A DNA stretch of 64,000 nt, from positions 186,001 to 250,000 of IMG/VR virus record IMGVR_UViG_3300047510_001118; one strand, written 5' to 3'. Shown here piece after piece: positions 1 through 64,000 of the stretch (positions within the stretch are counted from its first letter, which is position 1; each line of letters begins with the position of its first letter). The translations under genes were made by a program, and so were the position numbers. The stretch comes from a virus. Under the pieces are notes generated by a model. The model saw nothing but the letters and a program-made list of their open reading frames with translations, ran no database searches and had not been told where the DNA came from.

Positions 1-3000
1 ACAAAGAACTGATAGGCCATGCCGTCTCCGTCCCAGCCAGCAAATTCACCTTGTACATTGACTGTATTTGGCATATTAACTACTGATCCCGGAATTCCCG
101 CAGGAATAGTACTTTGAATCTTATCTGGTCCACCTACTAATACTGTACCAGCAATCAACTGTCCTGTGAATGTATTTGATCCACCTTGACTTAATCTGCT
201 GGTTAAATAGGATTTAATAGCCTTTTGAGTTGGAATTAGTTCGTTGCTGTTAGCAATAAATGTTGAATCTGTACTAAATTGTCTAATAACAACAGATGCT
301 TGTCCAACGGCAATACCACCTAAACTCAGTGTTTCTAATCCTGATAATCCAAACTGGCTAGCACTTAAGGTAACAATACCTGTAGCCTGTTCAACACCGA
401 ACAAGTCGCCAACTTTAAAGTTACCGTCTTGGTCTGTACTTGTATAAAACACGCGACCAAAGTTTACCTCAACTGCTTGATCCTGAGGTGCTAGAACAGT
501 TTCTTCTGGAACATCTGGATAATTTGTTTGTTCAAAATTACCGTAACCAATATATAGATAGTCGTGTCCTGTTAATCGAGCCTGACTATATTTTGTTCTA
601 ATTAATACTGGAGTTTCGTGATCCGGAGTTTCAGAAGATCGAATTTCCGGACCTACGGTTATATTTGCCTGTATGTTAGGAGCAACGGTACCAAATACTG
701 CTGTTGCTCCTGTAATTTTATAAATTTGATCATTACCTTGTATAACTAAGTTATCCCCGGGTCCTGGTAATCTAGTTAAATTCTTAACAGTTAATGTAAG
801 GCCGGTTTGATATTTGTCAGCATAACCACCGCCTCGAATAGCCACTGCTGTTGATGTAGTATTATATCCCTGGCCTCGGTTTAAAAATGTTGGATTTCCT
901 AGTGTACCGTTACTAATTCTTGGAATTATAGAAGCATTTACAGTCACGTTTGGATCTCTAATAGTTATAGTTGGGGCCGATGCGTAATTAGAACCAGGTT
1001 CCCAAACAGCCACACCTGTGATTCTATTAGATGTAACAGTGACTCTTCCTTTTGTTTTTGCTCCGGCTTTGATTAGTGTAGCATTGTTCTGCCCCGAGAC
1101 TGTTACAAATGCTCCGTCTTTAGACGGTTCAACCCAACCGAATGTCACTGCTCCGTATGGATCGCTAGTAACTGTTCTACGTTTCCAGTTAAATCCGTCT
1201 TCGCTGGTCCAGGCAATATCTGAATTAGCATTTAATACTAAAAATACTCCTTGACCGTAACAGATTTTAGTTCCGGTAATTTCATAGGCACTCTGTTGCC
1301 ATGTTTGGCCATCAGTGCTAAACGCTGGTTTTCCTACAGTGCTAGAAATAGCAACAAACACACCGTTACCGTAGGCTACATCAGACCAATCTTCTGACGC
1401 AGGTAATGTTGTTATTGACCAAGATGTTCCGTTAGTGCTTAATGCAGCCGACGTTCCGCCCGATGCTACCGCAACAAATTTACCTGCTCCATAGCATAAA
1501 CCAGTCCACGATGCCGAAGTCGTTAACCCTGTCCCCGTGACCCATGTATTACCAAAGTCTGTCGAATAGGCTGCTGTTGCGTTCACTGCTGGGATAGGAT
1601 TCATTGGATCATCGTTATTAGCAGGTATATAAGTTGCTATGGCAACAAATTTACTGTTTCCATAAACTACTTTATTCCAACCGGATTTAGTTGGTAGTGT
1701 CGTTCTTTTCCAGCCGTCGCCGTTTGATTTTGAGACTAATGCTGTAGACTGTGTAGCAGTTGCGCCACCGCTGTAGGCAATTATTACCCAATAACTGTTT
1801 CCGTAGGCAATTCCTGACCATTGATCTCCAACTGGTAATGTAATCGGTGTCCATGTTTCACCGTCAACTGATCGTCCGATCGTCTGTTGACCGTCTGGCA
1901 CTGCCATAAAGAACCCGTTACCATATTCGATATCTATCCACTCGCTGCCTGTGGCCAGTGCGTTTGTCTGAGAATCTTCTTGAGTAAATCCCGGTGCTAA
2001 GAATGTAATTCTTGGTTCAATAAAATAGATACAAGAATTATCTAATGTTGATTCTATTGGTGTTCCAGGATTGATATGATCCCATCCTGCAGCGGCCACA
2101 TTCATCGAACCTGTATTAGAAATCAGTGTCAGTGGAAGACCTCCCTGTGTAGTGCTTACACTAAATTGTGTGTCGCTGTCGATAGTTTTAATAAAATATT
2201 CCTGGTCACTGGTCACTCCACCAAATAAATTAGTAGAAAACGTTGCTGTCATCGAACCAAATCCAAATGATACAGAAGATCTAGCATTAGTTGAAGTACC
2301 TACCATTGTTCCTGAAGCAGTAGATAACGAAACTAATCCGTCTGAAGTTTTAGCATACATCAAACCGGTTGCTGTTGCTAGGTTTACAGATGAACCCCCA
2401 GGAACACCGCTGATCGTAAACGATACACCGTCGTTAACCGCAAGTATGTAATAGATATTTCCTGTTACTATACCACCAAACGTATTTCCAATAAATTTAA
2501 TTGGAGCATTGGCTACAAAACCTGCTGTAGATGTCACAGTAATTAAGTTTGTTACGGCCTGGGTAGCAGTAGCATCTACTTCAATTAGTGTTGGTGTTAT
2601 TGTAAATTCAGTGCCGCCGGCAATATTAGTAATATAATATTTTTGTCCTACACTTATTCCTCCGAACACAGATCCAGAAAATACAATCGGATTTAGAGGC
2701 ACTAGTGATACAGTTGAGTCGCAGGTTATGCGACCGTTAGCACTGTTTGTTGCTGTGGCTGATATTGTAACTAGATTAGTAGAAACTGTAAATTGGGTTG
2801 AACTAATCACATCGTTGACGTAGTACGTATCTCCGATGGTTATTCCTCCTAGTGCTAGACCAGTAAACTGTATTGGCATGTTAGGTAACATGTTTGTAGT
2901 TAAGCCAATTAGGTAACTGGTATAACCCGGAAATACCATGTACATATCTTGTTCGTCGTCGCCTTCGGCATTACTTAGATTCCATATTGTTCCAAACTGT

Positions 3001-6000
3001 TCTGTACTGATTGTGAATCGTGTTCCGTCTAAGATTTCCCTTATATAATAGGTAAAACCTGTAGTAACACCGCCGTAAGGTGTGCCGATAAATCTTATTG
3101 GCATATTAACAGTTAGCAATGCTGTACTAGAAACTACAATCCAGTTATCCTGCCCGCCAAATGTTTCAATAATCTGTAGTTGATTATTAGATGTATCTGT
3201 AATATTAGTTGAATAATATGTAGGTATAAATCTTATCTGTTGGTCGACGTATAGCGTACTAGTATTTCCGCTAGATAATGTAAACAATCCGCTAGAATTT
3301 TCTGTAGTACCAACATTTAACAAATCAAACGAATCTTTTACTACTGCGGCTGTTTTATTAAATGCGTTAAAATCAGCAATATATCCGTACTGTCCGGCAC
3401 CTGTGCCGCTTTGTATAAACAATCTCATACCAACGTAATTATTTGCTTCTCCTATGTCGGACTGAGCAATAGTAAAGGTTACTTCGTCTCCTGTTTGTCC
3501 GTTATTTGAGCTAACTAGATATCCTCTACCGCCCGTGCCCGTTCCGGTATCTACAATTCGTCCTTCAAATACTGCGCCGCCACGTAGTTCGTCACCGATA
3601 GCCACAGCATCTATGCCTGCTCCTGTGATTACATAGTCAGCATTAGTAGTGATATTGTTTGTTGTTGTATTAGCATAGAATGTTAACCCTGTACCAATTT
3701 GTATTTGAGCGCCATAGATTCTTGTAGTACCTGAGAATCCTAACTTTCCTCTTGGATAAATTCTAAATTGTAGATTATTATTAAAGGCATTAGTATCGTA
3801 GATTCTCATCCACAATCTATACCAGCCGTTAGGCAACTCAACTGCTCCGTATTCAACCGGGGTTAAGCCGCCACCTTCGCTGTAAGTCGTAATTATTTCT
3901 GTTTCAAAATTATAACTTACACCGCTAGATACTGTTGATGTTCCGCTAAAAATACCATATAAATCAATAAGTTGTGCGGTACCCCGTTTTACGTGTAGAC
4001 TTAGAGTATATTTTAAATTGCTGTTTGTTGGTACTGTTCCTGTAGCAGTAACCGTTGCGATAGAACTTCCTGACAGTGTTACAACTGTTATAATACAGTC
4101 GTTATCGCCATCTACACCGCCTAGTTGACTACCTAATATTCTTAATTGATTTCCTACAACATATCCGCCGCCACCAGTGTTGACTGTAACTGTATACTCT
4201 GTGGCTCCTACTACTACATCAAATAAAGAACCAATGCCAGAACCAGTGATGTTAAGAGCGTCAAGGCTAGTATAATTAGCACCTGGAGGCGCTATTGATA
4301 TATTTTGATATAGATATGATGTATCAGTATTAGATGTTAGTCCTGCTACTGTCCAAGCATTAGTTTCACCTGTTGGAGAAACTAGATTTTTTTGTAATGT
4401 AAGATTTCCATCCGAAATCCAAATACCATTTAAAAATTCGTTACTGTATTTTAGTAAATTCGTTGTTTGTTCAAAATAATTAGAACCAGCATTAGCGTAC
4501 TGCATGGACAATATTTCTGCGTTAACACCAAATGCGCTTTGAACTATAGCCTGTACTTGACTAGAACGATTATCTACTAGAGCAGTTACTGGATCTTCTT
4601 CTGGGTCAAAGCCTTCAGCAATAACACCGAAGGTACCATATGAGCTGTTACCATTAGTAGCACGGATACGTCCACCGTCTTCAGCAAAATAGCCAGCATA
4701 AGCATAGTATGAGAATACAGAAACTGCCTCAGTTAAAGAGCCTGTGCCAGTACACCAGCAACCGATACCATCGCTGATAACCTGTGTGAAGTCGTTGGTT
4801 GTGATAGATTTATTGCCACCGTTGTGTAAAGTGCCGTCGACTTTATAACCCACACAACCGTTACCAAATGTAGTTACGTTTTGTATGTAAGGGGAACGCT
4901 TCATGATCCATACAGATGTGTCATTAGGACCAGTTCCTGGATCTAAACTTACATAAGCACCGCCAGTTGGTCTGCGTGTACCAAAACTATTTGGTGCTGT
5001 TAGTGTTCCTTCTAAACCTGCTAGAGTCATGTTACGTATGCCTGTGGCATTTCTTACATAGAACATGTCTTTAAGATTATTTCCAGCATAGACTCTCATG
5101 TAACCGGAACCGTTTGGTATTGGCAATATATCCCCGCCAGGTGTAAGAGATATAGAAACATCTTTAGTCAATGTGTTGATACTTTTAACATAATATGTTT
5201 GGCCTGTAGTTATTCCGCCAAAGTCGTCGTTGACGGTGGCTGCTACGAATTGTATCGGATCATTAACTTCTAAATTTTCAACAGATTGTAATTTAAATGC
5301 GCTAACAGATGTTAGGGACAATGTTGTATAACTTATAAAAGAATTTTTAGGACGGACCACTACTCCTCTTAGTTCGTCACCAATTAAGGCAGTGTTGTCT
5401 GGAAGTGAAATAGGCAAGTCTTCAAAATAAGTTCCGGTTTTTACAAAAATAGAAGTGGTAATTCCATAGTTAGGTAAAGGAACGTTCTTAGTATTAGCAT
5501 CTTGGATAGCGGATATTAAGATATCCATTAAACTGGTTATTTCAATATATGCTGATGGTTCTGCTTGATAAGCATTGTTAAAGACCTGTGGGTCTATATA
5601 TGTAGGAGTCGGAATGATGACCCAATCTGATTCCCAGTTTTCTGCTACTCCCGGTTCTCTGCTGATGTTGTCGTTGATTAAACTAGAATACCAAAACCCT
5701 TGATAGTAAATAACATCATCTTCGTTGTAGGTATCAGTACTAATCCAAGTTCTGTTAATCTGTTGATAGTTAGTAAGAACTTCGTCTTGTTCTAACGCAT
5801 ATTGAATAATTGTTTTTAATTGTGTCAGCGCGGCCACAATATATTCTTGTGCGTCATCTGTGGCTTCATTCCTAAATGATGTTGTACTACCTTCCGCAAA
5901 AAATGCTAGAGTTGTGTATACTGTTTTACTATTACTGCCTCTAGTAATATCATATAATAGGGCATCAATTACTAATTTAGCATCTCTTTTTGTAGAAAAT

Positions 6001-7784
6001 TCATCAAAGACTGAGGAAGATGTAAACGGTGCTTGATTATTTTCTTTTCTATTAAGCATCCATTCCCACATCTCTCTTACTAAAAATTCTTTATTTGCTC
6101 TTAGTAAAAATTCTGCTTGTAGATTAGTGTTACCTAATGCTGACTGCTCGCAGGCATATTTAATTGAGTTAAATGGTTTATCCCAGGTATGACCATAACC
6201 TTCTGTGTCTTGGCCTTCTGTAGTAACATAAAAAACACGAGGAACTAAGAACATTTCGCGCCATGCTGGTTGGATATCATCCCCAGTTTTAACAACACGA
6301 AGCATATAATCTTCAGTTTCACCTGTAGTTTGAGAATCTGGATCAATAATTGGCAGGGCTATACTTTCGCCGTTGAGCACTGTTACAATATCTCCGGCAG
6401 TGTTACCGGCATTAGCGGGATCATGGCGAACAAACCAAACCCAATATTCGTTGTCAGCATCTACGTCTGGACGAAATAAATTACTTGAAGAATGATTTCG
6501 AATACATTGATAGGTGGCATTTGCCCAAACTACTAATTCGCCTACAGAGTAACTGGTGTTGGGTATCCAGAAACTTCTCCAATTATTGCTTGGAACTAAA
6601 ATGCTCCAATTGGTATAATTAACCCCAACTATGAGAATGTCTTCTTCGTCGATCGGTTCTCTATTTGGTTCATCGCTGACAATGATTGTCGTAGCATTAA
6701 CTACCTTAGAAATTGTTTGGCCTTGTAAGAAACCATTTCCTACCAGTGTCATGCCTGGAACTAAACCACTAGTCGAATCTAATACTACTGTAGTTCCAGA
6801 GCTGCCTGTGGCTTCATATGTTTTATTAACTTCATAGAATACAGGATCCTCTCCTGTGCTGTCAACAAGAGCTACAAATAGAGTTCCGGCTCTGCGTACT
6901 AGATCTCCAACGTGATAATCAACGCCACCGTCCCAGTTATTTCTTACTCTGTAACCTTGAGTAATTAATTCCCACTCTGTAGCGTTCATTGACGGTATAA
7001 TACCGCTATTACCAACAATTTTATTTAGATATGAATATCCGCCGTATTTTACAATATCGCCTGGCTGATATGTTGCCGTTTCTGTCCAAGTATCAGTATA
7101 CTCGGCGCCTGGCATCCATAGTGACCAATTTGCGTCTTGGAACTCGCTGCCTGATGTGTGCCCCGCTGAGCATACATAAAGACCAGCACCAACTTTTGCT
7201 AAATCATTCTTTTTATATCTAGTAGCGGCTGTCCAGTTTGATTTGTATTCTAATCCTTCGTGTACAATTTCCCATTTGCTTTGATCTGTTTCAAGACCCT
7301 GTGCTGCCGAAACTGATGATAAATGATTTTGTATACAACGATAAACTATTCCGCCGTATTTTACAATATCTCCTACACCATAAACAGTGCCTGTACTCCA
7401 ATTAACATTCCAACTGTCGTAACTAGAATATGTATCCCATTTAGAAATGTCAATTTGGCTAGATCCGCTAGTATGTTGTTCAACGCAGAGATATGCGCGA
7501 CCGCCGTATTTTACAATATTTCCGAGACTGTAAAATGTGTTTGGTTGCCACTCGTCTCTCCACTGTCTTCCGTCAATAACTAGATCCCATCTTGGCGCAA
7601 GACCGCCTTCACCAGTAATAAAGTTTAAATCGTCATAGAAATTAGTAGCCGAAGTATGCGGAGTTAAACAAACGTAAGACTTGCCCTGATATTGAACAAT
7701 AGCATCTCTATTGTAGGTAACAGCGGCGGCCCATTGACCTCTCCACGTAAAACGCAGTCTACCAATTTTAAATTCTTGTGCCAT
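1..7784 (-). CDS. Giant tail-fibre/virion protein, 3' end outside window
   Basis: Open on the minus strand from an ATG at 7784 to the window edge, at least 2594 codons; the C-terminus is missing. A ribosome site (AAAGGAAA) precedes the ATG. Order of parts, approximate residues: seven W..Y..GD.V.Y.G..Y modules resembling small chitin-binding (CBM5/12-like) domains at 1-440 and an eighth at 673-720; a parallel beta-helix-like region at about 750-1080, including RNATGIRNMTLAG and RIRATNGNSSYG; repeats of GG(I/V)T.G..YY at about 1560-1890; an Asp-box-like propeller at about 1936-2200 (YGNG.FVA with S.DG.TW); and glycine-tyrosine beta modules after that. These parts point to a surface-exposed receptor or glycan-binding fibre. 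It is the last visible gene of the leftward fibre cassette. Family membership is inferred from motifs; enzymatic activity is not evident. Confidence 0.8.
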   Translation of the reverse strand, partial: MAQEFKIGRLRFTWRGQWAAAVTYNRDAIVQYQGKSYVCLTPHTSATNFYDDLNFITGEGGLAPRWDLVIDGRQWRDEWQPNTFYSLGNIVKYGGRAYLCVEQHTSGSSQIDISKWDTYSSYDSWNVNWSTGTVYGVGDIVKYGGIVYRCIQNHLSSVSAAQGLETDQSKWEIVHEGLEYKSNWTAATRYKKNDLAKVGAGLYVCSAGHTSGSEFQDANWSLWMPGAEYTDTWTETATYQPGDIVKYGGYSYLNKIVGNSGIIPSMNATEWELITQGYRVRNNWDGGVDYHVGDLVRRAGTLFVALVDSTGEDPVFYEVNKTYEATGSSGTTVVLDSTSGLVPGMTLVGNGFLQGQTISKVVNATTIIVSDEPNREPIDEEDILIVGVNYTNWSILVPSNNWRSFWIPNTSYSVGELVVWANATYQCIRNHSSSNLFRPDVDADNEYWVWFVRHDPANAGNTAGDIVTVLNGESIALPIIDPDSQTTGETEDYMLRVVKTGDDIQPAWREMFLVPRVFYVTTEGQDTEGYGHTWDKPFNSIKYACEQSALGNTNLQAEFLLRANKEFLVREMWEWMLNRKENNQAPFTSSSVFDEFSTKRDAKLVIDALLYDITRGSNSKTVYTTLAFFAEGSTTSFRNEATDDAQEYIVAALTQLKTIIQYALEQDEVLTNYQQINRTWISTDTYNEDDVIYYQGFWYSSLINDNISREPGVAENWESDWVIIPTPTYIDPQVFNNAYQAEPSAYIEITSLMDILISAIQDANTKNVPLPNYGITTSIFVKTGTYFEDLPISLPDNTALIGDELRGVVVRPKNSFISYTTLSLTSVSAFKLQSVENLEVNDPIQFVAATVNDDFGGITTGQTYYVKSINTLTKDVSISLTPGGDILPIPNGSGYMRVYAGNNLKDMFYVRNATGIRNMTLAGLEGTLTAPNSFGTRRPTGGAYVSLDPGTGPNDTSVWIMKRSPYIQNVTTFGNGCVGYKVDGTLHNGGNKSITTNDFTQVISDGIGCWCTGTGSLTEAVSVFSYYAYAGYFAEDGGRIRATNGNSSYGTFGVIAEGFDPEEDPVTALVDNRSSQVQAIVQSAFGVNAEILSMQYANAGSNYFEQTTNLLKYSNEFLNGIWISDGNLTLQKNLVSPTGETNAWTVAGLTSNTDTSYLYQNISIAPPGANYTSLDALNITGSGIGSLFDVVVGATEYTVTVNTGGGGYVVGNQLRILGSQLGGVDGDNDCIITVVTLSGSSIATVTATGTVPTNSNLKYTLSLHVKRGTAQLIDLYGIFSGTSTVSSGVSYNFETEIITTYSEGGGLTPVEYGAVELPNGWYRLWMRIYDTNAFNNNLQFRIYPRGKLGFSGTTRIYGAQIQIGTGLTFYANTTTNNITTNADYVITGAGIDAVAIGDELRGGAVFEGRIVDTGTGTGGRGYLVSSNNGQTGDEVTFTIAQSDIGEANNYVGMRLFIQSGTGAGQYGYIADFNAFNKTAAVVKDSFDLLNVGTTENSSGLFTLSSGNTSTLYVDQQIRFIPTYYSTNITDTSNNQLQIIETFGGQDNWIVVSSTALLTVNMPIRFIGTPYGGVTTGFTYYIREILDGTRFTISTEQFGTIWNLSNAEGDDEQDMYMVFPGYTSYLIGLTTNMLPNMPIQFTGLALGGITIGDTYYVNDVISSTQFTVSTNLVTISATATNSANGRITCDSTVSLVPLNPIVFSGSVFGGISVGQKYYITNIAGGTEFTITPTLIEVDATATQAVTNLITVTSTAGFVANAPIKFIGNTFGGIVTGNIYYILAVNDGVSFTISGVPGGSSVNLATATGLMYAKTSDGLVSLSTASGTMVGTSTNARSSVSFGFGSMTATFSTNLFGGVTSDQEYFIKTIDSDTQFSVSTTQGGLPLTLISNTGSMNVAAAGWDHINPGTPIESTLDNSCIYFIEPRITFLAPGFTQEDSQTNALATGSEWIDIEYGNGFFMAVPDGQQTIGRSVDGETWTPITLPVGDQWSGIAYGNSYWVIIAYSGGATATQSTALVSKSNGDGWKRTTLPTKSGWNKVVYGNSKFVAIATYIPANNDDPMNPIPAVNATAAYSTDFGNTWVTGTGLTTSASWTGLCYGAGKFVAVASGGTSAALSTNGTSWSITTLPASEDWSDVAYGNGVFVAISSTVGKPAFSTDGQTWQQSAYEITGTKICYGQGVFLVLNANSDIAWTSEDGFNWKRRTVTSDPYGAVTFGWVEPSKDGAFVTVSGQNNATLIKAGAKTKGRVTVTSNRITGVAVWEPGSNYASAPTITIRDPNVTVNASIIPRISNGTLGNPTFLNRGQGYNTTSTAVAIRGGGYADKYQTGLTLTVKNLTRLPGPGDNLVIQGNDQIYKITGATAVFGTVAPNIQANITVGPEIRSSETPDHETPVLIRTKYSQARLTGHDYLYIGYGNFEQTNYPDVPEETVLAPQDQAVEVNFGRVFYTSTDQDGNFKVGDLFGVEQATGIVTLSASQFGLSGLETLSLGGIAVGQASVVIRQFSTDSTFIANSNELIPTQKAIKSYLTSRLSQGGSNTFTGQLIAGTVLVGGPDKIQSTIPAGIPGSVVNMPNTVNVQGEFAGWDGDGMAYQFF
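1180..1990 (-). repeat. Asp-box/BNR-like propeller repeats in the giant fibre gene
   Basis: About six blades of 40-55 residues share W..(I/V).YGNG.FVA....... followed by (S/T).DG.(T/N)W, the Asp-box-like signature. Examples are YGNGFFMAV with SVDGETW, YGNSKFVAI with STDFGNTW and YGNGVFVAI with STDGQTW. Such repeats build beta-propellers in sialidases and many adhesins. No sialidase catalytic residues were identified, so binding or a structural role is the likelier reading. Confidence 0.65.
2130..3120 (-). repeat. GG(I/V)T.G..YY beta-repeat array in the giant fibre gene
   Basis: About five consecutive modules, spaced roughly 60 residues, read P(I/V).F.G...GG(I/V)T.G..YY(V/I)..I....FT(I/V). 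Examples are MPIRFIGTPYGGVTTG, MPIQFTGLALGGITIG and APIKFIGNTFGGIVTG. A further single copy lies near 5225. The pattern suggests small beta-sandwich or beta-hairpin units forming a fibre shaft. I do not recognise a named family. Confidence 0.6.
5650..7745 (-). repeat. Eight CBM5/12-like protein modules in the giant fibre gene
   Basis: Seven roughly 50-60 residue modules lie in tandem over about 6480-7745, and one more at about 5650-5770. Each has the pattern W-x5-Y-x2-GD(I/L)V-x-YGG-x-Y-C-x3-HTS or a close variant, for example GDIVKYGG followed by YRCIQNH. The modules differ at DNA level, so they are old protein duplications, not recent DNA repeats. Chitin/cellulose-binding CBM5/12 domains share this W..Y..G..V.Y.G..Y spacing; carbohydrate binding is inferred. 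Confidence 0.65.
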
Positions 7785-7818
7785 TTCTAAATTTCCTTTT
7801 AATTCTCAGCTCTATTAC

Positions 7819-8190
7819 TTATGAAACAATAAATTCGGGAGGATAATTGTATGCTTGATTAATTCTAACTACAAACTCTCCTTGGTCATTAATATAATAA
7901 AATAGGCTTCGATTGTCCCAGCGATATTGATCCCATTGTAGATTTTTATAAGGTCTTGAGTGGTCAGACTCTGCTCTACCGTCAAAGAAATCTACGCCAT
8001 ATTCAAAATCTTGAAAGTCGTCATCACTAAATCCTGGATTATTAATTATAACGCTGGCTTCTTCGTCTTGGAGATTGTCTACTTTTACAAAATATATCAA
8101 TCCGTCGTCTGTTCTACGGATGGCATAAAAATAACGTACAGAAGAATCTCCTACTGTATCTCCGGGTGTATTTCCTACAAAATATGACAT
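7819..8190 (-). CDS. Small virion-associated protein, unknown
   Basis: A 123-residue protein starting at an ATG preceded by AAGGATTAAGATT. It opens MSYFVGNTPGDTVGDSSVRY and is rich in aromatic and acidic residues, with no signal peptide or membrane segment. It lies 11 bases after an equally small protein gene and just before the giant fibre gene, all read leftward, so it was probably made late with the fibre proteins. The soluble, Tyr/Asp-rich composition fits a small beta-structured fibre accessory or chaperone. I do not recognise a family, and the functional statement rests on position only. Confidence 0.6.
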   Translation of the reverse strand: MSYFVGNTPGDTVGDSSVRYFYAIRRTDDGLIYFVKVDNLQDEEASVIINNPGFSDDDFQDFEYGVDFFDGRAESDHSRPYKNLQWDQYRWDNRSLFYYINDQGEFVVRINQAYNYPPEFIVS

Positions 8191-8201
8191 AATCTTAATC
8201 C

Positions 8202-8531
8202 TTATTGAATTTCAACGTAGCTCATTACCACATCCAATGATGCCGGTTGGCTAGCTCTAATTTTTAAAATGTTGCTAGGGGCTACGATAAGTTTTTCTCC
8301 GCCGTTTACTGCTCTAAGACTTGAGTTAGGAGGTATAACTACATCCTTAAAATAATATCCCGTGTTTCCTAGATCGTCTGTTACTGTTACGCTGGCTAAA
8401 ATATTACTAGCCGTTAAATTAGCCAAACTCATACCAATTACTGTACCTCGAACAGTTGGTCCAAATGACAACAGTGTCTCGTCTGTGGTTCCGACTTCGT
8501 TTATTACTTTATTTTTGAAAAAATTTGCCAT
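8202..8531 (-). CDS. Small beta-sandwich virion protein, unknown
   Basis: A 109-residue protein with an AGGAT ribosome site before its ATG. The chain alternates hydrophobic and polar residues and contains VRGTVIGMSLANLTAS, then VVIPPNSSLR and GGEKLIVAPSNILKI, ending DVVMSYVEIQ. This layout (short strands, IP.NSS turn, basic patch, final hydrophobic strand) is like that of the 112-residue protein at 16815-17153, suggesting the two are distant relatives. Both sit beside long fibre proteins. A role as a small decoration or fibre-joining protein is inferred; no established family name can be given from the sequence alone. Confidence 0.6.
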   Translation of the reverse strand: MANFFKNKVINEVGTTDETLLSFGPTVRGTVIGMSLANLTASNILASVTVTDDLGNTGYYFKDVVIPPNSSLRAVNGGEKLIVAPSNILKIRASQPASLDVVMSYVEIQ

Positions 8532-8535
8532 TCTA

Positions 8536-11500
8536 TTATCCTAAAATTAACGCATACGTAACCGCGATATCTTCAGCAGTTGCGCCATTAATGCCGCCGC
8601 CAGCACCTGCAGCAGAGTCCCAACTAAGACCATTAAAAATTTCTAATTGTTTAATCTGTGAATTATAGCGTGTCATACCAAGTACTGCATATGTTGGACG
8701 CTGTACACTGTCACCAGTCGGTACTACAAATCCATTTGAACCAGCAATTTTAAAATATCCAGATCCTGTCTGTGTAATTGTAGTTATGCTATCTGCGACC
8801 GTGTTGGTAATTATATTGTCTTTAATCGCAAAGTTTGCCAGTTTAATAGATCCTGTTCCTGTGGCATTAAATGCTAGATCAGTGTTATTAGACAACGGGC
8901 TAATAGTATTGCCATCAATAACAATATTATCAACTTCAACTCTACTTGTTTCTAATCTTGTGGCTGTTAAGTTGGCTGTTAGATTACTATTATTGTAAAA
9001 TCTAATTGTATCGTCGTTGGCGCCAGGCGTTAATTCTGCTGTGATGTAGGTATTTTCATCTAAGTCTGTAACTCTACTATCTAAACGAATCCAATCGGTA
9101 CCGTCGTAACCTTCGTATCGATTTAATGTTGTGTTAAATCGAATCATACCAGCCAGAGGTGTCAGCGGACGTTCCCCTGTAGTTCCTATAGGAATGATAA
9201 TACTTTGATCTGAATCAATAACTATGCTCTTGCCTGTTCCAGGTTGTAAAACAATATCGCTTGTTGAGTTTGATGCTATAACATTTGTGCTGAAATCAAA
9301 TTCTTCAATACGTATTACACCACTGCCGTTAGCAATAAGTTCTAAATCAGAATTGGTTAACGTGGTTTTAATTTGATTATCATTGATTAAAATGTCGCCG
9401 TTAAAAAATTCGTCGCTGGTAATTCTACCTGTGTTATTGAGCGTTGCTGTAGAAATAGTTCCGTCAACAGTTAAATTTTGATCAATAAGAACATTATTTG
9501 ATGGTATATAGACCTTACCAGTACCGTTGGCTATTAATCTTAAATTGCTGTTAGTAACTGTAGTGGTTATTTCATTGTCGTCAATCTTAATATCTTGGAA
9601 TTGGGCAACATCGCCTACAGTTAAATTTGTGTCGATTTCAACACTGCCTGTAACTGTAGTATTACCAATTTGATTTATGTTTCCAGTTATTCCAACTGTG
9701 CCTACTATAGTTGTATTAGATAATGTAGTAGTTCCCTGTACAGTTAATCCCTGATTAATCAGTACATCACTGCCTGATACAATAACTTTACCTGTACCAT
9801 TAGCATCTAAAATTAAATCAGCATCTTCTACATTTGTTACAATAGAATTATTATTAATTGTAATTTGATCAATAATACTTTGACCTAAATAAGCATTAGA
9901 CCATTTTAATAAACTAGTTCCTAACTTATAAGTTTCAGTGGCATCAGGTACTATATTGCTGATAATTCCGCCAACAAACTGAATAGTGTCAGTATCTTGA
10001 TCGCCTAAGATAATGTTTCCGCCAATGGTTACATTACCAACTACATCTAAATTTCCTGTGATGTTTACGTTGTTTTGTAAATTAATTTCGTCACTGGCGG
10101 CAACGATGTTTACATCGCCGCTAAGGCTTGATAAGGTATTGCCACTTAGTCTTAAATTACCAGTGTCAATTCTTGTACCGTCAATATAGGTAGTATTAGT
10201 GCCGTCACTGAATGTAACACCATTTTGAGAAACAATGTTAAAGTTTGCTGTGGTAAATTCTACAGTGCCAGCGGCTTGATTAACATAAAACAAGTCACCA
10301 ACACGGAAGTCACCTCTGTGATCAACTGAACTATAATAAATCTTTGCGCCGTTGAGTTCGACTACTTCGTTTTCTTGTATAACATAAGTTGGATCATTGT
10401 CAACACGATATCCAACGCCAATGTAGGCTAAGTTTTGTCCAATTAGATATGCTATGACGCCTATACCATCACCGTAGACTCCGTAGTTGCCGTAGATTGC
10501 CGCACTACCTATTGCTCGAATTTCTGTACCAAAGTCGCTGTAATCTAACAGAGTAATTGCCGTGGCCGCGCCGCCGGCGCTGGTTCTAATATCTTGTGGT
10601 AATAAAGTGTCATCAACAAATACTGTTGAATTGTTATCCCCATTAAATCTAGCCATTAAGACAGTGTAACTGTCGTTAACTACTGTTGATGTTGGAGGTG
10701 TAAATGTTGAGTTGTATCTTGATATACCTTTACTAATTCTTAAATCGTCAATATAACCGTGAAAGTTTAAATCACCTGTAAATCTTGATCCAATTGTTAA
10801 CGGGCTTTGAACGTATGTTGTTGTATCAGTCCAAGTAGAACCAATTTGATTACCATTTAAAAACATCTTAGTACTAGTACCACTTCTAGAAACTGCTATA
10901 TGATACCATGTACCTGCTGACATTCCGCTAACACCGCTAATTCGTGTAGTATTATTAACAGTATAAACTAATGATCCGCCGGCTGTTATTTGAATCCAAG
11001 GTGCTGATTGATTAGTTGTTGTTCTAAAATCAAGAAGACTAATACCAAATCCTGTAGTTGATCTGTAAAACCAACCTTCGACTGTAAAGTCTCCAGTGCC
11101 AAAATTAAAATCAGAATTACTTGCTATAGTTGCGTAGTCACCAACACCATCTAATGCCAAACTGGCTGTACCAAATTTCTTTTCTGCTGTTGATAGTTTA
11201 GCGTTTCCGTAGGCTGTAATAGTCTTTCCGCCTCTCTCAAACTGTGTTTCTAATCCGGTAATTTTTCCTGTTAGATAAATTTTGCCGTCAGCATCAATTT
11301 TATTAATTACACCAGAACCTAATAAAGTAGTTCCATCTGTATCGTAATAACTTAATGTATTACCTACAGCAAAAGTTCCAGTTTGTCCTGTTAGACGTAG
11401 TTCAGTTTTTCCTGCGCCGGCAAAACCTGTGCTACCACTAGTGGCATAAAAACTACGATTAGCAAAATATGTAAATGAGTTTAACCACTCAATGCGTGTA

Positions 11501-12753
11501 CCGTTGGTTGTAACTATACAATCAACGCCCGGAGTAATAAAGGTTACTGAATGGAATAAGCAACTGGCTTCTTTAGAGTTGGCGGCTACTACTGCGCCGT
11601 CTAAATATGCTCCGCGGCCAGCGTCCCCTGCGGCAAAGCCTCTTGGATCTAAACCTGTTGTTGTTGATCCTTGGGTAATAACTGTGATATTTCGTATGTA
11701 AGGACTGCGACTAGATGCTACAAAATTTGTAGCAAATTTAAAAGCATATCCGGTATTATTTGTGCTGTTGTAGAAAAAATTTGCTATTGTTACATCTTCT
11801 ATAGTAACTTCGCCGTTGAGCAATATAGCATCTAAATCATTAGTAGCCAAGGTTGGTTCAATCTTAACTGATCGAATTCCAGCACCTTTGAGCGTTACTC
11901 CAGTGGGTATTGTTAGAGGAAATATTTCTGAATATACACCTGGATAAACAAATACAGTGTCGCCAGCAGAGGCTTCACTTAGAGCATGAGCTATAGTTCT
12001 AAAAGGATCATTTTGATGATCACCCGAGTATGTATCGTTGCCGTTTTGTGCTACATACCAAATTTTGCCCTGTGTTAAATTTAAATTAATTCCGTCAACT
12101 ATAATGTCGCCTGTGACAATTACGTCACTGAACAAGTTGTTTGTATATAAATCTGCCCAACGTTTATCAGTGGTACCTAGTTTATATTCGTTGTCTAAAT
12201 CGGGGATTATATCGCTGGCTACGTCAGCATTAAAATCAATGCTGTCAGTGTCAGCATCTCCTAGTTGTATACTACCATCTGCTGTAATATTGCCTGTAGC
12301 GTGTATGTTTCCATTAACTGTTAAATCAGAAAATACTTCTACTGATCCAGAACCGTTAGGTCTTAGTTCTAGATCTGTGTTTGTTGAATTAGTACTGATT
12401 ATTTTACCAGCAATATCAATATCGCCAACTCGAAGTTTATTTTGATATACTACAGGTGTGCTTGATCCTGCTGGACTTAGAAATAATGTATCTTCAGGTG
12501 TTGAGATGGTTGTACCTGAGATTGAAATATCTGCGATGTTTGCTAGTGTGTCAACTACTAAGTTTGTAGTTCTAGTAACACCGTTAACGGTTAAAGTATG
12601 AGTGGGGTCGTTAGTCTTTATACCAACTCTGTGGTTGGCGGAGTTAGAGTCTACTACTTTTAGGTATATGAGGTCTGTCTCAAAGGCTAGGTCCACACCT
12701 TGGCGTAGAAGATTTGCCTTTAAGAGCGGACCGGAAATGCGACCAACGGTCAT
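8536..12753 (-). CDS. Long fibre-like virion protein with beta-helix and LamG-like insert
   Basis: A 1405-residue protein with a strong AAAAGGAGTG ribosome site. Its ends match the neighbouring 12902-16192 gene: N-terminal GRISG-LLK-NLLRQGVDLAFE-DLIYL and C-terminal Y-LILG. Residues about 225-445 look like a pectin-lyase-type beta-helix start (GKIWYVAQNGNDTYSGDHQN, then GDTVFVYPGVYSE). Residues about 447-740 hold an insert absent from the paralogue, including a LamG-like jelly roll. The second half carries repeated blocks of TTNSNLRLIANGTGKV type and two copies of the module P.G....RP.....G..R(Y/F)N......E...G..W. This suggests a trimeric side fibre with a glycan-binding head. It is preceded by a late promoter and a structured leader, so expression is probably late. 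The exact location in the virion is unknown. Confidence 0.75.
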   Translation of the reverse strand: MTVGRISGPLLKANLLRQGVDLAFETDLIYLKVVDSNSANHRVGIKTNDPTHTLTVNGVTRTTNLVVDTLANIADISISGTTISTPEDTLFLSPAGSSTPVVYQNKLRVGDIDIAGKIISTNSTNTDLELRPNGSGSVEVFSDLTVNGNIHATGNITADGSIQLGDADTDSIDFNADVASDIIPDLDNEYKLGTTDKRWADLYTNNLFSDVIVTGDIIVDGINLNLTQGKIWYVAQNGNDTYSGDHQNDPFRTIAHALSEASAGDTVFVYPGVYSEIFPLTIPTGVTLKGAGIRSVKIEPTLATNDLDAILLNGEVTIEDVTIANFFYNSTNNTGYAFKFATNFVASSRSPYIRNITVITQGSTTTGLDPRGFAAGDAGRGAYLDGAVVAANSKEASCLFHSVTFITPGVDCIVTTNGTRIEWLNSFTYFANRSFYATSGSTGFAGAGKTELRLTGQTGTFAVGNTLSYYDTDGTTLLGSGVINKIDADGKIYLTGKITGLETQFERGGKTITAYGNAKLSTAEKKFGTASLALDGVGDYATIASNSDFNFGTGDFTVEGWFYRSTTGFGISLLDFRTTTNQSAPWIQITAGGSLVYTVNNTTRISGVSGMSAGTWYHIAVSRSGTSTKMFLNGNQIGSTWTDTTTYVQSPLTIGSRFTGDLNFHGYIDDLRISKGISRYNSTFTPPTSTVVNDSYTVLMARFNGDNNSTVFVDDTLLPQDIRTSAGGAATAITLLDYSDFGTEIRAIGSAAIYGNYGVYGDGIGVIAYLIGQNLAYIGVGYRVDNDPTYVIQENEVVELNGAKIYYSSVDHRGDFRVGDLFYVNQAAGTVEFTTANFNIVSQNGVTFSDGTNTTYIDGTRIDTGNLRLSGNTLSSLSGDVNIVAASDEINLQNNVNITGNLDVVGNVTIGGNIILGDQDTDTIQFVGGIISNIVPDATETYKLGTSLLKWSNAYLGQSIIDQITINNNSIVTNVEDADLILDANGTGKVIVSGSDVLINQGLTVQGTTTLSNTTIVGTVGITGNINQIGNTTVTGSVEIDTNLTVGDVAQFQDIKIDDNEITTTVTNSNLRLIANGTGKVYIPSNNVLIDQNLTVDGTISTATLNNTGRITSDEFFNGDILINDNQIKTTLTNSDLELIANGSGVIRIEEFDFSTNVIASNSTSDIVLQPGTGKSIVIDSDQSIIIPIGTTGERPLTPLAGMIRFNTTLNRYEGYDGTDWIRLDSRVTDLDENTYITAELTPGANDDTIRFYNNSNLTANLTATRLETSRVEVDNIVIDGNTISPLSNNTDLAFNATGTGSIKLANFAIKDNIITNTVADSITTITQTGSGYFKIAGSNGFVVPTGDSVQRPTYAVLGMTRYNSQIKQLEIFNGLSWDSAAGAGGGINGATAEDIAVTYALILG
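10534..11415 (-). other. LamG-like domain insertion within a fibre gene
   Basis: Compared with the paralogue at 12902-16192, this gene has about 294 extra codons between the shared GFAG and FG.EIR.IGSA motifs. The insert contains KFGTASLALDGVGDYATI, GDFTVEGWFYR, WYHIAVSRSG.S and LTIGSRFTGDLNFHGYIDDL, the usual strand order of LamG/concanavalin-type jelly rolls (Laminin_G_3-like). Such domains commonly bind sugars; binding here is inferred. Confidence 0.75.
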
Positions 12754-12765
12754 AAATCACTCCTT

Positions 12766-12874
12766 TTAACCCCGTGTTTCACGGTTAACCAATTTTGGAT
12801 TTCTCCGCAGCCGCTTTGACGGCTCTTTGCTGGTTTACCACAGTTTAACCATACAAGGATTGGTCGTCCTTGTA
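12766..12874 (-). promoter_or_regulatory. Structured mRNA leader with four hairpins
   Basis: Between the late promoter and the ribosome site of the 8536-12753 gene the transcript can form four hairpins in a row: TACAAGGA/TCCTTGTA (12852-12859 with 12867-12874), TGGT/ACCA (12831-12840), AGCCG/CGGCT (12809-12824) and CCGTG/CACGG extended by TTAA/TTAA (12766-12788). None is followed by a T-run, so they look like leader structure, not terminators. Confidence 0.55.
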
Positions 12875-12882
12875 ATCAGTAG

Positions 12883-12890
12883 TATTTATC
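12883..12890 (-). promoter_or_regulatory. T4-like late promoter GATAAATA
   Basis: The minus strand reads GATAAATA, seven of eight matches to the T4 late promoter TATAAATA, in the gap between two leftward fibre genes and about 130 bases before the ATG at 12753. The sequence around it (GGATAAATACTA) is repeated exactly at the post-capsid promoter at 19041-19048, which strengthens the call. It would be used by the gp55 sigma factor encoded here. Confidence 0.65.
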
Positions 12891-12901
12891 CGTTTGGGTT
12901 T

Positions 12902-15900
12902 TTAACCTAGTATTAAGTTCCATAGATAGGAAAGATCTTCCATCTGTTGACCAGTAACATTACCGCCCACGCCGCCCGAATTAATCCAAGAAGTTCCGTC
13001 CCAGATTTCAATGTACTCGCGCTCTATGTTATAGCGTGTTTCACCAATTTCTGGAGTAGGGGTGCGGTCAGCATCGTTACCATAGGGTATAATAAAACCG
13101 TCAGTACCGGTGAGTCTTACGTATCCGTTTCCGGTGGCGGATAGTGTTATAGCCGTTGATAGGTCATTTTGAATTTCATTAGAATCAAAAGTAATAGACT
13201 CAAATCTATTAAGTCCTGTACCTGTGGGAGTTAAAAATAGATCGGCATTATTGGCTGAGATTAAAGAGTTATCAAACTCTAGATTGTCTACATAAAGGCC
13301 ATTAATTCTCATACCTGCTGTGGTAATTTCCATAGCGGCCACAGTGCCGGCAACAAAATTTAATACATTTGTTGTCTTACTGGCTTTGACTGAAGTTTCT
13401 CTATCTGCTGAAAATACGCCGCCGAGCCCTCTACTAGTAATTCCGTCAAATCCTTCAAAAGTGCTGTCAGCAGTATTAAATCTTAAATCGCCCTGTGCTT
13501 TATTTGCCAGAGGTCTATTTAAATTATTTCCAACTGGTATTTTTAAACTGCCAGTAGAGTCTAAATCTGTGTTTTTAACAGTGCCCGGACGTAGTATAAT
13601 ATTATCTGTATTTTTAATAGTATTACTAACAATTTCTTGAGTTTCAACAAATACACTGCCTAAATTATCAGCAATAAAAATTAAATTAGAATTAAGTTTT
13701 GTTGTTGCTATTGAATTATCGTTAATTAAAATATCAGTAGAATAAAATTCATCCGATGTTGTTCTATTAGCAACAGTAATACCGTTTGTAGTTGTTGTAC
13801 TTAGAGCAGTTAAATTGTTATCTATGTCAAGATCGCTGTTTGAAATAACAATAGAGCCAGTACCGTTGGCTTTAATAACTAAATCTGTGTTTAAATTTGT
13901 TACCGTAATATTATTAGTTTGTATTCTTATCTGTGGCAGATAAACTATTTGATCAACAGTTAGATTATTTGTAACTGCTAAAAATCCGCTACTGTCAATA
14001 CTTCCGGTTACGTTTCTAGTTCCAGTATGATTGACTAGCCCAGTAATATTCGTAGTTCTAATATTGCTTTGTCCAACTACATCAACATTTTGATTAACTT
14101 GTACATTGCTAGTTGGTATAACTACTGTGCCCGTGCCATCGGAAGTTAAAATTAAATCAGTGTTTAACGAATTAATAGTTATTACATTGTCATAAAGTCT
14201 TACACTGTCTATATTTGCTTCAACTGTGTGTAGTTCTTGCCATACTTTTGTACTTGATCCTAACGCATAAGAATCATTGACATCTGGAACAAAGTCTTGT
14301 GATATATCTGAGAAAAATTTAATAGTATCAGTGGATTGATTGCCTAATGTTAGACCACCATCGATACTAAAATCTCCGGTAATAGATACGTTTTTTTCAG
14401 CGTTAACATTTTGAGTTAGATTAATTGTTCCGCTGGCAGCGTTAACATTTAAGTTTCCTGAGAGTGATTCAAATGTATTTCCTTGTAATCTTAGATTACC
14501 AGTACGAATTAAACTGAAATCAATATAAGTTATTTCGTCACCGATGCCCACAGTCAACGAACTAATATTATCTAGATTGATTCCCGAAGTATCAAAACTA
14601 ACTGTACCGTCTTCCAAGTTAGCAAAAAACGCATCACCTATACGCCATGTACCTTCATGGTCTTGGCTTTGATAATAAATTTTTCCTGAATTTAATTCCT
14701 GTGTTTCATTGGCTTGTATAACCAATGTTTTGTCATTGCTAGTATCTTTGCCTGTACCAATATAGGCAAAGTTATGCTGTATTAGATACATCAACGTACT
14801 AGCGCCATCTGCTACAGCACCGTATGTTCCGTAGATATTGGCTGATCCAATGCTACGAATTTCTGCTCCGAATTTAACTGCGAGGCCCGCAAATCCCAAC
14901 AAACCGTCTGTGGCATATAAGCCTCGACTAGCGTAATAAGTGAAAGAATTTAACCATTCAACTCGTACACCGTTAGTCATTGTAATCGCATCAACACCCG
15001 GTGTAATAAATGTCACTGCGTGGAAAAGCATACTGGCTTCGTTAGATGTTGACAGTGCTTGACTACCGTCTACTAACGCACCTCGACCGGCGTCACCGCT
15101 GTCAAATCCTCTTGGATCTATTTCTGAGATCACTGAGCCTTTTGTAATTACAGTTATATTTTTAACATATGGACTACGACTAGTAACACTAAATCCTGAA
15201 TCAAAACTAAAAGCATAACCTGGACTATAAAAGTCTGCTACAGTAAGATCACTGATTGTAGTCTGTCCGTTAAGTACAAAGGCGTTATTAGTATTAGTTG
15301 CCGGTGTTGGTATTACTTTAACTGATCTAATACCGAATCCATTAACTGATATTCCTTCATTTACTATTAAAGGAAATTGTTCAGTGTATGTTCCTGGATA
15401 GATAAAAACCGTATCACCAGATGTTGCTTGACTTAAAGCGTGTTTAATTGTAGCAAATGCTCCGTTTTGGTGCTCACCGTCGTTGGTGTCTAAGCCGTTG
15501 GTTGCTACATACCAAATTTTACCCTGTCTAAGTGCTAGATCAATACCGGCATCAGTTTGTAATTGTTCTGTAGTTAACAACTGCCCATTAATTAAAACAG
15601 AATGTGTTTCACTCCATCTTCGATCTGCGCGACCAAGATTGTATGTATAGTGTTGATCCGGCACAATGTCGCTGGCAATGTCTGCGTTGAATGTCACTGA
15701 ATCTGAGTCATTGTTTCCAAATATAATAGTTCCATCTAAGGTAATATCGCCTGTGGAATGTATACTTCCTGATACATTTAGATCATTAAAGACTTTAACT
15801 TCGCCAGTACCATTGGGTCTAATTTCTATGTCTGTATTAGCAGTGTAAGAAGAAATATCATTATTTTTAAGTTCTAAGTCAGCAGTTTTATTAGATGGTA

Positions 15901-16192
15901 CTTGAACTTGTTGGCCGGCAGATATCGTTAGACTACCAAATACAGTAGTGATGTTATTGTCAATTATTCTTAGATTACCAGAAAAATACGAAGTGTCTAC
16001 TAGCAATTCAGGACTGTTAGTTGTTCCTGTAACTGTGAGATCGTGGGTTGGACTAGATGTTCTAATACCTACTTTATTAGATTCTACATCTAGATAAATT
16101 AAATCGTTTTCAAATGCTAGATCAACCCCTTGTCTTAAAAGGTTGTTTTTAAGCATTATACCTGAAATTCTACCAAGGGTGTCTGCTGGCAT
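12902..16192 (-). CDS. Long fibre-like virion protein, paralogue without LamG insert
   Basis: The start is the ATG at 16192, giving 1096 residues; a TTG at 16207 is in frame but lies inside the likely ribosome site (TTGGAG), so it was rejected. N-terminus MPADTLGRISGIMLKNNLLR and C-terminus ending LSYLWNLILG match the 8536-12753 protein. A beta-helix-like region (GKIWYVATNGLDTNDGEHQN, GDTVFIYPGTYTEQ) follows, then long repeats with the pattern (L/I)(I/L)..(G/N)GTG.(V/I)....(V/I)..N. Two P.G....RP/T...G..R(Y/F)N modules sit near the C-terminus (coding DNA about 13470-13545 and 13025-13095). It probably forms an elongated fibre. Tandem duplication with the next gene is clear; receptor specificity is unknown. 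Confidence 0.75.
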   Translation of the reverse strand: MPADTLGRISGIMLKNNLLRQGVDLAFENDLIYLDVESNKVGIRTSSPTHDLTVTGTTNSPELLVDTSYFSGNLRIIDNNITTVFGSLTISAGQQVQVPSNKTADLELKNNDISSYTANTDIEIRPNGTGEVKVFNDLNVSGSIHSTGDITLDGTIIFGNNDSDSVTFNADIASDIVPDQHYTYNLGRADRRWSETHSVLINGQLLTTEQLQTDAGIDLALRQGKIWYVATNGLDTNDGEHQNGAFATIKHALSQATSGDTVFIYPGTYTEQFPLIVNEGISVNGFGIRSVKVIPTPATNTNNAFVLNGQTTISDLTVADFYSPGYAFSFDSGFSVTSRSPYVKNITVITKGSVISEIDPRGFDSGDAGRGALVDGSQALSTSNEASMLFHAVTFITPGVDAITMTNGVRVEWLNSFTYYASRGLYATDGLLGFAGLAVKFGAEIRSIGSANIYGTYGAVADGASTLMYLIQHNFAYIGTGKDTSNDKTLVIQANETQELNSGKIYYQSQDHEGTWRIGDAFFANLEDGTVSFDTSGINLDNISSLTVGIGDEITYIDFSLIRTGNLRLQGNTFESLSGNLNVNAASGTINLTQNVNAEKNVSITGDFSIDGGLTLGNQSTDTIKFFSDISQDFVPDVNDSYALGSSTKVWQELHTVEANIDSVRLYDNVITINSLNTDLILTSDGTGTVVIPTSNVQVNQNVDVVGQSNIRTTNITGLVNHTGTRNVTGSIDSSGFLAVTNNLTVDQIVYLPQIRIQTNNITVTNLNTDLVIKANGTGSIVISNSDLDIDNNLTALSTTTTNGITVANRTTSDEFYSTDILINDNSIATTKLNSNLIFIADNLGSVFVETQEIVSNTIKNTDNIILRPGTVKNTDLDSTGSLKIPVGNNLNRPLANKAQGDLRFNTADSTFEGFDGITSRGLGGVFSADRETSVKASKTTNVLNFVAGTVAAMEITTAGMRINGLYVDNLEFDNSLISANNADLFLTPTGTGLNRFESITFDSNEIQNDLSTAITLSATGNGYVRLTGTDGFIIPYGNDADRTPTPEIGETRYNIEREYIEIWDGTSWINSGGVGGNVTGQQMEDLSYLWNLILG

Positions 16193-16210
16193 GTAATTAA
16201 TCTCCAATAA

Positions 16211-16218
16211 TATTTATT
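16211..16218 (-). promoter_or_regulatory. Possible late promoter AATAAATA within an inverted repeat
   Basis: The minus strand reads AATAAATA, 18 bases before the ATG at 16192. It is part of a perfect 7-bp inverted repeat CCAATAA-TAT-TTATTGG at 16204-16220. Start of transcription six or so bases downstream would fall at the ribosome site, so either the leader is extremely short or this is a hairpin and not a promoter. Confidence 0.35.
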
Positions 16219-16245
16219 GGATATTTTACTATTAAAGACTGTAGG

Positions 16246-16815
16246 TTAACGATCGAAACCGTGTATTACGGTCACAGGTTTGCCGTAGGGCACTGCTTCT
16301 GAGAATTTAACATATCGACCCGCAGGATATGTTGTAGCACCTAGATAAAATGCTCCTGTAGGGGCACCCGGTGGGTTGTCAACTAGGGTGTAATTTGTAG
16401 TTGATATTTGAAAAACGTTTTCCACAAATACCATAATATTCTGTGGATTTGCTAGTTCAGGATAGGGAAATTTAGGATCGCCTGAATTTAATGGACCAAA
16501 GTATTCTTCAATGTCGTCACCTAACCAAGGACCTTGCTGTGTTACAAGTCCTGGTTCGTTGAATCGTACTCTGCGCCATTCGTTGTCTTTTCGCATTTCA
16601 AATTCTGGATCACCATAGTTGTTATAATCAGTATTGTATCGTACCATACCGTTGAGGTTACCAGTTACTGATGTAGTTGGACGCTCAGTGTTACTTCCTC
16701 GTGGCACTAACAGTGCGTTGTTAGTGTCCATAGTTACTTCGCCGTCATCTTGTACTGCTAGATTATTGTCGCTAACGTTGCGGAAGTTAATTTGATTTTT
16801 CTTTAAAAACTTCAT
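16246..16815 (-). CDS. Virion-associated protein with shared RP-RYN fibre module
   Basis: A 189-residue soluble protein. It begins MKFLKKNQINFRNVSDNNLA and carries LLVPRGSNTERPTTS followed by GMVRYNTDYNN and an EFEMRKDNEWRRV segment, a version of the P.G....RP...G..RYN...E...G..W module seen near the C-terminus of the two large fibre proteins downstream. The C-terminal half is rich in Pro, Gly and Tyr. Its ATG overlaps the stop of the preceding gene by one base (TAATG), so translation is probably coupled. It is likely a small fibre or adaptor protein; no named family is recognised. Confidence 0.6.
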   Translation of the reverse strand: MKFLKKNQINFRNVSDNNLAVQDDGEVTMDTNNALLVPRGSNTERPTTSVTGNLNGMVRYNTDYNNYGDPEFEMRKDNEWRRVRFNEPGLVTQQGPWLGDDIEEYFGPLNSGDPKFPYPELANPQNIMVFVENVFQISTTNYTLVDNPPGAPTGAFYLGATTYPAGRYVKFSEAVPYGKPVTVIHGFDR

Positions 16816-17153
16816 TATGATACTCTCATTGAACTCACGGTCACTGTTAGTCTATCGTTAGCGTTTGAAGATTTGGCGTGTACTCTTTCGCCTGTTGACA
16901 ATACTATTTTTTCTGTGTCAAATGTAAAAGTTTCGCCGGCAGGAATAGTTAAGTTATTAACAACTTTATATACGGAACTTACTGCGGCCGGATCCGGTGC
17001 TAACAGCCACAAATCTAAAACTTCATCGCTGGTTGAATAGTTACAGAAAATCATGCAGGTAACAGCGTATTCTCTCTCGTCTGTTCCGGGAGTGCCTGGA
17101 CAGGTATAAACGTCCTGTCCTAATGTTGTAATTAATGTGCTGTTAATTGCCAT
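16815..17153 (-). CDS. Small beta-sandwich virion protein, unknown
   Basis: A 112-residue protein with ribosome site AAGGATTAAAA. It opens MAINSTLITTLGQDVYTCPG and contains AVTCMIFCNYS, then LTIPAGETFTFDTEKIVLST and a final hydrophobic strand LTVTVSSMRVS. The strand pattern and the IPAGE turn parallel the 109-residue protein at 8202-8531. The stop overlaps the next ATG by one base. It lies among fibre and virion genes in a leftward late cassette. A small decoration, adaptor or fibre-tip protein is a reasonable inference, not an established assignment. Confidence 0.6.
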   Translation of the reverse strand: MAINSTLITTLGQDVYTCPGTPGTDEREYAVTCMIFCNYSTSDEVLDLWLLAPDPAAVSSVYKVVNNLTIPAGETFTFDTEKIVLSTGERVHAKSSNANDRLTVTVSSMRVS

Positions 17154-17162
17154 TTTTAATCC

Positions 17163-18230
17163 TTAAAATATCATACTAAATGCTAGAGCTTTTCTTCGAC
17201 TTACTAGTTCATCTCTAGTCGTTACATTTTCATCACTGCTTTGAGTATTTACAAAAAATAAACCAGTGCCACCGACGCTTTCATCTTTAGCATATATCTT
17301 TATTCCATCTGTGGCTACTGCTGGATTTAATCCTTGTAAACTTAATTTTAAACTATCGTCTATTTTAACTGAACCGGTTCCTGGATTCGATATTACTAAA
17401 TCTGTACTAAAACCTAGACCTGTTATTGCCGAATTGCTCCATCTAATACTATGTGCTTCAATTCGATCAGTGTACCAAGTTGTATTTAAAACATCATCTA
17501 ATGTCAGCACAAGTTGGCTTGGAACTCCGTCGCTGTCAAAATCTTTAATTTCTAAAATACTGTCTGATAGTTCAATAACACCGTCAACTACTCTACTGTC
17601 TTGGATCTTAAATGGTGGACTGGTGTTAAAGTATTCATTTACATAATCAACAACCGCACGAATATTTGGTATAGTATCATCATTTCTAGGAGGAAATCCT
17701 GGTAATGTGTAGTTTAATACACGCTCTTCGTAGTCGTCGGCACCATTAACGTGTACAACTGCAGTTCCTGTAATGTCGTTGCCTAACAAGTTTAAACTAT
17801 AACCGTTGGCTGTGATAGAATTAGTCTGTATACCTAATAGTTTACCATCGCCTCTTTTAAAAACAAACAGGCCGCCTTTTAAAATAGCATCTTGTGTGTC
17901 AAGCCATAGTCTATCTTCATCAAATAATATTTGAGCATTATTAAGCGATGTATTTGGTACTGTTTGTCCTAAAGGAGTAGCAGATCTATCAATTTCAATA
18001 CCTGATACTCTTTCAGTTACAAACGCATTTGTTTCGCCGCGATTGAGTAATAATATGTTATCCTCAATCTGCATGTTATTAGTCTGTACAGTAGTTGTCG
18101 TGCCTAACACATCTAAGTTACCTGTGATAGTAACTTTACCTATTTGATCTCCAGTGTTTAAAATAATTTCTCCACCAGAGGTTACAGATATTTTATATAA
18201 TGAGTCTTGTACGTTTACTAACTTTGCCAT
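17163..18230 (-). CDS. Virion structural/fibre-like protein
   Basis: A 355-residue protein with AGGATTATAGA before its ATG. After MAKLVNVQDSLYKISVTSGG it has NLDVLGTTTTVQTNNMQIED and NILLLNRGE, a block that recurs in phage fibre shafts and resembles the repeats of the large fibre proteins further along. It closes with a basic patch and hydrophobic tail, ELVSRRKALAFSMIF. Gene order (just after a 230-residue virion protein that follows the capsid gene) and the fibre-type repeat suggest a fibre or head-proximal virion protein. No enzyme motif was found, and the exact structure is unknown. Confidence 0.65.
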   Translation of the reverse strand: MAKLVNVQDSLYKISVTSGGEIILNTGDQIGKVTITGNLDVLGTTTTVQTNNMQIEDNILLLNRGETNAFVTERVSGIEIDRSATPLGQTVPNTSLNNAQILFDEDRLWLDTQDAILKGGLFVFKRGDGKLLGIQTNSITANGYSLNLLGNDITGTAVVHVNGADDYEERVLNYTLPGFPPRNDDTIPNIRAVVDYVNEYFNTSPPFKIQDSRVVDGVIELSDSILEIKDFDSDGVPSQLVLTLDDVLNTTWYTDRIEAHSIRWSNSAITGLGFSTDLVISNPGTGSVKIDDSLKLSLQGLNPAVATDGIKIYAKDESVGGTGLFFVNTQSSDENVTTRDELVSRRKALAFSMIF

Positions 18231-18244
18231 TCTATAATCCTAAT

Positions 18245-18260
18245 GGGGGCCGGAGCCCCC
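18245..18260 (-). terminator. GC-rich hairpin between virion genes
   Basis: GGGGGC and GCCCCC form a perfect 6-bp stem with a four-base loop, 8 bases after the stop codon of the 18269-18961 gene. There is no T-run after it on the minus strand, so it may attenuate, mark a processing site or protect an mRNA 3' end; full termination is doubtful because the next ribosome site follows at once. Confidence 0.4.
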
Positions 18261-18268
18261 TTGTTTAA

Positions 18269-18961
18269 TTACTGACTTTCAATTGATACTGTGTCAGATG
18301 TTGCTGAACCAAATGTCCATTTAACCTTAGTACCGGTAGCAAAATCGCCACTGCCAGAAACTTTTCTTTCTAACACTGCTACACGTGATGTTAGTTTTCT
18401 AACAAAGTATGCGTTAGTATTAGCATCAACTGCTGTAATTGACATTTCGTTTTCGCCTAGTGCTGCAGACTGTACTAATTTACATACTGCTGTACCGTCA
18501 CTAGTTCGAACTCTATAACGCTTACTGCCAACTTGTCTAAGTACGTCGCCTGTAGTAAGTTCTGAACCAGAACCAATTTGTGCTTCACACTTAAGAGCAT
18601 TTATGCGAGAAGCAGTAGTTAATGCGACTGTTACGCCACCTGAACCGCTAGTTAAGTTCAATGTTTCGTTGTTATCACTATCTACTACACTGATAGTTGG
18701 TACGGCTGTATAGCCACTACCAGCATCAGTAATATTAATTCCTGTTAAGTCACCGTTACCATCAATAACTGCTGTACCTGTTGCAGTTTGACCACCAGTA
18801 ATTTGTGGTGCGCTGAATGTTACAGTTGTTGTAAGTGCTGCCAAACTGGCTGCTATTGGTGCGGCAATAGTTACACTTGCTAACTTCTCGCCACCAACGC
18901 CTTCGCCGTCGGCGTTATAGTTTGTATTGCCAAAATATTTCTTATGAATAGGACGTCCCAT
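18269..18961 (-). CDS. Virion protein encoded after the capsid gene
   Basis: A 230-residue protein with a strong AAGGAG ribosome site. The N-terminus MGRPIHKKYFGNTNYNADGE is basic and Gly/Asn-rich. The middle holds a GxGY beta module (GTAVIDGNGDLTGINITDAG, then SGYTAVPTISV) of the sort repeated in the giant baseplate-adjacent protein. The C-terminus has RVAVLERKVSGSGDF and VKWTFG. It has its own late promoter and a leader with three hairpins, placed straight after the capsid terminator, which suggests an abundant late product at a different level from capsid. Possibly a head decoration or fibre-attachment protein; this is inferred from position. Confidence 0.65.
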   Translation of the reverse strand: MGRPIHKKYFGNTNYNADGEGVGGEKLASVTIAAPIAASLAALTTTVTFSAPQITGGQTATGTAVIDGNGDLTGINITDAGSGYTAVPTISVVDSDNNETLNLTSGSGGVTVALTTASRINALKCEAQIGSGSELTTGDVLRQVGSKRYRVRTSDGTAVCKLVQSAALGENEMSITAVDANTNAYFVRKLTSRVAVLERKVSGSGDFATGTKVKWTFGSATSDTVSIESQ

Positions 18962-18981
18962 TTGTTTTTCTCCTTAGTTAC

Positions 18982-19035
18982 GAGCGTTCTAGGCTCTACG
19001 CGGTTGGTTCCGCATAAATCTGAAACCGTTTCAGA
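18982..19035 (-). promoter_or_regulatory. Structured mRNA leader with three hairpins
   Basis: Directly after the late promoter the transcript can form TCTGAAA/TTTCAGA (19019-19035, three-base loop), GCGG/CCGC (19000-19013) and GAGC/GCTC (18982-18996), before the AAGGAG ribosome site of the 18269-18961 gene. The first hairpin begins only six bases after the promoter element, so it would lie at the extreme 5' end of the mRNA. Confidence 0.55.
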
Positions 19036-19040
19036 CATAG

Positions 19041-19048
19041 TATTTATC
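19041..19048 (-). promoter_or_regulatory. T4-like late promoter GATAAATA
   Basis: The minus strand reads GGATAAATACTA, with GATAAATA matching the T4 late element at seven of eight positions. It is just downstream of the capsid terminator and about 80 bases before the ATG at 18961. The same 12-base string precedes the 8536-12753 gene. Confidence 0.7.
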
Positions 19049-19056
19049 CACAAAAG

Positions 19057-19082
19057 AAAAAGGACTCCGAAGAGTCCTTTTT
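19057..19082 (-). terminator. Intrinsic terminator after the capsid gene
   Basis: A perfect 11-bp stem (AAAAAGGACTC with GAGTCCTTTTT) encloses, on the minus strand, the loop TTCG closed by C-G, the exceptionally stable cUUCGg tetraloop, and ends in five Ts. It lies 24 bases after the stop codon of the major capsid gene. A second small hairpin, CGCTT/AAGCG at 19089-19102, sits between the stop and this terminator. Confidence 0.9.
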
Positions 19083-19106
19083 ACAGTTCGCTTAGAAAAG
19101 CGTTGA

Positions 19107-20294
19107 TTAACTAAATGTAACGTTACTTGGTGTAACAGTACCTAGGTAATCAGCGGCATTACCAAGAGATGATGCTGTGTTTGTCAACTCAACATAACCA
19201 TAACGTGTCATGAATGATACGACTGGTTCAAATGTTGCTGGATCAAGAACAACACCACTGCTCATTAATGGTACATATGGGCAGTAGAATGCTGCAGCAT
19301 CGCTCTCGCTAGAGCCTTTGTAACCGACTAGGATTTTCGCTGTGTCGGCTGCGTATGTGTTTACATACACTTTCATTGCGTTGTTTAAAGTACCTACAAA
19401 CTTAGTGTTTGTTGGTGCTTCAAATGTACCTTCAGTTGTACGAGCAAATGCGCTGGTTGTAGCAGACTGTAGAACAGTCAACATTTGTGGGCTTACAACA
19501 GCCCAGTTACCAGCACCGCGACGTGTACGCTGAGCGATACGGTTAGCAACACGGTTGATTAGAACTGCTAATGCAGCATGTTCGTCACCAACGAATGTAG
19601 CAGTACCAGACACTGCTGCCTGATCAAAGTTTTCGTTGTTCTGTGTGCCTGCTAATGTCATTAGCGAGCCTAGAACTTCTTGATCGATTTCAGCAGTAAT
19701 TTCTTGTGCTAATGCGGCCATGATTTCAGCCTCGATGTCAATACCTTGTTGGGCTTGTGCATCTTGAGCGGCTTCAAATGTCCAACGAGCACTTAGTTTA
19801 CGTGTCTTGGCTTCAACAGTTTGCTTTAGAATTTGGATGCTTAGTTTGTTACCAGCAACGCCTTCTAGAGCGGCTGTGGCAGCGGCTTTACCATTACTTG
19901 AAGATGTGCCACCGGAATACTGTTCAGCAATCTTGAATGGGCTTAGAGCTTCTTCACCTGCTACTGTATTCTGTGCGCTGTCTCCTGTGTTGGTTGTAGC
20001 ATCGCTATAACGAACACGTAGAGTATGGATTTGACCAACTGGACCAGTCATTGGCTGTACGCCAACTAATTCATTAGCGATGACCGTAGGCATCACACGA
20101 CGGATCACTGGAAGGATCACGCGATTTAGGGTTGCAACGTTACCGGCAGAAGTGGCACCAGCAGTAGCAGATTCTGAAAGATACTTACGAGTATTCTCTA
20201 AAGTTACTCCCATTACTGAACGCTTGTTACCTTGAAGGCCTTCTAATAGTGCCTCTTTAGTTTCTTGCCAGCGGCTTTCTAGTAGTTCTGACAT
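19107..20294 (-). CDS. 23: Major capsid protein gp23
   Basis: A 395-residue T4-type capsid protein that forms the hexamers of the head. The diagnostic stretch RRVMPTVIANELVGVQPMTG followed by PVGQIHTLRVRYS matches the conserved gp23 core, and CPYVPLMSSGVVLDPATFEP and FMTRYGYVEL match its C-terminal region. It is much shorter than T4 gp23 (521 residues). The N-terminal 41 residues look like the propeptide: YLSE-SATAGA offers a hydrophobic-x-Glu cleavage site for the gp21 protease after Glu41 (LLE18-G19 is an alternative). AAGGAG ribosome site; preceded closely by gene 22 and followed by a strong terminator. The identification is secure; the cleavage position is inferred. Confidence 0.96.
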   Translation of the reverse strand: MSELLESRWQETKEALLEGLQGNKRSVMGVTLENTRKYLSESATAGATSAGNVATLNRVILPVIRRVMPTVIANELVGVQPMTGPVGQIHTLRVRYSDATTNTGDSAQNTVAGEEALSPFKIAEQYSGGTSSSNGKAAATAALEGVAGNKLSIQILKQTVEAKTRKLSARWTFEAAQDAQAQQGIDIEAEIMAALAQEITAEIDQEVLGSLMTLAGTQNNENFDQAAVSGTATFVGDEHAALAVLINRVANRIAQRTRRGAGNWAVVSPQMLTVLQSATTSAFARTTEGTFEAPTNTKFVGTLNNAMKVYVNTYAADTAKILVGYKGSSESDAAAFYCPYVPLMSSGVVLDPATFEPVVSFMTRYGYVELTNTASSLGNAADYLGTVTPSNVTFS

Positions 20295-20305
20295 TTAAAT
20301 TCTCC

Positions 20306-21397
20306 TTATTTTAATCCAGCAAGGCGACGAATATCAATTACTTCCGCCTGGCCATTAGCACTACTAATGCTATTTGATTCTTTATTGCCTGTGATTTCTT
20401 TAGCCTCTACAAGAGCCTTCTTCTTCTCCGGTGTGCTACCGCTGAGCACAGCAGGTAGGTATTTCTCAAAACTAGAACGTAATTTTGAAGTCTGCACACT
20501 TTCTAACAACTCTGACATAATTTCTTGGTTATCCTTGCTCAAAGGATTTAGAAGTTCACTCATTACTTCTTTACGCACAGCAGTTTCTTGAGCACGAGCA
20601 ATTTCTTGCTCCTTGCTTTCAACTATCTGTTGCTTTTCAGAAATAGCATTGCGAGCTTCTGCGAGTTGCTGTTCTTTTTCTGCGATTACTTTGAGTAACT
20701 TACTGGTTTCGCTCTTCTCGCTGAGTAGGCTAGCCTGATACTCTGTAGTAAATGCTTCGAAAATTCTGCGACCAAAGTCGTTTTGACGAGCTTGATCAAT
20801 ATCTTCTCTAAGTTGATAAATTTCTTTTTCAAGACCTTGTGTTACAACAGATTCAACTAATTCTGCTGAAGTCTTAACAAACTTGCTCTTTAAGTGAGCA
20901 AATTGTTCTTTCGCTTCTTTGACTAAACGAACTTTAGTTTCGTGTAAGTCTTTCTTGTCTTCGTAGAAGTCAGCGATTTCTTTGGCTAGAGCCTCAACTA
21001 CAAACTGCTCTAACTTAGCGAAGTTGCTAGCCATTACTTTCTGATCTTCATGAAGTTCAGAAATTTCGTTGGCTAATGATTCAATAACGAACTGATTTAG
21101 TTTGCCAGAGTGTTCACGGATTGCCACAGCATACTTGGCTTTCGCTTCTGCTAACTGTGCGCGGTCTTCTGTAAACTCTTGGATTTCAGCAGTTAAACGA
21201 TCTGTGATCATTTGGTCGATTGCTTCAACCATAATCTGCTTGTCATGTTCGTATTTTTGTGCGAATTCTTCGCGAAGTTCTTGAGTAGCCTGTTCACGAT
21301 TCTCTTGGATTTTTTGATTCCAAGCAGCCTCGATGTCGGCTTTAATTTCCTCGGAAATCACATTGTTCTCGAATAATGATTTTAGCGCATCCAACAT
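20306..21397 (-). CDS. 22: Prohead core scaffold gp22
   Basis: A 363-residue, almost wholly helical, Glu/Lys/Gln-rich protein, the assembly core around which gp23 polymerises and which the gp21 protease later degrades. It carries related helical repeats (residues about 60-210), including QFVIESLANEISELHEDQK, QFVVEALAKEIADFYEDKK and a VVTQGLEKEIYQLREDID copy. The C-terminus has the expected basic LRSSFEKYLPAVL segment and ends RRLAGLK. It lies directly between protease and capsid genes, the T4 order 21-22-23, with an AAGGGAG ribosome site. It is longer than T4 gp22 (269 residues), mainly through the helical repeats. Confidence 0.9.
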   Translation of the reverse strand: MLDALKSLFENNVISEEIKADIEAAWNQKIQENREQATQELREEFAQKYEHDKQIMVEAIDQMITDRLTAEIQEFTEDRAQLAEAKAKYAVAIREHSGKLNQFVIESLANEISELHEDQKVMASNFAKLEQFVVEALAKEIADFYEDKKDLHETKVRLVKEAKEQFAHLKSKFVKTSAELVESVVTQGLEKEIYQLREDIDQARQNDFGRRIFEAFTTEYQASLLSEKSETSKLLKVIAEKEQQLAEARNAISEKQQIVESKEQEIARAQETAVRKEVMSELLNPLSKDNQEIMSELLESVQTSKLRSSFEKYLPAVLSGSTPEKKKALVEAKEITGNKESNSISSANGQAEVIDIRRLAGLK

Positions 21398-21411
21398 GTG
21401 ATTCTCCCTTG

Positions 21412-22041
21412 TTATTGGAGACCCTTGATGATTTTCACCAAGCTCTCTTTTAAGTATTGCTGTGCCTTTTTATCGCCTGAAACTTCTTGTGCTATTCTAA
21501 ATGCCTGGCTACCGCCCCTTGTATTCATGAGATGCTCATAAATCGGTGTTGGATACGCACCTGGGGCTGATGGTTGAGCTACTACATCAACTGTAATAAT
21601 CTCGAAATCGCTCACTTCACCGGAACCGTCTTCTTTGACGTTTCCGGATCCGCGACTACTAACTCCTAACTTAACGCCGCTTTCCAACATAGTTCGCACT
21701 AACTGTCCCATAGGGGTTGGAAGAACTTTAAGTTTACCGTAACCATTTGGGCCATCCATCCACATTTCTGTGATCATATGGCTTACACGATCTAGGTTAA
21801 TTTTTAGGTCATCTGGATGATCTACTTCGCCGAGAACTGAATATCCACCAGTGATCTGGTCGTTTAGTGTTTTGACAGCCCTGCCGATTTCGCTCACAGG
21901 ATACACACGCTGATTGGCGTTACGGATACCGCCTTGGATACAAATACCTTTGAGGTACATGTTTTTGCCGTCGGCGCCATCCGACTCCACAACCATCCGG
22001 GCTTGGTCGAAACTCAAATTCTCACGTAAGTATAAACTCAT
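21412..22041 (-). CDS. 21: Prohead maturation protease gp21
   Basis: A 209-residue serine protease (T4 gp21 is 212) that cleaves the scaffold, the gp23 propeptide and itself during head maturation. Visible motifs are GEVDHPDD with catalytic His75, LGVSSRGSG with the candidate Ser128/129, and ITVDVVAQPSAPGA with Asp152, in the order of the herpesvirus-assemblin/T4 protease fold. The gene lies between the acidic core protein and the scaffold. The ribosome site is weak (AGG at about 11 bases), so coupling to the upstream gene, four bases away, is likely. The function is well supported by motif and gene order. Confidence 0.94.
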   Translation of the reverse strand: MSLYLRENLSFDQARMVVESDGADGKNMYLKGICIQGGIRNANQRVYPVSEIGRAVKTLNDQITGGYSVLGEVDHPDDLKINLDRVSHMITEMWMDGPNGYGKLKVLPTPMGQLVRTMLESGVKLGVSSRGSGNVKEDGSGEVSDFEIITVDVVAQPSAPGAYPTPIYEHLMNTRGGSQAFRIAQEVSGDKKAQQYLKESLVKIIKGLQ

Positions 22042-22045
22042 CGCA

Positions 22046-22822
22046 TTAAGAACCTATAGTGCTTTTTGTATTGGCTCCATTGTCACCGGAACCTTTCTTC
22101 TCTGCGCCATGACCTTTGCTTTGTGCACTTAGTTTTGTCGCATTTTTTGAACCTGGTGTATTAACATTACCAGAATTCAAATCCTTTGTTGATGGATTAG
22201 CCAATCCACCTTGTGTACCGCCTTTGTTGCTTTCGCCGCTGAAGTTAACGGCTTTGGCACCATTGCTGTTTATCTTTGTATTCTTGTTTAGTGATGGACT
22301 TTTTGTGTTAGCACCGTTGTCACCCATCTTTGCTGGGGAAACTTTTTCAACATATTCTAAAACAAAGTCTTCTTCTTTTGGCTCTTCTGGGCCCATTTCA
22401 CCGCCCATATCTAAATCCATGTCGCCTTCTTCGTCGCCCTCGTCACCCTTGTCACTCATCATTGATTCAAATTCTGAGGTTAGTGCGTCGATGATATCTT
22501 GCTTCATTAGGTCTAGATCGCCTACAGTTGCTGGCTCTTCTTCGCCGCCGTCCATTTCTTCTTCGCCTTCGCCTTCCTCTTCTTCTTCGCCTTCTTCAGC
22601 GTCAAGGTCAGCAAGAGCATCGCCTGCTTTGTCATCATTGACTTCAGACATATCAAACTCTTCATCAGTTTGTTGATCTACTTGCATGTCATCATCAAGT
22701 AGGTTTTCGTAAATTTCGCGAGATTTTGCTACCACTAATTCGTGGAATAATTCCTCGGCTTTTGATTTATCTTCATTAATTAGATATTCAAGCATCTGCT
22801 CGAACTTTGCGCGATCAGTCAT
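22046..22822 (-). CDS. Acidic prohead core protein (gp68-like)
   Basis: A 258-residue protein in the gene 67/68 position between portal and protease. Residues 1-45 are helical (YLINEDKSKAEELFHELVVA, then KSREIYENLL), residues about 50-155 are extremely acidic with runs of Glu and Asp, and the rest is Lys/Asn/Gly/Ser-rich and probably disordered. T4-like phages have small acidic core proteins here that are packed in the prohead and cut by gp21. AAAGGAG ribosome site. It is separated from the upstream core-type gene by an intrinsic terminator, so it probably has its own promoter. The helical N-terminus and position support the call; low complexity prevents a firmer one. Confidence 0.7.
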   Translation of the reverse strand: MTDRAKFEQMLEYLINEDKSKAEELFHELVVAKSREIYENLLDDDMQVDQQTDEEFDMSEVNDDKAGDALADLDAEEGEEEEEGEGEEEMDGGEEEPATVGDLDLMKQDIIDALTSEFESMMSDKGDEGDEEGDMDLDMGGEMGPEEPKEEDFVLEYVEKVSPAKMGDNGANTKSPSLNKNTKINSNGAKAVNFSGESNKGGTQGGLANPSTKDLNSGNVNTPGSKNATKLSAQSKGHGAEKKGSGDNGANTKSTIGS

Positions 22823-22877
22823 TTGTGTTCTCCTTTATAATTTTATGGGGCAAAACCGCCCACAAGGCTGTCGATAT

Positions 22878-22885
22878 TATTTAAT
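22878..22885 (-). promoter_or_regulatory. Weak late-promoter candidate ATTAAATA
   Basis: The minus strand reads ATTAAATA (six of eight matches to TATAAATA) just downstream of the terminator at 22894-22920 and 56 bases before the ATG at 22822. A small GGGC/GCCC hairpin follows in the leader, as at the other leftward late promoters. It is put forward because a terminator upstream implies a new start. Confidence 0.3.
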
Positions 22886-22893
22886 ATAGTTAT

Positions 22894-22920
22894 AAAAAAA
22901 CCGGTCAAAACCGGTTAAAA
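22894..22920 (-). terminator. Intrinsic terminator inside the head cassette
   Basis: On the minus strand AACCGGT-TTTG-ACCGGTT forms a perfect 7-bp stem followed by a run of Ts. It lies after the 79-residue gene at 22940-23179 and before the gp68-like gene, so portal-side transcripts would stop or thin out here. Confidence 0.8.
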
Positions 22921-22939
22921 ATGGTCAGTTTTAGAAATC

Positions 22940-23179
22940 TCAACCTGCTGGGGGAGGTGCCGCATACATTCTAGCAATAAATTCTAATTCTGCTTCTGTT
23001 TCTTTAATATGTTGATCACTGGCTTTTCTAAGTTCATTGATCTGTCCCAGTGTCAAACGAGTCTTTCTAGTATCTTCATCTTTGTCTAAGACACTGGTAT
23101 CTCTACCAGCAATGTAGCGATCATCCTGCTGTTGTTCAGCAGTGTCTCTGTTAAAATAAAAAAGTTCTCTAAGGATCAT
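22940..23179 (-). CDS. Small portal-linked protein (gp67-position)
   Basis: A 79-residue highly charged helical protein. It starts MILRELFYFNRDTAEQQQDD, has the basic motif DTRKTRLTLGQINELRKASD and ends in a Glu-rich helix and a PPPAG tail. It starts 9 bases after the portal stop, with no clear ribosome site (AAATAATATT before the ATG), so coupling to the portal is likely. The position between genes 20 and 21 is that of T4 gene 67, a core protein, but the sequence match to gp67 cannot be shown here. It could also be a portal-assembly partner. Confidence 0.6.
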   Translation of the reverse strand: MILRELFYFNRDTAEQQQDDRYIAGRDTSVLDKDEDTRKTRLTLGQINELRKASDQHIKETEAELEFIARMYAAPPPAG

Positions 23180-23187
23180 AATATTAT

Positions 23188-24900
23188 TTATGCTGGTGCG
23201 CCCGCTGGTGGTGCTCCAGCCGCTGGTGGTGCTCCTCCTTCTGCGGGAGCTTCCCCTTCTGGAGGTGCCATACCTTCTGGTGCTTGTTGTTCTGCGCCCA
23301 TTGCTGATGTATCTGCGGCTATACCTGTTGGACTAACACCTGCGCCACGTAATTCACCTGCGGCATCAGTTGTAGCAGAACCTAATCCAGATTCTTCTTT
23401 CCACATTTTTTCGTTTTCTGCTAGATCCTCGTCGGTCATTCCTAAGAATCTCTTTAGAGCAAATCGTTTAGATACAAATGGCAGTGCTACCATCTGTGTA
23501 AATGTCGAAATACGTTGATTATCTAGTTCTGCTTGACGATAAGCGGCAAAGTTCTGTGGGCTTTGGAAACGTATTTCAAACAAACTAAAGTCAATATTAA
23601 CACCTTTATTGTGTAGATATACTTTAAATTCTTTGTCAAATGTTTCAATCATTGCCTGCTGTAGACGCTCGCAATACTTGTTAAAACGCAATTCTTGAAT
23701 ATATGCTGTGCCAACACGACCGTCATTGAACGCCGCTTGACTGTCATCTGCGCCAGTTGGCAAGTAACTGCTAGGTATACGCAGAGCTCGCATTAACTTG
23801 TTAGTAAAATACTTTAAGTCGTCAATTTCACCCAGATTGGTACCGCCAGGTAATGTTTCAACTTTTGATCCACGTCCTTCTGCTGTCTGAGGAAAGAAGT
23901 AATCTTCGTTGATACTTAACGGATTGTAAGCACTGTCGATTGCACTGCCACCACCTGTTGAACTTGGAATACGACGCTGATGGATTTCATTTTTAACTCG
24001 CTCTACAAATCCCATGGCCAAATGGCTAGGCATATTACCTACGTCGATGTAAAAAATTCTACGCTCTGGAGCACGTTGTATACGATAGATGATAATTGCG
24101 TCTTCAAGCAGTTCTTTCTGCTTGTAGACTTTGAATACTGATTCTAATAGACTGTTACCAAATGGATAGTTGTTATCTAAGCCTTCTGACAGACTCAAAT
24201 GTACCACGTGTCTAGCATCAACGGCAAATTCGTTTTGGCTTTTGCTAAAGCGTGTACCTGTTTGCTGTGGATAAGCACCAGTCATACCTCTAGCACCACT
24301 ACCACCTTGTACGTAGGCAGCGCCGCCGGGCTGTGTATTTTGCGTATTTGGATTGATCTGAGTTACCACAAGATCCATTAAATTTACATTTAGATCACGG
24401 ATAACATACTGCTCAGGTTTCTTACCTTCGCTCTCATTGACAATAATCTTAACTACCTTACCCGGATCAATGTAATACCATTTTTGAGTTTCTGGATCTC
24501 TAGCAAAAAATCCGTCGCCGTATTTGAAAAGATTACGTGCTATACGGAACATTCTACCGTCTAACTTTTGTAGTTTACTCCACTGCTGTAAGTACTCTTT
24601 AAGAATTTTTATTTCACTGTTAGTAGCACGATTCTTAAAAAATAAATGAAATGGTGTATTGTTTTCTTTGTTTTTCTGTGTACAGAATTCTGCTAATATG
24701 TCTAGGGCCGCATTAACTTCGCTGTCCATGTCCATAGTGTCGTACTGCATATATCGTTCAATACGATTGGGACTGCCAGTATATACGTCAGGAAGGTACG
24801 AACTATAATTCGCGCGAGCAGGTCCCGCTTTGCCTCCGGCACCGGATATTGGGCTAATGTTACCTGTTGATACAGGCGAAAAGTGTCTTTTCCAACTCAT
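23188..24900 (-). CDS. 20: Portal vertex protein gp20
   Basis: A 570-residue portal that forms the dodecameric DNA gateway at one capsid vertex and nucleates head assembly (T4 gp20 is 524 residues). Recognisable blocks are SSYLPDVYTGSPNRIERYMQ, YDTMDMDSEVNAALDILAEF, NLFKYGDGFFARDPETQKWY, SLSEGLDNNYPFGNSLLESV and LMRALRIPSSYLPTGADDSQ. The last 50 residues are a Pro/Ala/Gly-rich low-complexity tail coded partly by a direct DNA repeat near 23203-23230. AAGAGAA ribosome site; the tape-measure candidate stops 14 bases upstream. The assignment is secure; the tail is unusual in length. Confidence 0.96.
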   Translation of the reverse strand: MSWKRHFSPVSTGNISPISGAGGKAGPARANYSSYLPDVYTGSPNRIERYMQYDTMDMDSEVNAALDILAEFCTQKNKENNTPFHLFFKNRATNSEIKILKEYLQQWSKLQKLDGRMFRIARNLFKYGDGFFARDPETQKWYYIDPGKVVKIIVNESEGKKPEQYVIRDLNVNLMDLVVTQINPNTQNTQPGGAAYVQGGSGARGMTGAYPQQTGTRFSKSQNEFAVDARHVVHLSLSEGLDNNYPFGNSLLESVFKVYKQKELLEDAIIIYRIQRAPERRIFYIDVGNMPSHLAMGFVERVKNEIHQRRIPSSTGGGSAIDSAYNPLSINEDYFFPQTAEGRGSKVETLPGGTNLGEIDDLKYFTNKLMRALRIPSSYLPTGADDSQAAFNDGRVGTAYIQELRFNKYCERLQQAMIETFDKEFKVYLHNKGVNIDFSLFEIRFQSPQNFAAYRQAELDNQRISTFTQMVALPFVSKRFALKRFLGMTDEDLAENEKMWKEESGLGSATTDAAGELRGAGVSPTGIAADTSAMGAEQQAPEGMAPPEGEAPAEGGAPPAAGAPPAGAPA

Positions 24901-24914
24901 TATATTTTCTCTTA

Positions 24915-27275
24915 TTATAACATGTTTCCAACAGAATTCCTAGTGTTTTTGGCTGTTTTACTTAGATAATCCACAGCGTCTGATTGCTGTGAAACCATTC
25001 TGCCCATGTTCATATTTAACTGATTTAATATGTCTAACATCTCTTTATCGGATGGTGCTGACATTGCTGTAGAAGATTGTTCAGCGCCTTTTGGTTTATT
25101 GTCAATAGGATTAGTTCCCTGTTGAGTTAACTTTTCCATATTGGCATTTAATTGAACAAGACTTTGAGTAAGTTTGTCCATGTTAATATTGTTTAATTCA
25201 GAAAATGCTGAAGACGTTGACATAATATTAGTCTTCAATTCTCTAAGTTTGTTATTACCGTTTTCTAAAGATACGCTGACATTTTCAGGCAATACTAGAC
25301 TAGAAAGATCAGATTTTTTAGCCGCTTCGTTTAGAGCTTCAACTTGCTTACGTGTGTCAGCCGTGGCATTAACTGTCGCCTGACGCTGTCTAACTGTTGC
25401 GTCCTCAGATGTAGATGTCGGTGTTCTTTCTGTTGCTGGTCGAGCAGGCACTGCCGGAGCAGGAGGAGGTGTGGCAGGCCTTTCGAGTGGCCTACGTGCA
25501 GCAGTTTCTAATTTAGCGGCATCCATTGCTCGACGTTGCGCAATAGTTGGTCCTCTTTCATCTTCAGGTTTTAACAATGCTTCTTTGCCCTGTTCTACTA
25601 TAACCTCTCTAACTCCAGTAGCATCAGCAATTTCATACAATGCCCAAGTAATCAATCCTATCTTAAATGTTTTCTTTAGCACTGCTTTGCCTGTGGCCAT
25701 GGCTGCTTTTAATGGAGTTTTTCCTGGTCTTGTAGGTCCTTCTGCGCCAGGCGGCAATGTTTCTCCGGCCTTTTCTCGCTGATACTTGTCATATACTTTA
25801 GAAGCGCCATAGGCTGCTAGTCCGCCTCCTGCTGCCAATCCCATCATTTCTCCGGCTATTCCTGTACCGGCTAACGCAGTAACTTTTGCCCAAGTTTTTA
25901 AATTATCAAAAGAATCTGCTAACTCTACAGCCTGGTCGCCAGCATAATTCATACCTATAGCAGTGTTATCTAATATTCCTGAATCAATAAGAGCAGATTT
26001 AAATTTGTTCTGTACTTCAGTCAGCGTTTGATCTAAGTTTGTTACTAGTCTTGTTGGATCTTGACTTTTTAGTTTGTCTTCTTGTTCTGCTTGTGCTTTT
26101 GCTAATGCAGCAGAACCGTCGCCAAGTTGCCCTAATCTAGCAGACGCTGTTATCATATTATCAGTGTTCATTGTTGTATAAACACCAACTAAATTACGAT
26201 CTTGTTTTGATCTTTCTCTCGCCGATGCGGCCGCATCATCATTGGCTTTTACCAGTGCCGCTACTGATCCAGCATTGCCTTCATACACTTCTCTAGTAAC
26301 ACGGGCCGCATCCTGACCGTTGCGTCTCATAGCCAATTGATATTCTCTGGCTTCTTTGGTAATAGCATTACCACCAGCACTGATACTATCAACCATACCA
26401 GCGGCTAATTTACCGCTAGGATCGGCTTGTTTTAATCTAGCAATTTCTGCTTGAACTTGTGCGGCTAGTTTTCCTGTAGGATCTTTTTCCATCAATGCCT
26501 GCATGGCATTTCGCATACGAAGATCTCTGGCTGCGGCTGCGTTTTGTTCATCTAATGCTTTGCGAGATACACCTGTTGCCTTGGCAAGTCTATCTAATTC
26601 TTTGTTATACTCAGCGGCACCAGCAGCCAACTGTGCGTCATCCATTCGTCTAGCCAATCCACTACGCTGCATTGTTTCCATGTAGGTAGCAGTGCCTTCG
26701 GCAATGTCATCCATTGTAAGGCCAAGTCTAGATAATTCCTTTCCTGCTCCAGCCATTACTAATCCGCTGACGCTGGCAAATTTTTGAGCACCTTCAGTGG
26801 CTGAGCCACCCATGACTGCTAAAAATTGTGAATTCTGTTGAACAGTTTTTCCAAAAACATCTAAAGGTAATCTGGCTTTGCCTGCGGCTAACTGCGCAGA
26901 CATTAGCGATTCGCCTAGATCTATACCAGTACCAGATAGTGTTCGGAATACTTGAAGATTACTGTCAAGGGTTGAACCAAAAGATCTAACAGTCTTTCCT
27001 AGACCTTCGGTGCCTATTTTTTCAGTTAAATCTGCTAGTTGTCCGCTGAAACCTGAAAGTGTTGGTGCTGTATTTGAAAATGCTTTTTCAACTAATCCAG
27101 CACTAGTTCCTATTCCTTTGTCAACTGCTCCTGCTACTGCAGGACCAGTGAATTTTCCACCAGGAGTTGGCGTACCACCGCCACTAAATGCTCCGCTACT
27201 GGAATTCTCTCTAAGACCATCACGCATTCCTTGGGCAACTGCTTGTCGTATCTGTTCAGGGGTTAAATCTGGCAT
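24915..27275 (-). CDS. Tail tape-measure protein candidate (gp29-like)
   Basis: A 786-residue protein, mostly helical and Ala-rich, with Gly/Pro low complexity at the N-terminus (residues 25-45). It has two hydrophobic stretches, ALAGTGIAGEMMGLAAGGGL at about 465-495 and FKIGLITWALYEIADATG near 545, a Pro/Ala/Thr-rich linker at about 600-630, and helical ends. Tape-measure proteins combine long helices, hydrophobic segments and a poor-similarity middle, and sit beside tail-chaperone genes; here the gp26/gp51-like frameshift pair is divergently adjacent. The protein would set tail length and be bound by those chaperones. T4 gp29 is shorter (590 residues). An internal head or inner-body protein next to the portal is the main alternative. 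Confidence 0.6.
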   Translation of the reverse strand: MPDLTPEQIRQAVAQGMRDGLRENSSSGAFSGGGTPTPGGKFTGPAVAGAVDKGIGTSAGLVEKAFSNTAPTLSGFSGQLADLTEKIGTEGLGKTVRSFGSTLDSNLQVFRTLSGTGIDLGESLMSAQLAAGKARLPLDVFGKTVQQNSQFLAVMGGSATEGAQKFASVSGLVMAGAGKELSRLGLTMDDIAEGTATYMETMQRSGLARRMDDAQLAAGAAEYNKELDRLAKATGVSRKALDEQNAAAARDLRMRNAMQALMEKDPTGKLAAQVQAEIARLKQADPSGKLAAGMVDSISAGGNAITKEAREYQLAMRRNGQDAARVTREVYEGNAGSVAALVKANDDAAASARERSKQDRNLVGVYTTMNTDNMITASARLGQLGDGSAALAKAQAEQEDKLKSQDPTRLVTNLDQTLTEVQNKFKSALIDSGILDNTAIGMNYAGDQAVELADSFDNLKTWAKVTALAGTGIAGEMMGLAAGGGLAAYGASKVYDKYQREKAGETLPPGAEGPTRPGKTPLKAAMATGKAVLKKTFKIGLITWALYEIADATGVREVIVEQGKEALLKPEDERGPTIAQRRAMDAAKLETAARRPLERPATPPPAPAVPARPATERTPTSTSEDATVRQRQATVNATADTRKQVEALNEAAKKSDLSSLVLPENVSVSLENGNNKLRELKTNIMSTSSAFSELNNINMDKLTQSLVQLNANMEKLTQQGTNPIDNKPKGAEQSSTAMSAPSDKEMLDILNQLNMNMGRMVSQQSDAVDYLSKTAKNTRNSVGNML

Positions 27276-27300
27276 TTATTTTTCCACAAAAAACTGCGCA

Positions 27301-27308
27301 TATAAATA
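27301..27308 (+). promoter_or_regulatory. Perfect T4 late promoter TATAAATA
   Basis: An exact eight-base match to the T4 late promoter, 41 bases before the ATG of the gp26-like gene and in the divergent gap with the tape-measure candidate. A TTGGAG ribosome site follows at 27336-27341. The octamer ACTGCGCA lies directly before it; the same octamer occurs at 56144-56151 upstream of another promoter candidate. Confidence 0.85.
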
Positions 27309-27349
27309 ATTTGAGCAGTGTATCATTATATTTAGTTGGAGTCTAAACC

Positions 27350-28207
27350 ATGGAAAATCAAGCAGTAAACCCGTTGAAAAAATATTTTCGACAACCAAAA
27401 TTATATTTAAAATTACCTAGTTCTGGATCGTTTTATCCAGAGGGAACCTTAGAAAAAACAGACAATGGAGAATATCCAGTATTTCCAATGACTGCCAAAG
27501 ATGAAATTACTATCAAGACTCCTGATGCGTTAATGAATGGACAGGCCACTGTTGATGTTATAGAAAGTTGTATTCCCAATATTAAAAATGCTTGGGCAGT
27601 TCCATCTATTGACATTGATGCTATACTGATAGCAATTCGTATTGCCACCTATGGCGAAACTATTGAATTAGACGTAACACTGCCAAACACTACTATTATT
27701 AAAACATTTACAGCAGATTTAAGATTAGTTGTAGACAAACTAATGAACGCAGTTTTTGATACTGAAATAAAAATTAGTGACGATTTAACTGCGTTTATAC
27801 GTCCTTTAACTTATAAAGAATACACTCAGAATTCAATTAAAACTTTAGAAGAACAGAGATTATTTTCAATAGTTAATAATGATCAACTTTCAGAAGAAGA
27901 AAAACAAAAGAATTTTTCAGTAAGTTTTAAAAAAATTACAGATATCACAGTGAACACAGTTGCTCAGAGTATCACTAAAATAGTTACACCTGACGGTGTA
28001 GTAACTGATCCACAGTTTATCAAAGAATTTTTAGAAAATTCAGACAAAGATTTTTTTAATAAGTTTATTGTAGCACTAGCAGATCAAAAAGAAAAATTTA
28101 TTATGCCGCCTTTTAAAGTTCAAACCTCTGAGGAAGAACAAAAAGAAGGAGCACCAGCAGAGTTTGAAGCACCTGTAGTCCTGGACGCATCAAATTTTTT
28201 CGGGTAA
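27350..28207 (+). CDS. 26: Baseplate hub/tail assembly chaperone gp26-like
   Basis: A 285-residue protein similar to T4 gp26: LKLPSSGSFYPEGTLEKTD, FPMTAKDEITIKTPDALMNG, VIESCIPNIKNAWAVPSIDI and ILIAIRIATYGETIELDV are the conserved N-terminal blocks. In T4, gp26 takes part in hub assembly; its place next to the tape-measure candidate and the frameshifted extension fits a lambda G-type tail chaperone. The C-terminus is acidic and ends SNFFG. The final codons before the stop (AAT TTT TTC GGG TAA) form a slippery site feeding a downstream -1 frame. Perfect late promoter upstream and GGAG ribosome site. T4 gp26 is 208 residues, so this version is longer. Confidence 0.88.
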   Translation: MENQAVNPLKKYFRQPKLYLKLPSSGSFYPEGTLEKTDNGEYPVFPMTAKDEITIKTPDALMNGQATVDVIESCIPNIKNAWAVPSIDIDAILIAIRIATYGETIELDVTLPNTTIIKTFTADLRLVVDKLMNAVFDTEIKISDDLTAFIRPLTYKEYTQNSIKTLEEQRLFSIVNNDQLSEEEKQKNFSVSFKKITDITVNTVAQSITKIVTPDGVVTDPQFIKEFLENSDKDFFNKFIVALADQKEKFIMPPFKVQTSEEEQKEGAPAEFEAPVVLDASNFFG

Positions 28208-28254
28208 AGCTCTTTAATCTGCCGCTCGATGAAGCCATGCGGGTGATTAAGGGG
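28195..28254 (+). promoter_or_regulatory. Programmed -1 ribosomal frameshift signal
   Basis: The slippery heptamer T TTT TTC (28195-28201) is in the gp26-like frame. An 8-base spacer (28202-28209, containing the zero-frame TAA stop) leads to a stem: CTCTTTAATC (28210-28219) pairs completely, with three G-T wobbles, with GATTAAGGGG (28245-28254). After a 2x2 internal loop, CCGC (28222-28225) pairs with GCGG (28239-28242). Slippery type, spacing and stem strength agree with known -1 sites, and the -1 frame is open from before this site to 28431. Confidence 0.85.
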
Positions 28255-28431
28255 CTTGAAAGTGAAATCAAGTCGTTGAAGTTAGAATTATTAAAACTCT
28301 GTTGGTATATGAGAGGTGGTATTTCATTAGAAGAATGTTACAATCTATCATATGATGATCGAGCATTAATTGTAGACATTGTTAAAGAGAACATGGAAAC
28401 TACTAAGAAATCAGGATTACCTTTCTTCTAA
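28201..28431 (+). CDS. 51: -1 frame extension of gp26-like protein (gp51-like chaperone domain)
   Basis: After a -1 slip at 28195-28201, translation continues RVKLFNLPLDEAMRVIKGLE, then SEIKSLKLELLKLCWYMRGG, ending KSGLPFF at 28431. This adds 76 residues to 284 residues of gp26-like protein, a 360-residue fusion. The frame could also start internally at the ATG at 28237 (64 residues), but no good ribosome site precedes that ATG and the coding-like sequence begins before it. It is a short helical domain in the place of T4 gp51, another hub assembly protein. By analogy with lambda G/GT, the minor long form would bring tube subunits to the tape-measure/chaperone complex. Sequence identity with gp51 itself is weakly supported. 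Confidence 0.8.
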   Translation, partial: RVKLFNLPLDEAMRVIKGLESEIKSLKLELLKLCWYMRGGISLEECYNLSYDDRALIVDIVKENMETTKKSGLPFF

Positions 28432-28891
28432 CCTATATAGATGAACTACGTTCATCTGTTCTTCGCTTTCGCTCGAACTATTTCTTCTTTTCTTAACTAT
28501 TGAACTATTATTAAGTGCGAAGCACTTTAGTATTATCCAGATTGTTCAGGTCACACTTAGCCCTAGCGGGCTAAGAAAATGAACATTATCCGAGTTGCAC
28601 AATGTCACACAGCGTTATGGCATTACAGAGGCGGTCGTCCGGTACCTCGAGCCACGTCTTATCACGACGGCAGGCATATAAATGTACGCTATCACACTTA
28701 TATCCGTTAGGGAATTACCCTTCATTTAGCCTTTTTAAATTCTTTTCAAACAGCAAAACCAGTTGTATATAGGCATATCTGATCTTCGTCCTGTCAAGGA
28801 TAGTTGCTGAGTACTCTTAACGGCAAGAGAGTTTCCGTCCCTGCGACTCGTAGTCCAGGTATTAGGGCGCACGACATTGGCCTGCGCGAGC
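28432..28891. other. Convergent hairpin-rich noncoding region
   Basis: 460 bases between convergent gene sets. Three perfect hairpins occur within 140 bases: AGATGAAC/GTTCATCT (28439-28457), AAGTGC/GCACTT (28513-28527) and CTTAGCCC/GGGCTAAG (28556-28575). More pairings follow: GGG/CCC near 28710, CTCTT/AAGAG near 28814-28829 and GCGCA/TGCGC near 28867-28887. The part at 28610-28675 is richer in G and C than its surroundings. A pyrimidine-rich stretch (28480-28494) follows the first hairpins on the plus strand and may help terminate the gp26/51 transcript. Two small overlapping ORFs (28579-28710 and 28617-28772) have no ribosome site. No tRNA was recognised. A structured RNA, a two-way terminator zone or a decayed insertion are all possible. 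Confidence 0.6.
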
Positions 28892-29338
28892 TTATTGACC
28901 GTTTAATTTTGCCTGAGCTTGTTCTTGTAGGCGTTGTCGAAGTATGTTTGAACCACCCACTCTAACGTTGATAATGCCGTTATAGTATTCGTCAGATTCT
29001 AAAACTCTGCGTTCAAACTGTTCTCTTGCCTCTAAATATGACAGTTCTGCCTTGCTTTTACAGTAGTAAAGTATTTCTCTTGTGAAGTTTTCTGGACCTA
29101 ATGATTGAACATCTGCGTTTAACCTATCAGATGAGCCCCAGTATTCGCGCCAATCGCTTTCTACTGTGCTACGTCTTTTAAGTTTTTTGCCTTTGAGTGG
29201 TGGTTTAGTACGTTTGAATTGAGCTAATTTCTTGCCTATGTACTTTTGTCCAGTTTTGAGGTTAGTAATGAGATACACAAAGCCAATATGACCTTCTGGT
29301 ATTTCTTCAACTAAAGCATTTTGATAGTGCCATGACAT
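28892..29338 (-). CDS. SegE-like GIY-YIG domain protein
   Basis: A 148-residue protein with a GIY-YIG nuclease-like core: GFVYLITNLKTGQKYIGKK supplies the two motif strands (here FVY and YIG), followed by basic loops, SDWREYWGSS, and a helix AELSYLEAREQF carrying the likely metal-binding Glu, then NGIINVRVGG. The family resembles the T4 SegE-type GIY-YIG domain found in many T4-like phages. It could nick DNA in recombination or act as a homing nuclease; its stable place downstream of gp46 in the early operon argues for a resident repair or recombination role. Only a poor ribosome site is visible. Catalytic activity is inferred. Confidence 0.75.
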   Translation of the reverse strand: MSWHYQNALVEEIPEGHIGFVYLITNLKTGQKYIGKKLAQFKRTKPPLKGKKLKRRSTVESDWREYWGSSDRLNADVQSLGPENFTREILYYCKSKAELSYLEAREQFERRVLESDEYYNGIINVRVGGSNILRQRLQEQAQAKLNGQ

Positions 29339-29353
29339 GCTCGTATATACCGA

Positions 29354-29584
29354 TCAGTCACTGTCCTCATCCTTGGTTTTGGTTTTGCCTATAAGTTCTT
29401 TACGTTTTGACAGTATTTCTATGCGCCTTTTAGTAGCCATCTCTCGCACTGTTCTCAGTGCTTCTCTGGCTTCTACACTTGATCCAATGTAACCATATCG
29501 TTCAAAGCGATCATTCCATCTACAGTAGGCAATAATCGCTTTGATCAACTCTTCATGTGTGTCGTTATCGAACTCTTCACTCAT
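29354..29584 (-). CDS. Small protein encoded downstream of gp46, unknown
   Basis: A 76-residue charged helical protein, MSEEFDNDTHEELIKAIIAY at the start, with CRWNDRFERYGYIGSS and a basic helix TKRRIEILSKRKELIGK, ending in acidic residues. Its ATG overlaps the end of gene 46 by 8 bases, so translation is coupled to gp46, and the SegE-like gene follows 15 bases on. The coupling suggests a partner in recombination or DNA end-processing. No family is recognised, and the role is inferred from position alone. Confidence 0.65.
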   Translation of the reverse strand: MSEEFDNDTHEELIKAIIAYCRWNDRFERYGYIGSSVEAREALRTVREMATKRRIEILSKRKELIGKTKTKDEDSD

Positions 29585-31361
29585 AAATTTCTACATCATT
29601 GGCATAACTGGTGAACCCGTTTTCTTTTACTACCTTGAGCACGTTGTTCACGCGACCCACTAATTCATCCCTATGAGAAATTAGATAGATATTCTTATGT
29701 CGTTCACGGCCCATCTTTTTCAAGATACCTAGAGAGTTTTCAACTCCGTTGGCGTCCATGCCCGAATCAATAAGTTCATCTATGAATAAGAGATTGATGT
29801 TCTGGTATAACGACTCCCAAACATCACGGAACGCCCACGACAATCCTAAGATTAAGCGATTCCTTTCTCCTCGACTCAAGTTATCAAAGTCTAAATCTTG
29901 ACCGAGTTGGGTTATTTCTACCGTTAGGTCATTTTGGAATACAACGGTGTGAGGTAGACCCACCTTATCAAGGTAGTAAGTGAGACGATTGTTTAGATAA
30001 GCAAGATTTTGGTCAATGATCTTCTTACGAATAAACGAATCTTTGTTTGTTAAAAGTTTAAGAAGAAACTCTTGATGATCTTTTACAAGAGTTAAACTGT
30101 TTATAGAATCCCACGATACATCCTGTAACGCAGTATTTTCTAACTCTGTGATCTGTTCTTGATACATATCAGTTTCTTCTTGTTTGGATTTTAGTTGGTT
30201 AGCAAGACTTTCCAAATTACTTCTGTGATTGTATGCTTCATTAAGTGTGTCGTAGAACGTCTGTGGCCGACCGTTGATGTCTCCAATCTGTTCTAATTCT
30301 TTAATAATTAAAGTTAAATCGCCTGTGACCTTGGATTTGTATGTATCCGCATCTAGAAGATTTTTTTCTGCCGCTTTAATCATTTCGTCATGTTTGTGAT
30401 CATGTAGTTCTTGTTCACAAGCCGGACATGTTTTCTTGTCTAATTGTGTTATTTCTTTAGAATATTTCTGTACAGACTTATCAGCCTGCATAACTGCTGT
30501 TTCAAGAGTGGCTTTTTCTTTGTTAAGACTCTTAATTAATGCGGCTTGTTCGTTATAGACTTTGAGTTTTTCGTGTTGAGATATCTCGTTTTCAATGTCA
30601 ACTTTTGAAAGTTCATCAATGGCCTTTTCTATTTTTGCTATTTCTGCTTCACGATTCTTTTGCCAAGCACTTTGTTTTAATTTTAAACTGTTAATACTTT
30701 CTTGTATACGTTCATTTGACTTTTTAACCGCATCAATCCGTATAGTCTCTTGCGTAATTTCGTCTTTGGTAATACGTACTTGTTCTTTTAACAGTTCTGC
30801 TTTCTCACTGAGTAGGGTTATTCCTAACAACTGTTCAATAATTACTCGTTGATCACCCGACTTCATAGATAAAAACGGTTCAGTATAGGTGTTAAGAGCA
30901 ATGATATGCTTAAACATATCGTGACTCATACCAATAAGCTCGTCAATATCTTTCTGTGTTTCTCTGCTGTCGCCTTGCCCTTCGTCATCTACGTCAGCAT
31001 TTTCCTGTTCTTGATCATCAACATAGAACTTTAATACGTTAGGCTTACGTCCACGCTCAATTCTATACAATCGTCCATTCTTTTCAAACTCTACACAGAC
31101 TAACATATTTTTACCGTTAATCTTGTTTACAAGATTATCTTTTTTAATGTTAGTTAGAGCCTGTCCAAATAAAGCATAACTTAGTGCGTTTACAATAGTG
31201 GTCTTACCCGTGCCGTTTCGAGAGCCGGAATCGTCACCTCCTTGGTCCAAGTTCTCGCCTAATACGAGGGTAAGTTGTTCTTGATTAAAATTTATAGCCT
31301 GAGTAGCATTACCCACGCTCATAAAATTTTTAACAGTTAAATCTTTTATTTTTATTATCAT
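29577..31361 (-). CDS. 46: Recombination endonuclease subunit gp46 (Rad50/SbcC-like)
   Basis: A 594-residue SMC-type ATPase that pairs with gp47 to resect DNA ends for recombination-dependent replication and host DNA breakdown. Walker A is SRNGTGKTT at about residues 47-55, preceded by a loop GENLDQGGDDSG. Coiled-coil arms flank a zinc hook CPAC at about 311-314. The ABC signature LSRGERNRLILG lies at about 494-505 and Walker B LLFIDELIDSGMD at about 524-537. The ATG overlaps the gp47 stop (ATGA), so translation is coupled and no separate ribosome site is seen. Length is close to T4 gp46 (560). Assignment secure. Confidence 0.96.
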   Translation of the reverse strand: MIIKIKDLTVKNFMSVGNATQAINFNQEQLTLVLGENLDQGGDDSGSRNGTGKTTIVNALSYALFGQALTNIKKDNLVNKINGKNMLVCVEFEKNGRLYRIERGRKPNVLKFYVDDQEQENADVDDEGQGDSRETQKDIDELIGMSHDMFKHIIALNTYTEPFLSMKSGDQRVIIEQLLGITLLSEKAELLKEQVRITKDEITQETIRIDAVKKSNERIQESINSLKLKQSAWQKNREAEIAKIEKAIDELSKVDIENEISQHEKLKVYNEQAALIKSLNKEKATLETAVMQADKSVQKYSKEITQLDKKTCPACEQELHDHKHDEMIKAAEKNLLDADTYKSKVTGDLTLIIKELEQIGDINGRPQTFYDTLNEAYNHRSNLESLANQLKSKQEETDMYQEQITELENTALQDVSWDSINSLTLVKDHQEFLLKLLTNKDSFIRKKIIDQNLAYLNNRLTYYLDKVGLPHTVVFQNDLTVEITQLGQDLDFDNLSRGERNRLILGLSWAFRDVWESLYQNINLLFIDELIDSGMDANGVENSLGILKKMGRERHKNIYLISHRDELVGRVNNVLKVVKENGFTSYANDVEIYE

Positions 31362-32362
31362 AGATTATTATAAATTGCCAATAATACTTTGGGATCATAG
31401 TTATCGCTTTGTATACTTGCGATTTGATTGCTGACAATTTGGTCAATACTTTCAAATTGTTCTACATTTAGATCTGTGTTAATCTCTATTTCTTTTTTCT
31501 CTGGAATAAGTGTTAACTCTCTAAGATTATTTTGTTTTACAAATGTTTCTTTGATAAAACTTGCCTCTTCAAAACTAATTGGAAGGTCAATACCTACTCT
31601 AAGATATGTTTTAGGTAGAATAAGTTTTTCACTGTTGTCTAATAATTCACTGAGTTTAAGTGTTTTAAATTTAGGAGCATCGTTCCATATCTTATATACC
31701 GGAGATTTTCCATGCTCTAAGATCATCATACCACGGTCATCGTCCCAGGCATCAGCATAATTGTGCGGAAATGCGTTGCCAATATACACAATATTCTGTT
31801 TAGCCTGACGCTTATGGAAGTGTCCTGAAAACACATATTCGGGATTCTTAAAATGATCTGCCTGTAACTCGCCATGATCTGGCATCTGTACCATAGCATT
31901 CATCATAAACAAGGGAAGTTCAAAGTGACCAAACACATAGCGGCTCTTTAATTTTTCCATTTTACGCCATTCGTCACCAACTAACCACGGGACTAGAGTA
32001 ACGTCGTCGATAGTTAGTATGTCACTGACAATGGTGACTCCGGGAATATGGCGTCCCCAGTCTACAGAGTGTACATCGCGTTTATCTTTGTAATATAAAT
32101 CGTGATTACCGGGAAAGAAAAAGAATTGGTCAAAGGCTTTGCCTAATTTTTCTAGGCTTCGAATGCTACTAACCATAGTTAACATATTAAGGCTGTTGCG
32201 ATTATGATGCCAATCGCCTAGAAAAATTCCAGTATCACAGCCTTCTTTTTTAGCCTCAGCAATAAACCAATCTACGAAATCTTCGCAGTCTTGATTATGT
32301 GCTGCCGAATTTGATTTTAATCCAAAGTGTATGTCTGTAAAACACGCAACCTTTTTAAACAT
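31358..32362 (-). CDS. 47: Recombination endonuclease subunit gp47 (Mre11/SbcD-like)
   Basis: A 334-residue metallophosphatase nuclease, partner of gp46. The motifs are CFTDIHFGLKS (Asp10, His12), FLGDWHHNRN (Asp50), FFPGNHDLYY (Asn86, His87) and FSGHFHKRQ, which build the two-metal site. The start chosen is ATG at 32362, seven bases after AGGA; a TTG two codons earlier is too close to that site. It overlaps gp46 by four bases and follows gp55 by about 57 bases, so the three genes appear to be one operon behind the sigma70-type promoter at 33269-33297. Assignment secure. Confidence 0.95.
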   Translation of the reverse strand: MFKKVACFTDIHFGLKSNSAAHNQDCEDFVDWFIAEAKKEGCDTGIFLGDWHHNRNSLNMLTMVSSIRSLEKLGKAFDQFFFFPGNHDLYYKDKRDVHSVDWGRHIPGVTIVSDILTIDDVTLVPWLVGDEWRKMEKLKSRYVFGHFELPLFMMNAMVQMPDHGELQADHFKNPEYVFSGHFHKRQAKQNIVYIGNAFPHNYADAWDDDRGMMILEHGKSPVYKIWNDAPKFKTLKLSELLDNSEKLILPKTYLRVGIDLPISFEEASFIKETFVKQNNLRELTLIPEKKEIEINTDLNVEQFESIDQIVSNQIASIQSDNYDPKVLLAIYNNL

Positions 32363-32419
32363 TAACAATTCCTATAGTTTTGGTATATTTTAACAGAAAT
32401 ATTGTAAAAGAACAACAGG

Positions 32420-33244
32420 TTATTCGCTCGAATCTGCTTCTCTCTTCATGGCAGCATCGTATTCTGCGTTGATCATTCGGGTATAACTAGGACTCATACC
32501 GTTCATTTCTAAAATATCATCACGTATATTCTGCATTTTCTTTTCAATATTGATGACTCGAACAAACGAATTAGTAACAGCCGCAGTAAAATAGGCAAAT
32601 GGATTGTCCGATTTCGATTCATCAAACTGTAGACCAATCTGCGTTAACTGTAGAATAGCCTGGCCTTTCATTTCTTCATTATAAGTATAACCACGAACGT
32701 TGCCACGGGTGGCATATCTTTCACAGAGCTTGATATACATACGAGCTAAGGTATCTGTGATCTGTCCGTGATCCTTGCTGAACTTGCCTTTGAGCATGCC
32801 GCCTCGCCAATGGCTTTTTCCTACACAAACTAGTTGATCGTTTTCGTCAAACATCCAGTGTTGAAATGGAGGAAAATTAACTTTTTCTCTGTGATCTGCC
32901 GCACTTTTTGGTGTACGTTTACGTCCGGGCTCTAGCGGAACATGGTCGTAGGTCATAATACGAAAAACTAAATCGCTTTTTTCTATTTTTTTATAATCTA
33001 CTTCAAACTCGGCTAGTTTAACTTTTATATTTTCTGCTTTGGCTTTTTCAAATGCTTCTTGTCCTAGACGTTTTGCTCTTGCTCGTTTAGCATCAGCGAC
33101 AGTTCTAATATTAATCTTGTCTACGCTGGGCAATATAATATCATATTGATGATATTCAGGCTTAACAAAACTACAGTAAGTGTTTTTACTTTTGTGTATT
33201 TCTGATAACAAATCTTTGTTATTTAGGTAGTTAACTTTTTTCAT
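32420..33244 (-). CDS. 55: Late-transcription sigma factor gp55
   Basis: A 274-residue protein whose C-terminal half has the gp55 sigma core: GYTYNEEMKGQAILQLTQIG, LQFDESKSDNPFAYFTAAVT and SFVRVINIEKKMQ correspond to the sigma region-2-like block of T4 gp55, which directs host RNA polymerase to TATAAATA promoters. The N-terminal 150 residues are an extension not seen in T4 gp55 (185 residues), with a basic helix (AKRARAKRLGQEAFEKAKAE) and a FRIMTYDHVPLEPGRKRTPK block. GAGGAG ribosome site; strong early promoter just upstream. The gp55 assignment is good, and the window's late promoters support an active system. Confidence 0.88.
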   Translation of the reverse strand: MKKVNYLNNKDLLSEIHKSKNTYCSFVKPEYHQYDIILPSVDKINIRTVADAKRARAKRLGQEAFEKAKAENIKVKLAEFEVDYKKIEKSDLVFRIMTYDHVPLEPGRKRTPKSAADHREKVNFPPFQHWMFDENDQLVCVGKSHWRGGMLKGKFSKDHGQITDTLARMYIKLCERYATRGNVRGYTYNEEMKGQAILQLTQIGLQFDESKSDNPFAYFTAAVTNSFVRVINIEKKMQNIRDDILEMNGMSPSYTRMINAEYDAAMKREADSSE

Positions 33245-33268
33245 TATTCTTATGACTCCTCACTATAA

Positions 33269-33297
33269 ATTATAAACTCAGCACTTAATAAAGTCAA
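33269..33297 (-). promoter_or_regulatory. Sigma70-type early promoter for gp55-gp47-gp46
   Basis: On the minus strand TTGACT (33297-33292), a spacer of exactly 17 bases and a perfect TATAAT (33274-33269) precede the GAGGAG ribosome site and ATG at 33244. This is close to the bacterial housekeeping consensus, as expected for early phage genes. The -35 box overlaps the rightward late promoter. Confidence 0.85.
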
Positions 33298-33303
33298 TAA
33301 ATA
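33296..33303 (+). promoter_or_regulatory. T4-like late promoter AATAAATA
   Basis: AATAAATA matches the late consensus at seven of eight positions, 22 bases before the ATG at 33326 and followed by an AAGGAT ribosome site. It drives the rightward tail/baseplate block and overlaps the -35 region of the leftward early promoter by two bases. Confidence 0.7.
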
Positions 33304-33325
33304 TGTTTAACAAGGATAACCAAAT

Positions 33326-34237
33326 ATGCCAGTCGACTTAAACAATTTTGTAAGTGGTGCTAGATCAATTGCTGGTACTGCCGCTAATACATTAGGAACA
33401 GTAGTAAACTCTGTAAACACCTTAAAGACTCAAGGATTTGGAGCATTTGGCGCAAACATTGCGCAGGCTATCAGAGGAAAAAACCTATTACCCGGAGGAA
33501 TGACAGGTAAATCTTCATCCCCGACTAGCGCAATTTTTTCTTCTAATTCTAGAGACTGGCGAGTACGATTAAACTTTCCTCCTAATTTTGCTTTTATCAC
33601 TAGTCCGTTGCTAAGACCATTAATAGAAACTCAGGGATTAGTGTTCCCATACACACCGCAGATACAGATTACACATTCTGCCAATTACAGTGATATGAGT
33701 CCGGTTCATAATAATTATCCCTTTCTATCTTATGAGAATAGCAAAGTTGATAACATAACTATTAATGCTCCTTTTTATGTTGAAGATTCTCTAGAAGCCG
33801 CATATTGGGTAGCGTGTATGCACTTTTTAAAAGCAGCCACAAAAATGCAGTTTGGTGAAGATTCAAATGCCGGCGCACCTCCTCCTATTTTTAAATTAAA
33901 CGGTTACGGAGATTATGTGTTTAAAGATGTACCAGTGGTAGTTAAATCATTTACAATGGATTTACCTAACGATTCAGATTATATTTCAACAGGCCTTGCC
34001 GCACAAGGCGGTGCTACAGGCAATACTGCGGCAAGAATTGCTTCACAGGTTACCGGAATAAACTTTACTGGCTCTGCAACAGCTCAGGGAGTGTCCTGGG
34101 CACCAGTAAAAAGTACAATTAATATTACAGTAGTGCCATTATACACTAGACAACAGGTTAGAAACTTCAGTCTTGAAAAATTCGTCAGCGGCGATTATGT
34201 TATTGGATCTACTGGAAACAAAACAGGATTTATCTAA
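33326..34237 (+). CDS. Baseplate tail-tube cap/initiator-like protein (gp48/gp54 type)
   Basis: A 303-residue protein. Residues 1-70 are Gly/Ala/Ser/Asn-rich; the core has RDWRVRLNFPPNFAFITSPL, FPYTPQIQITHSANYSDMSP, ISL-type strands and DSLEAAYWVACMHFLKAATK, a pattern shared by tail-tube-like proteins of T4-type phages (gp19/gp48/gp54 fold family). In T4, gp48 and gp54 cap the baseplate and start tube polymerisation. It opens the rightward baseplate block and its stop overlaps the gp53 ATG by one base, consistent with a baseplate role. Whether it is the gp48 or gp54 counterpart cannot be decided. Confidence 0.7.
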   Translation: MPVDLNNFVSGARSIAGTAANTLGTVVNSVNTLKTQGFGAFGANIAQAIRGKNLLPGGMTGKSSSPTSAIFSSNSRDWRVRLNFPPNFAFITSPLLRPLIETQGLVFPYTPQIQITHSANYSDMSPVHNNYPFLSYENSKVDNITINAPFYVEDSLEAAYWVACMHFLKAATKMQFGEDSNAGAPPPIFKLNGYGDYVFKDVPVVVKSFTMDLPNDSDYISTGLAAQGGATGNTAARIASQVTGINFTGSATAQGVSWAPVKSTINITVVPLYTRQQVRNFSLEKFVSGDYVIGSTGNKTGFI

Positions 34238-34539
34238 TGGCGTCAGATTATAAAAATAAAAGTCCGTGGCATACTACTACAATTTTTCCAGGATATCTTG
34301 GAAATTTAAATGTACGATCTGTAAGTGCCGAACCCGACGACTGGGAATACACCATAGAACCACAATATAATTATAGGCCAGATCTGTTGGCATTTGACTT
34401 ATACGGAACTCCTAAACTATGGTGGGTTTTTGTACAACGAAATATGGATGTATTAAAAGATCCTGTATTTGATTTTAAAACCGGAACTAGCATCTACATA
34501 CCAAAGCAGACTAGTTTATTTTCTGTTCTAGGAATTTAA
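34237..34539 (+). CDS. 53: Baseplate wedge protein gp53
   Basis: A 100-residue protein, shorter than T4 gp53 (196). The conserved part is YTIEPQYNYRPDLLAFDLYG followed by TPKLWWVFVQRNMDVLKDPV and DFKTGTSIYIPK, typical of the gp53/LysM-related wedge protein that helps join wedges around the hub. It is coupled to the preceding gene by a TAATG overlap, with CAGGAT upstream. Short gp53 versions are known among environmental T4-like phages; the identity rests on the YRPDLLAFDLYG and LWWV motifs. Confidence 0.85.
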   Translation: MASDYKNKSPWHTTTIFPGYLGNLNVRSVSAEPDDWEYTIEPQYNYRPDLLAFDLYGTPKLWWVFVQRNMDVLKDPVFDFKTGTSIYIPKQTSLFSVLGI

Positions 34540-34540
34540 T

Positions 34541-36832
34541 ATGACTCAGGGTAATGATAGTATTGGTATCATACCAAACGTCTTAGAAGGTTTTGCTTCA
34601 TATAACACAATTTTTACAATCAGCGCATTAACTACGGAACAATTAAATTTTCCAGAATCTGCCAACAGTTACAAAAGCAATCAACTAGGCGAAATTATAC
34701 TACGTAGTGGATCAGGTCAGCCCTCTAATCGAATTAGAACAGCCTTAACTACCTACGACAACCCTTCGGGACAATACGAATTTTTTATCGACAATATAAA
34801 CATTGAAGCAATTATTTCTTTTGATAAAAGAACCAAAGGTTCAAACGCTACAGATATTACCTTTGAAATTGTTGAACCGTATTCAATGGGGTTATTTTTA
34901 CAAAGTTTACAATTAGCCGCTGCCGCTGTCAGCGATGCTGGCACTCTTGCTACCTATACAGAAACTCCTTTTTTATTAACAATACAATTTATAGGGTATG
35001 ATGAAACAGGAAATGTAGTTCTTGTAGATGATTCGTTAGACAGGCATATACCTTTTACTTTTACGAATATTGAAATGGAAGTAGCAGCCAGCGGTTCAAA
35101 ATATAAATGTACAGCAATTCCTCATAATGAAGAAGCTCTCAAAGATTCAGTAAACAAAGTCAAAGAAGACATTGCTATAAGTGGATTAACAGTACAAGAA
35201 TTATTACAGTCGGGAAAAAATAGTTTACAATATAGATTGAACACTTACAAAAAAGAAATTGCTAAACAAGGATCAGAAACAAATAAGGAAGAATATGTTC
35301 CTGATCAAATTGTTATAATTTTTCCTAAAGATAAATCAGCAGGTATTTCTGCTCCAGGGATAGGAGAAGATCTTGGACAAGCAACAGCAGTAAATCCTGG
35401 CAGTAGCGCAAGTAACTCCCAAGTCAAACAAAAATTGTCTCTAACCCAAGAAACAATACAAGCAGGATCTGGATCAGAACAGACTATTACAAATTTATTA
35501 GTACAAGACTCGGCTTCTTTAAACAGTATTGGATCAGCAAAAATGGGCTTCACAGCCAACACCGGCGGAGAGTCGCAGCCTGCTCCAGCAAATCAAATAC
35601 AGAATGCGGCAGACAAACCAGCCTCAAGAAAAAATAACGTCTATGATCCTAAAAATAAAGTTTTTAGATTTCCACAGGGCTCGTCGGTTATTAATATAAT
35701 AACAGAAGTTTTATTAATGAGTGAATACTGTAAAAAATCTGTAGAACAACCCTCAGACGAAGCAGGTCTTAAGTCTTGGTTTAGAATTGAAACACAAGTT
35801 TATAATTTAAAAGCCAATGCTGGTAATGCTAATAGAGCAAAAAGACCTAAGTTGTTTGTTTATAAAGTAGTTGAATATAAAGTACACGAACATAGATTTA
35901 AACCACCAGGAGCGATTCCGCAGGGATACGATGCTCTTAAAAAGAATTGTGTAAAAGAATACAATTATATCTATTCAGGTAAGAACGTTGATATATTAAA
36001 TTTTAATATTAGTTTAAAGACGTCAATGTTTACAACTGCCTATTCTGATATGAATGCGTTGTCGGGATCAGTGTATGGGCAGATTAACGGAGCAGCCACT
36101 GAAGCAAATTCTCAACCAACAAATGCTGATGCTAACAAGGCAGCAGCCGATTCGGGAATGCCGGTTATTCCTGTTGGTGAGCTAAACACTCGATATAAAA
36201 ATATTGGCGGTGGTCCCAACGACGACTACCGCAGTCTAGTATCTAAAAACTTTCAAGAAGCATTGTTAAACAGTCCAGCAGACATGATGAGTATAGAGAT
36301 GGAAATTATGGGAGATCCTTATTATCTTGCTGACAGCGGAGTTGGAAACTTTAGTGACATGCCTGCTAATTTTAATATTAATGAAGATGGCTCAATGAAC
36401 TATCAAAGCGGAGAAGTTGATGTTATTATTAATTTTAGAACTCCTCTTGACTACAACTCTTTTGGTTTAATGGACTTTGCTCAAGGAGTAGATGCTACTG
36501 GATTCAGTGGATTATATAATATCTACGAAGTAACAAATACATTTAATCGCGGTAAATTTACACAGTTATTAAAAGCCATTAGGCGGCCTGTACAGAAACC
36601 TACAAAAGAAGCCGAGGCCGCTGCCAAAAAGTATGGAATCTCCGCCCGATCAGACCAGGCAAGAATGTTAGCCGAACAAGACAAAGACTTTGAAGATGAA
36701 GGTAAACCGGCAACTGTAAATCCAAACAGACCACAAACAAACACAGCAATAGATTCAACACCACAGGGAACCAGGACCGGTCAGGTAGAATACGTCCCAG
36801 GTACAAATACAAGAGTCCCAGGAAGAACATAA
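34541..36832 (+). CDS. Baseplate hub-like protein (gp27/gpD-type)
   Basis: A 763-residue protein directly before the spike gene 5. The N-terminus has FASYNTIFTISALTTEQLNF and a beta-rich domain (EFFIDNINIEAIISFDKRTK). The middle is Ser/Ala/Gln/Asn-rich and probably flexible (residues about 290-360). The C-terminal part includes MSIEMEIMGDPYYLADSGVG, NFRTPLDYNSFG and GLYNIYEVTNTFNRGKFTQL, which look like the end of contractile-tail hub proteins, where a beta-domain closes with G-Y-V-...-F..G.FT.L. In T4, gp27 binds gp5 as the hub; position supports the same partnership here. It is almost twice the size of gp27 (391 residues), so extra domains are present. Confidence 0.55.
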   Translation: MTQGNDSIGIIPNVLEGFASYNTIFTISALTTEQLNFPESANSYKSNQLGEIILRSGSGQPSNRIRTALTTYDNPSGQYEFFIDNINIEAIISFDKRTKGSNATDITFEIVEPYSMGLFLQSLQLAAAAVSDAGTLATYTETPFLLTIQFIGYDETGNVVLVDDSLDRHIPFTFTNIEMEVAASGSKYKCTAIPHNEEALKDSVNKVKEDIAISGLTVQELLQSGKNSLQYRLNTYKKEIAKQGSETNKEEYVPDQIVIIFPKDKSAGISAPGIGEDLGQATAVNPGSSASNSQVKQKLSLTQETIQAGSGSEQTITNLLVQDSASLNSIGSAKMGFTANTGGESQPAPANQIQNAADKPASRKNNVYDPKNKVFRFPQGSSVINIITEVLLMSEYCKKSVEQPSDEAGLKSWFRIETQVYNLKANAGNANRAKRPKLFVYKVVEYKVHEHRFKPPGAIPQGYDALKKNCVKEYNYIYSGKNVDILNFNISLKTSMFTTAYSDMNALSGSVYGQINGAATEANSQPTNADANKAAADSGMPVIPVGELNTRYKNIGGGPNDDYRSLVSKNFQEALLNSPADMMSIEMEIMGDPYYLADSGVGNFSDMPANFNINEDGSMNYQSGEVDVIINFRTPLDYNSFGLMDFAQGVDATGFSGLYNIYEVTNTFNRGKFTQLLKAIRRPVQKPTKEAEAAAKKYGISARSDQARMLAEQDKDFEDEGKPATVNPNRPQTNTAIDSTPQGTRTGQVEYVPGTNTRVPGRT

Positions 36833-36833
36833 T

Positions 36834-38231
36834 ATGCCATATGATACCCGAACGCCGGAAAATATTTCACCAGATTTTAAAGCCGGCCCCTACCTTGCTC
36901 GAATTATCAATAATTTTGATCCCAAATATATGGGAACCTTACAGGTTCAACTGCTTAGGGACGTAGGTAATATTCCTGAAAGTGAAGGCAGTCTTTTTCA
37001 AGTCAAGTATCTAAGCCCATTCTATGGAGTTACGGGTTTAGACCATGTAGGAAAAAATAACACCTACGGCGACACACAAAAAAGTTACGGAATGTGGATG
37101 ATTCCTCCTGATGTAGGAGTAGTAGTATTAGTAATGTTCGTTGACGGTGACCCTAAACAAGGCTATTGGATTGGCTGTGTTCAAGACGAGTTTATGAATT
37201 TTATGATTCCTGGTTTAGCGTCCACATCGTTAAAAGTTCCGTTCAACGCAGAAAAAGCGCCAGTCGCCGAATATAACAAAAAAATTAATCCAAACGAACA
37301 GGTTGATACAACATTAATTAAAAAACCAGAACATCCGTTTACTAATATATTAACTGAGCAAGGGTTACTCAGTGACGAAACAAGAGGTATTACAACTTCT
37401 AGTGCCCGTCGAGAAAGTCCCAGCAACGTATTTGGTATTAGCACACCTGGACCAGTTGATAGAACGTCATCGGGTACTAAAGGTAATATAGGTAGCAAAG
37501 AAAACAGAATAACCGGAGCATTTGTTAGTCGGCTCGGCGGCACTACTTTTGTTATGGACGACGGTGATGAAAACTTTTTAAGAAAAAAATCTGCCGGGGA
37601 AGATAAACCAGAGTATGCCAGCGTAGAAAATGATGAAAAAGGAGGAGATCCTAAGATACCTCACAACGAGCTAGTGCGTATAAGAACACGTACTGGTCAT
37701 CAAATACTTTTACATAATTCAGAAGACCTAATCTATATTGGAAATGCCAAAGGTACAACTTGGATAGAACTAACCAGTAACGGTAAAATAGACATCTATG
37801 CCAAAGACAGTGTCAGCGTTTACAGTGAAAATGATATTAATTTTACAGCGAAACGAGATATAAATCTTACAGCAGAAACAGGAAATGTTAACATCAACGC
37901 CAGCGTTAATTTTAATGTAACTGCGGGCACTAACTATGAAATCAAAGCAGGTGCCGACGGCAAATTAACAGTTGGCGGCAACAGCAACATTAAAGCCGGC
38001 GGCAATCATGTAGAAACAGCGTCTAACATTCATATGAATGGCCCAGCAGCCGCTACAGCCCAAACTGCTCCAAAAGCCAATCGAGTTCCTAAACATGAGC
38101 CTTGGCCAGGACATGAAAATCTAAATCCTAAAAATTTTACTGCTGACAAAACAAGAGCAAAATTAACACCAGATGTTCCAGCAGAACAGTTTCCTAAGAT
38201 ACTAGATACATTCAAAAAAATAGGAAAATAA
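36834..38231 (+). CDS. 5: Baseplate spike gp5 without lysozyme domain
   Basis: A 465-residue protein of the central cell-puncturing spike. Residues about 18-125 form the OB-fold (ARIINNFDPKYMGTLQVQLL, MWMIPPDVGVVVLVMFVDGD). Residues about 130-300 are a Gly/Ser/Thr/Lys-rich linker, where T4 gp5 carries its T4-lysozyme-like domain; no lysozyme motif is visible. Residues about 300-410 show short repeats such as NDINFTAKRDINLTAETGNV and NINASVNFNVTAGTNYEI, the triple-stranded beta-helix needle. The last 50 residues are Pro/Lys-rich. AGGA ribosome site. Spike identity is clear; absence of the enzyme suggests that peptidoglycan is attacked by another protein or not at all. Confidence 0.88.
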   Translation: MPYDTRTPENISPDFKAGPYLARIINNFDPKYMGTLQVQLLRDVGNIPESEGSLFQVKYLSPFYGVTGLDHVGKNNTYGDTQKSYGMWMIPPDVGVVVLVMFVDGDPKQGYWIGCVQDEFMNFMIPGLASTSLKVPFNAEKAPVAEYNKKINPNEQVDTTLIKKPEHPFTNILTEQGLLSDETRGITTSSARRESPSNVFGISTPGPVDRTSSGTKGNIGSKENRITGAFVSRLGGTTFVMDDGDENFLRKKSAGEDKPEYASVENDEKGGDPKIPHNELVRIRTRTGHQILLHNSEDLIYIGNAKGTTWIELTSNGKIDIYAKDSVSVYSENDINFTAKRDINLTAETGNVNINASVNFNVTAGTNYEIKAGADGKLTVGGNSNIKAGGNHVETASNIHMNGPAAATAQTAPKANRVPKHEPWPGHENLNPKNFTADKTRAKLTPDVPAEQFPKILDTFKKIGK

Positions 38232-38241
38232 ATAATAAACT

Positions 38242-38679
38242 ATGGCAACTACAATAACCGGTAAAAAAGTAATTCCTTCTTATCAAAATTCTGATCTCGC
38301 TCCTACCGGACGAGCATATCGCGGAATAAGCACAGTTGCCAATGTCAAGGGCAGTTATACTATTTTTGATTTAAATTTAATCAAACAAGATATTTTAAAT
38401 CATTTACATATTCGTCAGGGTGAACGTTTAGAAAATCCTAATTTTGGTTGTATTATTTGGGATTTATTATTTGACCCCCTAACTGATGATTTAAAAGATT
38501 TAATCGCACAAAACGTCACAGAGATTATGAACTACGACCCGCGAGTAAAGGTTGATAGTTTAATAGTCAGTCAATACGAGAGCGGAATTCAAGTTGAATG
38601 CGAGCTTACATACTTGCCTTACAACATATCAGAAGCATTGAGATTCCGCTTTGATCAAGACAACAATATCCTAAACTAA
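38242..38679 (+). CDS. 25: Baseplate wedge protein gp25
   Basis: A 145-residue protein (T4 gp25 is 132) that joins wedges and contacts the sheath. It contains YTIFDLNLIKQDILNHLHIR, QGERLENPNFGCIIWDLLFD, VTEIMNYDPRVKVDSLIVSQ and a final strand pair LRFRFDQ, the conserved gp25/GpW-lysozyme-like fold; the YDPRV motif corresponds to the EPR motif of the family. It lies between gp5 and gp6, typical T4-like baseplate order. The ribosome site is weak (GGAAAA at a distance). Assignment secure. Confidence 0.94.
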   Translation: MATTITGKKVIPSYQNSDLAPTGRAYRGISTVANVKGSYTIFDLNLIKQDILNHLHIRQGERLENPNFGCIIWDLLFDPLTDDLKDLIAQNVTEIMNYDPRVKVDSLIVSQYESGIQVECELTYLPYNISEALRFRFDQDNNILN

Positions 38680-38705
38680 AAATTAACTGCCCACTTTATG
38701 AATAC

Positions 38706-38713
38706 AATAAATA
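38706..38713 (+). promoter_or_regulatory. T4-like late promoter AATAAATA
   Basis: AATAAATA lies 18 bases before the ATG of gene 6, followed by a GAGGG ribosome site. It matches the late consensus at seven positions and has the same short spacing to the ATG as the promoters at 33296 and 61159. Confidence 0.65.
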
Positions 38714-38731
38714 TAGTATCGAGGGCAGAAT

Positions 38732-41700
38732 ATGGCAAGTGTAGATAGACAAAATAAATTAATAGCCGCAGAAGATTGGAAAAAAGTATACCAGTCTTTT
38801 AAGAACGCAGACTTTAAATCCTACGACTTTGATAACCTACGTCGTACAATGATCACGTATCTGCGTGAAAATTATCCAGAAGATTTTAACGATTATATTG
38901 AGTCAAGTGAGTACTTGGCCCTTATTGACCTTATTGCTTTCCTAGGTCAAAACCTAGCATTTAGATTTGATTTAAATGCTCGAGATAACTTTTTAGAACT
39001 GTCAGAACGCCGTGAAAGTGTACTGCGTCTAGCACGTCTTTTGTCTTATAACCCTAAACGCAATCAATCAGCAAACGGGCTATTAAAATTTACAGCAATT
39101 TCTACAACAGAATCTGTTGTAGATAGTAACGGTCGAGATATTTCAGGACAAACTATTGTTTGGAACGACAGTGCCAATGCTAACTGGTACGAGCAGTTTA
39201 TTAAAGTAATTAATGCTTCCTTGCCAGAAACAAGTCAGTTTGGGTTACCTCAGGATTCTGCTACTATCAGCGGAGTTCCAACTCAGCAATATAGATTTAA
39301 TGCGTCAAACACAGAAATACCTGTCTACGGTTTTAGCAAAAACATCGATGGCCGAAACATGGACTTTGAAATAGTGTCTACGGTATTTGCCGGCAGCAAT
39401 AAGATCTATGAAGAAGCACCATTTCCAACAAATAGTCTAGCGTTCCTACACCGAGATGATGGCGGCGGTCCAGCCAGTAGCAACACAGGATTTTTTGTAC
39501 ACTTCCGTCAAGGTACACTACAAGAAAGTACATTTGCTATTGATCGTCCAAGCACCAGCGAGACAGTTGATATCAACACACAAGAAATCAATAATTCAGA
39601 TATTTGGTTGTATTCTTTAAATTCAATCGGTTTTGAAAACGAACTATGGACTAAGGTTGATGCTGTAGAAGGCAACAACATCATCTATAATAGCATTAGC
39701 AAAAATATAAGAAACATTTACAGCGTTCTTACACGTTCATTAGACAGAGTAAGGTTAATTTTCTCTGACGGTGTGTTTGGTAATTTACCTCAGGGAAATT
39801 TTAAAGTTTATTATAGAACTAGTAATGGTTTGAGTTACTCAATAAATCCAGCAGATGTACGCAATGTGACTATTGATATTCCTTATATCAGTCGAGTAGG
39901 TAAACGAGAAATTGTAACAATTACTTTAGGATTAAAATATACAGTGGCAAACGCCACAGCCGCTGAAACCACAGACAGCATTAAAACAAATGCTCCGGCT
40001 ACTTATTACACACAGAATCGCATGATCACTGGAGAGGATTATAATGTTTTTCCTCTTAGTGTAAATCAAGAAATTGTTAAAATTAAATCAATTAACCGCA
40101 TTAGTAGTGGTATTAGTAGGTATTTTGATTTAAAAGATGCCTCAGGAAAATACAGTACAACAAATCTATTTGGCACCGACGGTGTGCTTTACAAAGAACA
40201 GACTAATGACTCATTTACTTTTACAGTAGCAACTAGAACCGACATCGAAAGCGTTATTCGTAATCAAGTCGAGCCGTTATTGTCGTCACGTAAGATTAAA
40301 GATTTTTATATTGATAACTTTCCTAGTATTAACCAAGGACCAAACTTCCACTCGTTTTATCAACAGACCAGTGCCGTTAATCTATGTACCGGGTATATTG
40401 GAGATCCATCTAGTGCCGCAATTAAAAAAGTAGGAACTTTCACATCTTCAAATTTAAGATTTATTACGCCTGGCGCAATAGTAAAATTTATTCCTAGAGA
40501 GGGATACCTTTTCACTAAAGATAACGAAGAAGTTTTGATAGCAGATGCCGATAAAGAAGCCAAATCTTATATTTGGACAAAAATAATCAATGTTGTTGGA
40601 GACGGCACAGCCTCTGGTACAGGACTATTGCCCAACGGTCAAGGACCAATTACGTTTAATGACATTGTACCATCAAACGCTGTTATGGATTTAACATACT
40701 CTAAATTTGTAACAGGATTAGAAACTAGTGTTAGAAATAGAGCCATTGATCTTATTTTTGCTAATAAAGAATTTGGCTTTAGATATGATTCGAATTCTTC
40801 TTCGTGGAAAATTATCACAGACGCAAACTTAGATAAGAAGAACGAGTTTAGTCTAGGAAAATCAGGCGACGCAAGTAATCAACAATTAGATGCTAGTTGG
40901 TTAATTCTTTTTGAAACCAACGGGGAAACCTATACTGTAACTGTTAGAGGTACACGATACGTGTTTGAAAGTGAAAAAGAAATACGCTTTTTCTATGACA
41001 GTTCAGATAAAGTATACGATAGTAACACAGGAAAAATTGTTAGAGATAAAGTTGTAGTTTTAGGTATTAATACTAAACCATCAGACATTGCTCCTATTAA
41101 TCAAGATATTGATTGGGAAATAGTCGATGATTATAAAGGCGCCGACGGATATATCGACAGTAAAAAAATATCAATAAGTTTTTATGACAATGACGAAGAC
41201 GGTGTTATAGACAACCCAGAAATTTTTGATATAGTAGTTGCTCCTGATACTGCTCTATTAGTAGACCGATACGTTTTTCAAAAGAGTCGTGTAAGCATTG
41301 ATGGTGTTACAGATTATTATTACATCAAAAACGAAAATGATTTAATTAAAATATTTCAAACACAAAATGCTGTTGATCCTAACACGTTAGTAGATCAACA
41401 ATTAATTTATATTATTGAAGAAAACTTAGTTAAAATTTTTAATAAGTCAAGTATTACATATACAGTAACAACTGATTATAAAGCGTTTATAGGTAGAGAT
41501 GAGTTAAAATTTCAATATATTCATGCCGCAGATGAAAGTTCTAGAATAGATCCGTCGTCTACAAATATTGTTGATGTGTTTATGTTAACTAAGTCATATG
41601 ACACTAATTACCGTAGATGGCTCAACGGTGACATTGCTACAAAACCGTTGCCACTAAGCAGTGATGCTTTGTTTATTAACTTTGGCAGCGACCTTAATAA

Positions 41701-42166
41701 GATTAAAGCAATGAGTGACGAGATCATTTATCACCCAGTAAAATATAAAAATTTATTCGGATCTAAAGCAGATACTAGTCTACAGGCTATCTTTAAAGTT
41801 GTTAAAAATTCCTCAATGGTAGTCAGCGACAACGATATTAAAACCGGAGTAATCAACGCAGTCAACGAATTCTTTTCAATTGAAAACTGGGACTTCGGCG
41901 ATACTTTCTATTTTGGAGAATTAGCCACTTATGTTATGACTAAACTAACTCCTAAAATTGCTAATATTGTTTTAGTTCCAAAAAATCAAAATCTTGCGTT
42001 TGGTAGTTTGTATGAAATTAAATCAAACCCCGACGAAATTTTTGCTAGTTCGGCCACAGTTGAAAGTGTTGAAATCATTTCAGAGATTACTGCGGCAAGA
42101 CTCAATTCAAGTGGCACAGTATTAACAGCAGTGTCTAGTGGCACATCAAGTATTGAAAGTAATTAA
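38732..42166 (+). CDS. 6: Baseplate wedge protein gp6, enlarged
   Basis: A 1144-residue wedge protein; T4 gp6 has 660. Residues 1-120 carry the conserved opening KNADFKSYDFDNLRRTMITY, YLREN.PEDFNDYIESSEYL and ALIDLIAFLGQNLAFRFDLN, followed by ARDNFLELSERRESVLRLAR. The family region continues to about residue 470 (PYISRVGKREIVTITLGLKY). Residues about 580-960 are extra beta-rich segments of unknown role, and the C-terminus (AIFKVVKNSSMVVSDNDIKT, GDTFYFGELATYVMTKLTPK) matches the wedge end. gp6 forms the ring that clamps the baseplate and triggers sheath contraction. Late promoter upstream. Confidence 0.92.
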   Translation: MASVDRQNKLIAAEDWKKVYQSFKNADFKSYDFDNLRRTMITYLRENYPEDFNDYIESSEYLALIDLIAFLGQNLAFRFDLNARDNFLELSERRESVLRLARLLSYNPKRNQSANGLLKFTAISTTESVVDSNGRDISGQTIVWNDSANANWYEQFIKVINASLPETSQFGLPQDSATISGVPTQQYRFNASNTEIPVYGFSKNIDGRNMDFEIVSTVFAGSNKIYEEAPFPTNSLAFLHRDDGGGPASSNTGFFVHFRQGTLQESTFAIDRPSTSETVDINTQEINNSDIWLYSLNSIGFENELWTKVDAVEGNNIIYNSISKNIRNIYSVLTRSLDRVRLIFSDGVFGNLPQGNFKVYYRTSNGLSYSINPADVRNVTIDIPYISRVGKREIVTITLGLKYTVANATAAETTDSIKTNAPATYYTQNRMITGEDYNVFPLSVNQEIVKIKSINRISSGISRYFDLKDASGKYSTTNLFGTDGVLYKEQTNDSFTFTVATRTDIESVIRNQVEPLLSSRKIKDFYIDNFPSINQGPNFHSFYQQTSAVNLCTGYIGDPSSAAIKKVGTFTSSNLRFITPGAIVKFIPREGYLFTKDNEEVLIADADKEAKSYIWTKIINVVGDGTASGTGLLPNGQGPITFNDIVPSNAVMDLTYSKFVTGLETSVRNRAIDLIFANKEFGFRYDSNSSSWKIITDANLDKKNEFSLGKSGDASNQQLDASWLILFETNGETYTVTVRGTRYVFESEKEIRFFYDSSDKVYDSNTGKIVRDKVVVLGINTKPSDIAPINQDIDWEIVDDYKGADGYIDSKKISISFYDNDEDGVIDNPEIFDIVVAPDTALLVDRYVFQKSRVSIDGVTDYYYIKNENDLIKIFQTQNAVDPNTLVDQQLIYIIEENLVKIFNKSSITYTVTTDYKAFIGRDELKFQYIHAADESSRIDPSSTNIVDVFMLTKSYDTNYRRWLNGDIATKPLPLSSDALFINFGSDLNKIKAMSDEIIYHPVKYKNLFGSKADTSLQAIFKVVKNSSMVVSDNDIKTGVINAVNEFFSIENWDFGDTFYFGELATYVMTKLTPKIANIVLVPKNQNLAFGSLYEIKSNPDEIFASSATVESVEIISEITAARLNSSGTVLTAVSSGTSSIESN

Positions 42167-42176
42167 AGGACAGTAA

Positions 42177-45100
42177 ATGGCATTTACTAAAGATCAAAAA
42201 GAACCAAAACTACCAATAGGTCAAGACAGCACTCGAAGTGCTTCAGATTTTTTACCTAGATATTTTAGAACAAATACTAATCGTAAAATATTAAACGGAA
42301 CACTTGATCAGTTAATATCTGTTGGTAATGTAGATAAAATTAATGCTTACATCGGTAGAAAATCTACCAAGGCGTATACGCCTACTGACAATTACTTAGA
42401 AGAAATATCTTTAGATCGTCAGTCATACCAACTTGAGCCTGCGATCTTAGTCAAAGACAAATTAGATAATGTAACATTTTTTAAAGATTACAACGATTAT
42501 ATTAATCAGTTACTATATTTTAATACTTTTGATATTGACCACGAGCTAACTAATAGCCAAGAATTTTACAGTTGGAATCCGCACATTGATTGGGACAAAT
42601 TTGTAAACTATCGTGAATATTATTGGCTACCAATGGGACCGCAGTCAATCGCAGTTAAAGGTCAGTCTAAAGACATTGTTAGCACATACTCGATTTCTTT
42701 AGTAGAAGATTCTGATAATTTTGCTTATATTTTTACTCCTGACGGACTGACACGTAATCCTACACTAAAACTTTACAGAGGTCAAACATATAATTTTGAC
42801 ATTGACTGTGAAGGACAGCCTTTAACTTTTTCTACTAATCGTTCTCAAGATATTACATTTGTCTATAAGGACGGTGTGACTAAAGATTCTGAATATGTTG
42901 AAAAAGGAACAATTACATTTAAAGTTCCTGACAATGCGCCTGATATTATCTATTATGTTAGTAAAAATAATATCAACACATCAGGATTTTTTAAAATATA
43001 TGACATTGAAGAAAATACAGCCATCGATGTTGAAAAAGAAATATTAGGTAAAAAAACTTACTTAATCGACGGAATAACTCCGCTGTCAAGTGGAATGAAA
43101 ATTAATTTTATTGGTAATGTTACCCCTGAAAAATACAGTACTGGATTTTGGTATGTAGAAGGCGTGGGAAATGCTATTAGATTAGTTGATTCAGTTACTC
43201 TTGAAAATCCTGGAGGATATACATTCAGTGAAGACATTGACTTTGATAGTGAAAAATTTGATACACAAGGATTTGACAGCAACAATAACTATCCTTCTAA
43301 CAAAGATTATATCACTATTAATAGATCAAGCCGAGATAGAAACCCGTGGTCAAGATATAATAGATGGTTCCACAAATCTGTTATCGAAACATCGGCAGCA
43401 TATAATAATCAACCTATAGATCTTGACCAAGAAGCAAGGGCTAAAAGACCTATTGTTGAATTTGATAGAGATATCCAACTTTGGAATTTTGGAGTAGAAG
43501 CAAAAAATTCAATAGACTTAATTGATTTATATACTAAAGATGTTTTTAGCACGGTAGAAGGATCATTTGGATTTAAAGTTGATGGTGTTTCGTTAGTCGA
43601 AGGCATGCGTGTATTGTTTGCCGCAGACACTGATAAAACAGTCAATGGTAGAATTTTTAAAGTAACATTTGTTACGCACCTAGGACAAAAAAGAATTTCT
43701 CTAATTGATGTTGATGATACAAATCCTATCGAAGGAGAAAGTGTATTAGTACTACAGGGAGATTTTTTAAAAGGAAAAACATTCCATTATTCGTCTGGTG
43801 TATGGAATTTAAGTCAAGAAAAGACTGGTCTTAATCAGCCACCGTTATTTGATACTGTTGATGTATCTGGAAATAGTTTTGGAGATCGATCTGTTTATAT
43901 CGGTTCTACTTTCCAAGGAACTAAAATTTTTAGTTATGCTGTAGGAGACGTACTAGATCCAGTGTTAGGCTTTAACATTGATTATCGCAATATTGGCAAC
44001 ATCGGAGATATTGTTTTTGATTTTAATTTACAAAAAGATCAGTTTACCTATCAAGGTGAAGTTGAATTAATTACAAAAAAATTAGATAGAGGTTATCTAA
44101 AGAAAAATATTTCTATTTCAACTTTTAATTTAATAAACGGTTGGGTTAAGGCAGAATTTAATTCTAAGCAACCAGTTATTCGTCAATACGACACAACAAC
44201 TCAAAACAATTTATTTGAAATTGATGTTTATAAAAATAGTGCCACACTAGACGATCTTGAAGTGTCAGTGTTTGTTGATGATATCAAACAGCCTTCTACT
44301 TCCTATGAAGTATATAGACAAAATAGCATAGCCTACATTCAATTTAACAGCGACTTAGACACGAACAGATCTGTAGTATTAGAAACACGGTCAGCGGCAA
44401 AGAAATTAAAAGATGTTGGTTATTATAAGTTTCCAAGCAATCTTGAAAGTAATCCTCAAAATTTAAGTCTTGACGATTTAACACTGGGAGAAATCACAAA
44501 TCATTTAAAAACTATTGTTGATAATTCTCCAAGTTTTTCAGGACAAATGCCAGGAATTAGTAATCTACGAGATATCGGAGATCAAACTGGATACGGTAGT
44601 CAAATAATTCAACACTCTGCTCCGTTGGCACCAATTATCTATTCTTTTACTAACAAAAATGTTAATATAATTAAGTCTCTAAGATATGCCAATGATGAAT
44701 ACTCAAAGTTTAAAAGAAACTTTATTAGAACTGCTACAACATTAGGATATGATGGGGAAACTCGAGATCATGTTGATTTAATTTTTAAAGAATTAAGAAA
44801 AAATTCTACTACATCATCACCATTCTATCTCAGCGACATGGTACCGTTTGGTGTAAACTTTATCTACGAACAAGAAATCATCGACGATAGTTTTACTGAT
44901 TATCCGTTGACATTTGATTTTAATTTAGAAACATTAAGTCGTAAATCAGTTTTAGTTTACTTAAACGACACATTATTATTATATGGTAGAGATTACATCT
45001 TTACAAATGACAGTTTTGTTAGATTGTTAGCCCCAATCACTACAGGTGACAATTTAAAGGTAGCACAATATGAAAACAGCCTTGGCTGCTGTGTTCCACC

Positions 45101-48100
45101 GACGCCTACTAAGTTAGGATTATATCCAAAATTTGAACCTAAAATTTTTATTGATAACACATATCAAACACCAACGTTGGTAATTCAAGGGCACGATGGC
45201 AGTATCACAGTAGCCTTTAATGATTATAGAGATAATCTAATATTAGAATTAGAATATAGAATTTATAATAATATTAAGAAAGAATATGATCCTTCATTGT
45301 TTGACATTAATAATTTCATTGAAGGCCACCATAGAAAAACTAACCTTTCAACTAATGAATTAAATCTTGCTTTAAGACAAGAATTTTTAACTTGGTTAGG
45401 TTTAACTAATAAAGATTATACAAAGCACGATTTCTTTGATAGAAATAATCCTTATACATTTAATTACAAGTCTTATTCAAGCTCTGACGGAACGCCATTA
45501 ATTGGATTCTGGAGAGGAATATACAAATATTTCTATGACACTGACAGACCGCACACACACCCATGGGAGATGTTAGGTTTTTCAAATAAGCCAACTTGGT
45601 GGGACAGTGTATATGGAATTGCGCCTTATACTAAAGATAATTTAATTTTATGGAATGATCTAAGAGATGGAATAATTAGAGAGCCTGGCATACTACCAAA
45701 ACAAAATAAAAAATACGTTAGGGAAGATTTATTAACTTATATTCCTGTTGATGCTGAAGGCAATCTTTTAAATCCTTTAGAAATTGGATTAGTAAGAAAT
45801 TATGTAGCAACGTCTGCTGAAAAAGAATTTACGTTCGGCGACTGGGCGCCTGTTGAAACTGCTTGGAGACGCGGCAGTCAATATCCGTTTGCTTTAATTA
45901 CAGCCTTAACACTGTTAAGACCTGCTCAAATGTTTGCTGTTTGCTTTGATAGAGAGCGTCAATATAGAGACGGAACAGGGCAAATTGTATATAAAATGCC
46001 AGCAGGAAATCTAAGATTTAATACAACTAATTTAGTCTTTCCTAATACAGTAAAAGAATCTGAAAATAGATTTACCAGTGGACTAATCAACTATATGTGC
46101 GATTATGCTATAAGTAAATCTTTTGGATTTTTAGAAGAGTTTAAAACTGAGTTATCAAGTTTACAAATAAAAATTTCTAGCAAGTTGGCAGGATTTACTA
46201 GCAAAGAAAAATTTAAACTTATTCTCGACAGCCGTAGTCCTTTAAATCAAGGAAATGTTTTTATACCGCAAGAGAATTATAATATAATTCTTAATACTAG
46301 CAGTCCTATTTTATCAATATCTTATAGTGGTGTAATTATTGAAAAAACATCTAGCGGTTTTGTAATCAATGGATATAATAAATCAAATCCTGACTTTAGA
46401 TATTTTAAACCATTAGATACAGTTTCAGACCCAACAGTTAATGTGGGCGGTATTTCAGAAACATATCTCGAGTGGACTTCGGGTAAAACATACACTAAAG
46501 GCCAAGTTGTAAGAGTTGATCAAAACTTTTATAGAGTAACGGCTTCTCATGATGGCGGCCCTTCTTTTGAATTAAAATATTTTGCTAAACTACCAGCACT
46601 ACCAATCGTGGGCGGCAGAGAAGTTATTATTAGAAGAAACTTTACCACAGAAGTTTCAACAATACACTACGGGGCCGAATTAAAAACAACACAAGAAGTG
46701 GTTGATTTTGTATTAGGTTACGGTAAATGGTTAGAAAGCCAAGGATTTATTTTTGACAGTTTTAATCCTGTAATTAAAACAGTTACAGACTGGCAAACTA
46801 GTGCCAAAGAGTTTGCCTTCTGGACAACTCAAAATTGGAGTACTGGATCTGTAATTACCCTAAGCCCAGCAGCCGAAGAAGTAACATTTGGAAAATTATA
46901 TGCGGTTGCTGACAGCATCTACGATCCGTTCTATGAATATACAGTGTTCAAACAAGACGGTCAAACATTAGATCCAAATTTTACAAATACTGTAAGAGAG
47001 AATAATTCTTTTAGTATCCGTCCTAAAGATACTGGAGATGGTGTTTATCACATTACATTAAATTTAATTCAAAAAGAACATGTGCTAATATTAGATGATG
47101 TTACGGTGTTTAATGATGTAATATACGATCAAACACAGGGATATAGACAGGATAGGATTAAAGTTGTAGGCTATAAAATATCAGACTGGAACGGCGATTT
47201 TGTTATTCCTGGATTTGTGTATGACAGAGCAGTATTAACTGAATGGAAACCTTGGAGAGATTATGCTCTAGGAGAAACTGTAAAATACAAAGAATTTTAT
47301 TACAGTGCTAGAAAAAATATTCCAGGAACTGAGCTATTCAACGACGACGAGTGGTACAGATTAAACGGTAAACCAGAAAGTAAATTAATTCCTAACTGGG
47401 ACTATCGTGCTACACAGTTTGAAGATTTTTATGATCTAGATACAGATAGTTTCGATGTTGATCAACAAAAGTTTGCTCAACATTTAATTGGTTATCAAAA
47501 GAGACAATATCTTGAAAACATTATCAATGATGATGTAAGCCAGTATAAGTTTTATCAGGGCATGATTCAAGAAAAAGGAACAAAGAATAGCCTTTCAAAA
47601 TTATTTGACGTATTAAGTTCTACAGATGCCGACAGCCTTGAATTTTATGAAGAGTGGGCAATTAGATTAGGTCAGTACGGAGCCAGCGAAGGATTTGAAG
47701 AAGTTGAGTATCTATTAGACGAGTCTCAATTTTTAATAAATCCACAGCCTATTGAATTAGTTGATTCAGTACCTCCGGGCGTGAATGATTTTGTCTACAG
47801 AATTACTAGAGATAAAGTTTATCTAAAACCAGACACATACGATCACAAACCTATTCCTACAGTTAGGTCTAAGAAAGAATATATTCCTACTGCTGGCTAT
47901 GTACATTTAGAAGATATAAAATATATTATAACTTCTAAAGATCAAATTGGTGACTATAATATCAATGATCTAAAAGAGGGCGATTATTTTTGGTTAGGAT
48001 TTGATAAAACATCTTGGAATGTTTACAGATTTACTCTAGTTGTTTCTTCAGTAAGATCCTTCCAAGAATTATCTAATCTAAGAATTAATTTTAATTCAGC

Positions 48101-51100
48101 AAGTAGTTTATTTTCTGTAAATGATTTTATCGGAATTAACAATACAAATTCATCTGTTGAAGGAATAAAACAAGTTTTAGCAGTCGGCCCAGGATATATT
48201 GAAATTGAACTTCCTCAAGATCTTGATACTGAAGCCATTGCGGCACTTAATAACAATCTACAAGTAAACTTATTTGCTTTTACGTCGCAGAGATTAGCAA
48301 CTACAAGTTCTAAAATTTCAACAATAGACGACTTAAATGATTTACCTGTTCCTAGAAAAAAGAACGGAGAACTTGTTTGGATTGACGGTGCTAATAATGA
48401 CTGGAGTGTGTGGAAGTTTGACAAGTCATATTCTCGATCAGTGATATCTAACACTGCTGATTATTTTGGTAGAACATTAGCAGTAAGCGAAGACGATTCT
48501 ATTTTTGCTGTTAGCAGTCTAACAACTCTAGTTGATAGCAATGGGGATCCTAGAGTAGACGATAACGGAGATATATTAAAGTCTGATGTCTTATCTTTTT
48601 ATACAAGATCTACTGAAAAGTTTTCATGGCTCCTAAAGGGAGAAATATCAAAATTAACAACAATTATTCAGAACGAAAGTTTTCAAAATACAAACTATAG
48701 TTTTGGAGAATCGTTAGCCCTTAGCGCCGCCGGCGACTATCTATTAGTTGGAGCACCAGCATACGGAATAGTTGAGATTCCTCAACCACCGTTGCCACCG
48801 ATTGAAATAGTTAAAAATTGGGGTTATGTTGCCAAGTATAATAAAAACAGATTTAATAATTTTGAATTTGACAGAGTTATTTTAAGTCCAGTACAAACAG
48901 ATAATGAGTTCTTTGGTCATAAGATAGCAATATCTGGTAACGTTGCGTTTATTGCCGGTAAAGGCAGTGACACGGCGCCTGCGTCTTTGACAGCATACAA
49001 TCTAGCATCTAATACAACGACCGTAAGAATTACTTTCTCTAATGTAGAAATTATTGATTTAACAACAGGTTCTGATAATACTGTGGTAATTTCTAAATCA
49101 GACTCAACTGTAGCAGTATACAAACTAGTAGGAAATTCTTTAACATTAATACAAAATATATCATCAAGTGTTGTTCCAGGTACGCTAATTGACGACAAGT
49201 TTGGCCAATCTGTATCAATTTCTAAAGATAATTCTATGATTGCTGTGGGAATTCCATACTACAGTGAAGTGAATTCTAATCAGGGCACAGTGGCAATTTT
49301 AATTAAATCTGGTTCAACTTATCAGTACAGTTATCGTGTCAACAGCCCATTAAAACAAGAATCGGAAAGATTTGGTTACAGAGTTAGATTTAATCCTACT
49401 GGAAATAGATTGGTAGTTTACAGTTACGGTGGCGACCAAACCATTGACACAACGATTGATCAAGGTACAACTACGTTTGACCTAGACGCAATGAAATTTG
49501 TAGAGCGCAGTGAAAATGTTGGAAGTGTGCGTGTCTATGAAAAATACGGAAACAAGTTTATATTCGATGACGAACTTGAGCCTCAAGAAGTCATAGGAAT
49601 TAATTACGGCGACAATTTAGTAGTGGGTAGAAACAACATATATGTCAATGACTACACAGCCGTAGAAGGACGTTTCTATGAATTTGTAGGACGATCAACT
49701 TCGTGGACAAAATATAGAAGTCCAGATCCTATTGTTGACCTAACAAAGATAAAATCTATCTTCTTATACGATACTGTTAAAAATAATATTATTCAAAATT
49801 TAGATTTCATCGATCCAATCAACGGAAAAGTTTTAGGTGTTGCTGAACAAGAACTAAGTTTTAAAACTTATTACGATCCGGCTGTATATTCAACAGGTAC
49901 TGATGCTGTAGTTGTCGATAGTTTAATGCCATGGAAACAACAGCAAGTTGGAAAGTTATGGTGGGATTTAAGTACAATTAAATTTGTTAATCCTAATCAA
50001 GGTAGTGTTGTCTATAAAGCAAATACATGGAATAATGTATTTGCTGAAGCAGAGGTTGATATCTACGAATGGGTTGAGTCAGAATATTCACCAGAAGAGT
50101 GGGATAGTCTAGCAGACACTGAAGCCGGCCTTACACTAGGAATCAGCGGAGTATCAAAATATGGTGCTCAGGTATACAGCGTTAGTCAAACTTATGACAA
50201 CGTAAGCAAAACATTTAAAAACATTTATTATTTCTGGGTTAAAAATAAATCAATAGTTCCTGATGTAACCTTCCGTAAAGTTTCAGCCAGAGAAGTCTCA
50301 GAATTAATTTCTAATCCTAAATCTAAAGGCATTAGATATGTTACTTTATTAGGAAATAATCAATTAGCGTTAGTTAACTGTAAAGAATTAATCACTGACA
50401 AAGATGTTGCTTTAAATATTCGCTATTGGATTATTGACAAAACAGATCAAAATATACACAGTCATTATCAATTATTAGCCGAAGGCAACGTTGACAAAAA
50501 ACTTAACAAGTATGTTGAACAAAAATGGTTTGATAGTTTAATTGGATATGATAACCAGGGTAGAGAAATTCCTGATCCAAGTTTGCCACCGAAGTTAAAA
50601 TATGGTATTTTAAGCAAACCTAGACAGTCAATGTTTGTTAATAGATTAGAGGCATTAAAACAGGTTATCGAAAGAGTTAATTCTGTATTAGTAAACAATT
50701 TATTAATTGATGATTTTGATTTTGATATTTTAAATTCTAAAGAAGAACCTCCGTCAGAATTTTCAAGAGAATATGACATAGCAATTGACACTCAAAGTCA
50801 AATTAGATTTGTTGGATCTACCGGCTTTGACCAAGCCACTGCTAGTTTAGTAATCAAAGAAGGCAAAATTGAACGAGTAATAGTAACTAGTGCGGGTAGA
50901 GGATACAAGATTCCTCCTTCTGTAAAAGTTATTTCTAATACCGGCTCAGGAGCAAGATTATCAACAGTTATCAACTCTTCAGGAGAGGTTACTGCTATTA
51001 ATATTGACAATGCTGGTAGAAATTATCAAACATCGACCTTTGTAGAAATTAGACCGTTTACTGTATTAGTTACTACTGACGAAACTGCGGCTAGTAAGTG

Positions 51101-54100
51101 GTCACTGTACACCTGGAACTCAGCAATCGCTAACTGGACCAGAAGTCGTACACAAATTTATGATGTAACAAAACATTGGAACTATATTGACTGGTATGCC
51201 ACCGGATTCTCATCTTATACTAAAATAAATCATCAAATCGATTTAGCATACGAAATGAGCTTTATTGATATTGCCATTGGCGATATAGTTAAGATTAACA
51301 ATGAAAAAACAGGTGGCTGGATATTATTACAAAAAATTAATAATCTTGATACCGATAACGTATCCTTAAATTATAAAACAGTAGGCCGTCAAAACGGAAC
51401 TATACAATTTAACTCAAATCTTTATAAGTTTAAGAACAGTAACATAGGTTACGATAGTACAAGTTATGACAGAGATGTCTATGACGACGAGCCTAAAGAA
51501 GAATTAAGATTTATTTTAAGTTGTATAAAAAATAATTTACTAATTGATAATTTAGAAATTGAATATAACAAATTATTCTTTTCAAGTTTGAGATACGTGT
51601 TTACTGAACAAGGTTTTGTTGATTGGGCATTTAAGACTAGTTTTATCAAAGCCAAACATAATTTGGGAGAGCTTAAACAGAAGGTTACTTTTAAGAGCGA
51701 CAATCTAGAAAGTTATGAAGATTATATTAATGAAGTTAAACCATACAGAACTAAGATTAGAGAATTTATCAGTAATTATACAGCCTATGATCAAACTAAT
51801 TCTGCTGTAACTGATTTTGATTTACCTCCAAGGTATGTAACAGCCGAAGGTCAAATTTTACCTTTTACTGTTAAAGTTAAAAATTCTCAGATTGAATATA
51901 TAGAATCAGACATTCTAAAAGAGCCGTATCAAGATTGGTTGTCTTCTGTTGGTTACCAAGTAGTTGAGATTAGAGTAATTGACGGCGGCACAGGATATCA
52001 AGGGCCTCCTCAAGTAGAAATAGTCGGTGACGCCGAAACAACAGCAACAGCAAAAGCCTATGTTTCTCAGGGAGCAGTTTCTAAAGTAATAGTTGAAACG
52101 CCAGGTCAAGGATATGTAACTATCCCAACAATACGTTTTAATGGATCAGTTGGTGCTACAGGTAGACCTGCTAAGGCCATTGTAGTATTAGGAAACTCTT
52201 TAGTAAGAACAAATAATCTTGGAATTAAATTTGATAGAATTTCACCTGAGTTTACAGTATCGTCTATTACAGTAACGCAGGCATTTGACGGTACAGGATC
52301 AAGAACTAGATTTGAATTACGCTGGCCAGTTGATTTATCTGTTGAAAAAACCACAGTGTTCATAGATACTGAAGAACTACTATCTAATGACTTTGAAGTT
52401 TCAAACGAACTAGATACTACCTCAAAGTATACTAGATATAAAGGAATTTTAACCTTAACCAAAGCCGCGCCTATAACAACTACAGTTACTATCAATTATG
52501 CCAAAGACATAAGATTATTAGACGCCGCTGATAGAATTCAATATTATTATGAACCTGGAATTGGCCAATTAGGAAAAGATCTTGGTCAATTAATGGAAGG
52601 TGTTGATTATGGCGGTGTTGAAGTTACCGGGTTAGACTTTGACCTTGGTGCTGGCTGGGATGGCTTGCCTTGGTTTACATCTGGATGGGACGACTTTGAT
52701 GTAAACTATACTGATCATTTAGTGGTAACTGACGGTGTACAAAGAACATTCGAATTACCATACACACCCGCAGACGGTGAAGCACTTAACATTTATCTAA
52801 ACAGTGTTAGAATCGACGATCCAAATTACGATGTATATACTCTAGCAGAAGACAATTACAATAGTTTAGTTGCTGAACTTGTGATACTTCAACAAGAAGA
52901 AGAAGTATTACAGCAGGCATATGACCAAGCAGTAATTGATTATGATAATATTATAGCCGAACAAGTTGCTCGTCAGGAACAGTATGATAACCTTACAGCA
53001 GATTATGCTCCTGATTCAGGTGCTGAACCCGATCCCGATCGTCCTTGGGCAGTGCCTGGCGGTACAGATCCAATTAATATACCGCTTGAAAATCTATTAA
53101 CAGAGATTCTCGCAGACATTGCGGATCTACAGGCCCAGGCAATCGCTGCAGCAACTGTTAGAAATAATGCTCTAGATGATTTAACTGACAAACAACAAGA
53201 AGTAGCAGATAAAGAAGATGAAGTAAGCGATGCTCTTGACACACTTAATGCCGCTCCGGAAATTACAAATCCAACAGCGTCAATGAATACATTCTACGGT
53301 GACGGCATAACCAATGAAGTGGTTATTCCAAATAATGTTGTTATCGCTGATAAAGATCAGTTTATCTTCCGTAAGATTACCAGTGACGGTAGTTTTAAAC
53401 CAAACGAAAAGTTTTACGATTCTGAAATTATTGGCGGACTTCCAAATTCAACAACAGGCGGCATGAGTTACGAAACTGCCAAAGGAATCCTAGCAGAAGA
53501 AATTATTATCGATGGCGATAATTTTGTAACTACGACATCAAGTCATGCTCCAGAAGAAGTAGTTACTGGGCAGGTGCTAGATTCTGTTTCAATAACAGTC
53601 TATGACACAGTTAGCGACGGTTCTCCGGTGATTTTAAATAGACATTATATTGCCGATGGTGTTCAAACTGAATTTGCTATTGGACAAAAACCAAATACGA
53701 CTCAAGCCGCATTGGTTAAAATAAATGGTTTTGTTAAAAAACAAGATGTTGATTATACTTTTGATTATATAAATCAAAAAATTATTTTTGATACAGCGCC
53801 TCAAAAACTTGATGAAGTTGTTATTACATCAATGAGTAGAAACGGTCTAAATGTATTAGATGCTGATTCTTTTGTTGGCGACGGTATTACTAAAGAATTT
53901 ATTACAGTTGCTCGTTGGGAGGAAGACAAGTATTCTGTATTAGTGACAATTAACGGCGAAGCAGAAACAGTAACAACATTTATTACAGATTCGTCTTACA
54001 GTGAAGTTGGTAATATAGGAATTATTTTTGATACAGCACCAGTAGCCGGAGCAATCATTGATTACACTGTATTAAGTTCAACAGTTAATACTATCAGTTA

Positions 54101-56123
54101 TATGAAAACTGAAACAGTAATACATGACGGAACGGCTGATTCTTATGTATTAACTCAAATACCTTCTAACTTGAAACCTTTTGAGAATAATGTAATAGTT
54201 GAAGTTGCCGGCGAAGTTCTTCGTCCATCAGACGCAGTGTACTTTGACGTTCAGGGAACTAATAGAACCTACATAGTTGATGTAGGAGATTATGCTTTAA
54301 ATTCTATCGATACTTCACAAGTTGAAGTTTATAGAAATGGAGTAAAACTTTCAGTGTCAATTCAGTATACGTGGACTTCAACTAAAAATGAATTAAAGAT
54401 TAAACGTGGTATTGCTAATCCGGGTGATAAGATTGTATTAGTAATAGTTGATCAAGGTCAATACTATATCGAACCCGACGGCACCGATTTAAAACTAAGA
54501 CTAGTTGGCACTTATACAGCAGGTGATAAAATTTCTGTAACAACTTTTTCAAATCATGATATTCTTGAAATTGAAAGAAATAATACTTACATTAGATCTG
54601 CCTCAGAACTAATAAGAGGAACACCAGAATATTACACAATTAACGAGGTTATCAATGGAAGATTTAAATTAAGATATCCTATTAGTTCTGCTTCTTATGT
54701 GTGGGTAACATTTAATGGTAAGTTATTAACATCTGAATTAGATTATATTCTTGAAGATAATAACGAATACATCCAAATAGATAAAAATCGAAACCTATTA
54801 GAAACTGATTTAGTTGAAATTATCGTATTCAATGATGAGTATACTAAACGTCCTTTTGGTTACAGAATTTTTAAAGATATGCTTAACAGAACATTCTATA
54901 AGAGAATTGACGATACTATATCTACAAAATTAGCAACACCTTTAAATTATTTTGATACAGAAATAGAAGTAGAAGATGCCAGCGGACTCTTAGAACCAAA
55001 TAGAGATCAAAACGAAGCAGGCATCATTTATATTAATGCGGAACGTATTGAGTATCTTGAAAAAGATGGCAACACTTTAAGATATCTTCGTAGAGGTACA
55101 TTAGGTACAGGAACTCCAGCAAGTCATCCAATAGGATCATTTGTAAGAGACCAAGGTAAAAATCAAACTATTCCTTACAAAGACGAAACTGAAACTGTGG
55201 TATTAGTAGCCGATGGTTACCTAAGTGCGCTAACTGATTTTGAAAATTCTTCAACAGTAACAGTTACTGATATTAGATACGCAAGCCCAGTAAACAATAA
55301 TACTGCGTTTCCGTTAGGCGGACAAACTGTTACAGTTAAAGGTACAGGATTTAAATCTAACGTTAAGGCCTATGTTGGTAATACCGAATGTCCTACAACT
55401 TATATTAGTCCAACAGAATTAACATTCGTAAACCCACAAAAAACAGTTGGAGCATATGATCTTGTTATTACAAATCCTTCAATAATCATTGACGGCAATC
55501 TAATTCCTTCTACAAGCAGAGTAGTGCCTGGCGCAATTAAGTATCTACAGATACTTCTACCTTTTAGTCCTGCGCCAAACCCAAGTACGGAAACAGGATG
55601 GTATAAGAATACTGAAATATTAAATGTCTCAAAAATACAGATTGGTCGATATTACACTATTTCAGAATCTGGAACAACAGACTTTATTGCGATGGGTGCT
55701 GGCTCTAATAATCCGGGACATAGTTTCTTGGCTACTGCTACTGGTACAGGAACTGGAACAGTAATTAATTATTCTAGTATTCCGTATGAGTATTGGGAAG
55801 GACAAGACATTGAAATGTTCATTGGCGGTAAGAGATTACGTAAGAGTCCGTTGAGCATTTGGGACGAATCGTTAGGCCCAGACAGTCCTAGCGGTGACAA
55901 AACATTAGAAGCAGAGTTTGCAGTAAACAAAAACATAGGACCCTATGTAAGGTTAACTACACCTCCTCCTAAAGGATCTAAGATTATAGTACAGAAGAAA
56001 CTTGGACAAATGTGGACAGCACCGGGAGTACAATTATCAGATAGTCAAACCGATCAGGCTAAGTTTATTAGGGCCGGTGTTGTCTATCTACCAGGAAAAA
56101 CCCAAATAAATAATGGGAATTAA
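42177..56123 (+). CDS. Giant 4648-residue baseplate-adjacent virion protein
   Basis: One uninterrupted frame with AAAGGACAG before its ATG, directly after gene 6, the place of T4 gene 7 (1032 residues). Order by approximate residue: N-terminal ASDFLPRYFRTNTNRKIL and IDHELTNSQEFYSWNPHIDW blocks that look like a virion-anchoring part; sugar-binding-like W..Y..G..V modules at 1428-1472 and 1686-1733; an FG-GAP-like propeller at about 2080-2520; GxGY beta modules at about 2906-2958 and 3269-3325; a series of DG....F.......v.VNG beta modules at about 3360-4100, interrupted by a coiled coil at about 3557-3690; an IPT/TIG-like domain at about 4364-4441; and a C-terminal basic beta domain. No enzyme motif is seen. 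It probably joins baseplate and fibres. gp7 homology is position-based only. Confidence 0.85.
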   Translation: MAFTKDQKEPKLPIGQDSTRSASDFLPRYFRTNTNRKILNGTLDQLISVGNVDKINAYIGRKSTKAYTPTDNYLEEISLDRQSYQLEPAILVKDKLDNVTFFKDYNDYINQLLYFNTFDIDHELTNSQEFYSWNPHIDWDKFVNYREYYWLPMGPQSIAVKGQSKDIVSTYSISLVEDSDNFAYIFTPDGLTRNPTLKLYRGQTYNFDIDCEGQPLTFSTNRSQDITFVYKDGVTKDSEYVEKGTITFKVPDNAPDIIYYVSKNNINTSGFFKIYDIEENTAIDVEKEILGKKTYLIDGITPLSSGMKINFIGNVTPEKYSTGFWYVEGVGNAIRLVDSVTLENPGGYTFSEDIDFDSEKFDTQGFDSNNNYPSNKDYITINRSSRDRNPWSRYNRWFHKSVIETSAAYNNQPIDLDQEARAKRPIVEFDRDIQLWNFGVEAKNSIDLIDLYTKDVFSTVEGSFGFKVDGVSLVEGMRVLFAADTDKTVNGRIFKVTFVTHLGQKRISLIDVDDTNPIEGESVLVLQGDFLKGKTFHYSSGVWNLSQEKTGLNQPPLFDTVDVSGNSFGDRSVYIGSTFQGTKIFSYAVGDVLDPVLGFNIDYRNIGNIGDIVFDFNLQKDQFTYQGEVELITKKLDRGYLKKNISISTFNLINGWVKAEFNSKQPVIRQYDTTTQNNLFEIDVYKNSATLDDLEVSVFVDDIKQPSTSYEVYRQNSIAYIQFNSDLDTNRSVVLETRSAAKKLKDVGYYKFPSNLESNPQNLSLDDLTLGEITNHLKTIVDNSPSFSGQMPGISNLRDIGDQTGYGSQIIQHSAPLAPIIYSFTNKNVNIIKSLRYANDEYSKFKRNFIRTATTLGYDGETRDHVDLIFKELRKNSTTSSPFYLSDMVPFGVNFIYEQEIIDDSFTDYPLTFDFNLETLSRKSVLVYLNDTLLLYGRDYIFTNDSFVRLLAPITTGDNLKVAQYENSLGCCVPPTPTKLGLYPKFEPKIFIDNTYQTPTLVIQGHDGSITVAFNDYRDNLILELEYRIYNNIKKEYDPSLFDINNFIEGHHRKTNLSTNELNLALRQEFLTWLGLTNKDYTKHDFFDRNNPYTFNYKSYSSSDGTPLIGFWRGIYKYFYDTDRPHTHPWEMLGFSNKPTWWDSVYGIAPYTKDNLILWNDLRDGIIREPGILPKQNKKYVREDLLTYIPVDAEGNLLNPLEIGLVRNYVATSAEKEFTFGDWAPVETAWRRGSQYPFALITALTLLRPAQMFAVCFDRERQYRDGTGQIVYKMPAGNLRFNTTNLVFPNTVKESENRFTSGLINYMCDYAISKSFGFLEEFKTELSSLQIKISSKLAGFTSKEKFKLILDSRSPLNQGNVFIPQENYNIILNTSSPILSISYSGVIIEKTSSGFVINGYNKSNPDFRYFKPLDTVSDPTVNVGGISETYLEWTSGKTYTKGQVVRVDQNFYRVTASHDGGPSFELKYFAKLPALPIVGGREVIIRRNFTTEVSTIHYGAELKTTQEVVDFVLGYGKWLESQGFIFDSFNPVIKTVTDWQTSAKEFAFWTTQNWSTGSVITLSPAAEEVTFGKLYAVADSIYDPFYEYTVFKQDGQTLDPNFTNTVRENNSFSIRPKDTGDGVYHITLNLIQKEHVLILDDVTVFNDVIYDQTQGYRQDRIKVVGYKISDWNGDFVIPGFVYDRAVLTEWKPWRDYALGETVKYKEFYYSARKNIPGTELFNDDEWYRLNGKPESKLIPNWDYRATQFEDFYDLDTDSFDVDQQKFAQHLIGYQKRQYLENIINDDVSQYKFYQGMIQEKGTKNSLSKLFDVLSSTDADSLEFYEEWAIRLGQYGASEGFEEVEYLLDESQFLINPQPIELVDSVPPGVNDFVYRITRDKVYLKPDTYDHKPIPTVRSKKEYIPTAGYVHLEDIKYIITSKDQIGDYNINDLKEGDYFWLGFDKTSWNVYRFTLVVSSVRSFQELSNLRINFNSASSLFSVNDFIGINNTNSSVEGIKQVLAVGPGYIEIELPQDLDTEAIAALNNNLQVNLFAFTSQRLATTSSKISTIDDLNDLPVPRKKNGELVWIDGANNDWSVWKFDKSYSRSVISNTADYFGRTLAVSEDDSIFAVSSLTTLVDSNGDPRVDDNGDILKSDVLSFYTRSTEKFSWLLKGEISKLTTIIQNESFQNTNYSFGESLALSAAGDYLLVGAPAYGIVEIPQPPLPPIEIVKNWGYVAKYNKNRFNNFEFDRVILSPVQTDNEFFGHKIAISGNVAFIAGKGSDTAPASLTAYNLASNTTTVRITFSNVEIIDLTTGSDNTVVISKSDSTVAVYKLVGNSLTLIQNISSSVVPGTLIDDKFGQSVSISKDNSMIAVGIPYYSEVNSNQGTVAILIKSGSTYQYSYRVNSPLKQESERFGYRVRFNPTGNRLVVYSYGGDQTIDTTIDQGTTTFDLDAMKFVERSENVGSVRVYEKYGNKFIFDDELEPQEVIGINYGDNLVVGRNNIYVNDYTAVEGRFYEFVGRSTSWTKYRSPDPIVDLTKIKSIFLYDTVKNNIIQNLDFIDPINGKVLGVAEQELSFKTYYDPAVYSTGTDAVVVDSLMPWKQQQVGKLWWDLSTIKFVNPNQGSVVYKANTWNNVFAEAEVDIYEWVESEYSPEEWDSLADTEAGLTLGISGVSKYGAQVYSVSQTYDNVSKTFKNIYYFWVKNKSIVPDVTFRKVSAREVSELISNPKSKGIRYVTLLGNNQLALVNCKELITDKDVALNIRYWIIDKTDQNIHSHYQLLAEGNVDKKLNKYVEQKWFDSLIGYDNQGREIPDPSLPPKLKYGILSKPRQSMFVNRLEALKQVIERVNSVLVNNLLIDDFDFDILNSKEEPPSEFSREYDIAIDTQSQIRFVGSTGFDQATASLVIKEGKIERVIVTSAGRGYKIPPSVKVISNTGSGARLSTVINSSGEVTAINIDNAGRNYQTSTFVEIRPFTVLVTTDETAASKWSLYTWNSAIANWTRSRTQIYDVTKHWNYIDWYATGFSSYTKINHQIDLAYEMSFIDIAIGDIVKINNEKTGGWILLQKINNLDTDNVSLNYKTVGRQNGTIQFNSNLYKFKNSNIGYDSTSYDRDVYDDEPKEELRFILSCIKNNLLIDNLEIEYNKLFFSSLRYVFTEQGFVDWAFKTSFIKAKHNLGELKQKVTFKSDNLESYEDYINEVKPYRTKIREFISNYTAYDQTNSAVTDFDLPPRYVTAEGQILPFTVKVKNSQIEYIESDILKEPYQDWLSSVGYQVVEIRVIDGGTGYQGPPQVEIVGDAETTATAKAYVSQGAVSKVIVETPGQGYVTIPTIRFNGSVGATGRPAKAIVVLGNSLVRTNNLGIKFDRISPEFTVSSITVTQAFDGTGSRTRFELRWPVDLSVEKTTVFIDTEELLSNDFEVSNELDTTSKYTRYKGILTLTKAAPITTTVTINYAKDIRLLDAADRIQYYYEPGIGQLGKDLGQLMEGVDYGGVEVTGLDFDLGAGWDGLPWFTSGWDDFDVNYTDHLVVTDGVQRTFELPYTPADGEALNIYLNSVRIDDPNYDVYTLAEDNYNSLVAELVILQQEEEVLQQAYDQAVIDYDNIIAEQVARQEQYDNLTADYAPDSGAEPDPDRPWAVPGGTDPINIPLENLLTEILADIADLQAQAIAAATVRNNALDDLTDKQQEVADKEDEVSDALDTLNAAPEITNPTASMNTFYGDGITNEVVIPNNVVIADKDQFIFRKITSDGSFKPNEKFYDSEIIGGLPNSTTGGMSYETAKGILAEEIIIDGDNFVTTTSSHAPEEVVTGQVLDSVSITVYDTVSDGSPVILNRHYIADGVQTEFAIGQKPNTTQAALVKINGFVKKQDVDYTFDYINQKIIFDTAPQKLDEVVITSMSRNGLNVLDADSFVGDGITKEFITVARWEEDKYSVLVTINGEAETVTTFITDSSYSEVGNIGIIFDTAPVAGAIIDYTVLSSTVNTISYMKTETVIHDGTADSYVLTQIPSNLKPFENNVIVEVAGEVLRPSDAVYFDVQGTNRTYIVDVGDYALNSIDTSQVEVYRNGVKLSVSIQYTWTSTKNELKIKRGIANPGDKIVLVIVDQGQYYIEPDGTDLKLRLVGTYTAGDKISVTTFSNHDILEIERNNTYIRSASELIRGTPEYYTINEVINGRFKLRYPISSASYVWVTFNGKLLTSELDYILEDNNEYIQIDKNRNLLETDLVEIIVFNDEYTKRPFGYRIFKDMLNRTFYKRIDDTISTKLATPLNYFDTEIEVEDASGLLEPNRDQNEAGIIYINAERIEYLEKDGNTLRYLRRGTLGTGTPASHPIGSFVRDQGKNQTIPYKDETETVVLVADGYLSALTDFENSSTVTVTDIRYASPVNNNTAFPLGGQTVTVKGTGFKSNVKAYVGNTECPTTYISPTELTFVNPQKTVGAYDLVITNPSIIIDGNLIPSTSRVVPGAIKYLQILLPFSPAPNPSTETGWYKNTEILNVSKIQIGRYYTISESGTTDFIAMGAGSNNPGHSFLATATGTGTGTVINYSSIPYEYWEGQDIEMFIGGKRLRKSPLSIWDESLGPDSPSGDKTLEAEFAVNKNIGPYVRLTTPPPKGSKIIVQKKLGQMWTAPGVQLSDSQTDQAKFIRAGVVYLPGKTQINNGN

Positions 56124-56160
56124 CTAGGTTTAAAGAAATAACTGCGCAGATTAAATTAAC

Positions 56161-56168
56161 GGTAAATA
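56161..56168 (+). promoter_or_regulatory. Possible late promoter GGTAAATA
   Basis: GGTAAATA retains the TAAATA core of the late element and sits 21 bases before the ATG at 56190, the same spacing as other late promoters here. The octamer ACTGCGCA at 56144-56151 also precedes the perfect late promoter at 27301. Two mismatches make it uncertain. Confidence 0.4.
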
Positions 56169-56189
56169 TAGAATACAGGTGACAAAAAT

Positions 56190-56798
56190 ATGATTACAAA
56201 TGACAAATCCGGAATACTAGTACAAGGGCATATTAAAATATATGACCCAAATACTAAAGAAATCTTTATTGACAAGAAAAATGCTATTCATTATGAAAAC
56301 ATGAGTATTAGTCTAGCAGAAAGTCTTGCCAATGCCGGACAAGGATTTATTTACGAAATGGTGTTTGGCAATGGGGGTACCACAGTTGATCCAACAGGAG
56401 TTATCACATACCTTACGCCTAACAGCACAGGATCTAATGCTAGTTTATATAATGAAACTTATACAAAAGTAGTTGATGATCGTAGTACAAATAATTTAGA
56501 TCCTACAAGAAATAAAATTGAAACTCGTCATGTTACTGGAACAAACTATACTGATATTTTAGTAACTTGTTTGCTAGACTACGGCGAACCCAGCGATCAG
56601 GATGCGTTTGATAACGCTACCTATACAGACGGGCAATATGTTTTTGATGAGTTAGGACTTAGAAGTTATGATCCAACGGGCACAGGGCGTTTACTAACAC
56701 ACGTGATATTCCATCCTGTACAAAAAAGTTTAAATCGTTTAATTCAGATAGACTATACTGTTCGTGTACAGAGTTTAACCGGTTTTAATGAGGCGTAA
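56190..56798 (+). CDS. Virion structural protein, unknown
   Basis: A 202-residue protein with an AGGTGA ribosome site. It contains KIYDPNTKEIFIDKKNAIHY, FIYEMVFGNGGTTVDPTGVI and a C-terminal strand set LLTHVIFHPVQKSLNRLIQI followed by DYTVRVQSL. The gap between the giant baseplate-adjacent gene and the three tail-fibre genes suggests a baseplate-to-fibre adaptor. The mixed beta layout has no enzymatic signature. It may correspond in position to T4 gp8-gp10 wedge components, but no sequence match can be claimed. Confidence 0.65.
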   Translation: MITNDKSGILVQGHIKIYDPNTKEIFIDKKNAIHYENMSISLAESLANAGQGFIYEMVFGNGGTTVDPTGVITYLTPNSTGSNASLYNETYTKVVDDRSTNNLDPTRNKIETRHVTGTNYTDILVTCLLDYGEPSDQDAFDNATYTDGQYVFDELGLRSYDPTGTGRLLTHVIFHPVQKSLNRLIQIDYTVRVQSLTGFNEA

Positions 56799-56800
56799 TT

Positions 56801-59101
56801 ATGGCATATCAAGTTAGATACACCGATTCAACAAATTTAGATAAACCAGCATTGACGGTAGAAGACAATACTATCAATGCCACGACTAGTATTCAGTTTC
56901 CTGGTAGAAATATTACAGGTTACGGAACAATTATAGCAGAAAATTTTCTTCACATACTAGAAAATTTTGCCAACGATAGTGCTCCAGTTAGCCCAATAGA
57001 AGGCCAACTATGGTATGATAACACAGCCGGAGTTAATCAATTAAAAGTCTATGATGGCACAAGTTGGAGTTCAGCAGGCGGACTAAAGAAGGGTAACTCG
57101 GAACCAGATTTAAACAGCAGTTTACCAGGAGACCTTTGGGTAAACACAGATACTCAACAATTATATCTATACACAGGTTCGGGTTGGATTTTAGTTGGTC
57201 CAAGATTTAGTTCGGGATCACGTACAGGCGCCGAGCCAGAGTTTATTGAAGATACTCTCAGTAACGAACAGGCAGTAGTTAGCAATTATGTTAACGGTGT
57301 TCGTGTAGCAATTATAAGTAACACAGAATTTACACCTAAAGTTTTAATTCCAGGATTTACAAAAATTAATCCTGGCGTTACTTTAAATTCAAATTATAAC
57401 ACATATTTTGGAGTAGCAGAAAAAGCCAGTGCGCTGTTAGTTGGAACCACAACAGTTGATGCTAGTAATTTTTTAAGAGGCGATGCAACAAGTAATACTA
57501 ACTTTCCATTAAATGTTAGAAATGCTAACGGAATGTCTGTTGGTGAAGATACACAGTTAAACATAGGTATTGACGGAGCAGCCGGTGTAATTTTTCACAA
57601 AACTTCTGGCAGTAACTTAGATATTCGTATGAATAACAACGGTTCAATCCGTACAGTTATTCGAGTTGACAGCTCAGAACGTGTGGGTATTAACAATCCT
57701 AATCCGCAAACAGATCTTGATGTTGGGGGATCTATTACAGCATCTGGATCTATTAGTGCTACCGGAACAGAAGAGTCTACTTCAGTATCAACAGGTAGTG
57801 GTATATTTGGCGGTGGCGTAGGTATTGCTGGCAACTTAAATGTTGGCGGAGGAGTCTCGTTTGGTGGTGATGTTCGTATAGCAACTAATTTACTACCTGA
57901 TGTTGATAACGGTGCGGTCATCGGCGGCCCTGATCTTAAGATTAGCAGAATTTATGCTTCAAGGGTAGACGGCGATGTATATGGTAATGTGTTTGGGACA
58001 TTAACAGGAAACACAACAGGTAGTTCAACTAAGTTGGCTAGTCCTACAATTTTTGACCTAGACGGTGACATAACCAGTAACGAAGTTGAATTTGACGGAC
58101 AGACAGGCACCCCTACTTTAAATACACTGTCGGCATCAGGCGACGGTGTTACAGCAAGATTAACATTTACGGCACAAACAGTGGCACCGTTCCCAACAGG
58201 ATCACAGATTATTGTTTCTGGTATTGCTCCTACAGGATATCGAGGCACTTATACAGTCACAGAAGGCGGCCTCGATTATGTTGAATACGCTAATATCACA
58301 GTAGGGTCACAAACTACTGTGGGTAGTATTTCTAGATTTGGTATAAGTGGAAATAGAAAAAGATTTTTTACAAGACTAAGCGAATCATTTATCGCAGATA
58401 AACCAGAAGCAGAAGGTGTACAGGAAAACGACACCTTTGTAGTTAGTCGTGGCGCCGAAGGTTTAAAGAAAATGTCTAAGTCGCAGTTGTTTGGTGCGAT
58501 TCCTAAAACGCCTGCGGGTGTATTGTTACCATTTGCGGGTTTAAATGCTCCTATTAATTGGTTGCTGTGTGATGGTGCTGAAGTACCAATTTCATCGTAT
58601 CCCGAATTGTTTGACGCCATTGGTTATCAATTTGGAGATATTGCCACTCTTCAAGGCCTCGGTACATTTAAATTACCAGACATGAGGGGTAGAATGGCAT
58701 TGGGTCTAGATAACATGGACAATGACATTAAAGTTCCAAATAAATTAGATCCAACAAATCAGATTAAAACTAGCGGTGGCCCAGCAAATAGGGTTACTGC
58801 TCCGGAAGCAGACAGTGTTGGTTTGTCTTCTGGTTCAGAATCGAGATTAGTAGACCAATCGCAGATTCCAAATCACGTACACGATATGAAAGGTTCTGAT
58901 GAGAACCAATACTATGCGTTTAGAAATGTCCCAGGAGCACCAACAGATACAGATGCTATTTCTGGAGAGGGTTCTACAGTAACAGCAAGAGGTCAATATT
59001 TGTTAAACAGCGGTGGAATACAAGATTACACTACACAAAGTCCTCTAAATGTTATGAATCCTTATCTTTCTATAAACTATATTATCTACACCGGAAAATA
59101 A
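56801..59101 (+). CDS. Tail fibre protein with tail-collar domain
   Basis: A 766-residue fibre. N-terminal module (residues about 1-95): NITGYGTIIAENFLHILENF, then IEGQLWYDN and LKVYDGTSWSSAGG, repeated in the next two genes. The shaft includes TTTVDASNFLRGD and Gly-rich beta repeats (GGVGIAGNLNVGGGVSFGG). The C-terminal part at about 571-632 is a phage tail-collar domain: GVLLPFAGLNAPINWLLCDG, AEVPISSYPELFDAIGYQFG and GTFKLPDMRGRMALG, ending in a Gly-rich HVHDM region. Such ends bind receptors in short or long tail fibres. AGGCG ribosome site, two bases after the preceding stop. Confidence 0.88.
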   Translation: MAYQVRYTDSTNLDKPALTVEDNTINATTSIQFPGRNITGYGTIIAENFLHILENFANDSAPVSPIEGQLWYDNTAGVNQLKVYDGTSWSSAGGLKKGNSEPDLNSSLPGDLWVNTDTQQLYLYTGSGWILVGPRFSSGSRTGAEPEFIEDTLSNEQAVVSNYVNGVRVAIISNTEFTPKVLIPGFTKINPGVTLNSNYNTYFGVAEKASALLVGTTTVDASNFLRGDATSNTNFPLNVRNANGMSVGEDTQLNIGIDGAAGVIFHKTSGSNLDIRMNNNGSIRTVIRVDSSERVGINNPNPQTDLDVGGSITASGSISATGTEESTSVSTGSGIFGGGVGIAGNLNVGGGVSFGGDVRIATNLLPDVDNGAVIGGPDLKISRIYASRVDGDVYGNVFGTLTGNTTGSSTKLASPTIFDLDGDITSNEVEFDGQTGTPTLNTLSASGDGVTARLTFTAQTVAPFPTGSQIIVSGIAPTGYRGTYTVTEGGLDYVEYANITVGSQTTVGSISRFGISGNRKRFFTRLSESFIADKPEAEGVQENDTFVVSRGAEGLKKMSKSQLFGAIPKTPAGVLLPFAGLNAPINWLLCDGAEVPISSYPELFDAIGYQFGDIATLQGLGTFKLPDMRGRMALGLDNMDNDIKVPNKLDPTNQIKTSGGPANRVTAPEADSVGLSSGSESRLVDQSQIPNHVHDMKGSDENQYYAFRNVPGAPTDTDAISGEGSTVTARGQYLLNSGGIQDYTTQSPLNVMNPYLSINYIIYTGK

Positions 59102-59105
59102 GAAC

Positions 59106-61148
59106 ATGACCTATAGAATTAATAAAACAGACGGAAATCAATTAGTAGATTTGCCTGACGGTACCTTTGATACCGATACAACATCTATTACATTAATAGG
59201 TAGGAATGTTACTAGTTTTGGTGAAGCAATTAACGAAAATTTAGTAAAACTTTTAGAAAATTTTGCCAGTGCCAGTGCTCCTGAAAATGCTCTTAAGGGT
59301 CAACTATGGTATGATACAGGATCTGGAAGATTAAATGTTTACGATGGAAATACTTTTAGATCTGCCGGTGGCCCGGTTATTAGTCCAAGAACACCTCAGG
59401 ATTTAGTTGCTGGAGACCTATGGTTAAACAATGATACAAATCAACTTTGGTTTTATGATGGTTCAGACTTAGTATTAGCAGGGCCAATATATACAAATCA
59501 GCAAGGAACTACCGGATTTGTTGTAGAAACAATACTTGATAATTTTAATAGAAGTCATGTAATTTCAAAATTAGTTGTTTCTAATGTGTTACTTGGAATT
59601 TTTAGTCGAGATCAATTTACTCCAGCATTGCCTATAGCAGGATACTCAACAGCAATTAAAGAAATAAAAATAGGATTCAACGCTGCCGAACTAGCAAACA
59701 TGAAGTTTGATGTTACTGTTACTAAAACAGAAAATATTTTAACAGATGCCGGCGAATTAAAAAATGCTGCACAGATTGTGTATAATGACGAAGACGGTAC
59801 AATCTTAGGCAGTTTAGTTTTACAATCTAACAATGGTATCTCGTTTGGTGCTCCGCCAGTTGTTGATATGAAGATTGCCAATGATAAGTTTGTTATAGAA
59901 CAAACACAAACTGGTCAGCCATTTGCACTAAAAACTAAAACACCTACAGGAACACGAGAAGCGATATCAGTTGATGCTGTTAATTCTCGAGTAGGATTTT
60001 GGACTGAAACTCCTCAAGCAGATGTAGATATACAGGGAAATTTAAGAGTTGCTGGTGACATAATAGTTGGCGGTGAAACTGCTACAATCAATGTTACAGT
60101 ATTACAAGTAGAAGATAAGAATATTGTATTAGGTAATACTCCTCAGACTCCAACTGATACAGCAGCCGATGGCGGCGGAATTACATTATTAGGTGATACA
60201 GATAAAACTCTAGAGTGGAAAAACAATAGTGACTCGTGGACTAGCAGTGAAAATTTTGATTTAGCCGCAACTAAGGTTTATAAAATTAACACTACAGAAG
60301 TTTTAAGCATAGACGAGTTGGGTCCAACAGTACTAACATCAAATTTACAAAATTTAGGTAATTTAAATGAAATTAATATGGCAGGTGGAACATCTGCTAT
60401 TAGAATAGAAACTAATGAAATATCTACAGGTATTGTTGATCTAGTATTACGCCCAATTGGTCCAGGTACTAATGTAAGTGTAAGTAACAAACGAGTTATT
60501 AATCTAGCAAATCCAGTAGGTGAGCAAGATGCTACTACTAAATCGTATGTAGACACAGCAGTTTATCTACGTGGTATTGGTATGAGTATGGATATTACTT
60601 CGCCAACTGTTCCCGGAACAGCCATGGATAATCCTGAAATTGCTATTATTTTAAATGCCATTGTTCCTTTTTATGATCCTATAACAGCACCATTTGGTGT
60701 TGCTGTTAACGGAACAAGATTAAGACTACATGGAACTTATTCAACAGTAACTAACTCTACAGTTTCTTATACACCGCAAGAAGACGTTGGCAGCGGCGGC
60801 GATTTTTCTCGTGTAGTAGTATATACAGCAGTTTTTCAAGGGTCTATAGCAAGTACTACTTTAACTGTTTCTAGCGTAATTGCTGGTAATATACAAGCAG
60901 GTATGTCTATAACAGGCCCAGGAATATTAGCAGGAACTATAATTCTTTCGGGTTCAGGTTCTACTTGGACTGTAAATAACTCACAAGCAGTAGGACCAAT
61001 AACAATAAACGGTAATACTTCGGTAATTAGGGATATTTCAACAAGCCAAACGCTTGATGCGCCTATAGCAACAGTTACAGTAACCCGTGTAAACAAGTTG
61101 TTTATTATGACTAACGGCAGTTGGCTGTATACTGAACCGTTTGCATAA
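59106..61148 (+). CDS. Tail fibre protein, second paralogue
   Basis: A 680-residue fibre paralogue of the preceding gene. The shared N-terminal module is TSFGEAINENLVKLLENFAS, then LKGQLWYDTGSGRLNVYDGN and TFRSAGG. The shaft holds DVDIQGNLRVAGDIIVGGET and KNIVLGNTPQTP, and a later IVLRP-type strand set (VDLVLRPIGPGTNVSVSNKR). The C-terminal 110 residues are a Thr/Val/Ser-rich beta domain without a collar motif, ending SWLYTEPFA, so its tip differs from both neighbours. The ribosome site is weak, so coupling to the gene before it, five bases away, is likely. Probably a second adhesin or a shaft segment. Confidence 0.82.
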   Translation: MTYRINKTDGNQLVDLPDGTFDTDTTSITLIGRNVTSFGEAINENLVKLLENFASASAPENALKGQLWYDTGSGRLNVYDGNTFRSAGGPVISPRTPQDLVAGDLWLNNDTNQLWFYDGSDLVLAGPIYTNQQGTTGFVVETILDNFNRSHVISKLVVSNVLLGIFSRDQFTPALPIAGYSTAIKEIKIGFNAAELANMKFDVTVTKTENILTDAGELKNAAQIVYNDEDGTILGSLVLQSNNGISFGAPPVVDMKIANDKFVIEQTQTGQPFALKTKTPTGTREAISVDAVNSRVGFWTETPQADVDIQGNLRVAGDIIVGGETATINVTVLQVEDKNIVLGNTPQTPTDTAADGGGITLLGDTDKTLEWKNNSDSWTSSENFDLAATKVYKINTTEVLSIDELGPTVLTSNLQNLGNLNEINMAGGTSAIRIETNEISTGIVDLVLRPIGPGTNVSVSNKRVINLANPVGEQDATTKSYVDTAVYLRGIGMSMDITSPTVPGTAMDNPEIAIILNAIVPFYDPITAPFGVAVNGTRLRLHGTYSTVTNSTVSYTPQEDVGSGGDFSRVVVYTAVFQGSIASTTLTVSSVIAGNIQAGMSITGPGILAGTIILSGSGSTWTVNNSQAVGPITINGNTSVIRDISTSQTLDAPIATVTVTRVNKLFIMTNGSWLYTEPFA

Positions 61149-61158
61149 TGGGCGAAGC

Positions 61159-61166
61159 GATAAATA
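61159..61166 (+). promoter_or_regulatory. T4-like late promoter GATAAATA
   Basis: GATAAATA lies 23 bases before the ATG at 61190 and after the stop of the second fibre gene. It matches the late consensus at seven of eight positions; TTAGGGG follows as a ribosome site region. Confidence 0.65.
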
Positions 61167-61189
61167 TTATAAATTAGGGGCTTTAGTAA

Positions 61190-63160
61190 ATGGCGTATAC
61201 AATAAATCGATGGGACGGAACAGCAGTAGCAGTTATCGAAGACGGTACTGTTAACCAAAGTTTAGATGTTAAACTTATTGGTAAAAATTATGCTGGTTAC
61301 GGCGAAATACAAAACGAAAATTTTTTACATTTAACCGAAAATTTTGCTGGTTCAATATATCCAGCAAGTGCGATTCGCGGTCAATTATGGTATGACACAG
61401 CCAATAAAAAACTAAAAGTTCATACAGGTGACCTAGTAGGAGCAGTAAAACAATGGAAAACTATTGGTGGTGCCGATTACGGTATTACTGAACCTGCTTT
61501 TCCAAATAATGGTGACTTATGGTTTGATACTACAAAAGACCAATTGAAGGTTAGAACTGGAGAAACTTGGTTATCCGTTGGTCCACAAAGTGCTGGCGCT
61601 GGTACTACACAGATGCTTAGTAAGCAAGTTCGTGGTTTTGGTATTGGAAGTACAACACCAGAAAACTTCTCAATTATTATTGCTACAATCAACGATGAAC
61701 CAGTTTACATGATTTCTAGAATTGATTTTACTCTAGATATCAGTGATGCTGATAGTAATATTCCAGGATTTAATAATGCTGGAGTATCTAATTTAGTTAA
61801 AACAGGTGTTACCCTAGCAAATACTAATTCTGTCACTGGCATTAGCGGTGTTAACTCTGATCATTTATATTGGGGAACTTCTTCTAATGCTTTACGTTTA
61901 GGTGGCTTCTTAGCATCGGATTATGTACGTTCAGGAAGTTCTTCATTTACTGCTACAGTTCGTTTTAGTGATGCGGGCTATACAGTCGGCGACAGCAACG
62001 ATTTAGCAGTATTCATCGATGGCGGCACAGAACCAATTATTCAAAATATCACTGGACCAAATATTACATTTAGAGTTCGTGACGGTGCTGACATTAAATC
62101 ACCTTTATCAATTAATCCAACTGGATTAATTCCTAGTGTTACTGAAACATTTAACATTGGTTCAAATATACGTAAATGGAAAGACATTTACGCTGAAAAT
62201 TTATTTGGCATTGCCACACAAGCCAACGAACTACGTGTAGGAACAGAATATAGAGTGGCATCAACTAGCGCAGGAGCAAACACCATTGCGGCTAGAGATG
62301 CCAGCGGAAATTTATCAGCCAATACATTTAATGGTAATGCTACAAGTGCTACACGTTTAGCAACTATTAGAACAATTAACGGTGTTAATTTTGACGGTAC
62401 TAACAATATCATAGTTGAAGATGCTACTAAAGTTAGACTTGATGGCAGTACAATGACCGGTTTCCTTACATTAAGTGCCGATCCTACAAGTCCTTTACAT
62501 GCCGCAACTAAGAATTATATCGATAACAAGTTTGGTATTGGTGGCATTTTACAAGTATCCTTTGGTGGTACTGGTGCTACTACTGCTGAAAACGCTAGAA
62601 CAAACTTAGACGTTCCTTCTAGATCGGGATCAGGAGCCACAGGAACTTGGGCTATTAATACTTCTGGTACAGCAGGAAATGCTTTGTTACTAGAAGGATT
62701 CGGTCAAACTACTGCGGCAGTCATTAATACAGTTGCCAGAAGAGACGGCAGTGCTAATTTAACAGCCAACGTTTTTGTTGGTACTGCTACATCAGCACGT
62801 TACGCTGACTTAGCAGAAAAATATCTAACAGATAATGACTACGAAGTTGGAACAGTGGTTATGATTGGCGGAGAAAAAGAAGTTACTGCCTGTACATTTG
62901 GCTCAAGAGCCGTCGGTGCGATTTCTGGAAACCCTGCTTATATGATGAACAGCGGCCTAGAAGGCGGACAATATGTTGCTCTAAAAGGTCGTGTTCCAGT
63001 TAAGGTAACAGGTAGTGTTAAGAAAGGTGATAGAATGATAGCCAGCAACGGGGGAGTTGCTATTGCAGGACAACATCATACTGCCGCTGATACTTTTGCT
63101 ATTGCTTTAGAAAGTAATGATAATACAGATATTAAACTAGTTGAGTGTTTAATTCTTTAA
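61190..63160 (+). CDS. Tail fibre protein, third paralogue with chaperone-like C-terminus
   Basis: A 656-residue fibre. It shares the N-terminal module YAGYGEIQNENFLHLTENFA, then IRGQLWYDTANKKLKVHTGD, with the two genes before it. The shaft has HLYWGTSSNALRLGGFLASD and NIGSNIRKWKDIYAENLFG-like repeats that resemble phage fibre trimerisation blocks. The C-terminus from about residue 536 (SARYADLAEKYLTDNDYEVG, GTVVMIGGEKEVT, NPAYMMNSGLEGGQYVALKG, RVPVKVTGSVKKGDRMIA) is a widespread fibre-tip/Peptidase_G2-like domain, which may act as an intramolecular assembly chaperone or remain as the tip. It has its own late promoter and overlaps thyA tail to tail by four bases. Confidence 0.85.
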   Translation: MAYTINRWDGTAVAVIEDGTVNQSLDVKLIGKNYAGYGEIQNENFLHLTENFAGSIYPASAIRGQLWYDTANKKLKVHTGDLVGAVKQWKTIGGADYGITEPAFPNNGDLWFDTTKDQLKVRTGETWLSVGPQSAGAGTTQMLSKQVRGFGIGSTTPENFSIIIATINDEPVYMISRIDFTLDISDADSNIPGFNNAGVSNLVKTGVTLANTNSVTGISGVNSDHLYWGTSSNALRLGGFLASDYVRSGSSSFTATVRFSDAGYTVGDSNDLAVFIDGGTEPIIQNITGPNITFRVRDGADIKSPLSINPTGLIPSVTETFNIGSNIRKWKDIYAENLFGIATQANELRVGTEYRVASTSAGANTIAARDASGNLSANTFNGNATSATRLATIRTINGVNFDGTNNIIVEDATKVRLDGSTMTGFLTLSADPTSPLHAATKNYIDNKFGIGGILQVSFGGTGATTAENARTNLDVPSRSGSGATGTWAINTSGTAGNALLLEGFGQTTAAVINTVARRDGSANLTANVFVGTATSARYADLAEKYLTDNDYEVGTVVMIGGEKEVTACTFGSRAVGAISGNPAYMMNSGLEGGQYVALKGRVPVKVTGSVKKGDRMIASNGGVAIAGQHHTAADTFAIALESNDNTDIKLVECLIL

Positions 63161-63984
63161 ACAGCCATATCTGCTTTAATAGCAGGATCTGGATTGTAAT
63201 TATCTAATATAAAATCGTCGACTACATAGTCGGCGATTTTTTTATTGACAGTCATAAACAGAGTCGGTAACTCTTTAGGTGTTCTTGATAATTGTTCTTT
63301 TACAGCATCAACGTGATTATTATAGATATGACAATCACCACCGGTCCAAATAAAATCCCCAACCTTTAATTTGCATTCTCTAGCAATAATATGTGTAAGT
63401 AAACTGTAACTGGCAATGTTAAAAGGCACACCGAGAAACATATCGCAACTACGCTGATACATCTGGCAACTTAAATGCCCATCTGTAACATCAAATTGGC
63501 TCAATACATGACAGGGTGGTAGAGCCATGTCTGAAAGTTCAGAAGGATTCCAAGCAGTTAAAATATGTCTACGTCCGCTAGGATCGTTTTTAATACCATC
63601 AATTAATTGTTGTATTTGATCAACACCAAGAAAGTCCCTCCACTGTACTCCGTAGACACGACCAAGGTCGCCTTCATAGTGTGCTTTAGGTAACCAATAG
63701 TCTGCTTTAGCGTTAGCAGTCCATATAGTTGTTTTTGATAAGTCTCTAGTACCATGTAGGATCTCCGCAAGTCGGCGTTCGTCACCGCTCCCCTCTAAGA
63801 ACCAAAGAAGTTCCGAAACTACTGCTCGCCAGGCGAGCTTCTTAGTAGTAACGGCTGGGAAGCCTTCTTGCAGATTAAAACGCATTTGATAACCAAATAC
63901 GCTACGGGTTCCTACGCCCGTCCTATCAGTCTTGCTTTTTCCGTTTTCTAGAATGTGTTGTAGTGCTTGATGATATTGTTTCAT
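63157..63984 (-). CDS. thyA: Thymidylate synthase ThyA
   Basis: A 275-residue enzyme that methylates dUMP to dTMP with methylenetetrahydrofolate. Motifs in order: SKTDRTGVGTRSVFGYQMRF (phosphate-binding Arg21), AWRAVVSELLWFLEGSGDER, YGVQWRDF, ALPPCHVLSQFDV with nucleophile Cys158, YQRSCDMFLGVPFNIASYSL and GDCHIYNNHVDAVKEQL. Length is close to the family norm (264 in E. coli). AGAAG ribosome site. A nucleotide-supply gene at the edge of the structural block suggests the DNA-metabolism region begins beyond 64000. Its stop overlaps the fibre-gene stop on the other strand, leaving no room for a conventional terminator. The assignment is secure. Confidence 0.97.
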   Translation of the reverse strand: MKQYHQALQHILENGKSKTDRTGVGTRSVFGYQMRFNLQEGFPAVTTKKLAWRAVVSELLWFLEGSGDERRLAEILHGTRDLSKTTIWTANAKADYWLPKAHYEGDLGRVYGVQWRDFLGVDQIQQLIDGIKNDPSGRRHILTAWNPSELSDMALPPCHVLSQFDVTDGHLSCQMYQRSCDMFLGVPFNIASYSLLTHIIARECKLKVGDFIWTGGDCHIYNNHVDAVKEQLSRTPKELPTLFMTVNKKIADYVVDDFILDNYNPDPAIKADMAV

Positions 63985-64000
63985 TGTTATATTCTTCTAC

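Follow-up and report, generated by a model that had tools for sequence, protein, structure and literature searches.

The window analysed here, a stretch of 64,000 nucleotides within a 278-kb IMG/VR record, comes from a large T4-like phage, whose major capsid protein and portal protein match PHROGs 138 and 213. For the capsid protein, the closest matches come from jumbo phages infecting Sinorhizobium, Vibrio, Erwinia and Serratia (66-71%). Two tandem paralogues, genes A and B, lie on the minus strand of the window together with a third, distant one (Table 1). The tandem pair B-A is also present in relatives from IMG/VR, designated below by L numbers; by annotation only, no pair of this kind was found near the capsid gene of one Vibrio and one Sinorhizobium phage, the nearest isolates by capsid protein. 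Elsewhere in the window, a single open frame of 4648 aa (42177-56123) lies downstream of baseplate-like genes.

Table 1. Positions in the window of the paralogous genes and of the parts of gene A
Feature	Position	Strand	Description
Gene A (P0001)	8536..12753	minus	1405-aa beta-helix fibre-like protein, bears the insert
Gene B	12902..16207	minus	1101-aa tandem paralogue of A, without the insert
Gene B start codons	ATG at 16192, TTG at 16207	minus	
Beta-helix stretch preceding the insert	11419..12096	minus	P0001 220-445; pLDDT mostly 89-97
Whole insert	10534..11415	minus	P0001 447-740, 294 residues; from the protein alignment of A and B
Small beta module, first half	11242..11418	minus	P0001 446-504; kept in all A orthologues
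Nested LamG domain	10600..11241	minus	P0001 505-718, 214 aa; missing in A orthologues with the small module only
LamG interior, exchanged	10663..11133	minus	P0001 ~541-697; edges vary by up to ~20 residues among pairs
Small beta module, second half	10534..10599	minus	P0001 719-740, PQDIRTSAGG...DYSD
Beta-helix stretch following the insert	10174..10533	minus	P0001 741-860
Empty site in gene B	14873..14884	minus	LAVK between GFAG and FGAEIRSIGSA
Third, distant beta-helix paralogue	3..7784	minus	runs off the window; no insert at the LamG site

The insert that distinguishes gene A from gene B

Global alignment showed the A and B proteins to be collinear throughout, with 56% identity before (residues 2-447) and 41% after (740-1405) a sole large gap at A residues 447-740. 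This gap is flanked by GFAG and FG.EIR.IGSA, and gene B holds only four residues at that point. An earlier note on this DNA had claimed that the two proteins align end to end and that about 294 residues with a LamG-like jelly roll belong to the first alone; the gap boundaries are as it described, and the extent of the insert was confirmed to the base. Pfam places a Laminin_G_3 domain (PF13385) inside the insert, at residues 535-675 of the gene A protein (E 1.6e-17; 64.5 bits against a gathering cut-off of 27.6), and gave no match in the gene B protein. Since PF13385 was found once across the whole 278-kb record, there are no equivalent residues elsewhere in gene B, the finding that by the terms of the note would have spoken against it. 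The note had also proposed comparing the base and codon use of the insert with its flanks; relative to the genes of the window, GC (z=0.26), GC3 (z=-0.78) and codon score (z=+1.6) are ordinary for this phage and give no sign of recent foreign acquisition. The repeats flanking the insertion were just weak direct ones, as chance would give.

Predicted structure and family assignment

An AF2 model of residues 205-880 (mean pLDDT 85.5) predicts a shaft formed by a right-handed beta-helix, which is broken by the small module and LamG and then resumes. Modelled alone, LamG reached a pLDDT of 91.9, and its jelly-roll fold is backed by this predicted structure, with PDB matches including 5hon and 1sac and, in the search with the whole model, also 1qu0. 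Its fold neighbours comprise, among others, jelly rolls of carbohydrate-binding and pentraxin type, such as domain 4 of AbnA. Ligand binding, whether of glycan or of Ca2+, is not universal in the PF13385 family. The best PDB fold match for the shaft was tailspike TSP2 of phage CBA120 (5w6p, 6w4q), at low TM-scores of 0.16-0.20; TSP2 shares the beta-helix shaft with gene A, but there is no sign of its enzymatic activity in gene A and none of a LamG insertion in TSP2.

Cyanophage homologues were the best viral fold matches (BFVD ranks 1-5). The cyanophage proteins recorded as 'baseplate wedge initiator' or 'baseplate wedge subunit' (P-HM1, P-HM2, MED4-213, ACG-2014f) have the same shaft, the same insertion site and the same small module with LamG; they differ from gene A in being only ~38-43% identical and alignable over the shaft region only, and no tandem B partner was identified for them in this analysis. 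The gene A protein itself matches PHROGs 13163, 32294, 1469 and 19601, 'baseplate wedge subunit', and the match to phrog_13163 (E 1.8e-190, residues 220-918) spans both shaft and insert. In Pfam its only match was Laminin_G_3; 'baseplate wedge initiator' and like names are annotation only. Because PHROGs and the cyanophage records name the homologues in this way, the position of the protein in the virion is uncertain. According to one paper, T4 Gp7 is absent from pelagi- and cyanomyophages, with VrlC in its place, and concanavalin A domains occur in putative receptor-binding proteins of these phages (PMC7029224).

Two nested insertions

The length of the gap at the insertion site, measured in every relative protein, fell into discrete states: mostly 4-8 residues in B genes, and about 80-85 or 293-297 residues in A genes, a few being longer. 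A small beta module, GKTRIRLSG...VDGK...GFDTTPQSI...DFGAEIR, makes up the 80-85 form; the long form adds LamG to this module, between GKxxG[FL][DE]T and PQ[SD]I, with matching seams; in the gene of the window the module accounts for ~81 aa. The insert is thus made of two nested insertions, the small module in a turn of the beta-helix and LamG inside the small module. Among representative A genes the small module was kept in all 27, with LamG in addition in 14 and absent from 13, and both elements were absent from 49 B genes.

Nesting goes one step further in some A genes, where a second LamG lies within the first and the family HMM finds, in order, an N-terminal part, a complete domain and the remainder. 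The break in the outer LamG falls near model position 48 for L026 and L091 but near 135 for L024, which indicates that nesting took place at two different loops; L068, L025 and L029 were assigned to the same set by equal gap length.

Age of the insert

In a shaft tree built without the insert, A (27 rows, support 100/99), B (49 rows, 96/92) and the cyanophage proteins (100/96) formed separate clades, and by this tree A and B are old lineages. LamG is spread across A and occurs in the cyanophages, while genes with the small module only belong mainly to one A subgroup, in which L024 and L125 are exceptions that bear LamG; in cyanophage DSL-LC03 the small module stands alone. As the cyanophage 'baseplate wedge' proteins share both site and nesting, the insert is old and predates this phage lineage. 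A single insertion of the domain into A, after duplication of A and B in this lineage, would agree with the bare site in B and in distant homologues, the third paralogue of the window included, which showed no insert at the LamG site. We consider it improbable, since none of the 27 representative A genes lacks the small module, the nested insert also occurs, at the same position, in cyanophage proteins that do not belong to the A/B pair, and the composition of the insert is not foreign.

It is an evenly balanced proposition that the insert was instead lost, that is, that A, B and the cyanophage proteins descend from a protein that had it, that the B lineage deleted it, and that some A genes and DSL-LC03 later lost LamG only. 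A and B share their full-length architecture, with the cyanophage proteins aligning over the shaft region alone, LamG occurs in deep A branches as well as in cyanophages, and the best tree rooted with an outgroup of the third paralogue and tail fibres unites A and B, though with a support of 34/60. Against this, a grouping of A with the cyanophage proteins was not rejected (p 0.28), nor was one of B with them (p 0.26). B may therefore either have lost the insert or have split off before its gain, and the rooting supports neither firmly. Loss bears on direction alone and can be combined with the exchange described below. The earlier note had seen a clean insertion of one domain, gained or lost in one of two paralogues, to be settled by aligning relatives: LamG does sit in a loop, present in A and absent from B, and the alignment brought out an old insert, but one made of two nested insertions, the inner of which comes and goes among A orthologues, in genes that have long been separate and whose root could not be placed.

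Exchange of the LamG interior

Phages have repeatedly exchanged a central stretch of ~125-155 residues in LamG (~541-697), with the edges of the domain and its surroundings kept. Listed as shaft, module, N edge, interior, C edge and shaft, the identities (%) were 93-88-77-36-84-95 for L008/L009, 88-86-86-34-80-91 for L014/L023, 93-98-73-41-76-96 for L020/L021 and 73-75-86-33-64-82 for the gene of the window and L007. DNA profiles drop at the interior just as the protein does. Two-rate segmentation found one divergent block in each of six pairs, with edges at 540-562 and 686-697, 31-43% identity inside and 74-94% outside; log-likelihood ratios were 38-85, compared with 6.6-8.4 in shuffled data.

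That the interior merely evolves fast under selection, with no exchange, would fit the finding that most sister pairs diverge most there. This explanation is very doubtful, because interiors can be closer across clades: there the window gene shares 62% identity with L014 and only 33% with its own sister L007, and L008 shares 67% with L069 and 36% with L009; L007 and L017 likewise share 60%. AU tests also contradict it, as no single tree suits all parts of the gene. On interior data, rejection extends to the core clades {window, L007, L008, L009} (p 3e-5), {L014, L023} (p 2.5e-4) and {L020, L021, L065} (p 0.005); on core plus edges, each of the three interior clades tested is rejected (p at most 4.7e-6). 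These p-values are optimistic because the clades were chosen after viewing the matrices; the log-likelihood differences were large (up to 162). The interior alone failed to reject {L008, L009} (p 0.155) and {L098, L103} (p 0.30).

A diversity-generating retroelement or assembly chimeras could in principle create such variation, and we regard either as extremely improbable. We found no point in favour; the variation consists of whole-block replacement, reverse transcriptase PF00078 had 0 matches in the 278-kb record (which may be incomplete), and some types have one allele represented in contigs of separate samples. One such case is the L009-type allele, whose recurrence together with its flanks in many contigs from different samples counts against chimerism for that type.

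Interior alleles shared across clades are 55-67% identical, reaching 96% for L017/L020 only, so donor-recipient events at high identity are seldom seen. By local BLAST, the interior of the window gene is 50-54% identical to parts of unrelated fibre proteins (L149/L150, L153, L168, L172). Donors among these proteins were not supported by a wider tree, which included L149 but not L150, L153, L168 and L172 and placed the 23 gene-A interiors on one side of a branch (70/63). Exchange thus looks to be mainly among A genes.

Proposed function of the exchanged segment

The pattern observed is what recombination anchored in the conserved edges of LamG would leave. As a whole, we explain gene A as a fibre-like virion protein with a swapped LamG binding cassette, a reading to which we give a probability of about 0.7. 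The beta-helix shaft would display the LamG jelly roll from one turn, seated in the small beta module; the conserved edges would serve as anchors for homologous recombination during co-infection, and the interior would provide the face that binds the ligand, whether a cell-surface glycan or another receptor. The small module, the edges and the shaft stay with the lineage while the interior moves; exchange would be retained since an altered interior would change adsorption, and gene B would be a partner without the LamG binding module. From its fold and the pattern of exchange, the LamG interior is probably a cassette for receptor binding that homologous recombination swaps at conserved edges, in the part of the fibre most likely to touch the host. 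The change of binding at a fibre surface loop first suggested for this insert can be kept to that extent: LamG lies in a loop of a fibre-like protein and is probably relevant to binding.

LamG could instead be a structural or inter-fibre contact of the baseplate that binds no receptor, as the PHROG names would have it, and contact surfaces in virions can be mosaic too. We judge this unlikely, given that orthologues may have LamG or lack it while the shaft remains whole, and that its interior is exchanged while shaft and edges are conserved. We retain the binding cassette, and lean slightly towards its being a dedicated hypervariable one, in which the LamG interior, lying in two nested insertions, would be swapped as alleles among large T4-like phages via its own conserved edges, at a site that can grow by insertion of LamG into LamG.

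Exchange of modules is known in phage receptor-binding proteins, where fragments are common to otherwise unrelated proteins (Smug et al. 2023, PMC10684548); here, by comparison, it is the interior of one domain that is swapped between orthologues, at similar edges and inside nested insertions. The gp38 adhesins of the T4 superfamily alternate conserved motifs with hypervariable host-recognition segments (Trojet et al. 2011, as cited in PMC10844046); gp38 is a separate adhesin with glycine-rich motifs, unlike the LamG of gene A in its beta-helix loop. In the open-access literature we found no report that phage fibres swap a LamG interior at fixed edges or contain LamG nested in LamG. Some 150 residues with defined edges mark where a group of uncultured large phages probably changes host specificity, with exchange below the level of the whole domain and repeated nesting of shaft, small module, LamG and LamG. 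The evolution of receptor-binding surfaces in phages thereby becomes open to direct test, also in the isolated cyanophages P-HM1, P-HM2 and MED4-213, which have the same site.

Other variation at the beta-helix

A few B genes (L029, L091, L014, L023) bear unrelated inserts at or near the LamG site, those at the site measuring 97 residues in L029 (2870-6049) and 65 residues in L091 (6980-11011), which suggests that this turn is a general hot spot for insertion. Distant homologues have a large insert in the beta-helix loop that follows the LamG site: that of the third paralogue is very large (>1000 residues), and the cyanophage tail-fibre-like proteins L133 and L134 likewise bear inserts there. 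Both genes of the tandem pair of L030 (5974-7479 and 7610-9127) are without the entire beta-helix, and their N- and C-terminal parts join at a repeat that the gene of the window has on both sides of the helix (~144-207 and ~892-955).

Follow-up and report, generated by a model that had tools for sequence, protein, structure and literature searches.

Does one gene of this phage encode, by frameshifting, what phage T4 encodes in two, genes 26 and 51? The question arises from the window analyzed here, a stretch of 64,000 nucleotides corresponding to positions 186,001-250,000 in the 278-kb virus record IMGVR_UViG_3300047510_001118. An initial annotation had proposed that a -1 frameshift signal in this window joins a gp26-like and a gp51-like tail chaperone. 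The evidence presented below leads us to conclude that nucleotides 27350-28431 are very probably a single tail-assembly-chaperone gene with programmed -1 ribosomal frameshifting.

Results

Organization of the locus

The features of the locus, in window coordinates, are as follows:

27350-28207, plus strand: zero-frame open reading frame (ORF) of 285 amino acids, T4 gp26-like, predicted short isoform (TAC-N-like); PF12322, phrog_150
28195-28201, plus strand: slippery heptamer T_TTT_TTC (X_XXY_YYZ) in the zero-frame phase
28205-28207, plus strand: zero-frame stop codon TAA; the spacer from heptamer to stem is 28202-28206 (5 nt)
28207-28219, plus strand: 5' arm of the putative stimulatory 13-bp stem (fold, codon resampling, covariation)
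28245-28257, plus strand: 3' arm of the same stem (fold, codon resampling, covariation)
28222-28225, plus strand: 5' arm of an inner 4-bp stem, pairing with 28239-28242 (minimum-energy fold)
28239-28242, plus strand: 3' arm of the inner stem (minimum-energy fold)
28201-28431, plus strand: -1-frame extension, 76 amino acids plus stop, predicted helical C-terminal domain, remotely gp51-like
24915-27275, minus strand: divergent neighbor of 786 amino acids, tape-measure candidate, homologue of RaK2_00088

Inspection of the reading frames placed the heptamer at 28195-28201, in phase with the ORF 27350-28207, and the zero-frame stop shortly after it, at 28205-28207. The -1 frame is open from 5' of the heptamer through a stop at 28429-28431, so that slippage at the heptamer would yield a fusion of 284 + 76 = 360 amino acids, in which the extension joins at residue 284 (junction SNFF-RVKLF). 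In all of these respects, including predicted products of 285 and 360 residues, the initial annotation had read the sequence correctly. The stem, on the other hand, had been described as 10 bp with three wobbles behind an 8-base spacer, and this required correction: the main stem pairs 28207-28219 with 28245-28257 over 13 bp with two G-U wobbles, and because it is longer than first described, the spacer is 5 nt, which falls in the range of about 5-9 nt expected for a downstream stem or pseudoknot. The last base of the stop codon TAA pairs within this stem. The inner 4-bp stem that had also been proposed was present in the minimum-energy fold.

The gp26-like identity assigned to the 285-amino acid protein was borne out by profile searches, in which it matched the Pfam family T4_baseplate (PF12322) with 34 bits, against a curated cut-off of 24.5, and phrog_150 "baseplate hub" with an E value of 1.3e-11. 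Structure prediction for the short form with AlphaFold2 (AF2; pLDDT 83.7) gave a model whose best match in BFVD (E 5.8e-21, TM 0.87) was a T4-like baseplate hub assembly protein; a Foldseek search of the same form against the PDB returned nothing at E <= 0.001. Foldseek with region 27350-28204 also returned uncharacterized phage proteins of 507-548 amino acids from Erwinia phage Special G and from the Ralstonia phages RSF1 and RP12 (E 2.5e-7 to 3.8e-5; TM approximately 0.5 by query), which from these fold comparisons are possible distant chaperone homologues. A single PF12322 gene is present in the 278-kb record, itself possibly incomplete, and the coding capacity for a short and a long isoform at a single locus is conserved. 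By homology to T4 gp26/gp51, a role of the 27350-28431 product as a tail chaperone is probable.

Conservation of the slippery heptamer

We assembled a jumbo-type set of 88 sequences, comprising the window, the best 80 of 182 IMG/VR relatives and seven isolates (Phosso, Atu_ph07, 121Q, Paride, RaK2, BF and Munch); near-identical sequences are counted in this set, which contains 57 distinct extensions and 61 distinct sites. Close to the stop, TTTTTTC was in frame in 88/88 sequences, and each of them had a -1 extension that was complete and 72-79 codons long. Eight further isolates all had a -1 extension, of 71-82 codons; six of them carried TTTTTTC (XbC2, CBB, GAP32, Hallingskeid, Vibrio 2.275 and SCTP-2) and two had T_TTT_TTT instead, namely XacN1 and CM1, the latter from a record without annotation in which the ORF start was set from the tblastn match. 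Overall, tblastn matched 61 phage records, at one place each and every match below 60% identity, and the cassette fitted in 15 of the 15 records examined among these 61. The heptamer was unchanged among proteins with as little as approximately 30% identity to the window protein.

At all 61 distinct sites the second Phe codon was TTC, which makes up 116 of 800 Phe codons gene-wide, and the codon preceding the Phe pair, although it specifies N, T, D, H, S or R, had T as its third base in 61/61; these counts come from related sequences and hence do not represent independent events. Given that TTT TTC and the preceding T are fixed despite varied residues, decoding rather than protein appears to be conserved. 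It is this conservation that lends the heptamer its significance, as the motif by itself is not rare: the 44 window ORFs with 100 amino acids or more (spurious ORFs included) have four in-frame copies of T_TTT_TTC among their 19,601 codons. The pattern of conservation argues, at the sequence level, for programmed -1 frameshifting.

Coding constraint in the -1 frame

Of the 61 rows, 55 could be aligned without gaps, and the remaining six, which had insertions or differed in length, were excluded. In the stretch from the zero-frame stop to the ATG at 28237, differences at the first, second and third -1-frame codon positions numbered 491, 275 and 727, respectively, when tallied over 205 pairs differing by 2-35%, and the first post-slip residue was Arg in 55/55 gapless rows. 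Coding constraint in the -1 frame starts at the heptamer, 5' of any common start codon. The frame is conserved and open, lacks a conserved start near its beginning, and has a conserved mid-extension Met at +114 from the heptamer.

Profile searches with the extension gave no match in Pfam and, in PHROGs, a weak match to phrog_8170 only (E 0.015). The AF2 model of the extension was helical (pLDDT 87.8) and had no Foldseek match at E <= 0.001. In two relatives, phrog_18291, whose function is unassigned, matched the extension (121Q, locus L084, 3822-4040; RaK2, locus L086, 3825-4043).

The downstream stem

The window sequence folded with a minimum free energy of -23.7 kcal/mol (z -2.66), a stability equaled in 4/200 dinucleotide shuffles, and the pairing score of its stem was matched in 0/500 synonymous-codon resamplings of the -1 frame (z 4.9). 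By the same synonymous-codon test (p <= 0.05), a stem was significant in only 29 of the 61 distinct jumbo-type sequences and in only 26 of 75 distinct cyanophage-type sequences, which are described below; even within the window's own clade, the relative L003 had no significant stem (p 0.61). The downstream stem is not universal across relatives.

We then examined covariation in three groups, chosen with the aid of a tree built from the joined zero-frame and -1 parts. In the window clade (five rows, four distinct), 86.5% of cells were paired, double changes occurred at 4/13 pairs, and the covariation score was 0.474 compared with 0.364 in shuffles (7/500 as high). A second clade, of 11 rows, has a stem with a long loop at columns 11-26/69-84, which is absent from rows L064 and L071; this clade scored 0.242 compared with 0.135 (0/500 as high). 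The third group (columns 13-25/50-62) scored 0.193 compared with 0.153 (6/500 as high), a result that leans toward structure because its 15 rows were selected from a clade of 38 once the stems were known, with subclades bearing other stems omitted. When pairs with double changes were counted instead, shuffles were as high in 7/500 (window group), 17/500 (11-row) and 30/500 (15-row) cases; as the tool warns, kinship alone can exceed such shuffles. In all three groups, every slid register scored below the actual stem register. With regard to the expectation that the heptamer and the pairing would be kept in relatives, with compensating changes, the heptamer therefore holds (88/88 and 8/8), whereas the pairing does so in part, since it covaries in three groups but is significant in 29/61.

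Where the 3' arm falls depends on the group: the stem ends at approximately +62/63 in the window's own group and further jumbo groups, whereas a separate jumbo clade has this end at about +81 to +84 and, among the best 30 of the 75 cyanophage-type rows, 18 have it at +42 to +44. The start of the 5' arm is nearly constant across these groups. A hairpin ending at +44 in many jumbo relatives was left uncounted because codon resampling was not significant in most of them.

Counterparts in cyanophages and T4

The cyanophage-type set comprised 82 genes, i.e., the best 80 of at least 598 IMG/VR relatives together with S-RIM8 and S-SCSM1. In cyanophage S-RIM8, the same heptamer lies 10 nt before the gp26 stop, and the -1 frame enters the annotated "gp51". 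In 82/82 of these genes, T_TTT_TTC precedes the stop by exactly 10 nt, and the -1 extension was at least 45 codons long in 79/82, the others being cut by a contig end (two) or out of frame (one). Complete extensions were 61-70 amino acids long and had a motif of their own. Among the 75 distinct rows that were left when duplicates and three genes without an intact -1 extension were dropped, the second Phe codon was TTC in 75/75, compared with 243/841 gene-wide. In S-SCSM1 (L091, approximately 3175-3374), the heptamer is retained, and it is the +1/-2 frame that carries the gp51 extension; a sequencing error, a -2/+1 frameshift and an internal start are candidate explanations for this arrangement.

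T4 genes 26 and 51 are indeed separate, as the initial annotation had stated; we found them to be divergent and paralogous, both products matching PF12322 and phrog_150 and each other by BLASTP (2e-6). The long protein, gp51, covers a C-terminal part of the profile that is absent from the short gp26. All five cyanophage-type extensions tested corresponded to phrog_634 "gp51" ("baseplate hub assembly catalyst"), and by hhalign the cyanophage extension set matched the C-terminus of T4 gp51 at 92% (E 6e-7), or at 95% (E 7e-8) once Vibrio phage Bakedbeans and Cygsa01 were included. Bakedbeans shares the heptamer, and its -1 frame is open; a scan for relatives of its protein found none. In Cygsa01 (L093, 2809-2982), the gp51-like ORF (phrog_634) is separate: the heptamer is absent, and stop and start overlap as TAATG.

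The jumbo extension was collinear with the cyanophage set but weakly similar to it (hhalign 12%, P 0.0024), as it also was in a small alignment, and adding Bakedbeans and Cygsa01 raised the match to 52% (P 1.4e-4). A direct comparison with T4 gp51 was not significant (1%, P 0.04), and all extensions pooled reached 26%. Consequently, the label "gp51-like" given to the extension finds no convincing match in the direct comparison and is supported only indirectly, by way of cyanophage extensions that themselves match gp51 at 92-95%. Judged from these profiles, the jumbo extension may be remotely related to the cyanophage extension and to gp51. The statement that this phage unites the two T4 genes proved too narrow, as the cassette is common to the jumbo phages and cyanophages examined.

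Alternative explanations

The 285-amino acid protein and a small protein might instead be encoded by separate genes, the second with its own start at the ATG at 28237 (64 amino acids) or at another internal codon. Such an arrangement agrees with the separate small ORF annotated in several relatives (121Q, BF, Munch and CBB), and the homologous extension of Cygsa01 does begin at a stop-start overlap with no slippery site. On the other hand, an equivalent of ATG 28237 exists in 3/57 distinct extensions (the window, its near-twin L002 and L087), none of which has a 4-nt Shine-Dalgarno core, and before column 45 of the gapless alignment a -1-frame ATG occurs in only 13/55 rows and any ATG, GTG or TTG in 21/55. 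The in-frame ATG at +114 is common to 52/57 distinct extensions, and an internal short product from it is possible for that reason; the 4-nt core nevertheless precedes it in only two of those 52, and a start there would keep only about the last half of the conserved extension. Separate genes would, moreover, leave the invariance of the heptamer unexplained, as well as a -1-frame constraint that begins at the heptamer. We regard this explanation as very improbable.

We give a similarly small chance to transcriptional slippage, in which RNA polymerase would slip on the T6 run and produce mixed mRNAs joining the two frames. The six-T run is conserved and is preceded by AAA in many relatives, but the base that follows it is C in 88/88 sequences and in 6/8 further isolates (T7 being present in the remaining two), and a stem at the spacing of a programmed ribosomal frameshift covaries in several groups. 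Transcriptional slippage is further disfavored because in bacteria it typically occurs on longer runs, of about nine or more. The least credible alternative is that the extension is left over from a former gp51-like gene and no longer expressed, the heptamer being a coincidence: a lone heptamer is unremarkable, given its frequency in the window, but an extension that is complete in 88/88 sequences and shows third-position bias, behind a heptamer that is invariant down to approximately 30% protein identity, already contradicts it at the level of conservation. Programmed -1 ribosomal frameshifting in a single gene is the explanation that we retain.

Neighboring genes and RNA

The chaperone gene and its putative tape-measure neighbor are divergently oriented. 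The 786-amino acid neighbor (24915..27275, minus strand) matched RaK2_00088 by BLASTP (2e-9), a protein whose record notes similarity to the tape measure protein of phage phiFL4A. No resemblance was found between this neighbor and that of Phosso, Pfam and PHROGs profile searches gave no decisive tape-measure assignment, and the authors of the Atu_ph07 study assign the tape measure to another gene.

Downstream of the chaperone gene, the Rfam family RF01718 (Polynucleobacter-1 RNA) was found at 28748-28892 on the minus strand (105 bits, E 1.7e-23), directly after an ORF at 28892-29338 (minus strand) whose motif looks GIY-YIG-like. The same RNA was present downstream of the chaperone gene and on the same strand in 4/20 related loci scanned (L035, L070, L076 and L081), and the family may belong to these phages. 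Between the extension and the RNA, the window has a stretch of approximately 300 bases that is gene-free by annotation (28432-28747); the corresponding stretch is approximately 800 bases in 121Q (L084, 4044-4879), BF (L087, 4047-4849) and CBB (L177, 2247-3032).

Discussion

The initial proposal of one gene giving a short and a long isoform by -1 frameshifting is supported by three lines of sequence evidence, i.e., the conserved heptamer, the covarying stem and the constraint in the -1 frame. What the sequences show is the layout of the signal, its conservation and covariation, and the family to which the N-terminal part belongs; the slippage itself, its frequency, the isoform ratio and the chaperone role we infer, and we envisage the following course of events. 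The majority of ribosomes would stop at the TAA at 28205 and release the 285-amino acid short form. The 13-bp stem, 5 nt past the heptamer, would slow a minority, in which two tRNA-Phe would slip together from T TTT TTC to TTT TTT, and these ribosomes would read the -1 frame to 28431, producing the 360-amino acid long form with its additional helical C-terminal domain. The analogy with lambda gpG/gpGT suggests that the tape measure protein would be coated with many copies of the short form and a few of the long one, the latter recruiting tail-tube subunits through its C-terminal domain. T4 and Cygsa01 constitute a counter-case, in that they encode the equivalent protein without a frameshift, and S-SCSM1, with the heptamer but an extension outside the -1 frame, also speaks against the general reading.

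The signal may have kept its heptamer and the position of the 5' arm while the 3' arm moved repeatedly within the coding sequence; if a frameshifted single gene is also ancestral for T4-type tail chaperones, duplication into T4 26/51 would have replaced it. We put the chance of such a history at a little under even. Whatever its history, the natural series of stems at varied positions behind a constant heptamer is suited to testing what a stimulator requires.

Taken together, the data indicate that a shared T4-type tail part is read via a near-invariant frameshift site in jumbo phages and cyanophages and from two genes in T4. They also suggest a correction to the annotation of 121Q, BF, Munch, CBB, GAP32 and Phosso, in which a small "hypothetical protein" is annotated behind the baseplate hub gene: it shares the -1 frame with the extension and probably represents the C-terminal portion of the long isoform. 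The same is probably true of the cyanophage "gp51" in most sequences examined.

Frameshifting in T4-like chaperones is not claimed here as new, as it is covered by citations of Vladimirov, Gautam and Davidson (Virology 2022). As cited in PRFect (PMC10885494), that study describes a short gene and a fused long gene in some T4-like phages and, as cited in PMC12846349, poly-T slippery sequences in T4-like TAC-N genes; the citations also identify T4 gp26/gp51 (baseplate hub/hub assembly) as tail assembly chaperones. For RaK2-type jumbo phages, a full-text literature search found no such description in the titles, abstract openings and passages that it covers, a collection in which subscription papers are mostly missing. 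Word searches did not find the extension's gene number in the main text of PMC6102473, nor, in that of the CBB paper (PMC5259590), two extension gene numbers, gp26, frameshift or tape measure. In the jumbo-phage records examined, the frameshift is apparently unannotated.

Among known systems, T4 26/51 resembles the present locus in providing a short and a long protein with the PF12322 domain and phrog_150, but does so from two divergent paralogous genes, whereas here a single gene with a -1 frameshift would suffice. The cyanophage gp26 and small "gp51" (Kyanoviridae, e.g., S-RIM8) share the same T_TTT_TTC, with the extension mostly in the -1 frame; their extension is shorter (61-70 amino acids) and has its own motif, and the jumbo extension is only remotely similar to it. 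Lambda gpG/gpGT, as outlined in PMC5009743, and TAC-N/TAC-NC of the Vandenendeviridae phage Adele, for which the passages of PMC12846349 consulted give a conserved GTTTTT -1 site, likewise pair a short chaperone with a frameshifted long form. The slippery sequence of Adele differs from the T_TTT_TTC found here, and the likeness drawn here to these two systems is one of arrangement. Unlike in these systems, the chaperone gene described here is divergent from its putative tape-measure neighbor.
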